Shown here: one piece after another, positions 1 to 42,944 of the stretch
Numbering within the stretch: position 1 is the stretch's first letter
Layout of the letters: each line of letters starts with the position of its first letter
Assembly: GCA_944321985.1 (NCBI GenBank)
Contig: CALUNK010000005.1
Span: 1 to 42,944 of the forward strand
DNA: 42,944 nucleotides
From: Candidatus Methanomethylophilaceae archaeon
GTDB taxonomy: Archaea; Thermoplasmatota; Thermoplasmata; Methanomassiliicoccales; Methanomethylophilaceae
Direction: 5' to 3'
Notes under the pieces: generated by a model
The model's database searches: none
Told to the model about the DNA's origin: nothing
What the model saw: the letters and a program-made list of their open reading frames with translations, nothing else
Translations under genes and position numbers: made by a program

Positions 1-1
1 C

Positions 2-382
2 TTCATGGACGAGCGCAGGGGCCTCGAGATGGACTCCGAGGCGAGCATCAAGGTCCTCGACACGGAGGGCAACATGGAGCAGACCGCCGCGGACGGGAAC
101 GGGCCCGTCAACGCCCTGGACAACGCCCTCAGGAAGGCGCTGGCCAGGTTCTATCCCTCGCTCAACAACGTACGCCTGACGGATTACAAGGTACGCGTGC
201 TCGACGAGAAGTCGGCGACGGCGGCCAGCGTCCGCGTCCTGATGAGAACCACGGACGGGGAGTCCAGCTGGACGACTGTCGGGGTCTCCGAGAACGTCAT
301 CGAGGCAAGTCTTATAGCCCTGATCGACTCGCTGGAGTACGCCCTCATGAAACAGGATCAGAAAACCAAGGTGAACCAATGA
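2..382 (+). CDS. cimA: (R)-citramalate synthase / 2-isopropylmalate synthase, C-terminal regulatory domain (5' end outside window)
   Basis: The visible 126 residues match the C-terminal LeuA-dimer allosteric domain of the citramalate/isopropylmalate synthase family; the TIM-barrel catalytic part lies upstream of the window. The segments [27 protein letters not shown] and LIDSLEYAL are the family hallmarks, and the pattern is closer to CimA than to LeuA. In methanogens CimA condenses pyruvate with acetyl-CoA on the way to isoleucine, and this domain carries feedback control. The reading frame is open to the first base. The TGA stop overlaps the ATG of the next gene (ATGA), so the two are translationally coupled. 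2-isopropylmalate or homocitrate synthase cannot be excluded without the catalytic domain. Confidence 0.82.
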
Positions 383-651
383 ACAGAACCGTAGTCACAC
401 TCGTAGGGAAAGACCACGTCGGCATCATCGCCACCGTGTGCAACTTCTTCGCGGAGAACAACATCAACATCCTGGACATCAAGCAGACCACCGTCCAGGA
501 GTACATCAACATGATCCTCGTGGTCGACACCACCGGCTACTCCGGCAGCTTCGACTCCCTGGCCGAGGGCCTCGACGCCGTCGGGAAGAAGGTCGGATGC
601 ATCATCAAGGCCCAGCACGAAGAGATCTTCGACATGATGCACAGGATCTGA
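379..651 (+). CDS. UPF0237-type ACT domain protein
   Basis: A 90-residue stand-alone ACT domain of the UPF0237 (MJ1558-like) family. The N-terminus [16 protein letters not shown] is the typical glycine-rich turn and first helix, followed by the [10 protein letters not shown] strand, and the protein ends soon after the second beta-alpha-beta unit. Such ACT modules bind amino acids or similar small ligands as dimers and regulate enzymes; the partner here is unknown. It overlaps the upstream synthase gene by four bases and is followed five bases later by the UPF0210 gene, an arrangement found in many archaea and Firmicutes where these two families are adjacent. It probably senses a ligand for, or regulates, the UPF0210 protein. 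Confidence 0.9.
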
Positions 652-655
652 TCCG

Positions 656-2020
656 ATGGTCGAGCTCAAAGAGGTGTTCGAGACCTACGAGATGGTCTCG
701 CATGAGAACCTTGACGTCAGGACGATCACGATGGGGATCAGCCTGCTGGACTGCATCGACCCCGACCTGGACAGGCTGTGCAGGAAGATCTACGACAAGA
801 TTACCACCCTGGCGGCGGACCTGGTGCAGGTCGGCGACGAGATCGGCCTGGAGTACGGGGTCCCCGTCATCAACAAGAGGGTGTCCGTCACCCCCATCGC
901 CATCGTCGGAGGGGCCGCGTGCAGGATCCCGGGGGACTTCGTGAAGATCGCGAAGACGCTGGACGAGGCCGCCAAGAAGATCGGCGTGAACTTCATCGGA
1001 GGATACTCCGCGCTGGTCCAGAAGGGCATGACCACGGCCGACAGGAACCTCATCGAGTCCATCCCCCAGGCGCTCGCCTGCACCGAGAGGGTCTGCTCGT
1101 CCATCAGCCTCGGCTCCACGAGGACCGGCATCAACATGGACGCCGTGAGGCTCATGGGCGACATCGTCGTCAAGACCGCCGAGGCGACCAAAGACGCGGA
1201 CTCCATCGGATGCGCCAAGCTCGTGGTGTTCTGCAACCCGCCCGACGACAACCCGTTCATGGCGGGCGCCTTCCACGGTGTGACCGAGGCGGACTGCGTC
1301 ATCAACGTCGGGGTCAGCGGACCCGGCGTGGTCAAGACCGCCCTGTCGAAGGTCCGCGGGGAGAGCTTCGAGGTCATGTGCGAGACGATCAAGAAGACGG
1401 CGTTCAAGGTCACCAGGGTCGGACAGCTGTTCGCCAAGGAGGCTTCGAAGAGGCTCGGCGTCCCGTTCGGAATCGTCGACCTCTCCCTCGCGCCGACGCC
1501 CGCGGTCGGGGACAGCATAGCCGACATCATCCACGAGATGGGCATGGAGTACGCGGGGGCCCCCGGGACCACCGCGGCACTGGCGATCCTGAACGACCAG
1601 GTCAAGAAGGGCGGCGTGATGGCGTCGTCCTACGTCGGCGGACTCAGCGGCGCGTTCATCCCCGTGACGGAGGACAGCGCCATGGCGGAGGCGGCCGAGA
1701 TAGGCGCCCTCACGCTCGAGAAGCTCGAGGCGATGACCTGCGTCTGCTCCGTGGGGCTCGACATGATAGCCATCCCGGGCGACGTGCCGGCCACCACCAT
1801 CGCCGGGATCATCGCGGACGAGATGGCCATCGGCATGGTGAACCAGAAGACCACCGCGGTCAGGGTGATACCCGTCATAGGCAAGGGAGTGGGCGACAGG
1901 GCCCAGTTCGGCGGACTCCTCGGGGACGCGACGATCATGCCCGTCAACAGGTACGGCTGCGCCGACTTCGTCAACCGCGGCGGAAGAATCCCCGCGCCCA
2001 TACACAGCTTCAAAAACTGA
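656..2020 (+). CDS. UPF0210 / DUF711 (PFL-like) family protein
   Basis: A 454-residue protein of full family length. Recognisable segments are the N-terminal METVSHEN-like start ([21 protein letters not shown]), the [11 protein letters not shown] stretch, [14 protein letters not shown], and the C-terminal glycine-rich end with [19 protein letters not shown]. The family is structurally related to pyruvate formate-lyase-type barrels, but its reaction is not known. The start is the ATG five bases after the ACT gene, so the three + strand genes form an operon. The gene ends with TGA and faces the convergent chloride-channel gene; a short GCCC/GGGC inverted repeat near 2032-2043 lies between them. 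Confidence 0.9.
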
Positions 2021-2072
2021 AACCAGGGCGGTGCCCGCATGGGCATCCCCCGCACTTCCATTACGACTGGGG

Positions 2073-3335
2073 TCAGGCCCCGTCCTTCTCGGCTACCTCT
2101 TCCTCGGTCTCCTTCGCCCATGAGGGCAGGGGCACGTGCGAACCGACGAACGCGGCGAGCAGCATCGGGATCGCGGCGAGCAGCGGGAAGCAGAGGAACA
2201 GCAGCAGCACCGCCATCAGCGGCCTGCGCATCACGCCCCCCACCAGGGCGGCGGTCACCGTGCACAGGCAGAACACCGGGTCCACCCCCGACAGGAGGGC
2301 CATCCCGTACCCTATCGAGATCCCCGCGAATATGACCGGGAAGAAGTGGCCTCCGCGCCACCCCATGTTGACGCACATCGCGGTGATCAGGATCTTGAGG
2401 AACCCCGTGACCAGGAGCAGCGCCGCCCCCATTCCCATCCAGAGCCCGTCCAGCTCCACCGCCTGCGACTCCCCGGAGAACATGGTGAACGGAAGAATGA
2501 CTCCGCAGACTCCGAGGACAGCCCCTGCGGCGATCGGCTTGATCAGCGGCCTGTCCCCGATCCTGTCGGAAACACGGGACAGCAGCGCATCGGAGACGCA
2601 GAACAGCCAGCCCGCGGCCGCCCCCACCGCGATCAGCGGGAGCACCCAGAGAACCTCCTCCGTGCCTATCGACTCCCACTCGTAGTGGGGCAGCGGCAGA
2701 CCGCCGCCGACGAAGTGCGTGAGTGTCAGCATCGCCGCCAGCGCACCTGCGATGGCGCATGCGTACACGACGGCCCTGGCCCATCTCGACAGGGGCTGAG
2801 GCTCCGCGTTCTCCGACTAGCGGCCGCCGATCCCCGCCGCGAACCCGTACAGGGGCGCGGTGAACAGGGCAGAAAGCGTCGCGGTCACCCCGGCCTCCGA
2901 TAGCTCCCTGAAGTCGGAACCGAAGCGCTTCATCCTGTCGCTCACCCATGAGCAGAGGCCGGCGATGACCCCCGTGAGCCCGGCCTCCGGTCCCACGGAC
3001 CCGCCGAAGACCAGCGGGAGCACTGCCGCGACAGATATCCTTCCGAGATTGTCGTACTCGTAGCGGCCGTCGCGCTTGACCTTGGCCATGACGGTCCTGA
3101 GGTCCTCGGGGTAGCTCCCGTAGCGCCTGGCGAACAGCCCGATGACGATGCCTCCGACGATACACATCAGGATCGGGTAGAAGCGCCCGAACCAGGACGA
3201 GAGGCGCTCCCATATCAGCACGAGACCCGCGTCCATGACGTATAGGACGAGCCACACGAAGGCCCCTGCGATGACTCCGGTGAGAACCACCGAAACCAGG
3301 AACGCCAGACGGTTGACAAATCTCGCACGGTCCAC
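2073..3335 (-). CDS. CLC-family chloride channel interrupted by one in-frame TAG (possible pyrrolysine codon)
   Basis: Two adjacent minus-strand open frames form one CLC protein of 420 residues separated only by a TAG at 2817-2819 (codon 173), in the same frame. The N half has the GGSVGPEAG motif (the position of the gating glutamate is occupied by V, as in YfeO-like channels), and the C half has the GGHFFP anion-binding motif. About ten hydrophobic helices are visible. The TAG falls in a hydrophilic loop (GIGGR-TAG-SENAEPQP) between membrane helices, and neither half shows frameshifts or other stops. The start chosen is GTG at 3335, preceded by GAGGT eight bases upstream. It is either read through with pyrrolysine inserted, or a very young pseudogene, or truncated with the C half made separately from GTG at 2768. 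Confidence 0.78.
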
Positions 3336-3509
3336 TGGGATCAACCTCGAAACTCTGAACGGATACCTCTGATATGAATCCTGCAGACGCACATGGGAAT
3401 CGGACCCCTGGACCGGGACTCGGCCTTGGATCGAAAGTCGAAGAAGAATGGAAAAAGGGGATTTTGGCACCGAAGTGCCCAGAGCCAGAGCTCAGAAAGA
3501 GGCGCAAGG

Positions 3510-3683
3510 TGGGGGCAGAGGGATTTGAACCCCCGTCAGCGGGTTTCCACTACGAGGGGAGCTACCCCTCGCGGAATCAATGAGTCATCGCTCCAGTTAG
3601 TCATCAACTACTGTCAGCAAACCCATTTTCAATCACTCTCAATAACTGGAGCCCGCCAGTCTGCCAGGTTAGCCTATACCCCC
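3510..3683 (-). tRNA. trnW: tRNA-Trp (CCA) with 101-nt intron after position 37
   Basis: The acceptor stem pairs GGGGGTA (3683-3677) with TGCCCCC (3517-3511), with discriminator A at 3510. The anticodon stem GCGGG (3656-3652) pairs with CCCGC (3543-3539) and the loop is CTCCAG plus A38, giving anticodon CCA (3649-3647). The T arm is GGGGG-TTCAAAT-CCCTC. The D stem has a C-A mismatch at 12-23 in this reading. The exons are split after G37, the canonical archaeal tRNA-Trp intron site. CCA is not fully encoded at the 3' end. The gene is transcribed together with or downstream of L41e and tRNA-Arg on the minus strand. Confidence 0.93.
3545..3645 (-). ncRNA. tRNA-Trp intron with box C/D guide features
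   Basis: The 101-nt intron contains box-like elements in the order C (GTGATTGA, 3636-3629, imperfect), D' (CTGA, 3617-3614), C' (TGATGA, 3606-3601) and a variant D (ATGA, 3588-3585). Upstream of D', GGGTTT (3624-3619) pairs with AAACCC at the 3' splice region, putting C39 opposite the fifth base from the box. Upstream of D, TAACTGGAGC (3599-3590) pairs perfectly with GCTCCAGTTA (3652-3643), putting C34 opposite the fifth base. Positions 34 and 39 are exactly those methylated through the Haloferax and Pyrococcus tRNA-Trp introns. Both duplexes use intron bases, so guiding would act on the unspliced precursor. Confidence 0.8.
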
Positions 3684-3707
3684 GGTGAGTGTGATAGCGA
3701 GTAGCGA

Positions 3708-3815
3708 TCACTTCTTGCGCATCTTTGCTGCTCTCTTTCTTCTTCTCATTTTCTTCTTGCGCCATTTCCAACGCTGGTTGCCGCGTTTCTTCCAGGCGCG
3801 CGAGCTTCTCTTCAT
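3708..3815 (-). CDS. rpl41e: Ribosomal protein L41e
   Basis: A 35-codon gene for a protein made almost entirely of Arg, Lys and Trp (MKRSSRAWKKRG, then WKWRKKKMRRRKRA), ending MRKK. This is the archaeal/eukaryotic large-subunit protein L41e, the smallest ribosomal protein, here with a short N-terminal extension. The ATG at 3815 is preceded by AGGAAGG at a good distance. It lies between tRNA-Arg and tRNA-Trp on the same strand, so all three probably share a transcript. The longer overlapping frame on the same strand is a shadow. Confidence 0.9.
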   Translation of the reverse strand: MKRSSRAWKKRGNQRWKWRKKKMRRRKRAAKMRKK

Positions 3816-3858
3816 GATGGTTCCTTCCTTGAATGAGCCGTGAGGCGTGCATCCTTGG

Positions 3859-3933
3859 CGGGCCCGCCGGGATTCGAACCCGGGGCGTCTGGCTTAGAAG
3901 GCCAGCGCTATATCCTGGCTAAGCCACGAGCCC
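3859..3933 (-). tRNA. trnR: tRNA-Arg (TCT)
   Basis: The acceptor GGGCTCG (3933-3927) pairs with CGGGCCC (3866-3860) with one G-T pair, discriminator G at 3859, and an encoded CCA at 3858-3856. The anticodon stem CTGGC/GCCAG closes the loop CTTCTAA, giving anticodon TCT, which reads AGA. The T arm is CCGGG-TTCGAAT-CCCGG. No intron. A TATA-like box lies 30 bases upstream. Confidence 0.96.
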
Positions 3934-3958
3934 ACTCTCACCCCTCATTTACTCATAC

Positions 3959-3967
3959 AATTTAAAG
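3959..3967 (-). promoter_or_regulatory. TATA box for tRNA-Arg / L41e / tRNA-Trp
   Basis: On the minus strand CTTTAAATT lies about 30 bases before the tRNA-Arg 5' end, the normal archaeal TATA spacing. It overlaps the gap after the 198-residue membrane protein gene and would drive the stable-RNA/L41e transcript. Confidence 0.6.
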
Positions 3968-3988
3968 CTTCTCGTATCCAGACTGATC

Positions 3989-4585
3989 TCACACCGTGAT
4001 GGCGCTCGTGTCGATGTAGTCCATGATGGACCCGTATCCCATGTACATGAATCCCGCCTCGACGACGCAAACAATGCCCAGGACGAGCAGGAGAGGCCAC
4101 CAGTTGAGGATCTTTCCGAAAAGCTTCACTATCGATTCCGCGAAGTTCAGCACCATGTACACAACAGCCCCACAGAGGAACGCCGCTATTATCCTCGGCC
4201 ATCCCTCCGAGAGGAACGTCATGTCTACAGAGTCGAAGAGCATGTACCCCTCGAATCCGGCGAACGATATGTACACCAGCACCATGACCATGAGTGCGAA
4301 TATCACCGCGAAATGAACCTCGCGGAACGGCCTTATAACCAGCGCGAATCCGGCCACCGCCACGAAGACGGACGTCACCATCCGCCACTCGCCGTACATC
4401 GTCATCGACTCATAGAGCATGATGACACCGAAAATCAGGCCCAGGAACATCATGAACTTGTACGTCAGGGAATCCTTGTCCTTGATGTAGCAGATCACGA
4501 TGAGAATGGCCAGGATGCCTCCTATGAAGAGCATCGTCTCCGGCAGATGCCCCTCGATCCAGGATGCGATCTCCGTTGATTCCAT
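3989..4585 (-). CDS. Small polytopic membrane protein, unknown function
   Basis: A 198-residue protein with about six hydrophobic helices (around residues 17-34, 42-60, 66-85, 89-110, 130-150 and 160-182), few charged residues outside the loops, and no motif I recognise. The N-terminus MESTEIASWIEGHLPE is short and acidic. A TATA box (TTATATA, 4608-4614) stands 26 bases before the ATG, so the message is probably leaderless. It is monocistronic by spacing. It may be a transporter fragment or structural membrane protein; I cannot assign a family. Confidence 0.75.
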   Translation of the reverse strand: MESTEIASWIEGHLPETMLFIGGILAILIVICYIKDKDSLTYKFMMFLGLIFGVIMLYESMTMYGEWRMVTSVFVAVAGFALVIRPFREVHFAVIFALMVMVLVYISFAGFEGYMLFDSVDMTFLSEGWPRIIAAFLCGAVVYMVLNFAESIVKLFGKILNWWPLLLVLGIVCVVEAGFMYMGYGSIMDYIDTSAITV

Positions 4586-4607
4586 GAGGGGTGGATGCTG
4601 GTGTATG

Positions 4608-4614
4608 TATATAA
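4608..4614 (-). promoter_or_regulatory. TATA box of the membrane protein gene
   Basis: TTATATA on the minus strand, centred 26 bases upstream of ATG 4585. This places the transcription start at or within a few bases of the start codon (leaderless mRNA). Confidence 0.6.
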
Positions 4615-4633
4615 GAATGGAAGAGGAGCTTCC

Positions 4634-4653
4634 GCCCCGTCGTCAGACGGGGC
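4634..4653 (-). terminator. Hairpin after the flavin-binding protein gene
   Basis: GCCCCGTC-GTCA-GACGGGGC is a perfect 8-bp stem with a 4-base loop, seven bases after the stop at 4661. It lies between two minus-strand genes and fits a transcription terminator or 3'-end stabiliser. Confidence 0.6.
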
Positions 4654-4660
4654 GTTGGGA

Positions 4661-5059
4661 TCATGCGATCTTCTTTCCGGCGTTGGGTCCAGCGCCCTCG
4701 TCGTAGACGGCGACGACGTCGAACATCCAGAGAGCCTTGGCGTGGAGGTTGACACCGGCGAGCATCTCGTTCATCTGAGCGAGAGCGTCCCCGCTGTCGA
4801 AGCGGACGGGATTCTCGACCTGGATCTCATATGCCTTAGGCCCGGCGTTGATCATGAACGCGGCCTTGCCATTCTCAGCCAGGTACTCGGCGGACCTCTT
4901 CATGAGGACCTCTCCGACGACCATCTTGCCCGGGGCGGGGCAAGCGATGGTCCCGCACACGATGGCGTGGGGCTGTCCAGCCTTGTTGGCGGTGACCAGG
5001 GCCTTCACAGTACCCTTGGCGTTCATAATCTCCATTACTTCTGCAGGTATGTCTACCAT
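4661..5059 (-). CDS. Pyridoxamine 5'-phosphate oxidase-like (FMN-binding split barrel) protein
   Basis: A 132-residue single-domain protein. The N-terminal pattern VMEIMNAKGTVKALVTANKAGQPHAI is the first helix and strands of the PNPOx-like split barrel, which usually binds FMN or F420 and reduces or oxidises a small substrate. The family is larger than this domain's known enzymes, so the substrate is unknown. ATG 5059 is preferred over the GTG at 5068 because GGGTG lies six bases before the ATG. The promoter has a TATA box at 5091-5100 and a palindrome directly behind it at 5104-5123. Confidence 0.8.
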   Translation of the reverse strand: MVDIPAEVMEIMNAKGTVKALVTANKAGQPHAIVCGTIACPAPGKMVVGEVLMKRSAEYLAENGKAAFMINAGPKAYEIQVENPVRFDSGDALAQMNEMLAGVNLHAKALWMFDVVAVYDEGAGPNAGKKIA

Positions 5060-5090
5060 TTTTTGCACCCGTCATGTAATTGATGCTACG

Positions 5091-5100
5091 GTATTTATCC
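5091..5100 (-). promoter_or_regulatory. TATA box of the split-barrel protein gene
   Basis: GGATAAATAC on the minus strand, about 35-40 bases before ATG 5059, leaving a leader of roughly ten bases that contains the GGGTG ribosome binding site. Confidence 0.55.
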
Positions 5101-5103
5101 CGT

Positions 5104-5123
5104 CGGTATCCGACCGGATACCG
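5104..5123. promoter_or_regulatory. Perfect palindrome adjoining the TATA box
   Basis: CGGTATCC-GACC-GGATACCG, 8-bp arms with a 4-base spacer, immediately upstream (minus-strand sense) of the TATA/BRE region of the split-barrel gene. Position suits an activator or repressor site. No gene ends here on either strand, so a terminator is less likely. Confidence 0.45.
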
Positions 5124-5282
5124 TGCGCCCTTTTCATATGATGTGGCTCATCTGGAATGGACATAGATATTATGTTTTAAATGACACAACTAGACTTATA
5201 AAATGAATATGCATTCGAATCGATTTCGTACAAAAACCCCATGTGCGATTAGTTCGAAAGATCCTCCGTTTACACAGAGGAG

Positions 5283-6146
5283 TTGACGTTCAACGTTCTA
5301 TGCGACATGGTTCCGTTTCATAAGTCTGATGACATCGCCGGGATGCGCGGGAAGGACGGCTTCCCCACGGTGCTCGCACTTCTGCTGTCGGACCAGTGCC
5401 CGTACGGCATCACCGTGGTCGGGCCGGAGGGAGGATCCAAAAGAGCCTCCGGTTCGGTCCTGACCATCCTGGACAGAACAAAAGACATAGTTAACTCGTA
5501 CAACTGCAAGTCCGTCGTGAACGGCTCGAGAAATCCTGTCGATAGATTCCCCCGTCCAGCAGTCAGGGAGGCCATACTAAATGCGATCGCTCACCGCGAC
5601 TACTCGGTGCCGGACGACATCCTGGTCACCGTCACGGACGAACGCATCTCGGTGACGTCCCCCGGGTCCGCCCACAGGAGGGGCGACGGGATACGCAACC
5701 CCCTGCTGGTCTCGGCACTGGAGCTCTACAGAATCAAAGGCTACAGCAGAGACGGCATCGCCTCCATACGCAAGAGCTACTCAAGGTCCGGGTACGAACC
5801 GAGGATAGTCACGGGCAGGAGTTCGTTCCTGGTGGTTCTGCCTGCCGTCAGGGAGGTCCGCGGATACTACCAGTCGAAAGTGGAGAGGATCACCGAGTAC
5901 ATGTCCGTCCACGGCGGCGTGACCTCGGAGGAGATCGAGAAACTCCTGAAGGTTTCTAGGACATACACATTCAAGATAATCAGCCACATGGAGTCGGACG
6001 GGATCATCTTCAGCCTGTACGGCGGCAAGATGCGCAGGTACTTCCTCTGCCAGAAAAGGAGCCGCGGGCATGAGCGAAGTGCAAAACTGACAGATAAGAT
6101 ATCATGGATGAGCCCGATTCCCCCGGCAGTGATACTGTGGACATAA
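5283..6146 (+). CDS. HATPase_c_4 / winged-helix regulator (COG2865-like), N-terminally truncated
   Basis: The middle carries PRPAVREAILNAIAHRDYS, the signature of the HATPase_c_4 domain found in COG2865 regulators, and the C-terminus (from about residue 200) is a winged helix (ITEYMSVHGGVTSEEIEKLL). Full-length relatives start with a schlafen-like AlbA_2 domain of about 110 residues, which is missing here: the upstream 180 bases are promoter DNA of the divergent gene. The recorded start is TTG at 5283; an in-frame ATG at 5241 is separated from it by TAG at 5250-5252. The stop TAA overlaps an ATG in frame with marC. Probably a decayed or diverged regulator; a role in defence or transcription is possible but unproven. 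Confidence 0.55.
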   Translation: MTFNVLCDMVPFHKSDDIAGMRGKDGFPTVLALLLSDQCPYGITVVGPEGGSKRASGSVLTILDRTKDIVNSYNCKSVVNGSRNPVDRFPRPAVREAILNAIAHRDYSVPDDILVTVTDERISVTSPGSAHRRGDGIRNPLLVSALELYRIKGYSRDGIASIRKSYSRSGYEPRIVTGRSSFLVVLPAVREVRGYYQSKVERITEYMSVHGGVTSEEIEKLLKVSRTYTFKIISHMESDGIIFSLYGGKMRRYFLCQKRSRGHERSAKLTDKISWMSPIPPAVILWT

Positions 6147-6736
6147 TGGCCCTCGCATCCGTCACGCTGTCGATATTCCTGGTGATGAATCCGTTCTCGA
6201 GCATACCCACGTTCCTGTCGATCACCAACGGCGTGGACGGGGACACCATGAGGAGGTACGCCAACCGCGCGGTGGTGGTCGCAGGCGTCCTGCTGTTCGT
6301 GTTCGTGTTCATCGGGTCACCATTGATGTCCATCTTCGGGGTCACCATGGAGAGCTTCAGAGTGGCCGGTGGGATCATCCTGATCATGATGGGCGCAGAG
6401 CTGGTCTTCGGCCTCAAGCTGAACAAGGTGGAGAACGAGAAGGACGCACCCTGGATCATCGTGGCGACTCCCATCATGACCGGTCCCGGGGTTATAACGG
6501 CGGCCATCCTGTTCACGCAGGGATACGGGTACGCACTCGTAGTCCTGGCCGGCGTCATCGCCCTTGCCGCCACCTGGGCCCTGCTGCGCATCGCCCCGTC
6601 CATCGTGAAGGTCGTCGGGATCAACGCGCTCAACATAACGTCAAAGATCGTCGGACTCCTCCTAACAGCTCTGGGAGTGGAGTACATGCTCCAGGGCGCC
6701 AACGAATGGGTCGCGATGTACTGGGGCGGGATCTGA
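6104..6736 (+). CDS. MarC family integral membrane protein
   Basis: A 210-residue protein with six predicted helices. The family hallmarks are visible: NPFSSIPTFLSIT near the N-terminus, a G-G-I-L-IMMGAEL helix, and TPIMTGPGVITAAILF in the middle, the duplicated proline/glycine-rich motif of MarC. MarC proteins are conserved inner-membrane proteins whose transport role is still unclear. The start at 6104 overlaps the regulator gene by 43 bases; an in-frame ATG at 6146, joined to the preceding TAA as TAATG, would give a 196-residue protein and is a good alternative, since the first membrane helix begins there. Confidence 0.9.
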   Translation: MDEPDSPGSDTVDIMALASVTLSIFLVMNPFSSIPTFLSITNGVDGDTMRRYANRAVVVAGVLLFVFVFIGSPLMSIFGVTMESFRVAGGIILIMMGAELVFGLKLNKVENEKDAPWIIVATPIMTGPGVITAAILFTQGYGYALVVLAGVIALAATWALLRIAPSIVKVVGINALNITSKIVGLLLTALGVEYMLQGANEWVAMYWGGI

Positions 6737-6825
6737 CGCCGCGGAGGCGCCGTCCGAGGGTCCCGCGCGTATGCGCGGACGCATAACATAATAAGGTGCC
6801 CCGTTTCTCGAAGGGCGGACTTCCC

Positions 6826-8493
6826 ATGGCACCGGAAAAATCAGACAGCAGGGGCGACAACAGAGAAGGCGGCAGGGGCCGCGGACAGCACGGCGGCGAC
6901 AGGAGGAAACCCCACGGCGGCAATGACCGCCGCGGGTCCGGCCGCGACGGAAAGGACTTCCGCAAGGGAGACCGCAGAAGCGGCGACAGACGCCCCCGCG
7001 ACGACAGGGACCACAGGCCACGCGACGGCAGGGGAGCCGGAAACGGGCGCCGGGACGGTAGACGCGGGGACAGGAAGGGCTCCGACAGGAGGCCCCGCGA
7101 CGACAGGAAGCCCAGGGAGGCGCCCGCGCAGAAGCCCCAGGCGAGCGAGGAGTTCAACCTGACCGTCCCCTCGACCCCCCAGAGGATCCTGTTCAAGGGG
7201 GTCGACTGCGAGGTCAACGGCAGGAAGGACCTGGCCATGTATCTGTACCTGCAGGGCGCGTCGAGGATGAGCCGCGGATGCGAGAACAACGCACTCCGCA
7301 TGCTGCGCGAGATGGGGGCGAAGGAGTTCCCCACGGTCAGGGGGAGGGTCGCGAAGAACTGCCCCGAGGACGCTCTCATCGAGTTCGACTACCTCTGCTC
7401 CACGCTTGACGAGGGCTACGACAGGGGTTTCATCGAGTCTTCCGCCGAGAGGGGCAGCGGGCTCGCGGTCTACTGCAGGATCCGCCTCGACGAGGTCGAG
7501 GGGGACGACCCCTGCATAGACACCTTCGCGGCCTGCGAGGATGAGAAGATGGTCGAGGACGGGCTCAAGCTCCTCGTGAGGAGGAAGGACTCCGCCAGGG
7601 CCGGGAGGCTCCTCGAAGGGATGGAGGAGAAGAGGAGGCAGAGGCAGTCCATCCGCGTCGAGTTCGTCCGGGCGATGAGGGACGACAGGTCCTCCGTCAG
7701 GAGGCTTGAGGAGCTGTCCGCCACGTTCCCCGAGGCCGGGTTCCTGAGGGGGTATCTGGACGCGGAGGACAGGGAGTCGTACGTCAGGGAGGGCATGCCG
7801 AGGTACGAGGAGACGGTCATGTCCGTGGTCCACGAGCTCGGGCTGTCCGACACCCCCTACTGCAAGTACCTCGCCGCCCTGAAGCTCAGAGCGGACGGGG
7901 AGGAGTGGATCCCCTCGATGATCAACGCCGCCAAGATGGGGTCGGACGACGCCATAGGGGAGCTCATGCCCGTCCAGAACAGGAAGGACGTCAGGAGCGG
8001 CCTCGCCGCCGCCTACCTGAGACGCGACGACGCCGCAGGCCTGGTCAAATGCTACGACGGCGAGGACACGTCGATGCTGGACAAGTACTGCGCCCGCGAC
8101 CCGGAGAAGGTCATCGAGGTCGGGAGACTCATGGGCGGCTCCAGACAGGTGGACTGGCTCAAGAGGGGATGCATCGACGGCATCGAGGAATGCAGGGCGG
8201 AGCTCGTGTCCATGGCCAGATCGGGGGAGCACAACAACAAGCAGATGGTGTACGCCCTTCACGACGTGGGCGAAGAGCTGGAATCCGCGAAGCTGTACTT
8301 CTCCATGTACGGGGACAGGTCCCTTCCCGCGGTGAAATGGCTGGCGAAGGTCTGCGCCGACGAGGAGGCGAAGGAGTACGTCCGCTCGAGGTTCGAGGAG
8401 ATGGGCGACCTGAAGACCTTCGACTCCATCTTCGTGGACGACGGCTACGAGAAACGCGGGAAGAAAGGCGGCAAGGGCCGCCGCCCAAGATGA
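6826..8493 (+). CDS. RG/RD-rich disordered N-terminus fused to a helical protein, unknown
   Basis: A 555-residue protein in two parts. Residues 1 to about 105 are low complexity, almost only R, G, D, K, N and P, with repeated DRR, RDDR and RRGDR units like RGG-type RNA-binding tails. The remainder is mainly alpha-helical, built of 30-40-residue amphipathic pairs that resemble TPR- or HEAT-like repeats without a clear consensus, ending in a basic tail (KRGKKGGKGRR). ATG 6826 is preferred to the GTG at 6796 because AAGGGCGGA lies just upstream. An RNA-binding or ribosome-associated scaffold is a reasonable inference; no catalytic motif is visible. Its TGA overlaps the ATG of the next short frame (ATGA). 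Confidence 0.8.
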   Translation: MAPEKSDSRGDNREGGRGRGQHGGDRRKPHGGNDRRGSGRDGKDFRKGDRRSGDRRPRDDRDHRPRDGRGAGNGRRDGRRGDRKGSDRRPRDDRKPREAPAQKPQASEEFNLTVPSTPQRILFKGVDCEVNGRKDLAMYLYLQGASRMSRGCENNALRMLREMGAKEFPTVRGRVAKNCPEDALIEFDYLCSTLDEGYDRGFIESSAERGSGLAVYCRIRLDEVEGDDPCIDTFAACEDEKMVEDGLKLLVRRKDSARAGRLLEGMEEKRRQRQSIRVEFVRAMRDDRSSVRRLEELSATFPEAGFLRGYLDAEDRESYVREGMPRYEETVMSVVHELGLSDTPYCKYLAALKLRADGEEWIPSMINAAKMGSDDAIGELMPVQNRKDVRSGLAAAYLRRDDAAGLVKCYDGEDTSMLDKYCARDPEKVIEVGRLMGGSRQVDWLKRGCIDGIEECRAELVSMARSGEHNNKQMVYALHDVGEELESAKLYFSMYGDRSLPAVKWLAKVCADEEAKEYVRSRFEEMGDLKTFDSIFVDDGYEKRGKKGGKGRRPR

Positions 8494-8666
8494 GAGCCGG
8501 CCGAGAAAGGAGCATCGGGCACGCCGCCTATCTGACAGCATACATGGGCCTCGGCCTCCCCATGGACGACGACCTCGTCTTGGCCAACCCCTTCGAGGAG
8601 CCCGACGAGTACTTCCTCAGGAGACAGAGGGAGGCATTCAGAAGGGAGACAGAGGCGATATCGTGA
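8490..8666 (+). CDS. Short acidic protein carrying the DDDLVLANPFEEPDEYF core
   Basis: A 58-codon frame starting at the ATG that overlaps the preceding stop. Its last 34 residues, beginning MDDDLVLANPFEEPDEYF and ending RRETEAIS, recur at 9949-10053 with 62 identical bases in a row. An internal ATG at 8562 marks the start of the conserved part and may be the true start. The family is unknown to me. Conservation of the protein core next to diverged flanks suggests it is translated, but it could equally be the duplicated tail of a lost gene. Confidence 0.45.
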   Translation: MRAGRERSIGHAAYLTAYMGLGLPMDDDLVLANPFEEPDEYFLRRQREAFRRETEAIS

Positions 8667-8676
8667 ATCGTTCGTC

Positions 8677-9030
8677 TTACTGTCTGGACTCGAGGATACC
8701 GATGATCTCGGAACATCTCTCCCTGAGGACGGGTACCTCGGAGTTTATACTCTCCCAGAGAAGCTGTTGGACGACATGTTGATATCTGTGGGCGACGAAG
8801 TCGCGCATCTTCGCGATCTCATGCCATTCGACATCGTCGAACTCCTCGGTAAGGTCCGATGAGAGGCGTTTTACCAATTCGCCTATCTGCTCTATCGAGA
8901 ATGTCGTAGACCTCTGGTACGCCTTGTCCTCCAGGAAGTCCTCCACATCCGTTCCGAAGCGCTGGATATCGTCGGCAATCGCATCGCAGAACTCTACGAT
9001 GAGTCTCAGGATGTCGATGTCACGCCTCAT
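8677..9030 (-). CDS. hepT: HepT-like HEPN ribonuclease toxin (DUF86)
   Basis: A 117-residue all-helical protein. RDFVAHRY near residue 78 is the R-x4-H active-site motif of the HepT branch of HEPN RNases, and the N-terminus DILRLIVEFCDAIADDIQRFG matches the family's first helix. HepT is the toxin in type VII toxin-antitoxin pairs, silenced by AMPylation (on the tyrosine after the H) by its partner MntA. Here the conserved Y is present (HRY). It overlaps the mntA-like gene by 11 bases and is co-transcribed after it. Confidence 0.9.
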   Translation of the reverse strand: MRRDIDILRLIVEFCDAIADDIQRFGTDVEDFLEDKAYQRSTTFSIEQIGELVKRLSSDLTEEFDDVEWHEIAKMRDFVAHRYQHVVQQLLWESINSEVPVLRERCSEIIGILESRQ

Positions 9031-9325
9031 AGAGGAGCCTCATGTCCTTGGATATGGATCTGCTGAAGTCGTCACGGAGGGACCCCTCGCACACGATGTC
9101 GATCTCCGTGCCGAGGGCCTCCTCCAGCTTGCCGTAGAACCCACCCATCTTGAACAGACCCATGCCCTTGGGCGCGACTATGCAGAAGTCGTAGTCGCTG
9201 TCCGGGCGGTTGTCGCCGCGGGCCCTGGACCCGAAGAGGTACACCTTGAGGATCCCGTACTCTGCGGCGATGGCTCCGACTATCTGGCAGAGCTCCTCGA
9301 ACGTGTACTCCTTCACTTCGCCCAT
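9020..9325 (-). CDS. mntA: MntA-like minimal nucleotidyltransferase antitoxin
   Basis: A 101-residue nucleotidyltransferase with GSRARGDNRPDSDYD, the GSx10DxD motif, at residues 32-46. MntA proteins poly-AMPylate the HepT toxin and so neutralise it. The start ATG 9325 lies 26 bases downstream of a TATA box (9347-9356), so the mRNA is probably leaderless. Downstream hepT overlaps in the same transcript, the standard order for this module. Confidence 0.92.
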   Translation of the reverse strand: MGEVKEYTFEELCQIVGAIAAEYGILKVYLFGSRARGDNRPDSDYDFCIVAPKGMGLFKMGGFYGKLEEALGTEIDIVCEGSLRDDFSRSISKDMRLLYEA

Positions 9326-9346
9326 GGTTATGGGATTGCGTTTGCG

Positions 9347-9356
9347 CTATATAAAC
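9347..9356 (-). promoter_or_regulatory. TATA box of the mntA-hepT operon
   Basis: GTTTATATAG on the minus strand, centred about 26 bases before ATG 9325. Confidence 0.65.
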
Positions 9357-9664
9357 GAGGGTCGGAGCCTTCCACCTCACTCATCAAGCTCAATCGACAC
9401 GGGCCTGAAAGCACGGGCTCGGACAGGATCGCCTCCGAAGCAGGAGCATCCGCGAAGGTCCGGACATCGTGACCAAATGTACAATTGTAGACAACCAAGG
9501 ACCATGACAAAAACGGTTTGCACACTCGGCTCGGTTGTTGTTCATAGAGAAAATGCGTATCCGCTGATTTCGATCGATGAATCAATTTACGGTCCCGGAT
9601 GCAAGGAGCGTACGCCGTTCCGAGACCAGGTCATATCATCGGAAGAGGGCAGATCACAGAGGTG
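9357..9664. other. Gene-free stretch carrying copy 1 of a dispersed upstream repeat
   Basis: No gene is supported here. Bases 9402-9473 resemble 11022-11090: both begin GCCTGAAAGCACGG, continue CTCGGAC-GGATC, and later share AAGGTCCG-AC and a GTGA/TGTGA end. Bases about 9620-9664 resemble 11280-11333 (CGGAAGAGGGCA-ATCACAG). The two blocks precede paralogous genes, so this is the 5' flank of a duplicated unit. Confidence 0.5.
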
Positions 9665-9919
9665 ATGATGAAGGTCAACAATGGTAAAGCGGCTCATGCC
9701 ACAGGAGACTGTCAATCGAACGATCATAGGTACCCGGACGAAGTCATCGACGACCTCGCGTCGATGTTCATACGAAACGCACGGGAACGCATCGGGAACG
9801 ATCCGGCGGTTGTCTTCGCCGAGGACTTCGACCTGGTAAGGGACATCTTCCAGTCGTTCAAGTCCAAGCTGCGCGACGGAGGCCTCTCGATCGCCGACTT
9901 CTCCAGGATGGCCCCCTGA
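9665..9919 (+). CDS. Paralogous small protein, copy 1 (short form)
   Basis: An 84-residue protein. Residues about 4-43 are clearly homologous to the start of the 11334-11852 gene: both have a QSND-RYPDE-IDDLAS-FIRNA pattern, and the DNA is about three-quarters identical by eye. After that the two diverge; this one ends DGGLSIADFSRMAP. The ATG 9665 is preceded by AGAGGTG. Function unknown; no catalytic residues, no membrane segment. It may be a truncated paralog. Confidence 0.5.
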   Translation: MMKVNNGKAAHATGDCQSNDHRYPDEVIDDLASMFIRNARERIGNDPAVVFAEDFDLVRDIFQSFKSKLRDGGLSIADFSRMAP

Positions 9920-9921
9920 CG

Positions 9922-10053
9922 GTGTGCACCCTCGACCTCGGACTCCCCATGGACGACGACCTCGTCTTGGCCAACCCCTTCGAGGAGCCCGACGAGTACT
10001 TCCTCGGGAGACAGCGCGAAGCCTTTGATAAGACCACGGAGGCGATCGTATGA
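9922..10053 (+). CDS. Short acidic protein, second copy of the DDDLVLANPFEEPDEYF core
   Basis: A 43-codon frame from GTG 9922 (or 35 residues from ATG 9949) whose core repeats the 8490-8666 protein: MDDDLVLANPFEEPDEYF, then GRQREAF and TEAIV. The stop overlaps an ATG (ATGA) in frame with the DUF3800 gene. The flanking sequence differs from the other copy, so only this core was duplicated or retained. Confidence 0.4.
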   Translation: MCTLDLGLPMDDDLVLANPFEEPDEYFLGRQREAFDKTTEAIV

Positions 10054-10070
10054 TCGCCCTTTGGAGAACG

Positions 10071-10078
10071 ATATATAC
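10071..10078 (+). promoter_or_regulatory. TATA box of the DUF3800 gene
   Basis: ATATATAC lies about 30 bases before the expected transcript start near 10100, shortly upstream of ATG 10110. This supports the shorter DUF3800 start. Confidence 0.5.
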
Positions 10079-10109
10079 AATCGAAACCTCCGGAATGCAG
10101 GGATGTAGG

Positions 10110-10865
10110 ATGTATCTGACGTATATCGACGAATCGGGGAAGGCCGAACGCTCGGATCCGGAACCTGAGTATGTCCTCGCCGCGTTGACCATCAACGAGA
10201 GCGCTTGGAAGGATGTCGACAGCAGGGTCCGCGGCCTCAAGCAGAAGTACTTCCCCAACGCCGGGTACGACAAGATCGAGATACACGCCACCGACATCTT
10301 CAATCATAAGGGTGCGTTCAAGAACATGAGCCTCGAGAAGAGGCTCGACATATTCGCAGATGTCATGACCATCGTATCAGAGATCGACTGTTCCATCTCG
10401 GCCATCCTCATCCGCAAGGATCGGATCAAGAGCAAGACCCTGGAGATCGACATATACGCCCTCGAACTGCTGTTCGAGCGTCTCTGCTACTATCACAACG
10501 TCGCCAACGGTGAGAACAGGATGGAGGGGAGGGACGAGCAGTACGGCATCCTCATGATCGACTCGGTCAATCCGAAGTACGACAACAAGATCAGGGTCAA
10601 AGTCAGGTACCTGTTCGAGAACGGAACGAGGTACGAGAAAAACCAGTATCTCATCGAGGACCCCATCTTCGTGGATTCCAGCTACAGACATCTGTCGCAG
10701 CTCGTCGACTGTGTGGCGTATTGCATCAGGAGATACTTCAGAAAAGCCGAGGCCGATGAGCGGGAACGCGAGACGTTTGAAGCCTTCTACAAGATGATAG
10801 AGCCGAAGTTCCTCAAGAATGGGTCCAGATCCGAAGGTTACGGACTGAAGATATTCCCGAAATGA
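10110..10865 (+). CDS. DUF3800 family protein
   Basis: A 251-residue protein with the DUF3800 opening MYLTYIDESGKAER (the YxDESG motif), a conserved E-IHATD segment near residue 50, and the DSVNPKYDNKI and HLSQLVDCVAYCI segments of the C-terminal half. The family has an RNase H-like fold with acidic active-site residues and is common in phages, mobile DNA and defence neighbourhoods; its reaction is not established. ATG 10110 is preferred: it follows GGGATGTAGG and a TATA box at 10071-10078. The longer frame from 10050 would add 20 unconserved residues. Two hairpins follow the stop. Confidence 0.85.
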   Translation: MYLTYIDESGKAERSDPEPEYVLAALTINESAWKDVDSRVRGLKQKYFPNAGYDKIEIHATDIFNHKGAFKNMSLEKRLDIFADVMTIVSEIDCSISAILIRKDRIKSKTLEIDIYALELLFERLCYYHNVANGENRMEGRDEQYGILMIDSVNPKYDNKIRVKVRYLFENGTRYEKNQYLIEDPIFVDSSYRHLSQLVDCVAYCIRRYFRKAEADERERETFEAFYKMIEPKFLKNGSRSEGYGLKIFPK

Positions 10866-10894
10866 TAGTGAACCGCAGAAGGACGTAGGGGTGA

Positions 10895-10943
10895 GTGGTC
10901 GAGGGACCACGATCCCCCCACTGAGTCGCCGAAGGGGCGACTC
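10895..10943 (+). terminator. Two tandem hairpins after the DUF3800 gene
   Basis: GTGGTC-GAGG-GACCAC (10895-10910) is followed by GAGTCGCC-GAAGG-GGCGACTC (10923-10943, 8-bp stem). Both lie within 80 bases of the stop and fit a transcription end. Confidence 0.55.
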
Positions 10944-11333
10944 GCAATACTACATCTGCAATCAGACTTAAATAACAACCGATGCAGAGAATCCGTTTGC
11001 ATCTATCTCATTCCATTCTAGGGCCTGAAAGCACGGCCTCGGACCGGATCACTGACAGCCATATCCGTAAAGGTCCGAACTTGTGACATTCGTCTCAGAA
11101 TCACAGTCCGAAAGAAGGAATCGTCGAATCCATGCTCCTGAGTATAAAAGGAATTTCGATTCCTTGTGTTACACGGATACCCGGAAGACCTTCGCTTATA
11201 GGGAGGTCACACATGTCATAGGTTCGACCTAGAACCGGTTCGAAGAGGCCCCTGGCATAGAGAGCAGTGCACTGCCGGTCAGGAGCCGGGTCATCCCCTC
11301 GGAAGAGGGCATATCACAGGAGTGTGAGAGAGA
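10944..11333 (+). other. Gene-free stretch with promoter, UUCG hairpin and copy 2 of the upstream repeat
   Basis: No gene is supported. It holds the 11022-11090 repeat (partner 9402-9473), a TATA-like AGTATAAAAG at 11141-11150, directly followed by the hairpin AAGGAAT-TTCG-ATTCCTT (11148-11165), and the 11280-11333 block shared with 9620-9664. It is the long 5' flank of the paralog at 11334. Confidence 0.5.
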
Positions 11334-11852
11334 ATGGCCAACAATGATAGATTGACTCATGCCGCAGGGAACAGCCAGTCGAACGATCGCAGGTACCCCG
11401 ACGAGTTCATAGACGACCTCGCGTCGACGTTCATCCGCAACGCCAGCGGACGCATAAGGGACGACGACCTCAGGTTGAAGGTCCTGGCAAGGGCCTTCGC
11501 GGTCGAGTACGTCGAGTGCCGCTACGACGGCGACCCGTTCGAATGCCTCGGCAGAGCCGAATCGTTTGCGGGTGAAGAGGTAGCAACCCGCATCCTGGAT
11601 GTAGACCCCTTTCTCTACGATGACGCGGACATCGACGATCATGCCGACATCGAAGAGGATCCCGTCGAGGACGACCCGATCGATCCTGATTCGGATCCCT
11701 TCGACGAGTTCTGCGGTTCCGGATTCTGTGACGTATGCTGCGATGAATGTCCTATCGAGTACGCCTGCATCCCCGTCTTCGTCTCCGACGGAATCGAGAT
11801 GAGAGTCATCCTCCGCAATCAAAGGACCCCCAGAAGTAACAGGATACGGTGA
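11334..11852 (+). CDS. Paralogous acidic protein, copy 2 (long form)
   Basis: A 172-residue acidic protein. The first 45 residues match the 9665-9919 protein (QSNDRRYPDEFIDDLAS and FIRNA). The middle (residues 45-85) is a helical stretch with VLARAFAVEYVECRY, then a D/E-rich region (about 90-125) and a Cys-rich stretch CGSGFCDVCCDECPIEYAC that may bind a metal. The start ATG follows GGAG and GAGAGAGA. Function unknown. The arrangement acidic linker plus Cys cluster is loosely mirrored by the zinc-ribbon end of the 17936 protein. Confidence 0.55.
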   Translation: MANNDRLTHAAGNSQSNDRRYPDEFIDDLASTFIRNASGRIRDDDLRLKVLARAFAVEYVECRYDGDPFECLGRAESFAGEEVATRILDVDPFLYDDADIDDHADIEEDPVEDDPIDPDSDPFDEFCGSGFCDVCCDECPIEYACIPVFVSDGIEMRVILRNQRTPRSNRIR

Positions 11853-12084
11853 TCGCATACGTCCTCAACCATCTGGGGAAGTTCACGCCTCTCGCGGAGA
11901 ACACCGACGACCCGATCCAGAACGAGTGAGCGTCCAAGATGAACGGACCAGCAGACTTCAGATTCATGGGGTCTTTCAAGAGGAGATGCCTGTAACCAAA
12001 CCGGACCGTCAGCCCGGAACCCCCCCCCCCCGATACCGTCTTATGGGTATCCCGATCATCTAGAGTGGTTCCGACGACACATTC
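11853..12084 (+). other. Downstream repeat module (copy 1) and poly-C tract
   Basis: Bases 11849-11996 resemble 18611-18765. Translated, both give a (V)IAYVL-x-L-x-F-P core and DD-IQNE, then a common RRCL/RRYL end before TAA; here a TGA after IQNE breaks the frame, so this copy looks decayed. Similarity continues about 30 bases past the TAA. A run of 12 C occurs at 12020-12031. Confidence 0.45.
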
Positions 12085-12243
12085 ATGCGACCGGTTTTGA
12101 GAGATTCGGGGCCCCATAATCCGTTGGCCGATGTACTCGCAGAACATGTCCCTGAAACCGCAGAATCCGTCTGGTTTTGGCTTGCATCGGCATCCGCATA
12201 TCGATTGATATCTAACCTGACCGTGGTTGGAGAGTCATATTAA
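12085..12243 (+). CDS. Possible 52-residue protein, unknown
   Basis: A short frame from ATG 12085 to TAA 12243 with a helical look (LADVLAEHVPETAESVW, then FWLASASAYRLIS). No ribosome binding site or homologue is recognised and it may be a remnant of the neighbouring modules or chance. Confidence 0.2.
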   Translation: MRPVLRDSGPHNPLADVLAEHVPETAESVWFWLASASAYRLISNLTVVGESY

Positions 12244-12255
12244 TAAGGATGCAGT

Positions 12256-12732
12256 TCATCCTTTATTCTGACCCGCGCATACTCTCAGCTCTGGATTTTT
12301 ACAGTCCATCTGAGAGTCCCTGCCACTTTTGAACTTCTTGTATCCGATGTATGAAACGGCGCATTTCATATTGGTCATGGACATCTTCTCCGTCACACCT
12401 TTTTCATACACGTATCTCAGACACTCGACGGCCTCCCCCTCCGTTATCGCGCCTCTGTCGAACGCGCTCATCACTACGAGAGGTCTGAGATATTCCTTCG
12501 AATCGTCAATCAGATTCATGACCTCCGCCTGACACCGGATTTCACCGTCGTGACAGGTCTTCGGGATCTTTATCGATTCCAACTTATTCCTGAACTGCTC
12601 GTCTTTGTCCTCCAGGAACTTGACGACATATGCTGTTTCGGGGATCCTGTCGATACGGTTCATATAGTGGAATATGGGAACATATTCGTTTTTCGCGTAG
12701 AGTTGGGATCCATAGGACGCGAACAGATGCAC
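12256..12732 (-). CDS. Unknown protein at the end of the ABC importer operon; possible longer form across a TAG
   Basis: A 158-residue, mostly helical protein with several Cys residues (KTCHDGEIRCQAE, MKCAVSYIG, MDCKN, RVCAG). I recognise no family. The only start in this frame is GTG 12732, without a ribosome binding site. However, an ATG at 12774 overlaps the ATPase stop (ATGA), is in the same frame, and is separated only by TAG at 12739-12741 (codon 12). If TAG is read as pyrrolysine the protein has 172 residues and is translationally coupled to the ATPase gene. Otherwise the gene uses a weak start or is decaying. Confidence 0.5.
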   Translation of the reverse strand: MHLFASYGSQLYAKNEYVPIFHYMNRIDRIPETAYVVKFLEDKDEQFRNKLESIKIPKTCHDGEIRCQAEVMNLIDDSKEYLRPLVVMSAFDRGAITEGEAVECLRYVYEKGVTEKMSMTNMKCAVSYIGYKKFKSGRDSQMDCKNPELRVCAGQNKG

Positions 12733-12770
12733 GATGATCTACGACGGGTGCATCCCAGTCCGTCCAGACC

Positions 12771-13622
12771 TCATGAGCGTGCGACCGCTTTGTGGATCCC
12801 AGGGACCGTCTCGGCCTCGTATGATGCGGCGGGTCCGGCCTCCGGCATGTCGTCCAATCCATCGTCGCACACGATGACATGGGGACATCCTCCGTTGTCG
12901 ATGACCCTGCACTCCACCCCGTAGACGTGCCTGATGTTGGACTCGGTGATGACCTCCTGCGGCGTGCCGACGCAGTAGACCGTCCCCTCGCTCATCAGGA
13001 TTATGCGGTCGCAGTACCTCGAAGCTATGTTGAGGTCATGACACACCATCACGACGAGCATGTTCCTCTCGCGTGTTATGCGCTTGAGCATCTTGGTGAC
13101 GCCGTACTGGTGCCTTATGTCCAGATTGGCCGTCGGTTCGTCCAACAGGATCGCCGATGGCTGCTGCACGAGACCCCTGGCCAGCATCACCTTCTGCTTC
13201 TGACCGGCGGAAAGCTCGTTGAATGGACGCATGGCGAGATCGTCCAGCCCCATGGCGTGGATGGTGTCGTAGACTATGTCGTAATCCTGCTTCGTCACGC
13301 GCCAGTCGCTGTGCGGATGCCTTCCGATCAGCACCGTGTCGACCACGGTCATGGGGAAGGCGTCGGAGCTGACGCAGGGGACGTACCCGAGCTTCTTGGC
13401 GAGGTCTTTTAGACGGTACCCGCCCACATCCTCGCCGTCGATGAGGACTGTCCCCCCGCTCGGTTCCAGTATGCGGTTCATGCAGTGTATGAGAGTCGAT
13501 TTCCCGACCCCGTTCGGCCCCAGGATCCCGTAGAGCTCGGGCCGATTCATTTCTATCGTGACGTCATGGAACACGTTCACTTCCGGATAGCTGAACGATA
13601 GATCGTCGATTTCGATGTTCAT
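12771..13622 (-). CDS. ABC importer ATP-binding protein, iron-siderophore/cobalamin type
   Basis: A 283-residue ATPase with Walker A GPNGVGKST (about residue 35), signature LSAGQKQ (about 140), Walker B ILLDEPTANLD (about 160) and switch H (VCHDLN). The sequence follows the FecE/FhuC/BtuD subgroup, which energises uptake of iron chelates, haem or corrinoids. A 45-residue tail after the ATPase core (from about residue 240) is unlike the family and ends in a polar stretch. It is the fourth gene of the operon, five bases after the second permease, and overlaps the ATG of the possible longer form of the next gene. Confidence 0.93.
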   Translation of the reverse strand: MNIEIDDLSFSYPEVNVFHDVTIEMNRPELYGILGPNGVGKSTLIHCMNRILEPSGGTVLIDGEDVGGYRLKDLAKKLGYVPCVSSDAFPMTVVDTVLIGRHPHSDWRVTKQDYDIVYDTIHAMGLDDLAMRPFNELSAGQKQKVMLARGLVQQPSAILLDEPTANLDIRHQYGVTKMLKRITRERNMLVVMVCHDLNIASRYCDRIILMSEGTVYCVGTPQEVITESNIRHVYGVECRVIDNGGCPHVIVCDDGLDDMPEAGPAASYEAETVPGIHKAVARS

Positions 13623-13626
13623 GTTA

Positions 13627-14706
13627 TCACCAAATGTTCTTTTTCTGTCTGATCAGTAGATAAACGAAGATCGGGCTGCCTATCAGTGCGGTTATCGCAC
13701 CGACCGGCAACCCGCTTGTGACGATGATCTTGGCCACAGAGTCCGTGAACATCAGCATGACCGCACCCATCAGGGCGCTGCAAGGTATCACGTACCTGTT
13801 GTTCGATCCGACCAGTATCCTCGCGATGTGGGGACATATCAGCCCCACGAACCCTATCGTCCCGGAGAACGAGACGACTATCCCGGTCGCCGCGGCCACC
13901 GCGACGAGGCAGGCCGTCCTGAACACGCGGACGTTCACGCCGAGGCATCTGGCGAGGTTGTCCCCGGCTGTCAGAGCGTTGAGGGTCTTGGAGACGGCGA
14001 TCCCGAACGCCAGGATGAAGGCCGAGACCGCTACCAGGATCCACATGTTGTCCCAGGAGACGCGGCCGAGGGTCCCCAGGGTCCAGGTGAAGATCTCGTG
14101 TGCCGCATCCGGGTCTGCCTGGTACCTCACCATGGACGATACGGCGGAGAACAGGTACATCACCCCTATCCCGACCAGGATCATCATGGTCGGGGTGATG
14201 TTCCGCTTCATCACCGTTATGGCCACTATGGCCGCCGTGGGTATCAGCGAGAACAGGAACGCGTTCATCATCTGCGCGGAATCACCGGAGAGCCCCGGCA
14301 CCAGCGAGATCCCCATGGCTATGTAGATCGAGACTCCGAGTAGTGCCCCGGAGGATATCCCCGTGGTGTACGGGTCCGCCAGGGGGTTCTTGATGACCGA
14401 CTGCATGATGGCACCCGACACTGCCAGGACGATGCCGATGGCGAGGCCCCCCACCAGACGGGGGATGTTGAGCTCCACCACCACGTAATCCTTCATCCAG
14501 GAGTCGTACGTTCCGTCGAGCGGGACGCCCGTGATGCGGTCCATCAGCACCCGGTATGCCTCCAGGAATCCGATGTCGTACTGCGATGTCGAGATCCCCC
14601 ATACGAAGACGACGGCGGACAGCGCCGCCAGGGCGGCGATTATCAAAATGAAACGGCCGCGCTGGTGTCTGCGGCCCTCGACCATCCCGTTCCTTTCCCT
14701 GTCCAT
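13627..14706 (-). CDS. FecCD/BtuC-type ABC permease, second of two
   Basis: A 359-residue permease with about ten helices. Family landmarks are VELNIPRLVGGLAIGIVLAVSG, the KNPLADPYTTGISSGA loop, and GFVGLICPHIARILVG, the coupling-helix region that contacts the ATPase. ATG 14706 is chosen because GGTGAGG precedes it and the upstream gene ends five bases earlier; the longer frame to 14835 lies inside that gene. Together with the 14712 permease it probably forms a heterodimeric channel, since the importer has two different permease genes and one ATPase gene. Confidence 0.93.
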   Translation of the reverse strand: MDRERNGMVEGRRHQRGRFILIIAALAALSAVVFVWGISTSQYDIGFLEAYRVLMDRITGVPLDGTYDSWMKDYVVVELNIPRLVGGLAIGIVLAVSGAIMQSVIKNPLADPYTTGISSGALLGVSIYIAMGISLVPGLSGDSAQMMNAFLFSLIPTAAIVAITVMKRNITPTMMILVGIGVMYLFSAVSSMVRYQADPDAAHEIFTWTLGTLGRVSWDNMWILVAVSAFILAFGIAVSKTLNALTAGDNLARCLGVNVRVFRTACLVAVAAATGIVVSFSGTIGFVGLICPHIARILVGSNNRYVIPCSALMGAVMLMFTDSVAKIIVTSGLPVGAITALIGSPIFVYLLIRQKKNIW

Positions 14707-14711
14707 GACCC

Positions 14712-15791
14712 TCACCACATGGATTTGGACCTTCTGACGATCAGGTACAGGAATATCGGGGCGCCCACGAACGAGACGACCACACCCACGGGCACGGACT
14801 CCACGTCGGAGATCATGCGCACGACGATGTCGCATGACAGCAGGAACGCGGCCCCGAACATTGCCGACCCGGGGATGACGAAGCGGTTGTCGCTGTCGAT
14901 GAGTATCCTCACGATGTGGGGGGCGATCAGCCCCACGAACCCGATTATCCCCGCATAGGCGATGACCGACGCGGCTATCATCGATATTAGGACGAGCAGG
15001 GCCATGCGCATCCTCTCCACACCGACACCCAGGCTGGTCGCCTGGGCGTCACCCAGCGACAGCACGTTCAGCTTCCTGGACAGCACCGTCATGGCTGCCG
15101 TCCCCAGGACGGTCACGGTCAGAGGCACCGGGATGCTGCCCCAGGTGATGTCGGTGAGCGTCCCTATCTGCCATTCGTAGACGGTGGCAAGGGTCTCCGA
15201 GTCGGTGAACGTCAGCACGATCGTCGTCATGGCATTGAACATGAACGATATCGCCACCCCTGCCAGGATCAGCGTAGCGGGGGAGGTCCCGTCCCTTGGT
15301 GCGATCAGGACCATCACCAGCATCGGGATCAATGCGAACACGAAGGCGTTGACGACGGATGCGAGCCCCGCGTCCCCAGACATCACCGTGATCCCCATCG
15401 TCGCCGCGATGGCCACGCCGAAGCACGCCCCGGAGGATATCCCTGTGGTGTACGGGTCCGCCAGGGGGTTCTTCATCACGCTCTGCATGGTCGCCCCCGC
15501 GACGGCAAGACCCGCTCCGGCCACTATGCCGAAGATCGCGCGTGGGAGCCTCACGTTCCACACGATGTAGTCGTCCATCCATTCGGTGGTCCCGCGGACG
15601 AACTCGTATCCGGTCAGATGCCTGTATATCGTCTCGTAGACCTCCAGGATGGAGAGCTCGCGACCACCCACGGTCACGGACATCCCTACCGCGAGGAAGC
15701 AGACGGCCAGACATGCCGCGATGAACAGGACCTTCCTGCGGGTGTACCTCCCGTAGTCCCGCTCCACGCCGTCTCCGCAATCCCTTTCCAT
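14712..15791 (-). CDS. FecCD/BtuC-type ABC permease, first of two
   Basis: A 359-residue paralog of the following gene with the same landmarks: VRLPRAIFGIVAGAGLAVAG, KNPLADPYTTGISSGA, and GFVGLIAPHIVRILID near the coupling helix, ending in the basic SKSMW tail typical of the family. About ten membrane helices. It is preceded by a 64-base gap with a GC-rich hairpin separating it from the binding-protein gene. Confidence 0.93.
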   Translation of the reverse strand: MERDCGDGVERDYGRYTRRKVLFIAACLAVCFLAVGMSVTVGGRELSILEVYETIYRHLTGYEFVRGTTEWMDDYIVWNVRLPRAIFGIVAGAGLAVAGATMQSVMKNPLADPYTTGISSGACFGVAIAATMGITVMSGDAGLASVVNAFVFALIPMLVMVLIAPRDGTSPATLILAGVAISFMFNAMTTIVLTFTDSETLATVYEWQIGTLTDITWGSIPVPLTVTVLGTAAMTVLSRKLNVLSLGDAQATSLGVGVERMRMALLVLISMIAASVIAYAGIIGFVGLIAPHIVRILIDSDNRFVIPGSAMFGAAFLLSCDIVVRMISDVESVPVGVVVSFVGAPIFLYLIVRRSKSMW

Positions 15792-15827
15792 CGGATCACT
15801 TCGTCATCCGTCCCGGCCGGTCTGTGG

Positions 15828-15847
15828 CGCCCCCTCGGGGGGGGGCG
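15828..15847 (-). repeat. GC-rich intercistronic hairpin with poly-G run
   Basis: CGCCCCC-TCGG-GGGGGCG can form between the binding-protein gene and the first permease gene. A hairpin here commonly protects the upstream message, giving more binding protein than permease. The run of nine G at 15837-15845 may also vary in length. Confidence 0.4.
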
Positions 15848-15855
15848 AGTTGTCC

Positions 15856-17250
15856 TCAGAACACGTCCTCCTCGGTCAGGACGTACTTCAGGTTCCCGCA
15901 TTTCTCCTCGGAGAATCCCCAGTACTTCTGATAGTATTCGGAGACGAACGACTCGGCCCATCCGTCCTCGAACAGCTCCGGATAGACGTACTGTGCGATG
16001 ATCGCGGACTTGAGCGGTCCGGGCATCATGCTGGACACGATGAACACGTTCCCCTCCTTGTAGCACTGGAGGCTGCTGAAGTTGTTCATGTGGTACTGGT
16101 AGCTGGAGGAGTTGGGCGATGTGGGGAGGTCCCCGGAATCATACTTCTCGTCGAACCAGCTCCATCCGCTGGTGCTGCCCTTCAGGATTATCAGGTAGTC
16201 CAGGTCCAGGTTGTTCAGCCAGGTGTCGGTCCCGCCTACGTACGTCAGCGTCGTTCCCGAACTTTCAGTGTTAGAGACGGGGCACGAGAGACCTGCCTGC
16301 TCTATGATGTCGGTGTTGGAGGACCCCTTAACGGAGACGTATATGCTCATGGACGAGGCCGCTCCCGAACGCTGTTCGATCTCGCCTTCGTAGACGGCCG
16401 ACAGCCTCTCCTGGAACTCCTTCCAGTACGCGTTCATCCACTCGACGTATTCGACGGCGGTGTTCATGTAGCCCTTCCCGTCCGTGTCGAAGAGGAACGC
16501 CAGGAGCAGGACGGCACAGTTGAACTCATCTATGTCGGACATCCCATCCGGCAGCTGGACGCAGTCCAGGCCGGCGCCCTCCACCAGTTCAAGGTTGGAC
16601 AGGGTCGTGCTCGATGAAGAGTAGATGTACGCGGTCACACCGTACTTCGTCATCAGATTGGATGCGGTGTCCACGTTCACCTCCGTCGCCGCGTTCCCTA
16701 TGCGGCGGTCCTCGGTCATTATGTCGAAATAGTCGGCATAGACGTACCTGTCGGACGACGTCGGCCCGGAATCCGTGAAGCTGGATCCGACGATCTCGTC
16801 GTCGATTCCGAGCGTCTTGAGTAGTATGGCCGTTGTCAGTGCGGTGCACATGGCCGCCGAGGTTATGGGGTACGTCGTGCTGGCGATGTACCTCCCGCTT
16901 GGATTCCAGTTGTTGTGCCAGATGACCACCGGGTCATCGGCGGTCGCGCCCATGATCCTCTTGATCTGGTCTATGTCCCCCTGATCGACGACACCGTCGC
17001 AGTTCGCATCCGCGAAGGGATACTCCGTCTCCCAGTCCAACCCTTCCTCGATTATCCTCTCTACGAGTTCGATGTCCTCCCCGTCTATGTAGTAGTCCCC
17101 GTTCGCATTACCGTACACCTCGAGACTGCTCCCGAGACTGGCAACGCTGCCGCCGTCATCCCTGTCCATCGATGCGTAGATGCAGACCCCTGCTGCTGCG
17201 ACAACGATTACGGCGACGACGGCCAGCGTCATTACCTGTTTCTGATTCAT
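15856..17250 (-). CDS. Secreted ABC substrate-binding protein with N-terminal dockerin-like domain
   Basis: A 464-residue protein. Residues 1-27 are a signal/anchor helix (MTLAVVAVIVVAAAGVCIYA). Residues about 45-100 contain two calcium-loop repeats, NANGDYYIDGEDIELV and DANCDGVVDQGDIDQI, the arrangement of a type I dockerin. The remainder resembles periplasmic-binding-protein class III folds of iron/cobalamin importers, with VVIWHNNWNPSGR opening the first lobe. It heads the importer operon. The promoter has a TATA box at 17284-17291 and a perfect palindrome at 17264-17280 between TATA and start. Dockerins dock to cohesins; no cohesin is seen in the window, so the partner is unknown. Confidence 0.87.
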   Translation of the reverse strand: MNQKQVMTLAVVAVIVVAAAGVCIYASMDRDDGGSVASLGSSLEVYGNANGDYYIDGEDIELVERIIEEGLDWETEYPFADANCDGVVDQGDIDQIKRIMGATADDPVVIWHNNWNPSGRYIASTTYPITSAAMCTALTTAILLKTLGIDDEIVGSSFTDSGPTSSDRYVYADYFDIMTEDRRIGNAATEVNVDTASNLMTKYGVTAYIYSSSSTTLSNLELVEGAGLDCVQLPDGMSDIDEFNCAVLLLAFLFDTDGKGYMNTAVEYVEWMNAYWKEFQERLSAVYEGEIEQRSGAASSMSIYVSVKGSSNTDIIEQAGLSCPVSNTESSGTTLTYVGGTDTWLNNLDLDYLIILKGSTSGWSWFDEKYDSGDLPTSPNSSSYQYHMNNFSSLQCYKEGNVFIVSSMMPGPLKSAIIAQYVYPELFEDGWAESFVSEYYQKYWGFSEEKCGNLKYVLTEEDVF

Positions 17251-17263
17251 CGGCAGATCACAG

Positions 17264-17280
17264 TTGGATTAATCATCCAA
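17264..17280 (-). promoter_or_regulatory. Palindromic operator candidate TTGGAT-N5-ATCCAA
   Basis: TTGGATGATTAATCCAA (minus strand) has perfect 6-base arms. It sits between the TATA box (TTTTAATT, 17284-17291) and ATG 17250, where an archaeal repressor blocks RNA polymerase. Near-copies occur at 21863-21879 and 41764-41780. Confidence 0.6.
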
Positions 17281-17283
17281 TTC

Positions 17284-17291
17284 AATTAAAA
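17284..17291 (-). promoter_or_regulatory. TATA box of the dockerin-binding-protein operon
   Basis: TTTTAATT on the minus strand about 37 bases before ATG 17250, giving a leader of roughly ten bases. Confidence 0.5.
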
Positions 17292-17935
17292 TGAGCAACG
17301 TCCGCGTCCGTACGTTACATTTCTTTTTTGAATATTGGCTACGACCCCGTCTTCCGGGAGGGGGCCGGCCACGACCTCCGCGGATACCCCGCTTCGGCCC
17401 GGGCATGTACTTATACGTCCAAGGCCTCAGCTCCCCGTTCGCGTGACCGGACCCGCCGGTCACGGCCTCACCCCGGATCCATACAGACGGGTCCGCCCCC
17501 CCCCCCTGTCCAATAAGGACGGCAGGACAAGTGATGGATTGATTAACGGAACGAAGGTGTATCCCGACGCCGAAGATACCGATTTCGACAGCTGACCAGT
17601 AACATAGTATCCGTCTTCCGACCGTCAAACTTTAAGATCGTTAGAATCACACACCTGAAAGAAGAATCTAGAGTCGATTTGATCTAGACAACTCAGTGTT
17701 CTGATACCTGTAAACCGACTCGGATTTATTTGAACAGCAGATTCCGTCGACTAATATTGGAGCAAATAACCAAAATCAATGGCTAGAAGAGTGAGAATAA
17801 CCGTTGTTTCATTGGAGAGACCCTCCGAACAGCGGATTCGATGTTCTAAGGCTCGGCACATAAAGACCCGATCGGGCGGTCCGAGACCAGGTCACATGGG
17901 CTGACCATCCCCTAGATGGCAGGAAGAGTGACAAG
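17292..17935. other. Gene-free stretch with poly-C tract
   Basis: I see no convincing gene. The left part (17340-17520) is GC-rich, with open frames on both strands but no recognisable protein; it holds a run of 11 C at 17496-17506. The right part is AT-richer. The last 60 bases before 17936 (GAGACCAGGTCA and GGAAGAGTGA) resemble the flanks of the 9665 and 11334 paralogs. Confidence 0.45.
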
Positions 17936-18415
17936 ATGTCCAATATCAGGCAGGTATCCGAGGATACCTACAGGAATGAGAACCCGCTGTACGAATACGA
18001 TCGCACGATGCTCTCGGAGCAGATCGCGACCATTGCTTTGGCTCTCGCCAATGACGAGGTCCGTGCTCTCGACATCCTCCTGGAAGCAACAGTGATCCAC
18101 TACACCGATTGGTTCTACGAAGGGAACCTCGACATAGATCTCGGTTTCATCGTATCCGAGATTGGGTCCCGTTTCATGGAACAGGCAGAATACCATGATG
18201 AGGCCGGATTGTACAGGGGGTTTTACATCCCCGATAGCGAGATTTGGTGCAACCACTCTGAATCGGTCATGTCATCGATTGACGGTATACACCGCTGTCC
18301 TGAATGCGGAGCCCTCAAACTAGATAGTACTGGAACCACTCCGAGATTCAGATGCGTTGACGGTTGCGTCCTGCACAGTCTGGTCAGGAGATATTCCGAT
18401 GACAGAGAGGCCTGA
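17936..18415 (+). CDS. Acidic helical protein with C-terminal zinc ribbon, related module copy 3
   Basis: A 159-residue protein. Residues 20-95 are helical and acidic (MLSEQIATIALALAND, ALDILLEATVIHYTDWFYE), and residues 100-145 form a zinc ribbon, HRCPECGALKLD with a second pair C-x3-C (RCVDGCVL). The middle resembles the 11334 protein in pattern (a short helix ending in EYVECRYDG / IHYTDWFYEG), and the flanking DNA carries the same upstream and downstream modules. Function unknown; a small regulator or adaptor is possible. Confidence 0.6.
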   Translation: MSNIRQVSEDTYRNENPLYEYDRTMLSEQIATIALALANDEVRALDILLEATVIHYTDWFYEGNLDIDLGFIVSEIGSRFMEQAEYHDEAGLYRGFYIPDSEIWCNHSESVMSSIDGIHRCPECGALKLDSTGTTPRFRCVDGCVLHSLVRRYSDDREA

Positions 18416-18610
18416 ACCGATTCTGCATACATACGGCACGGTTTCCCCTTCTATATGGTTGGGTAATCTCACCCCAGACATGAACTCCAAATGTAGGACT
18501 ATATCGAGGACTGCCTGAGCCAGAGTATGCTCGGTTGGAATCTGTCGTCATGAACCCGGGACAGTCAGCAAGATACTGAACGATCCTATGACTCGGAGAG
18601 AGAACGAACC
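18416..18610. other. Spacer after the zinc-ribbon paralog
   Basis: No gene is supported. The stretch separates the 17936 gene from the downstream module and has stops in all frames. Confidence 0.3.
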
Positions 18611-18765
18611 GTGTGGACTGTCGTTGCATATGTACTCGATTATCTCAACGAGTTCGCACCGTTCATGAAGAGCACCGATGATTCCATCCAGAACGAATGG
18701 ACGTCCGGGACCAACGGGTCCGCTGATCTCGGATTCATGGTATGCTTCAGGAGGAGATATCTGTA
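18611..18765 (+). CDS. Possible 50-residue protein, intact copy of the downstream module
   Basis: An open frame from GTG 18611 to TAA reads VWTVVAYVLDYLNEFAPF, then STDDSIQNEW, ending RRRYL. The homologous stretch at 11849-11996 has a TGA in the middle, so this is the intact copy. Homology continues past the stop for about 30 bases. Its recurrence after two related genes suggests a real element, translated or not. Confidence 0.35.
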
Positions 18766-18799
18766 ATTGAATCGGGCCGACAGGCCCTCTTCCCCTCCC

Positions 18800-19744
18800 C
18801 ACTCGACCAGGGTCGCATACCGCCTTGAACCGTCAGAACGACGCGTAATCGATTAGTTTGCTGTCCATCCGGTACGCTCGGGACAGAGGGCAAATAGGTT
18901 CGTGTTTCTATCGATGTGGTGAATCGTCACCGGTCGAGCCAGGCATGTCACTTGGTTTCATCCCCGTGATTGGACCGCGTACCGGAGAACGGACAGCTTT
19001 TGATCCCTCTGGACATTAATCGTCAGTTGGATATATAATACAACTCAGATTGGTTGTATCTTTGGATGCCGACCCATCTTACGACCGGAGGTGATCGGAT
19101 AATCGAAGCGACTGCCAGAGCCGCATCAAGGCGCCTATCACAGCTTCGTGAGCATAACTGATGATGAATGCCGCCATAAATCGTCTGACCTCGTCGGAAT
19201 ACCCTGCCACCCATCAGAATTGGTGGCGATAGCGGGATCGGTGCTACCTATGGCCACCAGACCTCCGATAATGATAGCACTCTATGCAGGCTACAATGTA
19301 CAGATGGAGTTGAATTTCTGGATTCCCTGCCCCACGCATCAGAGTCTCCGACAGGAAAGCCGCTGTGTATGCGGATCGTGTTCACGAACCTTATTGGTAA
19401 ACGGACCCAGCCCGATAATAGTCATCGTCGTCAGGACCTCACCAATATATCCGTTGTATTCGAGGACCGACAAGGGGATAATCAAAAGTCTACATCATCC
19501 ATGGGAATGATGGGTCCCTTTGACTCGTCAACATCGGAATCGAATACCGACCAGCTTGATCTGAACAGACCGGTGGAATCCTCTGCCTACGTGACCTGAG
19601 TTTATCGGACGCAAATGGGATTCCCATCGAACTTGCCGATAACGTTCGGATGTCAAATGTGACCGTCGACCATCATAAGACGTCCAATTCGGTTTCGTTT
19701 AAGGCTGATATTGCCATATACGTCTGTGCCCGGCGTCGAATATC
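18800..19744. other. Gene-poor stretch with degraded frames
   Basis: There is no supported gene. A palindrome-like TTGGATATATAATACAA occurs at 19026-19042. A frame from GTG 19148 to 19510 carries a Cys cluster (CVCGSC) preceded by WIPCPTH, weakly similar to the zinc-ribbon end of the 17936 protein; a second frame from 19369 to 19599 overlaps it. They look like remnants of further paralogs. Confidence 0.35.
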
Positions 19745-19779
19745 GGAGAACAGGCGTCCGGGTGCAACCTCCGTTCTCC
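19745..19779 (-). terminator. Hairpin after the BspA-type surface protein gene
   Basis: GGAGAAC and GTTCTCC pair across 21 bases, immediately after the TGA at 19780. A weak terminator candidate. Confidence 0.35.
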
Positions 19780-21252
19780 TCATCCTCTCATCTTTATGAT
19801 GCATGTTACGATCATTAATATGATCGCTGCGGCGAGCAAGACCGTTAACACATAGCCGTGCATTCCTCCCTGCCCATCCGGAGTCGTCTCCACAACAAGG
19901 TTTCCGGCAAACGATCCCCAGGAATCCGCATGGATGTCAAGGACATGAACGGTCACATCGGTTGTCCCGAACAACAGATCCCCTGAAATATCGGGCATCT
20001 CGCCCCCAAAGTACAGGTCTGTCAGGTTGTTGCAATGGAAGAACGTTTTCTCCCCCATCGATTCGAGGGTGTCGGGGAACGTCAGGGATGTCAGCATCCT
20101 GCATTCACTGAACACCTGCCCGCCCAGGGAGACCAGGCTATTCCCCAGTTCCACCGAAGCCAGATATGTGCATCCGCTGAAAGCGGAATCGCCTATACTC
20201 TCCGTACCGGCATCCAGAGTCATGTTGCGTAACGATGTGCAGTTTATGAACGCGGATGTGCCGATCGTCTTCATCCCCGCCAGGTCCATGGATTCAAGCG
20301 AACTGCAGTACCCGAAGGCTCTCTCCGGGATTTCATCCACACCGTCACCAAGTTCCAATGACGTGACGGACCTGCATATGTAGAACGCCCCGCCTCCGAG
20401 GCTGGTCACCGAATCGGGAATGATAATCGATACAAATGATCTGCAATCGCGGAAGGCCTCGAACCCTATAGTCCTCACTCCGTCGAGATCGACATCGTCC
20501 AAACCGATACAGTAACGGAAGGCCTCGTCACGGATGTCCCGCACTCCCCCTCCCATGATGATCGTCTTCAGTGACTCGCAGCCGTAGAACGCCCTGGTGC
20601 CTATGAAAGCCACATTCTGACCCAGTATAACGGAGGTCACATCTCCATCACGGAAAGATTCAGAGTCCACACCTGCGAACGGATGACCATCAGGGTCCTC
20701 GTCAGGTACCGTTATACTCCTGCTGTCCAGTGCACCGTAGACATACGCATTCCCATCAAGCACATAATATGTGAACGAAGTCCCATCGTCACGGTACTCG
20801 AACAGAGGGATGGTCTCCTGCGAAGAGCCCCATCCAGATGTCCCGTCCAACGCGATGACCGCGACATCTCCGGGCATGGACATCTCCGGCCTGTCCCCCA
20901 GGAACACCATCCTCTTCACGGAGCTGCCTTCCAGTGCACCGTCTGCCACCGAGGTCACAGTCCTGGGCACCACCACGGTCTCGGCTTCGCATCCCGAGAT
21001 CGACGTCACGGTCGTCACACTGTAACCCTCAAGTGATGATTGGAGGAACACCACAATCCCCTGATATGAGAACGACAGTATTTCGCTCCAATACGGATTC
21101 GTGTCGGAACCCGACCCATGCTTGGAGTACTCATACGTACCATCCGGAGAATCGTATGAGTCCACTGCATCCGATTCCGGAATCATGACCGGTGACAGGA
21201 TCAAGACCGCTGCAAGGGCGACTGCGGTTATCACGACAGTACGCATCCCCAC
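19780..21252 (-). CDS. BspA-type leucine-rich-repeat surface protein
   Basis: A 490-residue secreted protein. Residues 1-29 are a signal peptide (ending SDAVDS). From about residue 200 to 420 it has LRR_5 (BspA/TpLRR) repeats of about 23 residues with the recurrent pattern IG-AF-C-SL---L, for example FIGTRAFYGCESLKTI and TIGTSAFINCTSLRNM. The C-terminus has a single membrane helix (VLTVLLAAAIILMIVTCI) and a short basic tail, so it is anchored with the repeats outside. Such proteins in gut methanogens are thought to mediate adhesion. It starts three bases after the zinc-ribbon gene, with which it is probably co-transcribed. Confidence 0.92.
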   Translation of the reverse strand: MGMRTVVITAVALAAVLILSPVMIPESDAVDSYDSPDGTYEYSKHGSGSDTNPYWSEILSFSYQGIVVFLQSSLEGYSVTTVTSISGCEAETVVVPRTVTSVADGALEGSSVKRMVFLGDRPEMSMPGDVAVIALDGTSGWGSSQETIPLFEYRDDGTSFTYYVLDGNAYVYGALDSRSITVPDEDPDGHPFAGVDSESFRDGDVTSVILGQNVAFIGTRAFYGCESLKTIIMGGGVRDIRDEAFRYCIGLDDVDLDGVRTIGFEAFRDCRSFVSIIIPDSVTSLGGGAFYICRSVTSLELGDGVDEIPERAFGYCSSLESMDLAGMKTIGTSAFINCTSLRNMTLDAGTESIGDSAFSGCTYLASVELGNSLVSLGGQVFSECRMLTSLTFPDTLESMGEKTFFHCNNLTDLYFGGEMPDISGDLLFGTTDVTVHVLDIHADSWGSFAGNLVVETTPDGQGGMHGYVLTVLLAAAIILMIVTCIIKMRG

Positions 21253-21255
21253 ACC

Positions 21256-21870
21256 TCATCTGATTCTGACCTCGATACCCTTTGATTTAAGGTTAAGAAT
21301 GAGGTCCAGTATGGGCACCGACAGTTCGATGGCGGTCGTGAAAACATCCTGGCCGAGAAAGCATCTCTGGACCGCGGCCTCCATTGTCCTCCTGGATTCC
21401 CCATCGTCCTGCGAGACATCGTCCCCGCTTTCTGGAATCTTCTCCAGTTGCCGCATCGCCGTTGCTATCTCCTCGTCCAGCAGATCCCTGTCCGTCTTGT
21501 ACCAGTTCTTGGAACGACAGTGAGGGCACTTGGAAGGCTTGGTACCGCGACGTGAGTACCAGCTGTGTCCGCAACGAAGGCAGTGGTTCTGGGTGGGAGG
21601 GTTCGTCCATTTGTACGAACCGCAGTTGGGACACCTTTTCGGTGTCTCCTTGTTCTTCTCCCATGCATACCCGCATCTGGAGCATATCGTGAAGTTGTCC
21701 AGCAGACTTCTCCTCACCAAGACGTAGTCATCGGGCAGATCGCCCTTACAGAGAGGGCATGTGCAGAGGACACAGAGGGATTCCTCTCTATCACCTCCCA
21801 TCTTCCTGAGAGACGGCGTGTAATTAGTCACCGCCATACCCACCACCGTGGTTCCATCTGAGCTGGACAT
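21256..21870 (-). CDS. Multi-zinc-ribbon protein
   Basis: A 204-residue protein with three zinc ribbons in the first half: CVLCTCPLC, CSRCGYAWEKNKETPKRCPNCGS and CLRCGHSWYSRRGTKPSKCPHCRS (in pieces C-x2-CG-x-W ... CP-x-C), and a helical C-terminal domain of unknown type. ATG 21870 is preferred to TTG 21879, because it lies 26 bases after a TATA box (21893-21900) and because the TTG is inside the palindrome. The repeats resemble those in the 21988 protein. It heads the operon with the BspA-type gene; a regulator or adaptor for it is an inference. Confidence 0.82.
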   Translation of the reverse strand: MSSSDGTTVVGMAVTNYTPSLRKMGGDREESLCVLCTCPLCKGDLPDDYVLVRRSLLDNFTICSRCGYAWEKNKETPKRCPNCGSYKWTNPPTQNHCLRCGHSWYSRRGTKPSKCPHCRSKNWYKTDRDLLDEEIATAMRQLEKIPESGDDVSQDDGESRRTMEAAVQRCFLGQDVFTTAIELSVPILDLILNLKSKGIEVRIR

Positions 21871-21879
21871 ATCATCCAA
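21863..21879 (-). promoter_or_regulatory. Palindromic operator candidate, second copy
   Basis: TTGGATGATATGTCCAG on the minus strand: the left arm matches the 17264-17280 site over nine bases (TTGGATGAT) and the right arm keeps TCCA. It lies between TATA (21893-21900) and the leaderless ATG 21870, overlapping the start. Confidence 0.5.
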
Positions 21880-21892
21880 ATCGTTTCTGGCG

Positions 21893-21900
21893 ATTTAATA
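21893..21900 (-). promoter_or_regulatory. TATA box of the zinc-ribbon/surface-protein operon
   Basis: TATTAAAT on the minus strand, 26 bases before ATG 21870. Confidence 0.55.
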
Positions 21901-21987
21901 GATTATCATGTAAAAACATGGACCCTTATCTGCATAAACCATCATGAACGGACAGGATCAATGTAAAAAGATGGATATCAGACGGCT

Positions 21988-23190
21988 TCAGTAATATGAG
22001 AACGGATTGTTGGTGTATATCGTGTCGTCGACGATGATCCCCGAATCGCGATATGCATCCATTATCCTGTCGAAGGCTGCGGACACCACGGATACATCCA
22101 GCGACAGATTCCGTGCGATCGCCTCCGGACCCATTCCGGTGAAATGCATCGCTAGGATACGGGCGTCCGCATAGGTGAGACTGAGTCTCTTCTCGAAGTA
22201 CTCTATATATCTCTCGTGTTCGTGCATCCTGAGCCTCATCTCGCAGGCCAATCCCTCCCAGTCGTATTCGTCCGTCCGGTCGTTGACACTCCGGACGATG
22301 TCACCTATGGTGGTTTCCAGGTCAGAGAGGACCTCGTGGATGTACCTGCAGGCCACGGGGACGTCCCCGTCCCACAGGTAGACGCAGCCGTATCCGTTCT
22401 CCACGACGTACATGAGCTCCGACCCGCCACCCCTCCAGAGCACCATGCTGGTTGATGCTATACGGTCGTGGAGACTCGCCATGGTCCCGCAGCTTGGACA
22501 CGCGCATCCCCATTCCGTCGTCGCATACCAGCGTTCACCGCATATCCTGCATGTGATAAGTACCCGGGATGGCGGAGACCCCTGGACATAGCATCTGCAT
22601 CCGTCCGAATCATCCAGGATTACTGACATCGGCACATCCCAGTGCCGCGTCCCGCAGCCGGGACATGCCACGGTGCGACCGTCTGAACGTTGCGTCCTCA
22701 TCTTCCAGACATGCCCGCACCTCTGGCAGCGAACTGCCCTGAGTGGTTGGTTCCAGATTTTGGATCTGCATTCGGGGCATCTCTTCGGACGACCGACTGT
22801 GCTCCTCCAGACGTGCCCGCATTGTTGGCACATCAGACGTTCCGCCTTCGGCATGTTCCACTCCGCGGAACGGCACATCGGGCAGGTCTTGGGCAGGGCC
22901 TCTGACTTGCGTCTCCACTCGTAATCGCACTGATTGCAGCGGAGGCTGCGGTCCGTCAGTCCTTCGTCCTGTCTACGGCCGCAGGACGGGCACGGATCCC
23001 CGAGGGTATCCATCTGGAACTCGGTCCCGCAGAACTTACAGAGCCTCAGCTTCCTCTCCGGGATATCCCACCTGGATGAGTGGCAACGGGGACAACGCTT
23101 CGGCACAGTTTCGGTCTTCGGGATCCAGAGATGGCCGCAGCGATAGCAGTAGGCGGGGGATTGCTCAGGTACACCGACATCTGGAGTCAT
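21988..23190 (-). CDS. Six-zinc-ribbon protein with C-terminal HTH, coupled to the importer ATPase gene
   Basis: A 400-residue protein. Residues 10 to about 215 hold six zinc ribbons in tandem, each C-x2-C-x-W ... CP-x-C followed by a W (for example CYRCGHLW/CPRCHSSRW, CQQCGHVW/CPECRSKIW and CRICGERWYA/CPSCGT). The C-terminal part from about 330 has a helix-turn-helix of sigma-region-4 style (LTYADARILAMHFTGMGPE, then AIARNLSLDVSVVSAAFDRI). ATG 23190 overlaps the ATPase stop (ATGA), so the start is fixed by coupling; the longer upstream frame lies inside the ATPase gene. It probably regulates the importer or the surface proteins; this is inference. Confidence 0.85.
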   Translation of the reverse strand: MTPDVGVPEQSPAYCYRCGHLWIPKTETVPKRCPRCHSSRWDIPERKLRLCKFCGTEFQMDTLGDPCPSCGRRQDEGLTDRSLRCNQCDYEWRRKSEALPKTCPMCRSAEWNMPKAERLMCQQCGHVWRSTVGRPKRCPECRSKIWNQPLRAVRCQRCGHVWKMRTQRSDGRTVACPGCGTRHWDVPMSVILDDSDGCRCYVQGSPPSRVLITCRICGERWYATTEWGCACPSCGTMASLHDRIASTSMVLWRGGGSELMYVVENGYGCVYLWDGDVPVACRYIHEVLSDLETTIGDIVRSVNDRTDEYDWEGLACEMRLRMHEHERYIEYFEKRLSLTYADARILAMHFTGMGPEAIARNLSLDVSVVSAAFDRIMDAYRDSGIIVDDTIYTNNPFSYY

Positions 23191-23984
23191 GCGACTTCCC
23201 TGGCACCGGCATACCTCTTCGGCAGGACGTAGATCTCCCCGTCCTCGTCCAGCCCGACACGTGCGTCCACCTCGTAGACGTCGCGGATCAGCTCGGCGTC
23301 GATGACCTTCTTCGGGTCCCCGATTGTGACGATCTCCCCCTGCTTCATGATGATGCACGTGTCGCAGTACCTGGCCATCAGGGAGATGTCGTGCTCGGCG
23401 ACCATCACGGTCATGTCGGAGCGGGCCATCTTCTGCAGGTACTCCATCACGTCCAGCTTGTACTTCATGTCGAGATGGGACGTGGGCTCGTCGACCAGCA
23501 TGAGCTTCGGCTCCTGCACGTAGGCCTTGGCGATGAGGACCCTCTGCCTCTCACCCGAGGAGCAGAGAGACACCTGCTTCTTCCTCAGATGGTCCAGTCC
23601 GAAGGCGCGGAGGGCCTCGCGGACCTTCCCCTCGTCCTCCCTGGTCTCCCACCAGACCCTGTCCACGTACGGGTACCTCCCGAGCATCACCATATCCATC
23701 ACCGTGGTCCCGAAGGTCTGCCCGACCTCCGCCGGGACCGAGGCGACGAGCTTCGCCACCTCCGCCGGCTTCAGCGCCCCGATGTCGTTCCCGTCCACAG
23801 AAATCGACCCCGACGACATGTCGTGGATCTTGGAGATGCACCTCATCATGGTGGACTTCCCGCATCCGTTGGGTCCGATCAGTCCGACCAGCCTCCCGCG
23901 CCCCATGGAGAAGCTCACGCCCTTCAGGGCCTCGAAGTCCCCGAACCTCATGTGCAGGTCCTCCACCCTCAGGAGGTCATCCAT
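23187..23984 (-). CDS. btuD: BtuD-like ABC importer ATP-binding protein
   Basis: A 265-residue ATPase: Walker A GPNGCGKST at about residue 39, an unusual signature CSSGERQR in place of LSGGE, Walker B LMLVDEPTSHLD and switch AEHD. The subgroup is FecE/BtuD. It overlaps the permease gene by eight bases upstream and the zinc-ribbon gene by four downstream, so the operon is tightly coupled. The binding protein of this operon is BtuF-like, so corrinoid import is the best guess; haem or ferric chelates are the alternatives. Confidence 0.9.
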   Translation of the reverse strand: MDDLLRVEDLHMRFGDFEALKGVSFSMGRGRLVGLIGPNGCGKSTMMRCISKIHDMSSGSISVDGNDIGALKPAEVAKLVASVPAEVGQTFGTTVMDMVMLGRYPYVDRVWWETREDEGKVREALRAFGLDHLRKKQVSLCSSGERQRVLIAKAYVQEPKLMLVDEPTSHLDMKYKLDVMEYLQKMARSDMTVMVAEHDISLMARYCDTCIIMKQGEIVTIGDPKKVIDAELIRDVYEVDARVGLDEDGEIYVLPKRYAGAREVA

Positions 23985-25149
23985 CGTACCGCCTCCCCCT
24001 GCGCATCAGCATGTACGCGAAGATCGGCGTACCGATGATCGCCGTTATGGCCCCCACGGGAAGCTCCTGCGGGGACAGGGCAGTCCTGGCCAGAAGGTCG
24101 GCGAACAGCATCAGCATCGCCCCCAGCACCAGCGAGGCGGGCATCACCAGCCTGTAGTCGCTCCCCAGTGCCATCCTGCACGCATGCGGGATGATCAGAC
24201 CTACGAAACCGATGATCCCGCAGAAAGCCACGCACACGGCCGTGATGACGGATGCCAGGATCAGCATGAGGCGCTTGAACAGCTTCACGTTCAGGCCAAG
24301 CTGCTTCGCCTGCTCCTCCCCCATCATGAACAGGTTGTACTCCCTGGCCCATATCATCGATATGACGGACAGCAGCATGGCGGGCACGAACACCAGCCAT
24401 GCGTTCTCCCAGGTCACGTTGGCGAAGCTCCCGTACAGCCACCACATGGTGTTCTGGATGTTGTCCAGGCTCAGCGTCAGGAATATGGTCTGCACGGACG
24501 CGAACGCGAAGCCCACTATGGTGCCGGCGAGGATGTAGTTTGTCGCCGACCCTCCGGCGCCCTCGGCCACCAGCATCGTGATCGCGAACGCCGCCAGGCC
24601 CCCTATGATGGCCGCCGCCGGTATGATGTACAGCGAGCTGTTCGGGATCATGGGGATCGTGATCCCCAGCGCCACGACGGCGATCGCCAGGCATCCGGCA
24701 CCCGATGACACCCCGGTGATGTACGGGTCCACCAGGGGGTTCCTGATGATGGCCTGGTACATGCATCCCGCTATGGACAGCCCCGCGCCCACCGCTATCG
24801 CAGCGATGGTCCTCGGCAGCCTCGACTCGTAGATGTACAGCTCGACCGTGTTCAGCTGGTACGCGGCTGGATCGGCGGCGACCTCCTCCGGGCTCGCCGT
24901 CACCTTGCCGATGGCGGAGAACAGCGCGGAGACCGCCTCGCTTATCGATATAACGCCTCCGGACGATATGGAAATTGAGATTAGGAACGCCACGAACGAC
25001 ATCACGATGCCGAACACGACGATGACCGCGAACCTCCTCTTCTTCCTGGCTATCTCGCTCCCGTCGTCCGGGACGGGAGCCTCCATGTCATCCTTCAGGC
25101 CCCTGTAGCCTCTCCTGAGGCGGGCCCATCCAACATTGTCTTCCTCCAT
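23977..25149 (-). CDS. btuC: BtuC-like ABC permease
   Basis: A 390-residue permease of the FecCD/BtuC family with about ten helices, preceded by a 40-residue polar N-terminus longer than usual. Landmarks: ESRLPRTIAAIAVGAGLSIAG, RNPLVDPYITGVSSGAG, and GFVGLIIPHACRMALG near the coupling helix. ATG 25149 follows GAGGAGGT six bases upstream, the strongest ribosome binding site in the region. It starts 11 bases after the beta-propeller gene and overlaps the ATPase gene. A homodimer is expected, as there is only one permease in this operon. Confidence 0.92.
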   Translation of the reverse strand: MEEDNVGWARLRRGYRGLKDDMEAPVPDDGSEIARKKRRFAVIVVFGIVMSFVAFLISISISSGGVISISEAVSALFSAIGKVTASPEEVAADPAAYQLNTVELYIYESRLPRTIAAIAVGAGLSIAGCMYQAIIRNPLVDPYITGVSSGAGCLAIAVVALGITIPMIPNSSLYIIPAAAIIGGLAAFAITMLVAEGAGGSATNYILAGTIVGFAFASVQTIFLTLSLDNIQNTMWWLYGSFANVTWENAWLVFVPAMLLSVISMIWAREYNLFMMGEEQAKQLGLNVKLFKRLMLILASVITAVCVAFCGIIGFVGLIIPHACRMALGSDYRLVMPASLVLGAMLMLFADLLARTALSPQELPVGAITAIIGTPIFAYMLMRRGRRYDG

Positions 25150-25160
25150 AGCAGACCTCC

Positions 25161-27107
25161 TCAGTAGAGCCTCCAAAGCAGGATCAGGCAGAGGATCACC
25201 ACACCGATCAGAACATACCAAGACCAGTGGTAGAACCCGTTCTCCAGGACGATCTCGCCGTCGTCGCCGATCTGCGGTCCGGCCACATCCGAGATGCAGT
25301 AGACCGCCCCGTAGTCGTTGCCCACGTAGACCTTCCCGTCGATCACCGTCGCGGCTACCATGGAGTAGTTGTCCTTCGATGACGGGGACAGCTTCAGCCT
25401 CCAGATCTCCGAGCCGTCATCGGCGGAGATGGCCGTGACCCCTCCGCCGTTGGGCCAGTACTCCCCGGCGGAGTAGTCCACCATGTAGATTACGCCGTCG
25501 GCCAGGGTCAGGGCCGACTTGATCCAGTTGTACTCCTTCGAGACCCATTCCACCTCGCCGTCCAGATTGAGCCTGTACACGGCCTGCACCAGCTCCATCT
25601 CGGACCCGTCGGCCGCGGTCAGGACGGACACCCCGTTGACGGACGGCTGTATGTACGCATATATCGCGTCATCCGTAACGACCGGGCCGCCCATCAGCAC
25701 ATCCAGCCTCCAATACCAGTCCGAGCCGTCGGGGCCCTTCCCGGTGGAGGCGTCCACGCATACGGTGTACCCGTCCTGGGACGTCATGCCCCCGTCCGTG
25801 CAGCTGACGATCAGCCTCCCGTCCTTGGTGACCGATATGGATCCGACCGACCCGGGCGTCCCCTTGTGGGGGATGTTGTCGTCCCCCAGGTCGATCATCC
25901 TCTCCACCCAGATCTCCTCCCCCGTGGAGGCGTCCAGGGCGTAGGCGTACCCCTCGTAGGAGCCTATGAACAGCATCCTCGTGCCGTCCACGTCGGCTAT
26001 CACCGGCGCATGGTAGTAGAAGCATCCCTTCACCCCGGTGTATCCGCCGCTCGAGCATGTGTCGTCCGGATCGTAGTCCCACAGAAGCGTGAAGCCGTCC
26101 GCCCTCGTCACGGAGTACGCGAGCACGTGGCCGTCCGCCGTTCCGAAGTACACTGCGCCCGAGTCGTACACCGGCGTAGTCCCGCCGGTGTAGAATGTCC
26201 TGCCCTCCCAGGCGACGTCCATGTTCTCATCGTACGGGAAATCTGGTTCCAGGACGATCGTGTCCAGCACCTCCCCGGTGTAGCGATCGAAACAGTAGAC
26301 GTTCCAGTTGGTGGCCGTGACGATCAGCATGTCGCCGACGACCAGCGGGGACGTCACCTCGTACCCCTGGCCCTTGGTCATCATGAACTCCCAGACCGCC
26401 TCTCCCGTGAACCTGTTCAGGCAGAACACCCACGGGTTCCCGTCGGCTCCGGAATTACCGTAGGCACCGCCGGTGGTGTGGTACAGGTAGTCCCCCGCGA
26501 CGATTATCGCGGAGTCCACATAGCCCGAGGTGTACGTGCGGTACCACTCCATCGGGGACTTCGCGTCGAGGGGTCCGTATGAGTCGGACTCCCCGGACGA
26601 CGCGGAGTCCCCGCGGTGCTGCGTCCACGCGGTGCGGCTGTCCGGGGTCTCGACGGGCGTTATGGACCCGTCGGGATAGAACCCCCATGCGAAGCTACCC
26701 CCTGCGTAGTCGGTGGCGTCGGATGCCGCCCAGGACGTCCCGTCCCAGAGGTACAGCGTCCATGCGCATTCGCTTCCGCCTACTGCATGGTTGTACATCT
26801 CACCGATCGTTGTGACCGTGCCCCCGGATGTCTCGAATTTCAGACCGAGTCCCGTCGCCACATCCTCCGCGATGGACACGAATGTGCCGGTGGCGTCTTC
26901 CAGGTCCGCCCAGTACGTCACCCCGTTGCCCATGTCGATGAGCATCGCATCCCCGGATGCCTCCGCATCGTCGGCCTGTACGGGTACCGCGAACAGCGGT
27001 ACGATGAGTATCGCCAGCAGCACGACGGCCGCCGGCCTCTTGATCGAATTCAGAATATCTCCCCCACCTGGTACTTCAGATAATAGGCGTAGTCGTCCCC
27101 GAACCAC
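25161..27107 (-). CDS. Secreted, membrane-anchored PQQ-like beta-propeller protein with transcobalamin-like N-terminal domain
   Basis: A protein of about 630-648 residues. A hydrophobic signal helix (AAVVLLAILIVPLFAVPVQA) is followed by a W/G-rich domain of about 110 residues (WTLYLWDGTSW, FAWGFYPDGS) that resembles the domain in three neighbouring secreted proteins. Then come six or seven PQQ-like blades with the W/F-x-Y-x-L/V-D-x2-TGE pattern (YCFDRYTGEVLD, YALDASTGEEIW). The C-terminus is a single membrane helix and RLY tail. The start is uncertain: the recorded GTG 27107 lies inside the upstream gene by 58 bases; a GGTGGGGGAG ribosome binding site at the end of that gene points to a non-standard start (ATT or CTG) near 27045. 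It lies between a BtuF-like and a BtuC-like gene, recalling BtuG. Confidence 0.85.
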   Translation of the reverse strand: MVRGRLRLLSEVPGGGDILNSIKRPAAVVLLAILIVPLFAVPVQADDAEASGDAMLIDMGNGVTYWADLEDATGTFVSIAEDVATGLGLKFETSGGTVTTIGEMYNHAVGGSECAWTLYLWDGTSWAASDATDYAGGSFAWGFYPDGSITPVETPDSRTAWTQHRGDSASSGESDSYGPLDAKSPMEWYRTYTSGYVDSAIIVAGDYLYHTTGGAYGNSGADGNPWVFCLNRFTGEAVWEFMMTKGQGYEVTSPLVVGDMLIVTATNWNVYCFDRYTGEVLDTIVLEPDFPYDENMDVAWEGRTFYTGGTTPVYDSGAVYFGTADGHVLAYSVTRADGFTLLWDYDPDDTCSSGGYTGVKGCFYYHAPVIADVDGTRMLFIGSYEGYAYALDASTGEEIWVERMIDLGDDNIPHKGTPGSVGSISVTKDGRLIVSCTDGGMTSQDGYTVCVDASTGKGPDGSDWYWRLDVLMGGPVVTDDAIYAYIQPSVNGVSVLTAADGSEMELVQAVYRLNLDGEVEWVSKEYNWIKSALTLADGVIYMVDYSAGEYWPNGGGVTAISADDGSEIWRLKLSPSSKDNYSMVAATVIDGKVYVGNDYGAVYCISDVAGPQIGDDGEIVLENGFYHWSWYVLIGVVILCLILLWRLY

Positions 27108-28426
27108 TTCGGGATGACGTCCAGAGGATCCCTGTCGGTGAAGGCCTCAGGATTCATGATCTTCGCAAGGAGCTCCGCGGCCTCCGCCAACCTCGGACCG
27201 GGACGCTGCAGTATGTCCGCTGCATCCCCCGAGAACACGTATACCTCTCCGTTCTCGTATGCGGGCGTGTTCTTCCACATCGAATCGAGAGAGTTCAGGA
27301 CCGCCTGGTACTCTTCCTGCGAATTCACCGGAGTAGAGGACATGATAATGATGACCTGCGGCTGCTTGGCGTAGATCTGCTCCTTGTTCACCATGAACCA
27401 TCCGGACGACTGTGAGTCGAAGACGTTGCGGCCCCCGGCGCTGGCCACCAGGTCGGACATGAACGTGTATGAGCCGGACGTCCATGGCGAAGGGTCCGCC
27501 GACAGCGAGACAAAGACGCGCTTGTTGGTGTCCCCGGCAATCCCCGACACAATGTCTATGGTGTCGCCCAGATCCGCTATGACGGAATTGGCGTTATCCG
27601 ACATACCCAGCGCCGACGCGACAATCCATATGTTGTCGTACATGGTGCTGATGTCCACCGCGTCGTAAAGCACCACCACGTCTATGCCCGCCTTGCGGAG
27701 TTTGTCCGCGATGGTGACCTGCTGGCCCACCGACCCGTCGCATATCACCAGGTCCGGATCGACCTTGATGATCCACTCGTAGTTCGGATCGGTGTACCCT
27801 CCGACGTACGTGATCGTCCCGTCGTCCTGACGGTCCACGACCTCCTGCGGGTAGTCGCTGTACAGGTCCGTCCCGACGATGAGGTCCAGCCCTCCGACGG
27901 CGACCACGGTCTCCGTCACGGACGGGGCCAGGGTCACGACCCTCAGCGGCTCCCCGGTCATCGGATCGCATCCGTCCCTGGCGTAGCCGTAGTAGTTGAA
28001 CCCCGAGTAGTCGGTTCCCGGGACCATGCCATCCGTACCCGAGGTACGGGCCCATGATACCAGCTGGTATCCCCCGATGTCCGTCTTCGGGTCCGCCACC
28101 TCCCATCCGTTGTCACCGAGCACATAGAAACCCCACTGTATCCCTATGAGGTTCTCCTGTTCGTTCACGGAATAGACGGTTCCGTCATTGAGACGGACCG
28201 GCGGCTCATACCCCATGATGTCGCATACCGCGTCCAGCGTAGAGTCCCCGGTCATCCCATCCATGAGGTCCATCTCCACCCAGTGCATGTCCCAGTACCC
28301 GAAGTCAAGGACCACGCCCTCGGTCTCGTCGGTAGCGGACTGAGTGGTGCCGATGAGCGGCACCGCCGCGATGAGCAGGATGACCAGAGCCGCAGATGAT
28401 AACATCTTGATTTTGACGGATCTCAT
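27050..28426 (-). CDS. btuF: BtuF-like ABC substrate-binding protein with N-terminal extra domain
   Basis: A 458-residue secreted protein. Residues 1-31 are a signal peptide. Residues 35-150 are a W/G-rich domain (YWDMHWVEMDLMDG, IGIQWGFYVLGDNGWE) also seen in neighbouring surface proteins. Residues 160-430 are a class III periplasmic-binding fold: RVVTLAPSVTETVVAVGG, GTDLYSDYPQEV, KVDPDLVICDGS and the C-terminal RPGPRLAEAAELLAKI, closest to BtuF. The YSDYP motif is typical of the BtuF group; the corrinoid specificity is an inference. It follows the Big2 surface-protein gene after a 49-base gap and is followed by the beta-propeller gene. Confidence 0.87.
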   Translation of the reverse strand: MRSVKIKMLSSAALVILLIAAVPLIGTTQSATDETEGVVLDFGYWDMHWVEMDLMDGMTGDSTLDAVCDIMGYEPPVRLNDGTVYSVNEQENLIGIQWGFYVLGDNGWEVADPKTDIGGYQLVSWARTSGTDGMVPGTDYSGFNYYGYARDGCDPMTGEPLRVVTLAPSVTETVVAVGGLDLIVGTDLYSDYPQEVVDRQDDGTITYVGGYTDPNYEWIIKVDPDLVICDGSVGQQVTIADKLRKAGIDVVVLYDAVDISTMYDNIWIVASALGMSDNANSVIADLGDTIDIVSGIAGDTNKRVFVSLSADPSPWTSGSYTFMSDLVASAGGRNVFDSQSSGWFMVNKEQIYAKQPQVIIIMSSTPVNSQEEYQAVLNSLDSMWKNTPAYENGEVYVFSGDAADILQRPGPRLAEAAELLAKIMNPEAFTDRDPLDVIPKWFGDDYAYYLKYQVGEIF

Positions 28427-28475
28427 GTTGACGCCCCGATGCCCGAGGAATGGGGGCGATGCCCCCCGTTTTCAA

Positions 28476-30716
28476 TCAGGCGTTCCTCCTCATCAGGACC
28501 GCTGCGGCAACAACGATTACTGCGATGACTGCTACGATGCCGACGTAGAGAATCGCGTTGCTTCCGCCGTCGTCCGATCCGCTGTCGCCTGAACCGGATT
28601 CCGGATTCCCGGACGATGCGAAGTAGACCGAGAAGTGGGTTGTCTCGAAGGTCACGAAGCCGTCCGCATAGGTGCAGTCGAACTCCTCCAGATTGCCTAT
28701 GCTGTCGATATGGTACACGCGGATGTCGCTGGGGTTCTCACCATCACCCAGGATGTAAGGCATCCTGATTGTCGCCGTGCCTCCGAGCTGGGTGGTGTTC
28801 CCGTCGTTCAGACGGTACTCGTATGCGATAGCGTCACCGACTATCCCGGCCTGCGTCCCGTTCAGGTTTGCCACCGACACCATCAGGTTGCCTCCTGACT
28901 GAATGGAGTCCAGCACATCGCTGGAGAGCGTCACGGAACCGAGCACCGTGTTCAACGTGTAACCCTCACCGATGTCTATGAGTGCATCCAGGTGGCTCTC
29001 CGTGAACTCGATTTCGTACACTCCGCTATCGTTCTCATCCAGATCCGTGTGGATAATCTCGTCGACATTGTCCTGGGTGATTATGACGACCTTGCATGAC
29101 GCGGTCAGACCGTCGTCTGAGGTCGCCGTGATGACCGCCGAACCCGAGTCGGAAACGACCTTCACCCTTCCATCCTGATCGACTGTGACGGCGGATACGT
29201 TGCTGGATGTCCAATGGACATCGGTTCCATTTCCGGTGGTAGCCACCAAGACCACCGAGTCCCCGTTCTGCATCGCGAGGAACGAGCTGCTGAGCGAGAT
29301 GCTGTCAGCCTGCCCCGTGACGGTCAGCGTCACGGAATCAGTTTTTCCGCCGTCGACCGTAGTGACCGTTATCGTCGCGGTCCCTTCGCCCACCGCTGTG
29401 ACTGTGCCTGCGGCATTCACTGTGGCCACACCAGAATTGCTGGTTGTCCAGGTCACGGATTTGTTCGTGGCGTCGGAGGGTGCTACCGTTGCCGTGAACG
29501 TGCATGAGCCGCCGACTTCGAGTTCCCTCTGGCCTCCGGTTATCGTCACACCTGTCACCGGCACCTGCGTAGTGCCCGGGTCGTCCGGATCGGAGGGGGT
29601 TCCCGAAGACGAGAACTGCGCCGTCACGGTCATGTCGGAGATTACCTGATCGAACTCCTTGTCCCATCCTGTGAATGTGTATGTCACGCCGTCCGACGGG
29701 TTCTTGGTCGGGTTGGAAGGCGCTGTCGCCGACCCAAAGTAAGGAACGTTCTGCGTCTTGATCACGATACCGTTTCCGTCGACGAACTTCACTGTGCAAG
29801 TGCCGTTAATCTTGGACAGGGGCGCGTCCGTTGGGTCCTGATCCAGGTTCGTAGGTACGTTTTCCTTCGTCGTCACCTGTCTGATCAACGCGAAGTATTG
29901 AGTCACACTGGGATCGTAATGCCCCAGGGTCTCCCCGTACACCCATGACCCGGTGCTGTCATCCCAATAGAACTGGGACCAATACTTCCACGAACCGTCC
30001 ATGGTACTGCCGGAGAGCAGCTCGTCCTCCAGGCCCAGGAAGCTGTTCAGCCATCCGATGTAGTCGTAGTCCACGATGTCGCCTTTGACTCCGTCGCTCA
30101 TGTTTAGCTCGAAACCGAGCTTCTCGCAGGCGTCCTTGAACGCCCATGCGGCGTTGGACCCAGTCCCGGAGATCCAGAATCCCTCGGACCTCTGCTCCTC
30201 GGTCAGCACGGACGTGACGTACGAGTTGGCGTTCACATCCTCCTTGAACTGTATGTAGAAGTACGCCGTGGCCTCCGGCTCGTAGTCCGGGGACGTGTAC
30301 GTGGAGTATCCGTCGACGGTCGTGCGCTCTGCCAGAAACAGAAAGTACGATGTCCCGTTCACGAAGTTGGCGGAGGCGTCATTGAACGTCACCACCTGCC
30401 ATCCTCTCGGCGGAAGCCACTGCTGAACGGTCCAGTACTTACCGCTGGGGGCGTCCTGTCCGTTGAAGGAGATTATGTTCACCTGCCCGAGATCCACCTC
30501 GTATCCGGCACCATCCACCGCATCATTTATCGCCGAACGAAGATCGTTCCCGGCCCCGGTCATCTCCACGACCTTGCCGTCGACCTCCGCGTAGACGGAC
30601 ACGGTTTTCCCGGATGCGGCGTCGCTTCCGTCCGTCACGCACACTGTGCAAAGGGTCAGTGTGACGACGACCAGCATCACGGCCATCAATCTGCAATCAA
30701 TCCTCATATGCATCAT
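28476..30716 (-). CDS. Big2/InlB-repeat surface protein with transcobalamin-like domains
   Basis: A protein of about 746 residues. Signal peptide at residues 1-31, then two W/G-rich domains: the first with ISFNGQDAPSGKYWTVQQW, the second with YDYIGWLNSFLGLEDEL and YWSQFYWDDSTGSW, the same pattern as in the 40505 protein. Then an InlB-B-type repeat (FVDGNGIVIK ... YTFTGWDKEF), two Big2 immunoglobulin-like domains (GEGTATITVT and GSAVITATS ends), a C-terminal domain of about 150 residues shared with the giant surface protein, and a membrane helix with RRNA tail. The ATG group at 30705-30716 follows GGAGAGG. It heads the importer operon. Confidence 0.87.
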   Translation of the reverse strand: MMHMRIDCRLMAVMLVVVTLTLCTVCVTDGSDAASGKTVSVYAEVDGKVVEMTGAGNDLRSAINDAVDGAGYEVDLGQVNIISFNGQDAPSGKYWTVQQWLPPRGWQVVTFNDASANFVNGTSYFLFLAERTTVDGYSTYTSPDYEPEATAYFYIQFKEDVNANSYVTSVLTEEQRSEGFWISGTGSNAAWAFKDACEKLGFELNMSDGVKGDIVDYDYIGWLNSFLGLEDELLSGSTMDGSWKYWSQFYWDDSTGSWVYGETLGHYDPSVTQYFALIRQVTTKENVPTNLDQDPTDAPLSKINGTCTVKFVDGNGIVIKTQNVPYFGSATAPSNPTKNPSDGVTYTFTGWDKEFDQVISDMTVTAQFSSSGTPSDPDDPGTTQVPVTGVTITGGQRELEVGGSCTFTATVAPSDATNKSVTWTTSNSGVATVNAAGTVTAVGEGTATITVTTVDGGKTDSVTLTVTGQADSISLSSSFLAMQNGDSVVLVATTGNGTDVHWTSSNVSAVTVDQDGRVKVVSDSGSAVITATSDDGLTASCKVVIITQDNVDEIIHTDLDENDSGVYEIEFTESHLDALIDIGEGYTLNTVLGSVTLSSDVLDSIQSGGNLMVSVANLNGTQAGIVGDAIAYEYRLNDGNTTQLGGTATIRMPYILGDGENPSDIRVYHIDSIGNLEEFDCTYADGFVTFETTHFSVYFASSGNPESGSGDSGSDDGGSNAILYVGIVAVIAVIVVAAAVLMRRNA

Positions 30717-30867
30717 CCCTCTCCGTATGGAAAGTTCTGTGCAATGGAATCGCTCGGTGCCGATAAATACGGAATCCAATTGGTTGGAATGGGTTGGAGC
30801 CGTGCATAACTGACGGCTCCAACCGCGTTTGCTCGACGACGTCCCCGTCGCCGGTTCAGGTTTCCAG
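30717..30867. other. Intergenic region with TTGG repeats
   Basis: Between two minus-strand genes. On the minus strand TTGGAT (30776-30771) is followed by CCGTATTTATC, a likely TATA box for the Big2 surface-protein operon. On the plus strand three TTGG units recur within 20 bases (AATTGGTTGGAATGGGTTGG). No gene. Confidence 0.4.
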
Positions 30868-33800
30868 TCAAACCTTCTTCAGATATCCCCTCGAATACAT
30901 CACGACGATCATTACCGCCATGACGGCGATGATCGCTCCCATGACTGCGATGCATACCAGGAGCATCGTGTCGTCACCGCTGTCCGATGCACCGGCGGGA
31001 GCCTCGTATACGATAGCGAAGGTCGAGAAGTGGTCCGTTGCGACGGCCACTGTCCCAGCCTCAGCATCGTAGCTGCTCTGGCAGATCGTCATGTTGCCGC
31101 TGTCGTCCACGTAGTACACCTTTACACCATCGGCCGACTGGCCGGACCCGAGCGCGTACGGCAGAGCCATGGTCACGGTCCCTCCGAGCTGGTGGACGGA
31201 TGTCCCTCCGACCCTCAGGGAGACCTCGAACACGGATACCCCGGTCATCTCGTCGAGGACCGATGGCACGGATGATCCCGTGACCCTGCTGATATTCACG
31301 GTCGCATCCCCTCCGATGTCCCCGATGGTGCTGAACACGTCCCCAGTTATGTCCAGGGACCCGATGTCCGTCACCAGCGTCATGCCCGTTCCGGACAGAC
31401 CAGCCACGCTGTCGGACGGTATGGTCGTCCTGACGTCCGAGACGTCGGCTCCGGTGGAGACATTCACGGTCACCGTCGAGGAAACATCCTCTCCGGTTAC
31501 GGCATCGGCGATGCCCATCTGCTCAAGGGCTACGCGAATGTCAGTGGGAGACACGGTCCTGACGCCGTTGGAGACGGTCGACGGCACGAAGGTCTCTGCG
31601 ACCATCTGACTGCCATTCGCGTCGTACGTGATGGTGACGGTGGTGGTCACCTTCGATCCGTCCGTCCCCACGGTGTAGGTGGTGACGGTGGAGGTCGTGG
31701 ACCCGTCCACGGATGTGGTCTCGGTGACCTTGCCCACGGACGTGCCGCCGCCGACATCGATCTCCTCGGTGACGGTGGTGGTCACGGAGCCGTCGTCGTT
31801 CTCCTCGGTTGTCGTACCGGTCTCTGTCGACGACCCTACCACGGTCACTGTGCACACAGCGGACAGCTGGGTGCCGCCGACGGCAACGGTTACGGTCGCT
31901 GTCCCGGGACCCACGGCGGAGATCCTGCCGTTGGACACGGTGACCACGGACGTGTCGCTGGAGCTCCAGGAAACGGTGTAGCCGCCGGTGCCATCGGGCA
32001 ACAGCGAATACTCAAGGGTCACGGAGTCGCCGGTTGTCATGGAGACGGACGACCTGTTCAGCTCTATGCCTGTGATCTCCCCTCTCACGGTGACGGTACA
32101 TGTGGCGGTCTTTCCGCCGTCCACTGTCGATACTGTGATGGTCGCTGTCCCGGGACCCACGGCGGTGACGACGCCGTTCACGACGGTCGCCACACCGGAG
32201 TTGCTAGAGGCCCAGACTACAGTCTTGTCGGCGACGTTGTCCGGGGTCACTGTTGCGGTGAGGATCGACGACCCTCCGACGTTCAGCGTCAGGGAGCTGC
32301 TGCTCAAGGTCACCGATTCCACGGACACGCTGCTGACGGTCACGACGCACGTCGCGGAGATGCCGGACCCATCGGCCGCAATCGCCGTGATGGTCGCTGT
32401 CCCGGGACCCACGGCGGTGACGACGCCGTTCACGACGGTCGCCACACCGGAGTTGCTGCTGGACCAGACCACCACTTTGTTGTCGGCGGTGGACGGACCC
32501 ACCTCTGCGGTGAGGACGCCGGACCCTCCGACCTGGAGGCTCATGGTTCCCTGCATGTCGATCGACGTGACCAGGTTGGCTGTAACGGTGACCACGCAGT
32601 TGGCGGTCTTCGTGTTGCCGAGGGAGTCCGTCACTGTCACGGTGATGACGGCGGTTCCAGCGGACACACCTGTCACATTGCCGTTGGAATCCACCGCCGC
32701 TACGCCCGGTGCGCTTGAGCTCCAAGAGACGGTGGCAGATGCGCCTCCGTAGTCCGCTGTCAGCGAGGTCCCGCCGCCGACGGAGACGGACACGCTGCCC
32801 TCCTCTATCGTCACGCTCGTCACGGGCGTGGCCTCGACCGTCACGTAACAGTACGCCACATGACCGCCGTCATCGGTCGTCACGGTGATCACCGTTGTTC
32901 CCGCGGACACTCCGACAAGGTTCCCGTTGGCGTCGACGGTGGCCACGGAGGCATTGCTGGACACCCAGGTCACACCCTTCTGGGACACGCTGCCGACAGA
33001 GTACGACCCGTCAGTGCCGGCTATGTAGAACCAGGGCTTCAGGACGATCGTCTCACCTTCGGACATCGTCACCGAGGAGCCCTTGTACGTCACATCGGTT
33101 ACCTTCCCGTCGGGGACTGTGATGTCCACGCTGCAGGCCATCTCGCCGTTGACGTAGATCGCCATGGTGTATGTCTCCCCGAGCTTGTAGTACCGGCTCA
33201 GATCCGCGGAGCCGGAACTGTTCGGCGTCGAGCTCAGGGTCACATACCACATGGTGGCCGTGCTGCCCATCGCCTCCTGGTAGATCTGGGTGCCGTCGGA
33301 TAGGTAGAGCCTTCCGGTAATGCTGTCGGTTCCGGTCCCGCGCTGGGAGAAGTACAGGAACATCGTCCTGTCCGCCACATCGCCCTCAGCTGTGAAACCG
33401 CTGTTGGCAGCGTTCATCAGCTTGTAGGCGTCCTCGGAATCCTCCGCGTATCCGGCGGCGATGTAATCCACCCACTTCCCGGACTCGGGCTCGTCGGTGA
33501 ACCCGTCGCCGTCCGAAGTTATGGTGACGCCTCCGACCCGGGTCGATGGGTCCGCCCACACCCACTTTGCGGTGATGGTGATGCTCTTGCTGACGGTGAT
33601 TTTGTCTCCTGTATTGTAGATGTTCCCGTCGACATCCCATCCCAGGAAACTGTATCCGAACCTGGAAGGTTTCGCAGGGACCTCGATCTCATCACCGGGC
33701 GAAACCACAATGGTCTCATCCGTGCCGCTGGCCAGCGTTCCGCCGTTGGCGTCGACGGTCACGGTGACGTAGCCGGTCCTGGAGAAGTATCCGTCGGTCG

Positions 33801-36800
33801 GAGGGCTGTTAATGATGTCGAGCAGGTTGTACTCGATGACGTTGCCGTCCTCGTTGAGGTAGTACGTCTCGTAGACCTGGTTCAGGTCCAGCGGCTCGTC
33901 CTCATCGGTCAGGATGGTCAGGGACACGAAGAACGTGCGGTACGCGTTGTACTCACTGTCGCCCGCGTCAATGGCGATCCAGATGTCCCCGTCCTCGAAG
34001 TAGACGGATAATGAGGCCCCGTTCACGGTTATAATGCCGTTCGATTCGGAAATCGTCTTGTCGGTCCCATAGTAATCCCTCAGGGCGGTCAACAGAGCAT
34101 CCTTCAGGCTACTGCCCTCCGCACCAACCCATGCAGCGCCGTCGGCATCCTGGATCAGGAACTGATAGGGTACGATGGACACTGCCTTCACGCACCATAG
34201 CGTTCCGGAATCAGTGTACCAGATCAGCTCGCCGTTCGGTCCCACACGCACGGCCTGGGATCCGTAGTTCTGTCCCACGGGGGACGACTTCAGGTATCCT
34301 GAGGCCGAGGTCTTCCCGTCCCAATCGCAGAACGTATACAGCGCCTGCTCGGATGCGGTGTAAGGCAGGAGATAGATGTACACCTTTCCGGTGTCATCCT
34401 TGTACGCCGTACTCACGACTATGGATCCGTGCGTACGTATGCTCTGCTCGACGTAGATCAGCCAGCCGCCCTGACTGCCGTCCACGCCCGCAATGGATTT
34501 GGCTGTGTATGTCAGATCGATGTCCACCTTGTCCGCATAGTCGGTCCAAATGGATTGCGGGGCATCGAGGAACTTGTGGACATCCACGACATAGAACGCC
34601 CCACCGGCGTTCCCGACGTCCGCGGATGCCTCCGTGCTCTGCTGGGAGACGTTGATGTATCCCCTTCCGTCGATCACGACGAATGCCGAGGCCGCTGCGG
34701 AGGCGCGGAACTTCATCCACCTCTCCGAACCGTCGGCGAACGTGCCGTCCTCATTGAGAGCGATGCACATTACTATCGAGTCACCGCCCGAACCAGAGTC
34801 GAACAAGTCGCCCGTGTATCCCGTGACGAACAGATAGCTCGTGCCCTTATACTCGTACATGGTGAGCCATCCGTCGTCGCACAGGTACGCGTTCATCTGG
34901 TCGAGGACGATCCTGTCGAAGGCTCCCGTCTCGAGATTGACCGCACCGATCATCCTGTCGTCCCCGGAGGCCTCCACAAAGTACACCCATCCGTCGTCGA
35001 AGACAGGGGTGGATGTCGTACCGTAGATCCCGTGCCAGGAGACCTCAACACCTCCAGACCATCCGCTGTCGGTGACGAGCGCTCCGTCGTCCGCATCGAA
35101 CTTCCAAAGCTTCCCGTCGCACAGCCCGTAGAAGTACCCGCCGTCATAGAACACGGCGGTGAACGCCTTCGGGAGCTTGTACAAGAGGTTCAGGTCCAGG
35201 TCGTATGCGCTCTGGGTCATGTAATCGACTATGACACCCCCACCGTATCCCAGATAATGATAGTAGGCTGTGGCGGTAGTTCCCTTCGTGGTGATCGATT
35301 TGATCGTGTCGCCTGTTTCGATGCTCAGCTTTATCAGATCATCGGCAGCACGGACGTAGACGTGGTCGTCAACGATCAACGGGATCGATGGCATGCCGGT
35401 CCAGGTCGACATGCTCGTGTCGACATCATACTGAATCTTCCACACCAGGGTTATGTTCTCCCATTCCGGCGTCGGCAGGTCCGTGATGTTGATCATAGCG
35501 TTCGATGTCGAGTAGACCCTCATGTCAGGATAGACCTGGGTCGCACTCGTCACTTCCAGCTCCAACTCGTAGGAATCATAGGTGGTCGCATCACTGCCGA
35601 CAACTATGTTCCAACCAAGGAACTCGATGCCGTTCCCAGCTGTGAAGGTCAGATTCAGTTTCGAGTTCGGAGACACCTTGTCTCCGCTATAGAACGTGGT
35701 CCCGTCCTCCAGGCTAGCCGTCACGCGGTTGTACGGATCGTACAGGGTAACGACCACCCCATTGTCAGGCTCCCACCTCGCATAGAGCGTCGTGTCCTCG
35801 AAGATTCTGTCACGATCGTAACTGTCGGACAGTTTCTGATCGAGATACCAACCCTTGAAGGTGTATCCTTCGCGGGTCGGCGTCATGGAATCCAGCTGAG
35901 TGGTGCTAATCGTCCTGCCGTCACCGATGCTGACCGTTCCCGATTCGCTAGGCAGGACCCCGCCGTTCGGATCGAATGTGACAGTGTGCGTCACATCGGA
36001 GGACTTCTCGGAGATGGTGACCGTCTTGTCACCGCTCATGTCGATGATGAAGGCGCCGTCCGAGAACTGAAGCTGCGTACCGTCCGAAAGCGTGGCATCC
36101 ACATCGTACACCGTGAGGTCACCCAGATCCACCGTGAACGCCACAGTGCAGTTGTCTCCGGATTTGGTGATCCTCTCTACCTGAACCTGTATTGTCTCGG
36201 AATCCGGATCCTGAACGACCAGCCTGTGGCCGCTCATCGTCTGAACGACATCTGCCGCTTTACCATCGATGATTATCTCCAGACCTTCATAGGTCCCATC
36301 TGCGAACAGGGATCCGACGTCCAGGTCCTGAGACCCCGTCACCCCGCCTGAGATCCTCACAGAGGTTGCATTCTCCGTTATGAAACCGGATCCCGTTATC
36401 GAATCTGCTTCGATTTTTATTGAGAAATCCACTGAAGATCCTATTGTGTTTGTGATAATCCCCATTAGTGATGATGCCTCGAACTCTCCACAATTCACCG
36501 TGAAACTGCTCAATAGACTACTACTGAACCCGGTGGTGCCTTGGCCCAATGTGACCTTGCCCGTTGTCGTAAGAGTGATCGTCTCTACCGATGAGGTGCT
36601 TGCGGAAAAAATGAAATCCCCTGTGGTGTTCTCGTCGCCCCATGTCAGATTCCTGAGGTTTGTCGCATACAGGAACGCACGAGATGTCACTTCCTTTACA
36701 GAACCCGGTAACGTGCAATCATACACCCCGCTTGCGATGTAGACGACCACGTCATCCGCTATCAGAGCGGACCCGTCCTCAGTCGATACGTATGTCTCGT

Positions 36801-39800
36801 TGCCTTCGGCGACATACACGGCATCGATCATGACCTCGTAGAAGACACCCGTTCCAATCGATGTGACATCCGCTGGTATGGTAATCGATATGCGACCGTC
36901 CACGACCGGCAATGCATTGACGACAAAGACCAACTCCTTGCCATCCTCCCCCTTCTCGATAACCATGATGTTGTCTATCGACTCGAGATACTGGTTGTCG
37001 GCAGAAACTATGATCTCGGACAGGTTCAGACAGCCTCCCATAGCAGGAACTCTTGTCGCAGTGCTCGGCAAGATCATTCTGACCAGAGACGTGCACTGAT
37101 TGAATGTGGCATTGCTTCCGGACGAGAAACTCGTTCCGCTCAGATCCACCTCATGCAGTGCAATGCATCCATAGAACGCTTCATTACCGATCGTCGTGAG
37201 CGTCGTCGGAAAATGGAACTCGGACAGATTCTCCAGATTCTTACAAGCGAAGTCACCGATGCTTGTGAACGAAGCCTTCGATGCATCGATGGATACCAAT
37301 GAAGTGCATCCCAGGAAACCGCTGTTGGGTATGTTGGCCGTGACTCCCTCACCGAATGTTACGGTCTTCAGATTCGTATGGCTCTTGAATCCCTCCACCG
37401 TGCTTATGGAGACGGTTCCGGGAAGTATGGTGGCATCCTCAACGTTGTACAGGACATAGCGCAACTCCAATCCATTCGCGGTCTGACGATACAGAATGCC
37501 CCCATCGACCTGGTAGGTGGTGTTCCCTGATTCCACCGATAACTCCTCCAGTGTGTTCGGAAACACGGTGTTTCCGAGGCTGGTGAGTCCCGATGGCAGA
37601 ACCATGGATTCCAGATATGACCCGGCGAATGCGGAATTACCGATCGTCGTGACACTGGAGGGCAGCTGAATCGACGTGAGCATAGTACTGGCGAATGCCT
37701 GCATTCCGATGGATTGAAGTCCGTCCGGAAGTAAGATAGAGTTCAGGTTCGACCTGCTGAAAGCATAATTTCCAATGGATGTCAACAACGTGCAGTTGCT
37801 GAGATCGATCGATGTCAACGAGGATTGACTGAAGGCGAATGTCCGAATGGATGTCAGCTCTGAACCCTCCTTGAACGTCACGGAACCCAGGGTCGCTCCA
37901 TCGAAGGCATGGTCCGATATGACCTCCACCGAGACAGGAATCGTTATGGAGCCTATGGTGCGACCTCTGAATGCATAGCTGCCTATCTCCTTGACCCCAT
38001 CCCGTATCGTTACGGATTTGGGCAGAGTCTGGGGGACTGACTGTATCGTCCAGGATCCGTCTTCCTCCAATCTGTAAACGATCCCGGTCTCCGGATCGGT
38101 CTCCTCTTTCGTCCCCAGGAGTTTGAAATCCTCGATTTCGTCGGTCCCCTCCGGAAGGTTGCCGTCTTTCGGATACGGCATGTGGAGTGTGTCGAGATTC
38201 AGACCGTCTATCGATCCGAAGCTCTCCAGCACATAGGCGTCTGCGGATTCGAAAGTTATGGACCTCAGAGATGAGCAGCCTTCGAAGGAGTCTCTCACCG
38301 AAACTGTCCTGGCAGGCAAAACGATGCTCCCGATCGACGTGCCGCTGAACGCATCGTCCCCGATGGTCAACGAGTCCGTCCCCCCTGATTCGAAAACGAT
38401 CGTCCTCAGGGACGTGCATCCGTCGAACGCTTCGGTACCGATTGTCTGAAGTGTGTTGGGTATTGTGACACTCTCCAGAGCGGTTAGATTCTGGCATGCT
38501 TTATCAGCCAAGGCAGTTACATAGTCCGGTATTACCAAGGAAGTCACATCATCGGATCCTGTGTACTTGTACTTCCCGTCGGGCGTCAGGGTCCACTGGC
38601 CGTCATCACCGGAATCCACCACGAGGAATTCCTCGAATCTGGAATCCTGCTCCACCAGTTCATCATACTTCTCCTGCGAAACGTGGACAGACATCAGGCG
38701 AGGCGGGGAAGAAACGTTGTGTATAACGAATCCCGTGGCTGCTTTGTTCCCGAAACCCATGCTGACGTCTCCGTCCGACACGATCCTGACGTTGGCGTTC
38801 AATGCCGATTGGATGAACACCTCCGAATCCTGACCCATGTAGAACGTGACGTCCGCCAGGACATCCTCGTCCACCGAGCATGCGACATCGAGATGTGCGA
38901 TCTGGCTCGATACGATGAGATCGTTGCCGCCGATTCCGTAGAACTCCCAGTCTGACTGACTGCTTCCGGTCTGGGTCTGCTCGACCTCCCATCCGCATCC
39001 GACGAGATACAGCACGGTGTCGAGTTCGGCGATCTGGCCGGAGGTGATCCTTGTCATAGCGGGGTTGCCGCTGGAGTCGCTGAGTCCCGACCTGGAGGAC
39101 AGCACAATGGGCATGGAGCTGTAGGCACCGTCAACGGATACCACCGATACAGTGTAGGCCTCCAGCTCGAACTGTATCGATGCCATGGCCTGATACGAGT
39201 ACCTGACATCCAACGTCACCGTGTAGTCGTATGTGTCCTGAGAACCGACCTCCCTTACTGACCAGCTCTCGGTCAGCTGGTATGTTTTGTCGAACACTAT
39301 TACGTCCTTGCTCGTGTCGATTCCTGCGAGGATCGCATCTGTGTCCAGGGTCCACTCGTCGAAGCTGTACTCGTACTTCCCGTCGGGCGTCAGGGTCCAC
39401 TGGCCGTCATCACCGGAATCCACCACGAGGAATTCCTCGAATCTGGAATCCTGCTCCACCAGTTCATCATACTTCTCCTGCGAAACGTGGACAGACATCA
39501 GGCGAGGCGGGGAAGAAACGTTGTGTATAACGAATCCCGTGGCTGCTTTGTTCCCGAAACCCATGCTGACGTCTCCGTCCGACACGATCCTGACGTTGGC
39601 GTTCAATGCCGATTGGATGAACACCTCCGAATCCTGACCCATGTAGAACGTGACGTCCGCCAGGACATCCTCGTCCACCGAGCATGCGACATCGAGATGT
39701 GCGATCTGGCTCGATACGATGAGATCGTTGCCGCCGATTCCGTAGAACTCCCAGTCTGACTGACTGCTTCCGGTCTGGGTCTGCTCGACCTCCCATCCGC

Positions 39801-40329
39801 ATCCGACGAGATACAGCACGGTGTCGAGTTCGGCGATCTGGCCGGAGGTGATCCTTGTCATAGCGGGGTTGCCGCTGGAGTCGCTGAGTCCCGACCTGGA
39901 GGACAGCACAATGGGCATGGAGCTGTAGGCACCGTCAACGGATACCACCGATACAGTGTAGGCCTCCAGCTCGAACTGTATCGATGCCATGGCCTGATAC
40001 GAGTACCTGACATCCAACGTCACCGTGTAGTCGTATGTGTCCTGAGAACCGACCTCCCTTACTGACCAGCTCTCGGTCAGCTGGTATGTTTTGTCGAACA
40101 CTATTACGTCCTTGCTCGTGTCGATTCCTGCGAGGATCGCATCTGTGTCCAGGGTCCACTCGTCGAAGCTGTACTCGTACTTCCCGTCGGGCGTCAGGGT
40201 CCACTGGCCGTCATCACCGGAATCCGTTGCATTGGATTCTGTACTGGCTGCCGTCAGGATGATTGAGCTCAACACGACGGTCAAAAACACAGCGGTAGCT
40301 AATGTAAGCTGTCTATTGGCTGAAATCAT
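30868..40329 (-). CDS. Giant multidomain surface protein (3153 residues)
   Basis: ATG 40329 follows GGGAGG; two TTG codons just before it are less likely starts. Domains in order (residue numbers approximate): signal peptide 1-35; two identical 268-residue units 38-575; LRR_5/BspA repeats 585-1300 (IG-AF-C-SL pattern); InlB-B repeat 1448-1520 (FDPNGGVLP, YTFKGWYLD); PQQ/beta-propeller-like region 1630-2050; a W/G-rich, transcobalamin-like domain 2055-2150; second InlB-B repeat 2188-2258; five Big2 domains 2415-2832, two of them with identical ends (VVNGVVTAVGPGTATIT); a threonine-rich linker; a C-terminal domain shared with the 28476 protein; a membrane helix about 3115-3140 and a basic tail. 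It is membrane-anchored and probably acts in adhesion or ligand capture. Confidence 0.92.
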   Translation of the reverse strand: MISANRQLTLATAVFLTVVLSSIILTAASTESNATDSGDDGQWTLTPDGKYEYSFDEWTLDTDAILAGIDTSKDVIVFDKTYQLTESWSVREVGSQDTYDYTVTLDVRYSYQAMASIQFELEAYTVSVVSVDGAYSSMPIVLSSRSGLSDSSGNPAMTRITSGQIAELDTVLYLVGCGWEVEQTQTGSSQSDWEFYGIGGNDLIVSSQIAHLDVACSVDEDVLADVTFYMGQDSEVFIQSALNANVRIVSDGDVSMGFGNKAATGFVIHNVSSPPRLMSVHVSQEKYDELVEQDSRFEEFLVVDSGDDGQWTLTPDGKYEYSFDEWTLDTDAILAGIDTSKDVIVFDKTYQLTESWSVREVGSQDTYDYTVTLDVRYSYQAMASIQFELEAYTVSVVSVDGAYSSMPIVLSSRSGLSDSSGNPAMTRITSGQIAELDTVLYLVGCGWEVEQTQTGSSQSDWEFYGIGGNDLIVSSQIAHLDVACSVDEDVLADVTFYMGQDSEVFIQSALNANVRIVSDGDVSMGFGNKAATGFVIHNVSSPPRLMSVHVSQEKYDELVEQDSRFEEFLVVDSGDDGQWTLTPDGKYKYTGSDDVTSLVIPDYVTALADKACQNLTALESVTIPNTLQTIGTEAFDGCTSLRTIVFESGGTDSLTIGDDAFSGTSIGSIVLPARTVSVRDSFEGCSSLRSITFESADAYVLESFGSIDGLNLDTLHMPYPKDGNLPEGTDEIEDFKLLGTKEETDPETGIVYRLEEDGSWTIQSVPQTLPKSVTIRDGVKEIGSYAFRGRTIGSITIPVSVEVISDHAFDGATLGSVTFKEGSELTSIRTFAFSQSSLTSIDLSNCTLLTSIGNYAFSRSNLNSILLPDGLQSIGMQAFASTMLTSIQLPSSVTTIGNSAFAGSYLESMVLPSGLTSLGNTVFPNTLEELSVESGNTTYQVDGGILYRQTANGLELRYVLYNVEDATILPGTVSISTVEGFKSHTNLKTVTFGEGVTANIPNSGFLGCTSLVSIDASKASFTSIGDFACKNLENLSEFHFPTTLTTIGNEAFYGCIALHEVDLSGTSFSSGSNATFNQCTSLVRMILPSTATRVPAMGGCLNLSEIIVSADNQYLESIDNIMVIEKGEDGKELVFVVNALPVVDGRISITIPADVTSIGTGVFYEVMIDAVYVAEGNETYVSTEDGSALIADDVVVYIASGVYDCTLPGSVKEVTSRAFLYATNLRNLTWGDENTTGDFIFSASTSSVETITLTTTGKVTLGQGTTGFSSSLLSSFTVNCGEFEASSLMGIITNTIGSSVDFSIKIEADSITGSGFITENATSVRISGGVTGSQDLDVGSLFADGTYEGLEIIIDGKAADVVQTMSGHRLVVQDPDSETIQVQVERITKSGDNCTVAFTVDLGDLTVYDVDATLSDGTQLQFSDGAFIIDMSGDKTVTISEKSSDVTHTVTFDPNGGVLPSESGTVSIGDGRTISTTQLDSMTPTREGYTFKGWYLDQKLSDSYDRDRIFEDTTLYARWEPDNGVVVTLYDPYNRVTASLEDGTTFYSGDKVSPNSKLNLTFTAGNGIEFLGWNIVVGSDATTYDSYELELEVTSATQVYPDMRVYSTSNAMINITDLPTPEWENITLVWKIQYDVDTSMSTWTGMPSIPLIVDDHVYVRAADDLIKLSIETGDTIKSITTKGTTATAYYHYLGYGGGVIVDYMTQSAYDLDLNLLYKLPKAFTAVFYDGGYFYGLCDGKLWKFDADDGALVTDSGWSGGVEVSWHGIYGTTSTPVFDDGWVYFVEASGDDRMIGAVNLETGAFDRIVLDQMNAYLCDDGWLTMYEYKGTSYLFVTGYTGDLFDSGSGGDSIVMCIALNEDGTFADGSERWMKFRASAAASAFVVIDGRGYINVSQQSTEASADVGNAGGAFYVVDVHKFLDAPQSIWTDYADKVDIDLTYTAKSIAGVDGSQGGWLIYVEQSIRTHGSIVVSTAYKDDTGKVYIYLLPYTASEQALYTFCDWDGKTSASGYLKSSPVGQNYGSQAVRVGPNGELIWYTDSGTLWCVKAVSIVPYQFLIQDADGAAWVGAEGSSLKDALLTALRDYYGTDKTISESNGIITVNGASLSVYFEDGDIWIAIDAGDSEYNAYRTFFVSLTILTDEDEPLDLNQVYETYYLNEDGNVIEYNLLDIINSPPTDGYFSRTGYVTVTVDANGGTLASGTDETIVVSPGDEIEVPAKPSRFGYSFLGWDVDGNIYNTGDKITVSKSITITAKWVWADPSTRVGGVTITSDGDGFTDEPESGKWVDYIAAGYAEDSEDAYKLMNAANSGFTAEGDVADRTMFLYFSQRGTGTDSITGRLYLSDGTQIYQEAMGSTATMWYVTLSSTPNSSGSADLSRYYKLGETYTMAIYVNGEMACSVDITVPDGKVTDVTYKGSSVTMSEGETIVLKPWFYIAGTDGSYSVGSVSQKGVTWVSSNASVATVDANGNLVGVSAGTTVITVTTDDGGHVAYCYVTVEATPVTSVTIEEGSVSVSVGGGTSLTADYGGASATVSWSSSAPGVAAVDSNGNVTGVSAGTAVITVTVTDSLGNTKTANCVVTVTANLVTSIDMQGTMSLQVGGSGVLTAEVGPSTADNKVVVWSSSNSGVATVVNGVVTAVGPGTATITAIAADGSGISATCVVTVSSVSVESVTLSSSSLTLNVGGSSILTATVTPDNVADKTVVWASSNSGVATVVNGVVTAVGPGTATITVSTVDGGKTATCTVTVRGEITGIELNRSSVSMTTGDSVTLEYSLLPDGTGGYTVSWSSSDTSVVTVSNGRISAVGPGTATVTVAVGGTQLSAVCTVTVVGSSTETGTTTEENDDGSVTTTVTEEIDVGGGTSVGKVTETTSVDGSTTSTVTTYTVGTDGSKVTTTVTITYDANGSQMVAETFVPSTVSNGVRTVSPTDIRVALEQMGIADAVTGEDVSSTVTVNVSTGADVSDVRTTIPSDSVAGLSGTGMTLVTDIGSLDITGDVFSTIGDIGGDATVNISRVTGSSVPSVLDEMTGVSVFEVSLRVGGTSVHQLGGTVTMALPYALGSGQSADGVKVYYVDDSGNMTICQSSYDAEAGTVAVATDHFSTFAIVYEAPAGASDSGDDTMLLVCIAVMGAIIAVMAVMIVVMYSRGYLKKV
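38569..40225 (-). repeat. Perfect tandem duplication, 804-bp unit, inside the giant surface-protein gene
   Basis: Each base from 38569 to 39421 matches the base 804 positions further on in every stretch I compared, giving two full units plus about 49 bases. 804 is a multiple of three, so the frame is kept and 268 residues are doubled. The first differences are at 38568 and 40226. Absence of any silent change implies a very recent event, gene conversion, or an assembly duplication. Confidence 0.92.
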
Positions 40330-40430
40330 CAACAAACCTCCCTCAAAGGAGGCTTGAAATCAAAGAAAGTGGTTTACCGATGTTTTTTCAAATTATGTTT
40401 GTCTTTTATCAGCCTCCATTGAAAGATGTT

Positions 40431-40473
40431 TGTCGCACCCCCGAAGTCCGTGATTGACGTCGAAGGTGCGACA
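40431..40473 (-). terminator. Inverted repeat after the 40505 gene
   Basis: TGTCGCACC (40431-40439) and GGTGCGACA (40465-40473) pair perfectly over nine bases with a 25-base loop. It lies downstream of the stop at 40505 and upstream of the giant-gene promoter, so a terminator for the former or a regulatory hairpin is possible. Confidence 0.45.
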
Positions 40474-40504
40474 GAGGCAATTAGAGATTGCCCCCTGTCT
40501 GGAC

Positions 40505-41491
40505 TTACATTGTAACCTCCGCATAGATCAGCCCGATGGAATCGCAGCAGAATGTGCTGTCGGTGTCAACAGGACTGTACGCTCCAAGGACAAAGTCGGC
40601 AAGCTGTCCGGTGCTGTCGTAGATGCACCAGTAGGCATACGTGTCATCGGTCCAATCTGAGGGTGTGTCGGTACCGGCAGTCTGGACGGTCCCGAGACCG
40701 AACATCTCGCCCATCCATCCGTACGCGTTGTATCCTTGTCCAGGAACAGTTTCCTCGCCTGTTAAGTTCGCGGATCCCACGGCGTCCTTGAGTGCGAGGT
40801 AGCAGTCGGATCCGTATCCGACCACAGTTACGGTGGACGCCTTGAGAGACGCATCGGTCACGAGGTTACCGTTGACGTCATAGACACTGCCCGAAATTGA
40901 AGCATTGACGCCAGAGTAGGTGATCTGAAGGTTAAAGCTGACCTTGAAAGCCTCCGAATCGGAGACGTTCGTAATCGAAGACTCGGCCACCTTGTCAGAG
41001 TATGTGTTGTACTGTGCAGCTACAATCTGAGCGGTCATTGAACTGCTACCATAATACATTATAATGTTTGCAGTCCTGTGGTCCTGATCGTAATCACTGA
41101 AGCACTTGTAGGATCCAAGGCAGTCTTCGGCGGCGACAATGTTTCCACTGACGTCGATTATGAATACGTTCCACTGCTCGGCAGCGGTGTTGGTCTTGCC
41201 CGCGAATGTCGTGATGTTTCCATAGGTGGTGTAGTTGTACGTGACCCAGGTTCCAGGAGTGTATTTGGCGACCATGGAGTCGGTGTTCGCATCCCACATG
41301 TCAGACGCCTGAACGGCCTGTGCCGCGTCGTAGGCATCGACGATGTCGCTGCTCCAGGCGCTGCCGTCGTAGGCATAGACCGAGTATGTACCGGTCACGC
41401 CCGTGTCGGCGTCTGCATCGCCTGCAGCGAGTCCGATGGGTATCGCGACGATCATCATGACCGCCGCAATGACCGCAATCATCTTGTTCAT
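40505..41491 (-). CDS. Secreted protein with repeated transcobalamin-like (DUF4430-like) domain
   Basis: A 328-residue protein with a signal peptide (residues 1-29, ending GDADAD) and no membrane anchor at the C-terminus, so it is released or bound to other surface proteins. The first domain (VYAYDGSAWSSDIVDAYDAA) and the C-terminal domain (YNAYGWMGEMFGLGTV, TYAYWCIYDSTGQLADFVLG) match the W/G-rich domains of the 28476 protein. ATG 41491 follows GGGAGG. A TATA-like element lies in the palindrome-like site at 41600-41616, leaving a leader of about 90 bases. The ligand is unknown; corrinoid is suggested only by the domain resemblance. Confidence 0.8.
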   Translation of the reverse strand: MNKMIAVIAAVMMIVAIPIGLAAGDADADTGVTGTYSVYAYDGSAWSSDIVDAYDAAQAVQASDMWDANTDSMVAKYTPGTWVTYNYTTYGNITTFAGKTNTAAEQWNVFIIDVSGNIVAAEDCLGSYKCFSDYDQDHRTANIIMYYGSSSMTAQIVAAQYNTYSDKVAESSITNVSDSEAFKVSFNLQITYSGVNASISGSVYDVNGNLVTDASLKASTVTVVGYGSDCYLALKDAVGSANLTGEETVPGQGYNAYGWMGEMFGLGTVQTAGTDTPSDWTDDTYAYWCIYDSTGQLADFVLGAYSPVDTDSTFCCDSIGLIYAEVTM

Positions 41492-41599
41492 ATTATCCTC
41501 CCCTCTTCTTCGTTTTCACATTCCTTTTCCTTAACTATGGATCCTGCCCCCATCCCACCGGCATCGACCGGTTCGGGCATCGGAAATGAAATCACTTGG

Positions 41600-41616
41600 T
41601 TGGATTATAAATCCGA
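41600..41616 (-). promoter_or_regulatory. Promoter with palindrome-like TTGGAT-N5-ATCCGA site
   Basis: TTGGATTATAAATCCGA (plus strand) is close to the 17264-17280 palindrome, with one arm mismatch, and contains a TATA box readable on the minus strand (TTTATAAT). It lies about 110 bases upstream of ATG 41491. Confidence 0.4.
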
Positions 41617-41750
41617 CTAGATTGGCTGAAAAACTCCAGACGGCTGTCATAACTGCCTACCTTGGAAGCCCTCCAATCGCTGGATGCCCAGATGCGGTCC
41701 GGGGTCGTCATTTAGGGTGCCGTCCAAAATTCCCCATCCAACTGCAACAT

Positions 41751-41757
41751 TGCTTTA
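41751..41757 (+). promoter_or_regulatory. TATA box of the DUF4443 gene
   Basis: CTTTAAC lies 27-30 bases before ATG 41782, so the message is probably leaderless. Confidence 0.5.
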
Positions 41758-41763
41758 ACCGAG

Positions 41764-41780
41764 TTGGATGATACATCCTA
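41764..41780 (+). promoter_or_regulatory. Palindromic operator candidate, third copy
   Basis: TTGGATGATACATCCTA, arms matching at five of six positions, between TATA (41751-41757) and ATG 41782. The first nine bases equal those of the sites at 17280 and 21879 on the minus strand. Confidence 0.55.
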
Positions 41781-41781
41781 C

Positions 41782-42372
41782 ATGCTCCTTTTCAAAAGCG
41801 TCCCCACACGCGGGTCCCGCCCACGCTACTCGGACAGCGATATATTCTGGACGATGTACATGATGTCAGGAGCTTCCCGTGTCGGACGTAAGAGCATCTG
41901 CGAGGAGCTGGACATGGGAGAGGGCACTGCCAGGAATCTGATCACCCTGCTGGATTCGTGTGGTCTGATCAACACTTATCAGACCGGATCCGTCCTCAGC
42001 GAGAGGGGACACGAGCTGTTCGATTCGATTCCCATCGTCCCGGTTTATGTAGACATCCCGGAGGGTATCCCCGGGAAGTTCCACTGTACGGTCATCGTCA
42101 AGAACAAAGGGCCGGACATAACCAACGGTATGAGGGAGAGGGACGCGGGGATCCGTTCTGGTGGCCTGGGCTGCACCACTCTTGTCTATCGTGACGGACA
42201 TCTGTTCATGCCACCTGACTGGAACCTAGATGACAAATCACCGAGATATTCGCTTTATCTCAGGTCCCTCGGCGTCATGGGTCCCGACGATGCGATGATC
42301 ATTGGTAGCGCTGATGACTCCTACACCGCCAGGACCTCCGCGGTTAATGCTGCGTTCACATTGATCAGATGA
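41782..42372 (+). CDS. DUF4443 winged-helix transcriptional regulator
   Basis: A 196-residue archaeal protein: winged helix at residues 10-75 (RYSDSDIFWTMYMMSGASRV, CEELDMGEGTARNLITLL, then a wing ending LSERGHELFDSIP), followed by a DUF4443 ligand-binding-like domain (CTVIVKNKGPDITNGMRERD). ATG 41782 is preferred over TTG 41764 because the TTG lies inside the palindrome and the TATA spacing points to 41782. It may bind its own promoter palindrome and control the other two operons with the site; this is inference. Confidence 0.82.
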   Translation: MLLFKSVPTRGSRPRYSDSDIFWTMYMMSGASRVGRKSICEELDMGEGTARNLITLLDSCGLINTYQTGSVLSERGHELFDSIPIVPVYVDIPEGIPGKFHCTVIVKNKGPDITNGMRERDAGIRSGGLGCTTLVYRDGHLFMPPDWNLDDKSPRYSLYLRSLGVMGPDDAMIIGSADDSYTARTSAVNAAFTLIR

Positions 42373-42377
42373 TGTGA

Positions 42378-42397
42378 CCCCCGACCGTGGTCGGGGG
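42378..42397. terminator. Bidirectional terminator hairpin
   Basis: CCCCCGAC-CGTG-GTCGGGGG, a perfect 8-bp stem between the convergent DUF4443 and SprT-like genes, followed by AAA on the plus strand. Confidence 0.65.
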
Positions 42398-42416
42398 AAA
42401 CGGTTTCCGAATGGGT

Positions 42417-42923
42417 TCAGAACGTCAGCCCAATCCTTCTGATCTCCGACTCCGCAGATGTCCTGTCTGGATACATGGCAAGCATCGCCTCGTATCTCTC
42501 TGCGTTCACTTCCCTGCTAGAACCGAATCCGAGACTTACATGACATATCTGGGAGTACAGTGCGTAGTCCAGCACGTTCTCGGTAATTCCCTCCGAGTCG
42601 AGTTTCGGATTGACGACCACAGTCTTCATCAGAATGCTGGAACGTCCAACCTCGTTGTCCCTGGTGTTCCGTGCCCCCCATCTGATAACGACGGCCCTGT
42701 CCCTCTCGACGAGTCCCCTCTCGACGAGTCTTGTATAGACCTCGGCGAGATCCACGTTTTCCCCGCAGGTCGTCTGTGAGATTCCCCTGAATCTCTTCAG
42801 GAAGAGTTCCTGGTTGTCCTTCAGGAACTCGCCGGAGTTGAGGTAGTCGCAGACCTCCTGCGAGTACTCGGACCTGCCCTCTCCGTGGATCTTCGCGAAG
42901 ATCGTCTCCGCCAGGCTCTCCAT
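42417..42923 (-). CDS. SprT-like protein without the HExxH motif (5' end may lie outside the window)
   Basis: About 168 residues. The segment VVIRWGARNTRD and then VVVNPKLDSEGITENVLDYALY is laid out like SprT-type zinc proteases just before their HExxH motif (usually YHELCH-like). Here the motif reads YSQICH: the first His and the catalytic Glu are replaced by S and Q, so it should not be an active protease. The rest (REVNAERYEAMLAMYP) follows the family. The ATG at 42923 has no clear ribosome binding site and the frame is open to the window edge, so the true start may be further upstream. Confidence 0.55.
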   Translation of the reverse strand: MESLAETIFAKIHGEGRSEYSQEVCDYLNSGEFLKDNQELFLKRFRGISQTTCGENVDLAEVYTRLVERGLVERDRAVVIRWGARNTRDNEVGRSSILMKTVVVNPKLDSEGITENVLDYALYSQICHVSLGFGSSREVNAERYEAMLAMYPDRTSAESEIRRIGLTF

Positions 42924-42944
42924 CACGTTCTCAGGTGCGTTCCT

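Follow-up and report, generated by a model that had tools for sequence, protein, structure and literature searches.

Organization of the locus

The window, that is the whole stretch of 42,944 nucleotides analysed here, is an entire contig (G000:C5) of a 1.78-Mb Candidatus Methanomethylophilaceae genome that is 86% complete. Its minus strand carries a set of five genes (positions 30716 to 23187) coding, in this order, for a surface protein, a BtuF-like protein, a PQQ-type beta-propeller, BtuC and BtuD. Together with one gene on either side, the features are as follows:

30868..40335, minus strand: adhesin-like neighbour of 3155 aa, with BspA-type LRR, Big_2, Flg_new and a C-terminal TM
28476..30716, minus strand: membrane-anchored surface protein, with two N-terminal transcobalamin-like (DUF4430-related) domains, Big_2 and a C-terminal TM helix
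27050..28426, minus strand: BtuF-like binding protein, Peripla_BP_2 (E 2e-34), with an N-terminal membrane helix
25161..27107, minus strand: propeller protein, PQQ_2 (E 3e-22), with a signal/TM segment and a C-terminal TM
23977..25221, minus strand: BtuC-like permease, FecCD (E 4.6e-84)
23187..23984, minus strand: BtuD-like ATPase, ABC_tran (E 2e-29)
21988..23181, minus strand: protein with zinc-ribbon matches, directly downstream of BtuD

Neighbouring genes of the five-gene set overlap or lie at most about 50 bp apart: the reading frames of BtuF and the propeller overlap, as do those of BtuC and BtuD, and a gap of about 50 bp separates the end of the surface protein gene from the start of BtuF. 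These overlaps and short gaps point to one transcription unit, so the five genes likely form a single operon. A sequence-only reading of this DNA had described such an operon, and we found all of its genes at the positions listed above, on the minus strand and in the expected Pfam families. The propeller gene starts at GTG 27107 or, more likely, at TTG 27053, and the likely start of BtuC is ATG 25149.

The arrangement is repeated in dozens of related genomes, and the closest named relatives for the system are MAGs of Candidatus Methanomethylophilaceae and of other Methanomassiliicoccales, many of them with names that refer to rumen, colon, faecal or termite sources.

The 3155-aa gene, which the sequence-only reading did not include, lies just upstream of the surface protein on the same strand. 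In L041_4, a homologous region immediately precedes a BtuF, and the neighbour is possibly a further surface part of the system, judging from this homology. We do not claim a transcobalamin-like domain for it, as the best value of 35% fell to 1% when it was aligned with the L041 relative. At the other end, homologues of the zinc-ribbon protein are found near BtuD in L037, L038 and L105, and this protein is a possible regulator of the operon.

Identity of BtuF, BtuC and BtuD

The operon combines Peripla_BP_2, FecCD and ABC_tran (Pfam), as does BtuFCD of E. coli. Within NCBIfam, the best match of the permease is BtuC (219 bits, under the equivalog cut-off of 334) and that of the ATPase is a corrinoid ABC ATPase (210 bits, under the cut-off of 537), while the binding protein missed the BtuF equivalog cut-off (84 vs 234 bits). 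Two residues of the binding protein, the nearly invariant Tyr189 and the invariant Trp343, align with Tyr50 and Trp196 of E. coli BtuF. The AF2 model of the binding protein has a pLDDT of 93.6, and PDB and Foldseek searches matched the protein to BtuF and to haem-binding proteins alike. BtuF-like and haem-binding proteins are thus hard to separate by sequence or fold, and BtuF alone cannot exclude haem.

A tree of BtuC placed the window's protein among standalone relatives, next to a clade of BtuC proteins fused to a propeller, and separated both of them from L106 and the more remote FecCD paralogues, in a topology with long branches and arbitrary rooting.

Three types of N-terminal domain form one family

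A direct Pfam search with PF14478 (DUF4430) gave no match in the window's proteins, in any of 49 BtuF relatives or, up to E 10, in the whole host genome; we therefore turned to profile-profile comparison. For this, we used HHalign to compare DUF4430 proteins of the phylum, N-terminal domains from relatives of BtuF (up to 59) and of the propeller (up to 56), and proteins encoded upstream of BtuF; the controls were 25 column shuffles for each pair and unrelated stretches of these proteins. The BtuF N-domain family matched DUF4430 at 96.7% (E 3e-10), the surface-domain family at 82.6% and the propeller N-domain at 68.8% (E 4.5e-5). The propeller and BtuF N-domains matched each other at 98%, and the surface-domain family, in which the window's two N-terminal domains are included, matched both at 95-96% (95.7% for the propeller, 94.8% for BtuF). 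Unrelated segments reached about 0.1-0.4% and column shuffles at most 3.7% over all pairs, with a maximum of 0.6% for the pairs formed among propeller, BtuF and surface domains. As single sequences, the two domains of the window's surface protein scored weakly, at about 1-60% against the BtuF, propeller and DUF4430 families, and their placement is made through their family.

Profile HMMs made from one type of N-domain also recovered others. A curated bridge is provided by the N-domain of L099_6, which with 27.8 bits exceeds the gathering score of PF14478 (23.8 bits) and was found, in a small set, by the HMMs of both the propeller N-domain (E 2.5e-14) and the BtuF N-domain (E 4.7e-12). At the level of profiles, these comparisons show that the three N-domain types make up one family and are relatives of DUF4430, which is the beta-grasp domain of transcobalamin. 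The likeness that the sequence-only reading had seen among the three domains is real, given their cross-recovery by HMMs and matches of 94.8-98%; its proposed resemblance to DUF4430 and transcobalamin holds up as well, not by a direct Pfam match but by profile-profile matches of 69-98% against shuffles of at most 3.7%. The transcobalamin-like domain spans about residues 35-130 of BtuF and about residues 52-145 of the propeller protein. The secondary structure of the AF2 models is compatible with a beta-grasp domain of the order beta-beta-alpha-beta, with a hairpin before the last strand in the propeller N-domain. The transcobalamin-like family includes a B12-binding member, transcobalamin itself (PMC1796856), and teleost Tcn-like sequences are described as carrying DUF4430 at the C-terminus, as in TCN proteins (PMC4350170).

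The surface protein (28476-30716) contains two Big_2 stretches (E 4.5e-23). Among relatives, we listed 19 distinct loci with a surface-type gene at most about 85 bp upstream of BtuF, and most of these 19 upstream proteins carry one or two transcobalamin-like domains, even where no adhesin is present.

The propeller is of the BamB/PQQ type

The propeller occupies about residues 185-606 and is followed by a C-terminal TM helix (residues 628-647). We counted eight blades, by eye from the blade motifs. Foldseek searches with its AF2 model (pLDDT 89.9) returned BamB, YxaL and tetrathionate hydrolase, and the top 50 matches are all propellers of the BamB/PQQ type. A PQQ dehydrogenase was rejected on account of its score (34.8 bits vs a cut-off of 480) and of the fusion to BtuC in relatives.

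The sequence-only reading had taken the propeller for an equivalent of Bacteroides BtuG. BtuG2 is seven-bladed, and BtuG is a lipoprotein partner of the outer-membrane receptor BtuB (PMC6143338, PMC10404256). Homology to BtuG is ruled out by the eight blades and the BamB/PQQ-type Foldseek matches, which leave an analogue at most; that part of the comparison stands, as the propeller may work in a manner like BtuG. BtuB was found nowhere among the neighbouring genes examined. To our knowledge, archaea lack an outer membrane of the TonB type.

Fusion to BtuC and cobamide operons in relatives

The host genome and most relatives encode a further, paralogous set whose propeller and BtuC are joined in a single protein of ~980 aa. 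Full-length alignment places this fusion in 47 or more of the 79 Methanomethylophilaceae genomes, and it is one uninterrupted ORF in 57 of 79 named loci. In five loci (L034, L114, L115, L117 and L126), the fused BtuC is followed by a plain BtuC.

In L035, L043, L108, L111, L112, L124 and L125, the fused set is followed by CobD and CbiB and, in the majority of these loci, also by CbiZ, CobS and CobY. L043 and L112 have the gene order BtuF-[propeller-BtuC]-BtuD-CobD-CbiB-CbiZ-CobS-CobY, which is near-identical in L108, L111, L124 and L125. CobD and CbiB lie downstream in 15 of the 42 fused named loci that have at least 3.5 kb of downstream sequence (42 of the 57); the link between the fusion and CobD/CbiB is common, not universal. 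A sister family, represented by L106, has BtuF-BtuC-BtuD-CobD-CbiB-CbiZ-CobS-CobY with no propeller and with a BtuF devoid of the extra transcobalamin-like domain; NCBIfam and Pfam identify CobQ, CobD, CbiB, CbiZ, CobS and CobY in this locus. The window's own operon has no cobamide genes adjacent to it, and the link is made through paralogous and sister operons.

The same propeller accompanies ECF importers

L088 and L089 encode a propeller with the same type of N-domain, next to it a true DUF4430 protein and then an ECF importer composed of EcfT, a double ATPase and an S component. In L090 the contig ends after the first part of such a set, and a similar set occurs in L099, from another class. 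The S components of L088 (3.7e-12) and of L092 (6e-14), the latter with DUF4430 and no propeller, match 6FNP as their only PDB match up to E 1, and for that of L089 (1.5e-8) it is the only significant PDB match. 6FNP is ECF-CbrT, which was shown to transport cobalamin and cobinamide (PMC5997447). Since Pfam places the S component of L088 closest to a riboflavin model, we regard the match to 6FNP as evidence, not proof.

Corrinoid uptake as the most probable explanation

We interpret the locus as a predicted corrinoid-uptake system of a Methanomethylophilaceae methanogen, in which a BtuFCD importer is combined with transcobalamin-like domains and a membrane-anchored propeller that would take part in handing over the corrinoid; we estimate the probability of this reading at about 0.74. 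A corrinoid is the best-supported cargo, as the sequence-only reading had proposed, because of the synteny with cobamide operons and because, in sister lineages, the same propeller is accompanied by an S component similar to CbrT. On the opposing side, no cobalamin riboswitch was detected at gathering scores, and the low equivalog scores, the negative PF14478 search and the lack of cobamide genes next to the window's own operon weigh against the reading as well.

The host genome encodes CbiD, so the organism probably makes corrin as well, and uptake may supplement synthesis rather than be obligatory. Corrinoid auxotrophy is thus not retained as the reason for uptake, and the dependence on corrinoids that the sequence-only reading invoked for methylotrophic methanogens should be read with caution. 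Another genome, G006 (95% complete), has no CbiD match while its fusion lies next to cobamide genes; this single case fits, weakly, a salvage role.

In the proposed mechanism, the small domains of the surface protein, the propeller and BtuF would, on the outer side of the membrane, bind cobamides and cobinamide or pass them on, and the propeller would form an antechamber or docking platform above the opening of BtuC. BtuF would then hand the corrinoid to BtuC, with import powered by BtuD, and CbiZ, CbiB, CobY and CobS, whose genes lie alongside in related operons, would remodel the imported cargo. A more specific version, which we hold tentatively and at somewhat less than even odds, is a capture chamber built into the importer on its extracytoplasmic side. 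Tethered or fused to BtuC, the propeller and its transcobalamin-like domain would bind the corrinoid and exchange it with BtuF at the channel mouth. If this were true, the permease of the five loci with a fused and a plain BtuC would be an asymmetric heterodimer with one propeller.

The likeness to B12 transporters could also reflect nothing beyond the shared type II importer family, with haem or iron chelates as the actual cargo. Substrates within the FecCD/BtuC family are hard to call from sequence, and in a PDB profile search with the window's BtuF, one uncharacterised iron-binding protein and one haem-binding protein ranked at or above BtuF. Furthermore, its Tyr211 takes the position of E. 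coli BtuF Trp66, a residue named (W66) in PDB titles, and the haem-binding protein 2r7a has Tyr-Trp there. Nevertheless, we consider this cargo rather improbable, given the near relatives in salvage operons with CobD, CbiB, CbiZ, CobS and CobY, the association of the same propeller and DUF4430 domains with a CbrT-like B12 importer, and the conservation of the residues aligned with Tyr50 and Trp196. An F420 precursor, suggested by the NCBIfam F420-0 ABC transporter models that come second for BtuC and BtuD, is highly improbable, as these models score under the B12 models and far under their own cut-offs in a context of cobamide salvage rather than F420 synthesis.

A corrinoid importer could, for its part, carry the propeller and small domains as structural elements that keep BtuF near BtuC or anchor the complex to the S-layer without contacting the ligand. 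Beta-propellers often serve as platforms, the fold here resembles BamB, a scaffold of the BAM complex, and the propeller has a membrane tether or is joined to BtuC. We see this as a tenable alternative that falls clearly short of an even chance: the family of the small domains has a B12-binding member (PMC1796856), and these domains occur three times within a single operon and again beside a different type of B12 importer, which suggests a ligand role. Such genomes are also rich in adhesin-like proteins, and BtuFCD lies next to such proteins in LGM-RCC1 (PMC10804542), so the Big_2 surface protein and its giant 3155-aa neighbour might be ordinary adhesins that merely adjoin a B12 importer. The close upstream placement of surface-type genes in the 19 listed loci, most with transcobalamin-like domains even where no adhesin is found, makes this unlikely.

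Relation to known systems

Burroughs 2007 predicted that surface transcobalamin-like domains encoded beside CbiO/CbiQ importers scavenge B12 (PMC1796856). Like the window's operon, each of those encodes several secreted beta-grasp domains from the transcobalamin clade that are linked to a membrane importer, and in one case the domain is fused to a beta-propeller (PMC1796856). They differ in that the importer is of the ECF type (CbiO/CbiQ), in contrast with a BtuFCD that bears one such domain on BtuF and has a propeller-BtuC fusion in relatives. The same study considered that archaeal members might scavenge a different metabolite (PMC1796856), against which the cobamide-salvage synteny argues here. 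In Methanomassiliicoccales, the order to which the window's host belongs, a Genome Biol 2024 study described several BtuC clades and BtuFCD beside adhesin-like proteins, with a suggested capture role (PMC10804542); a word search of its main text, run with words other than DUF4430, found no mention of a propeller.

Compared with E. coli BtuFCD, the window's importer adds a propeller, places a transcobalamin-like domain and a membrane helix on BtuF, and scores under equivalog cut-offs, and some relatives have the fused BtuC followed by a plain one. It shares with Bacteroides BtuG/BtuB a surface beta-propeller coupled to a B12 importer, although BtuG is a seven-bladed lipoprotein on BtuB and the propeller described here is eight-bladed, TM-anchored in a single-membrane archaeon and tied to BtuC. 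ECF-CbrT of Lactobacillus delbrueckii is likewise a B12 importer, and in sister Thermoplasmatota, S components resembling CbrT are neighbours of the same propeller and of a DUF4430 protein; the window, unlike ECF-CbrT, has an ABC importer with a binding protein.

The idea is in part already in print (Burroughs 2007, PMC1796856; Genome Biol 2024, PMC10804542). For the transcobalamin-like domain on BtuF and the propeller-BtuC fusion, our search found no description in the open-access literature, which takes in only a minority of subscription journals and preprints. These two features and the archaeal link to cobamide salvage, as predicted from the genomes, appear to be new.

Methyl-reducing methanogens of the gut rely on corrinoid proteins, and B12 is severely contested there. 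The probable components of B12 capture at the archaeal surface can now be named, which provides a testable idea of how archaea would compete for B12. The fold of animal transcobalamin is tied to two unrelated importer types, and a natural propeller-permease fusion is available that can be expressed and tested. There may also be a bearing on rumen methane, as the expression of BtuC differed between low- and high-methane sheep (PMC10804542).

Genes flanking the operon

19780-21252, BspA-type LRR protein, 490 aa
21256-21879, zinc-ribbon protein, downstream of BtuD
21988-23181, zinc-ribbon protein, downstream of BtuD
30868-40335, adhesin-like ORF, 3155 aa, containing BspA LRRs, Big_2 and Flg_new as well as a propeller-like stretch

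Homologues of the zinc-ribbon protein at 21988-23181 adjoin or sit near the BtuFCD-propeller operon in four loci of related genomes (L037, L038, L039 and L105). A role as a regulator is possible for this protein. LRR proteins akin to the 490-aa protein also lie near this operon in several relatives. The N-terminal part of the 3155-aa ORF contains a near-exact tandem repeat (ORFs 38663-38998 and 39467-39802, offset by 804 bp), which could be genuine or an assembly effect.

Related loci in other genomes

ECF importer genes adjoin a propeller and a DUF4430 protein in L088, L089, L090 and L099, and the S component in this group is CbrT-like where tested. In other Thermoplasmatota (L095, L096 and L102), two genes resembling the GatD/GatE pair are followed by a DUF4430 protein and then by a small membrane protein. 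A fused propeller-BtuC gene precedes a plain BtuC gene in L034, L114, L115, L117 and L126, which suggests that the permease may be heterodimeric in these five loci.
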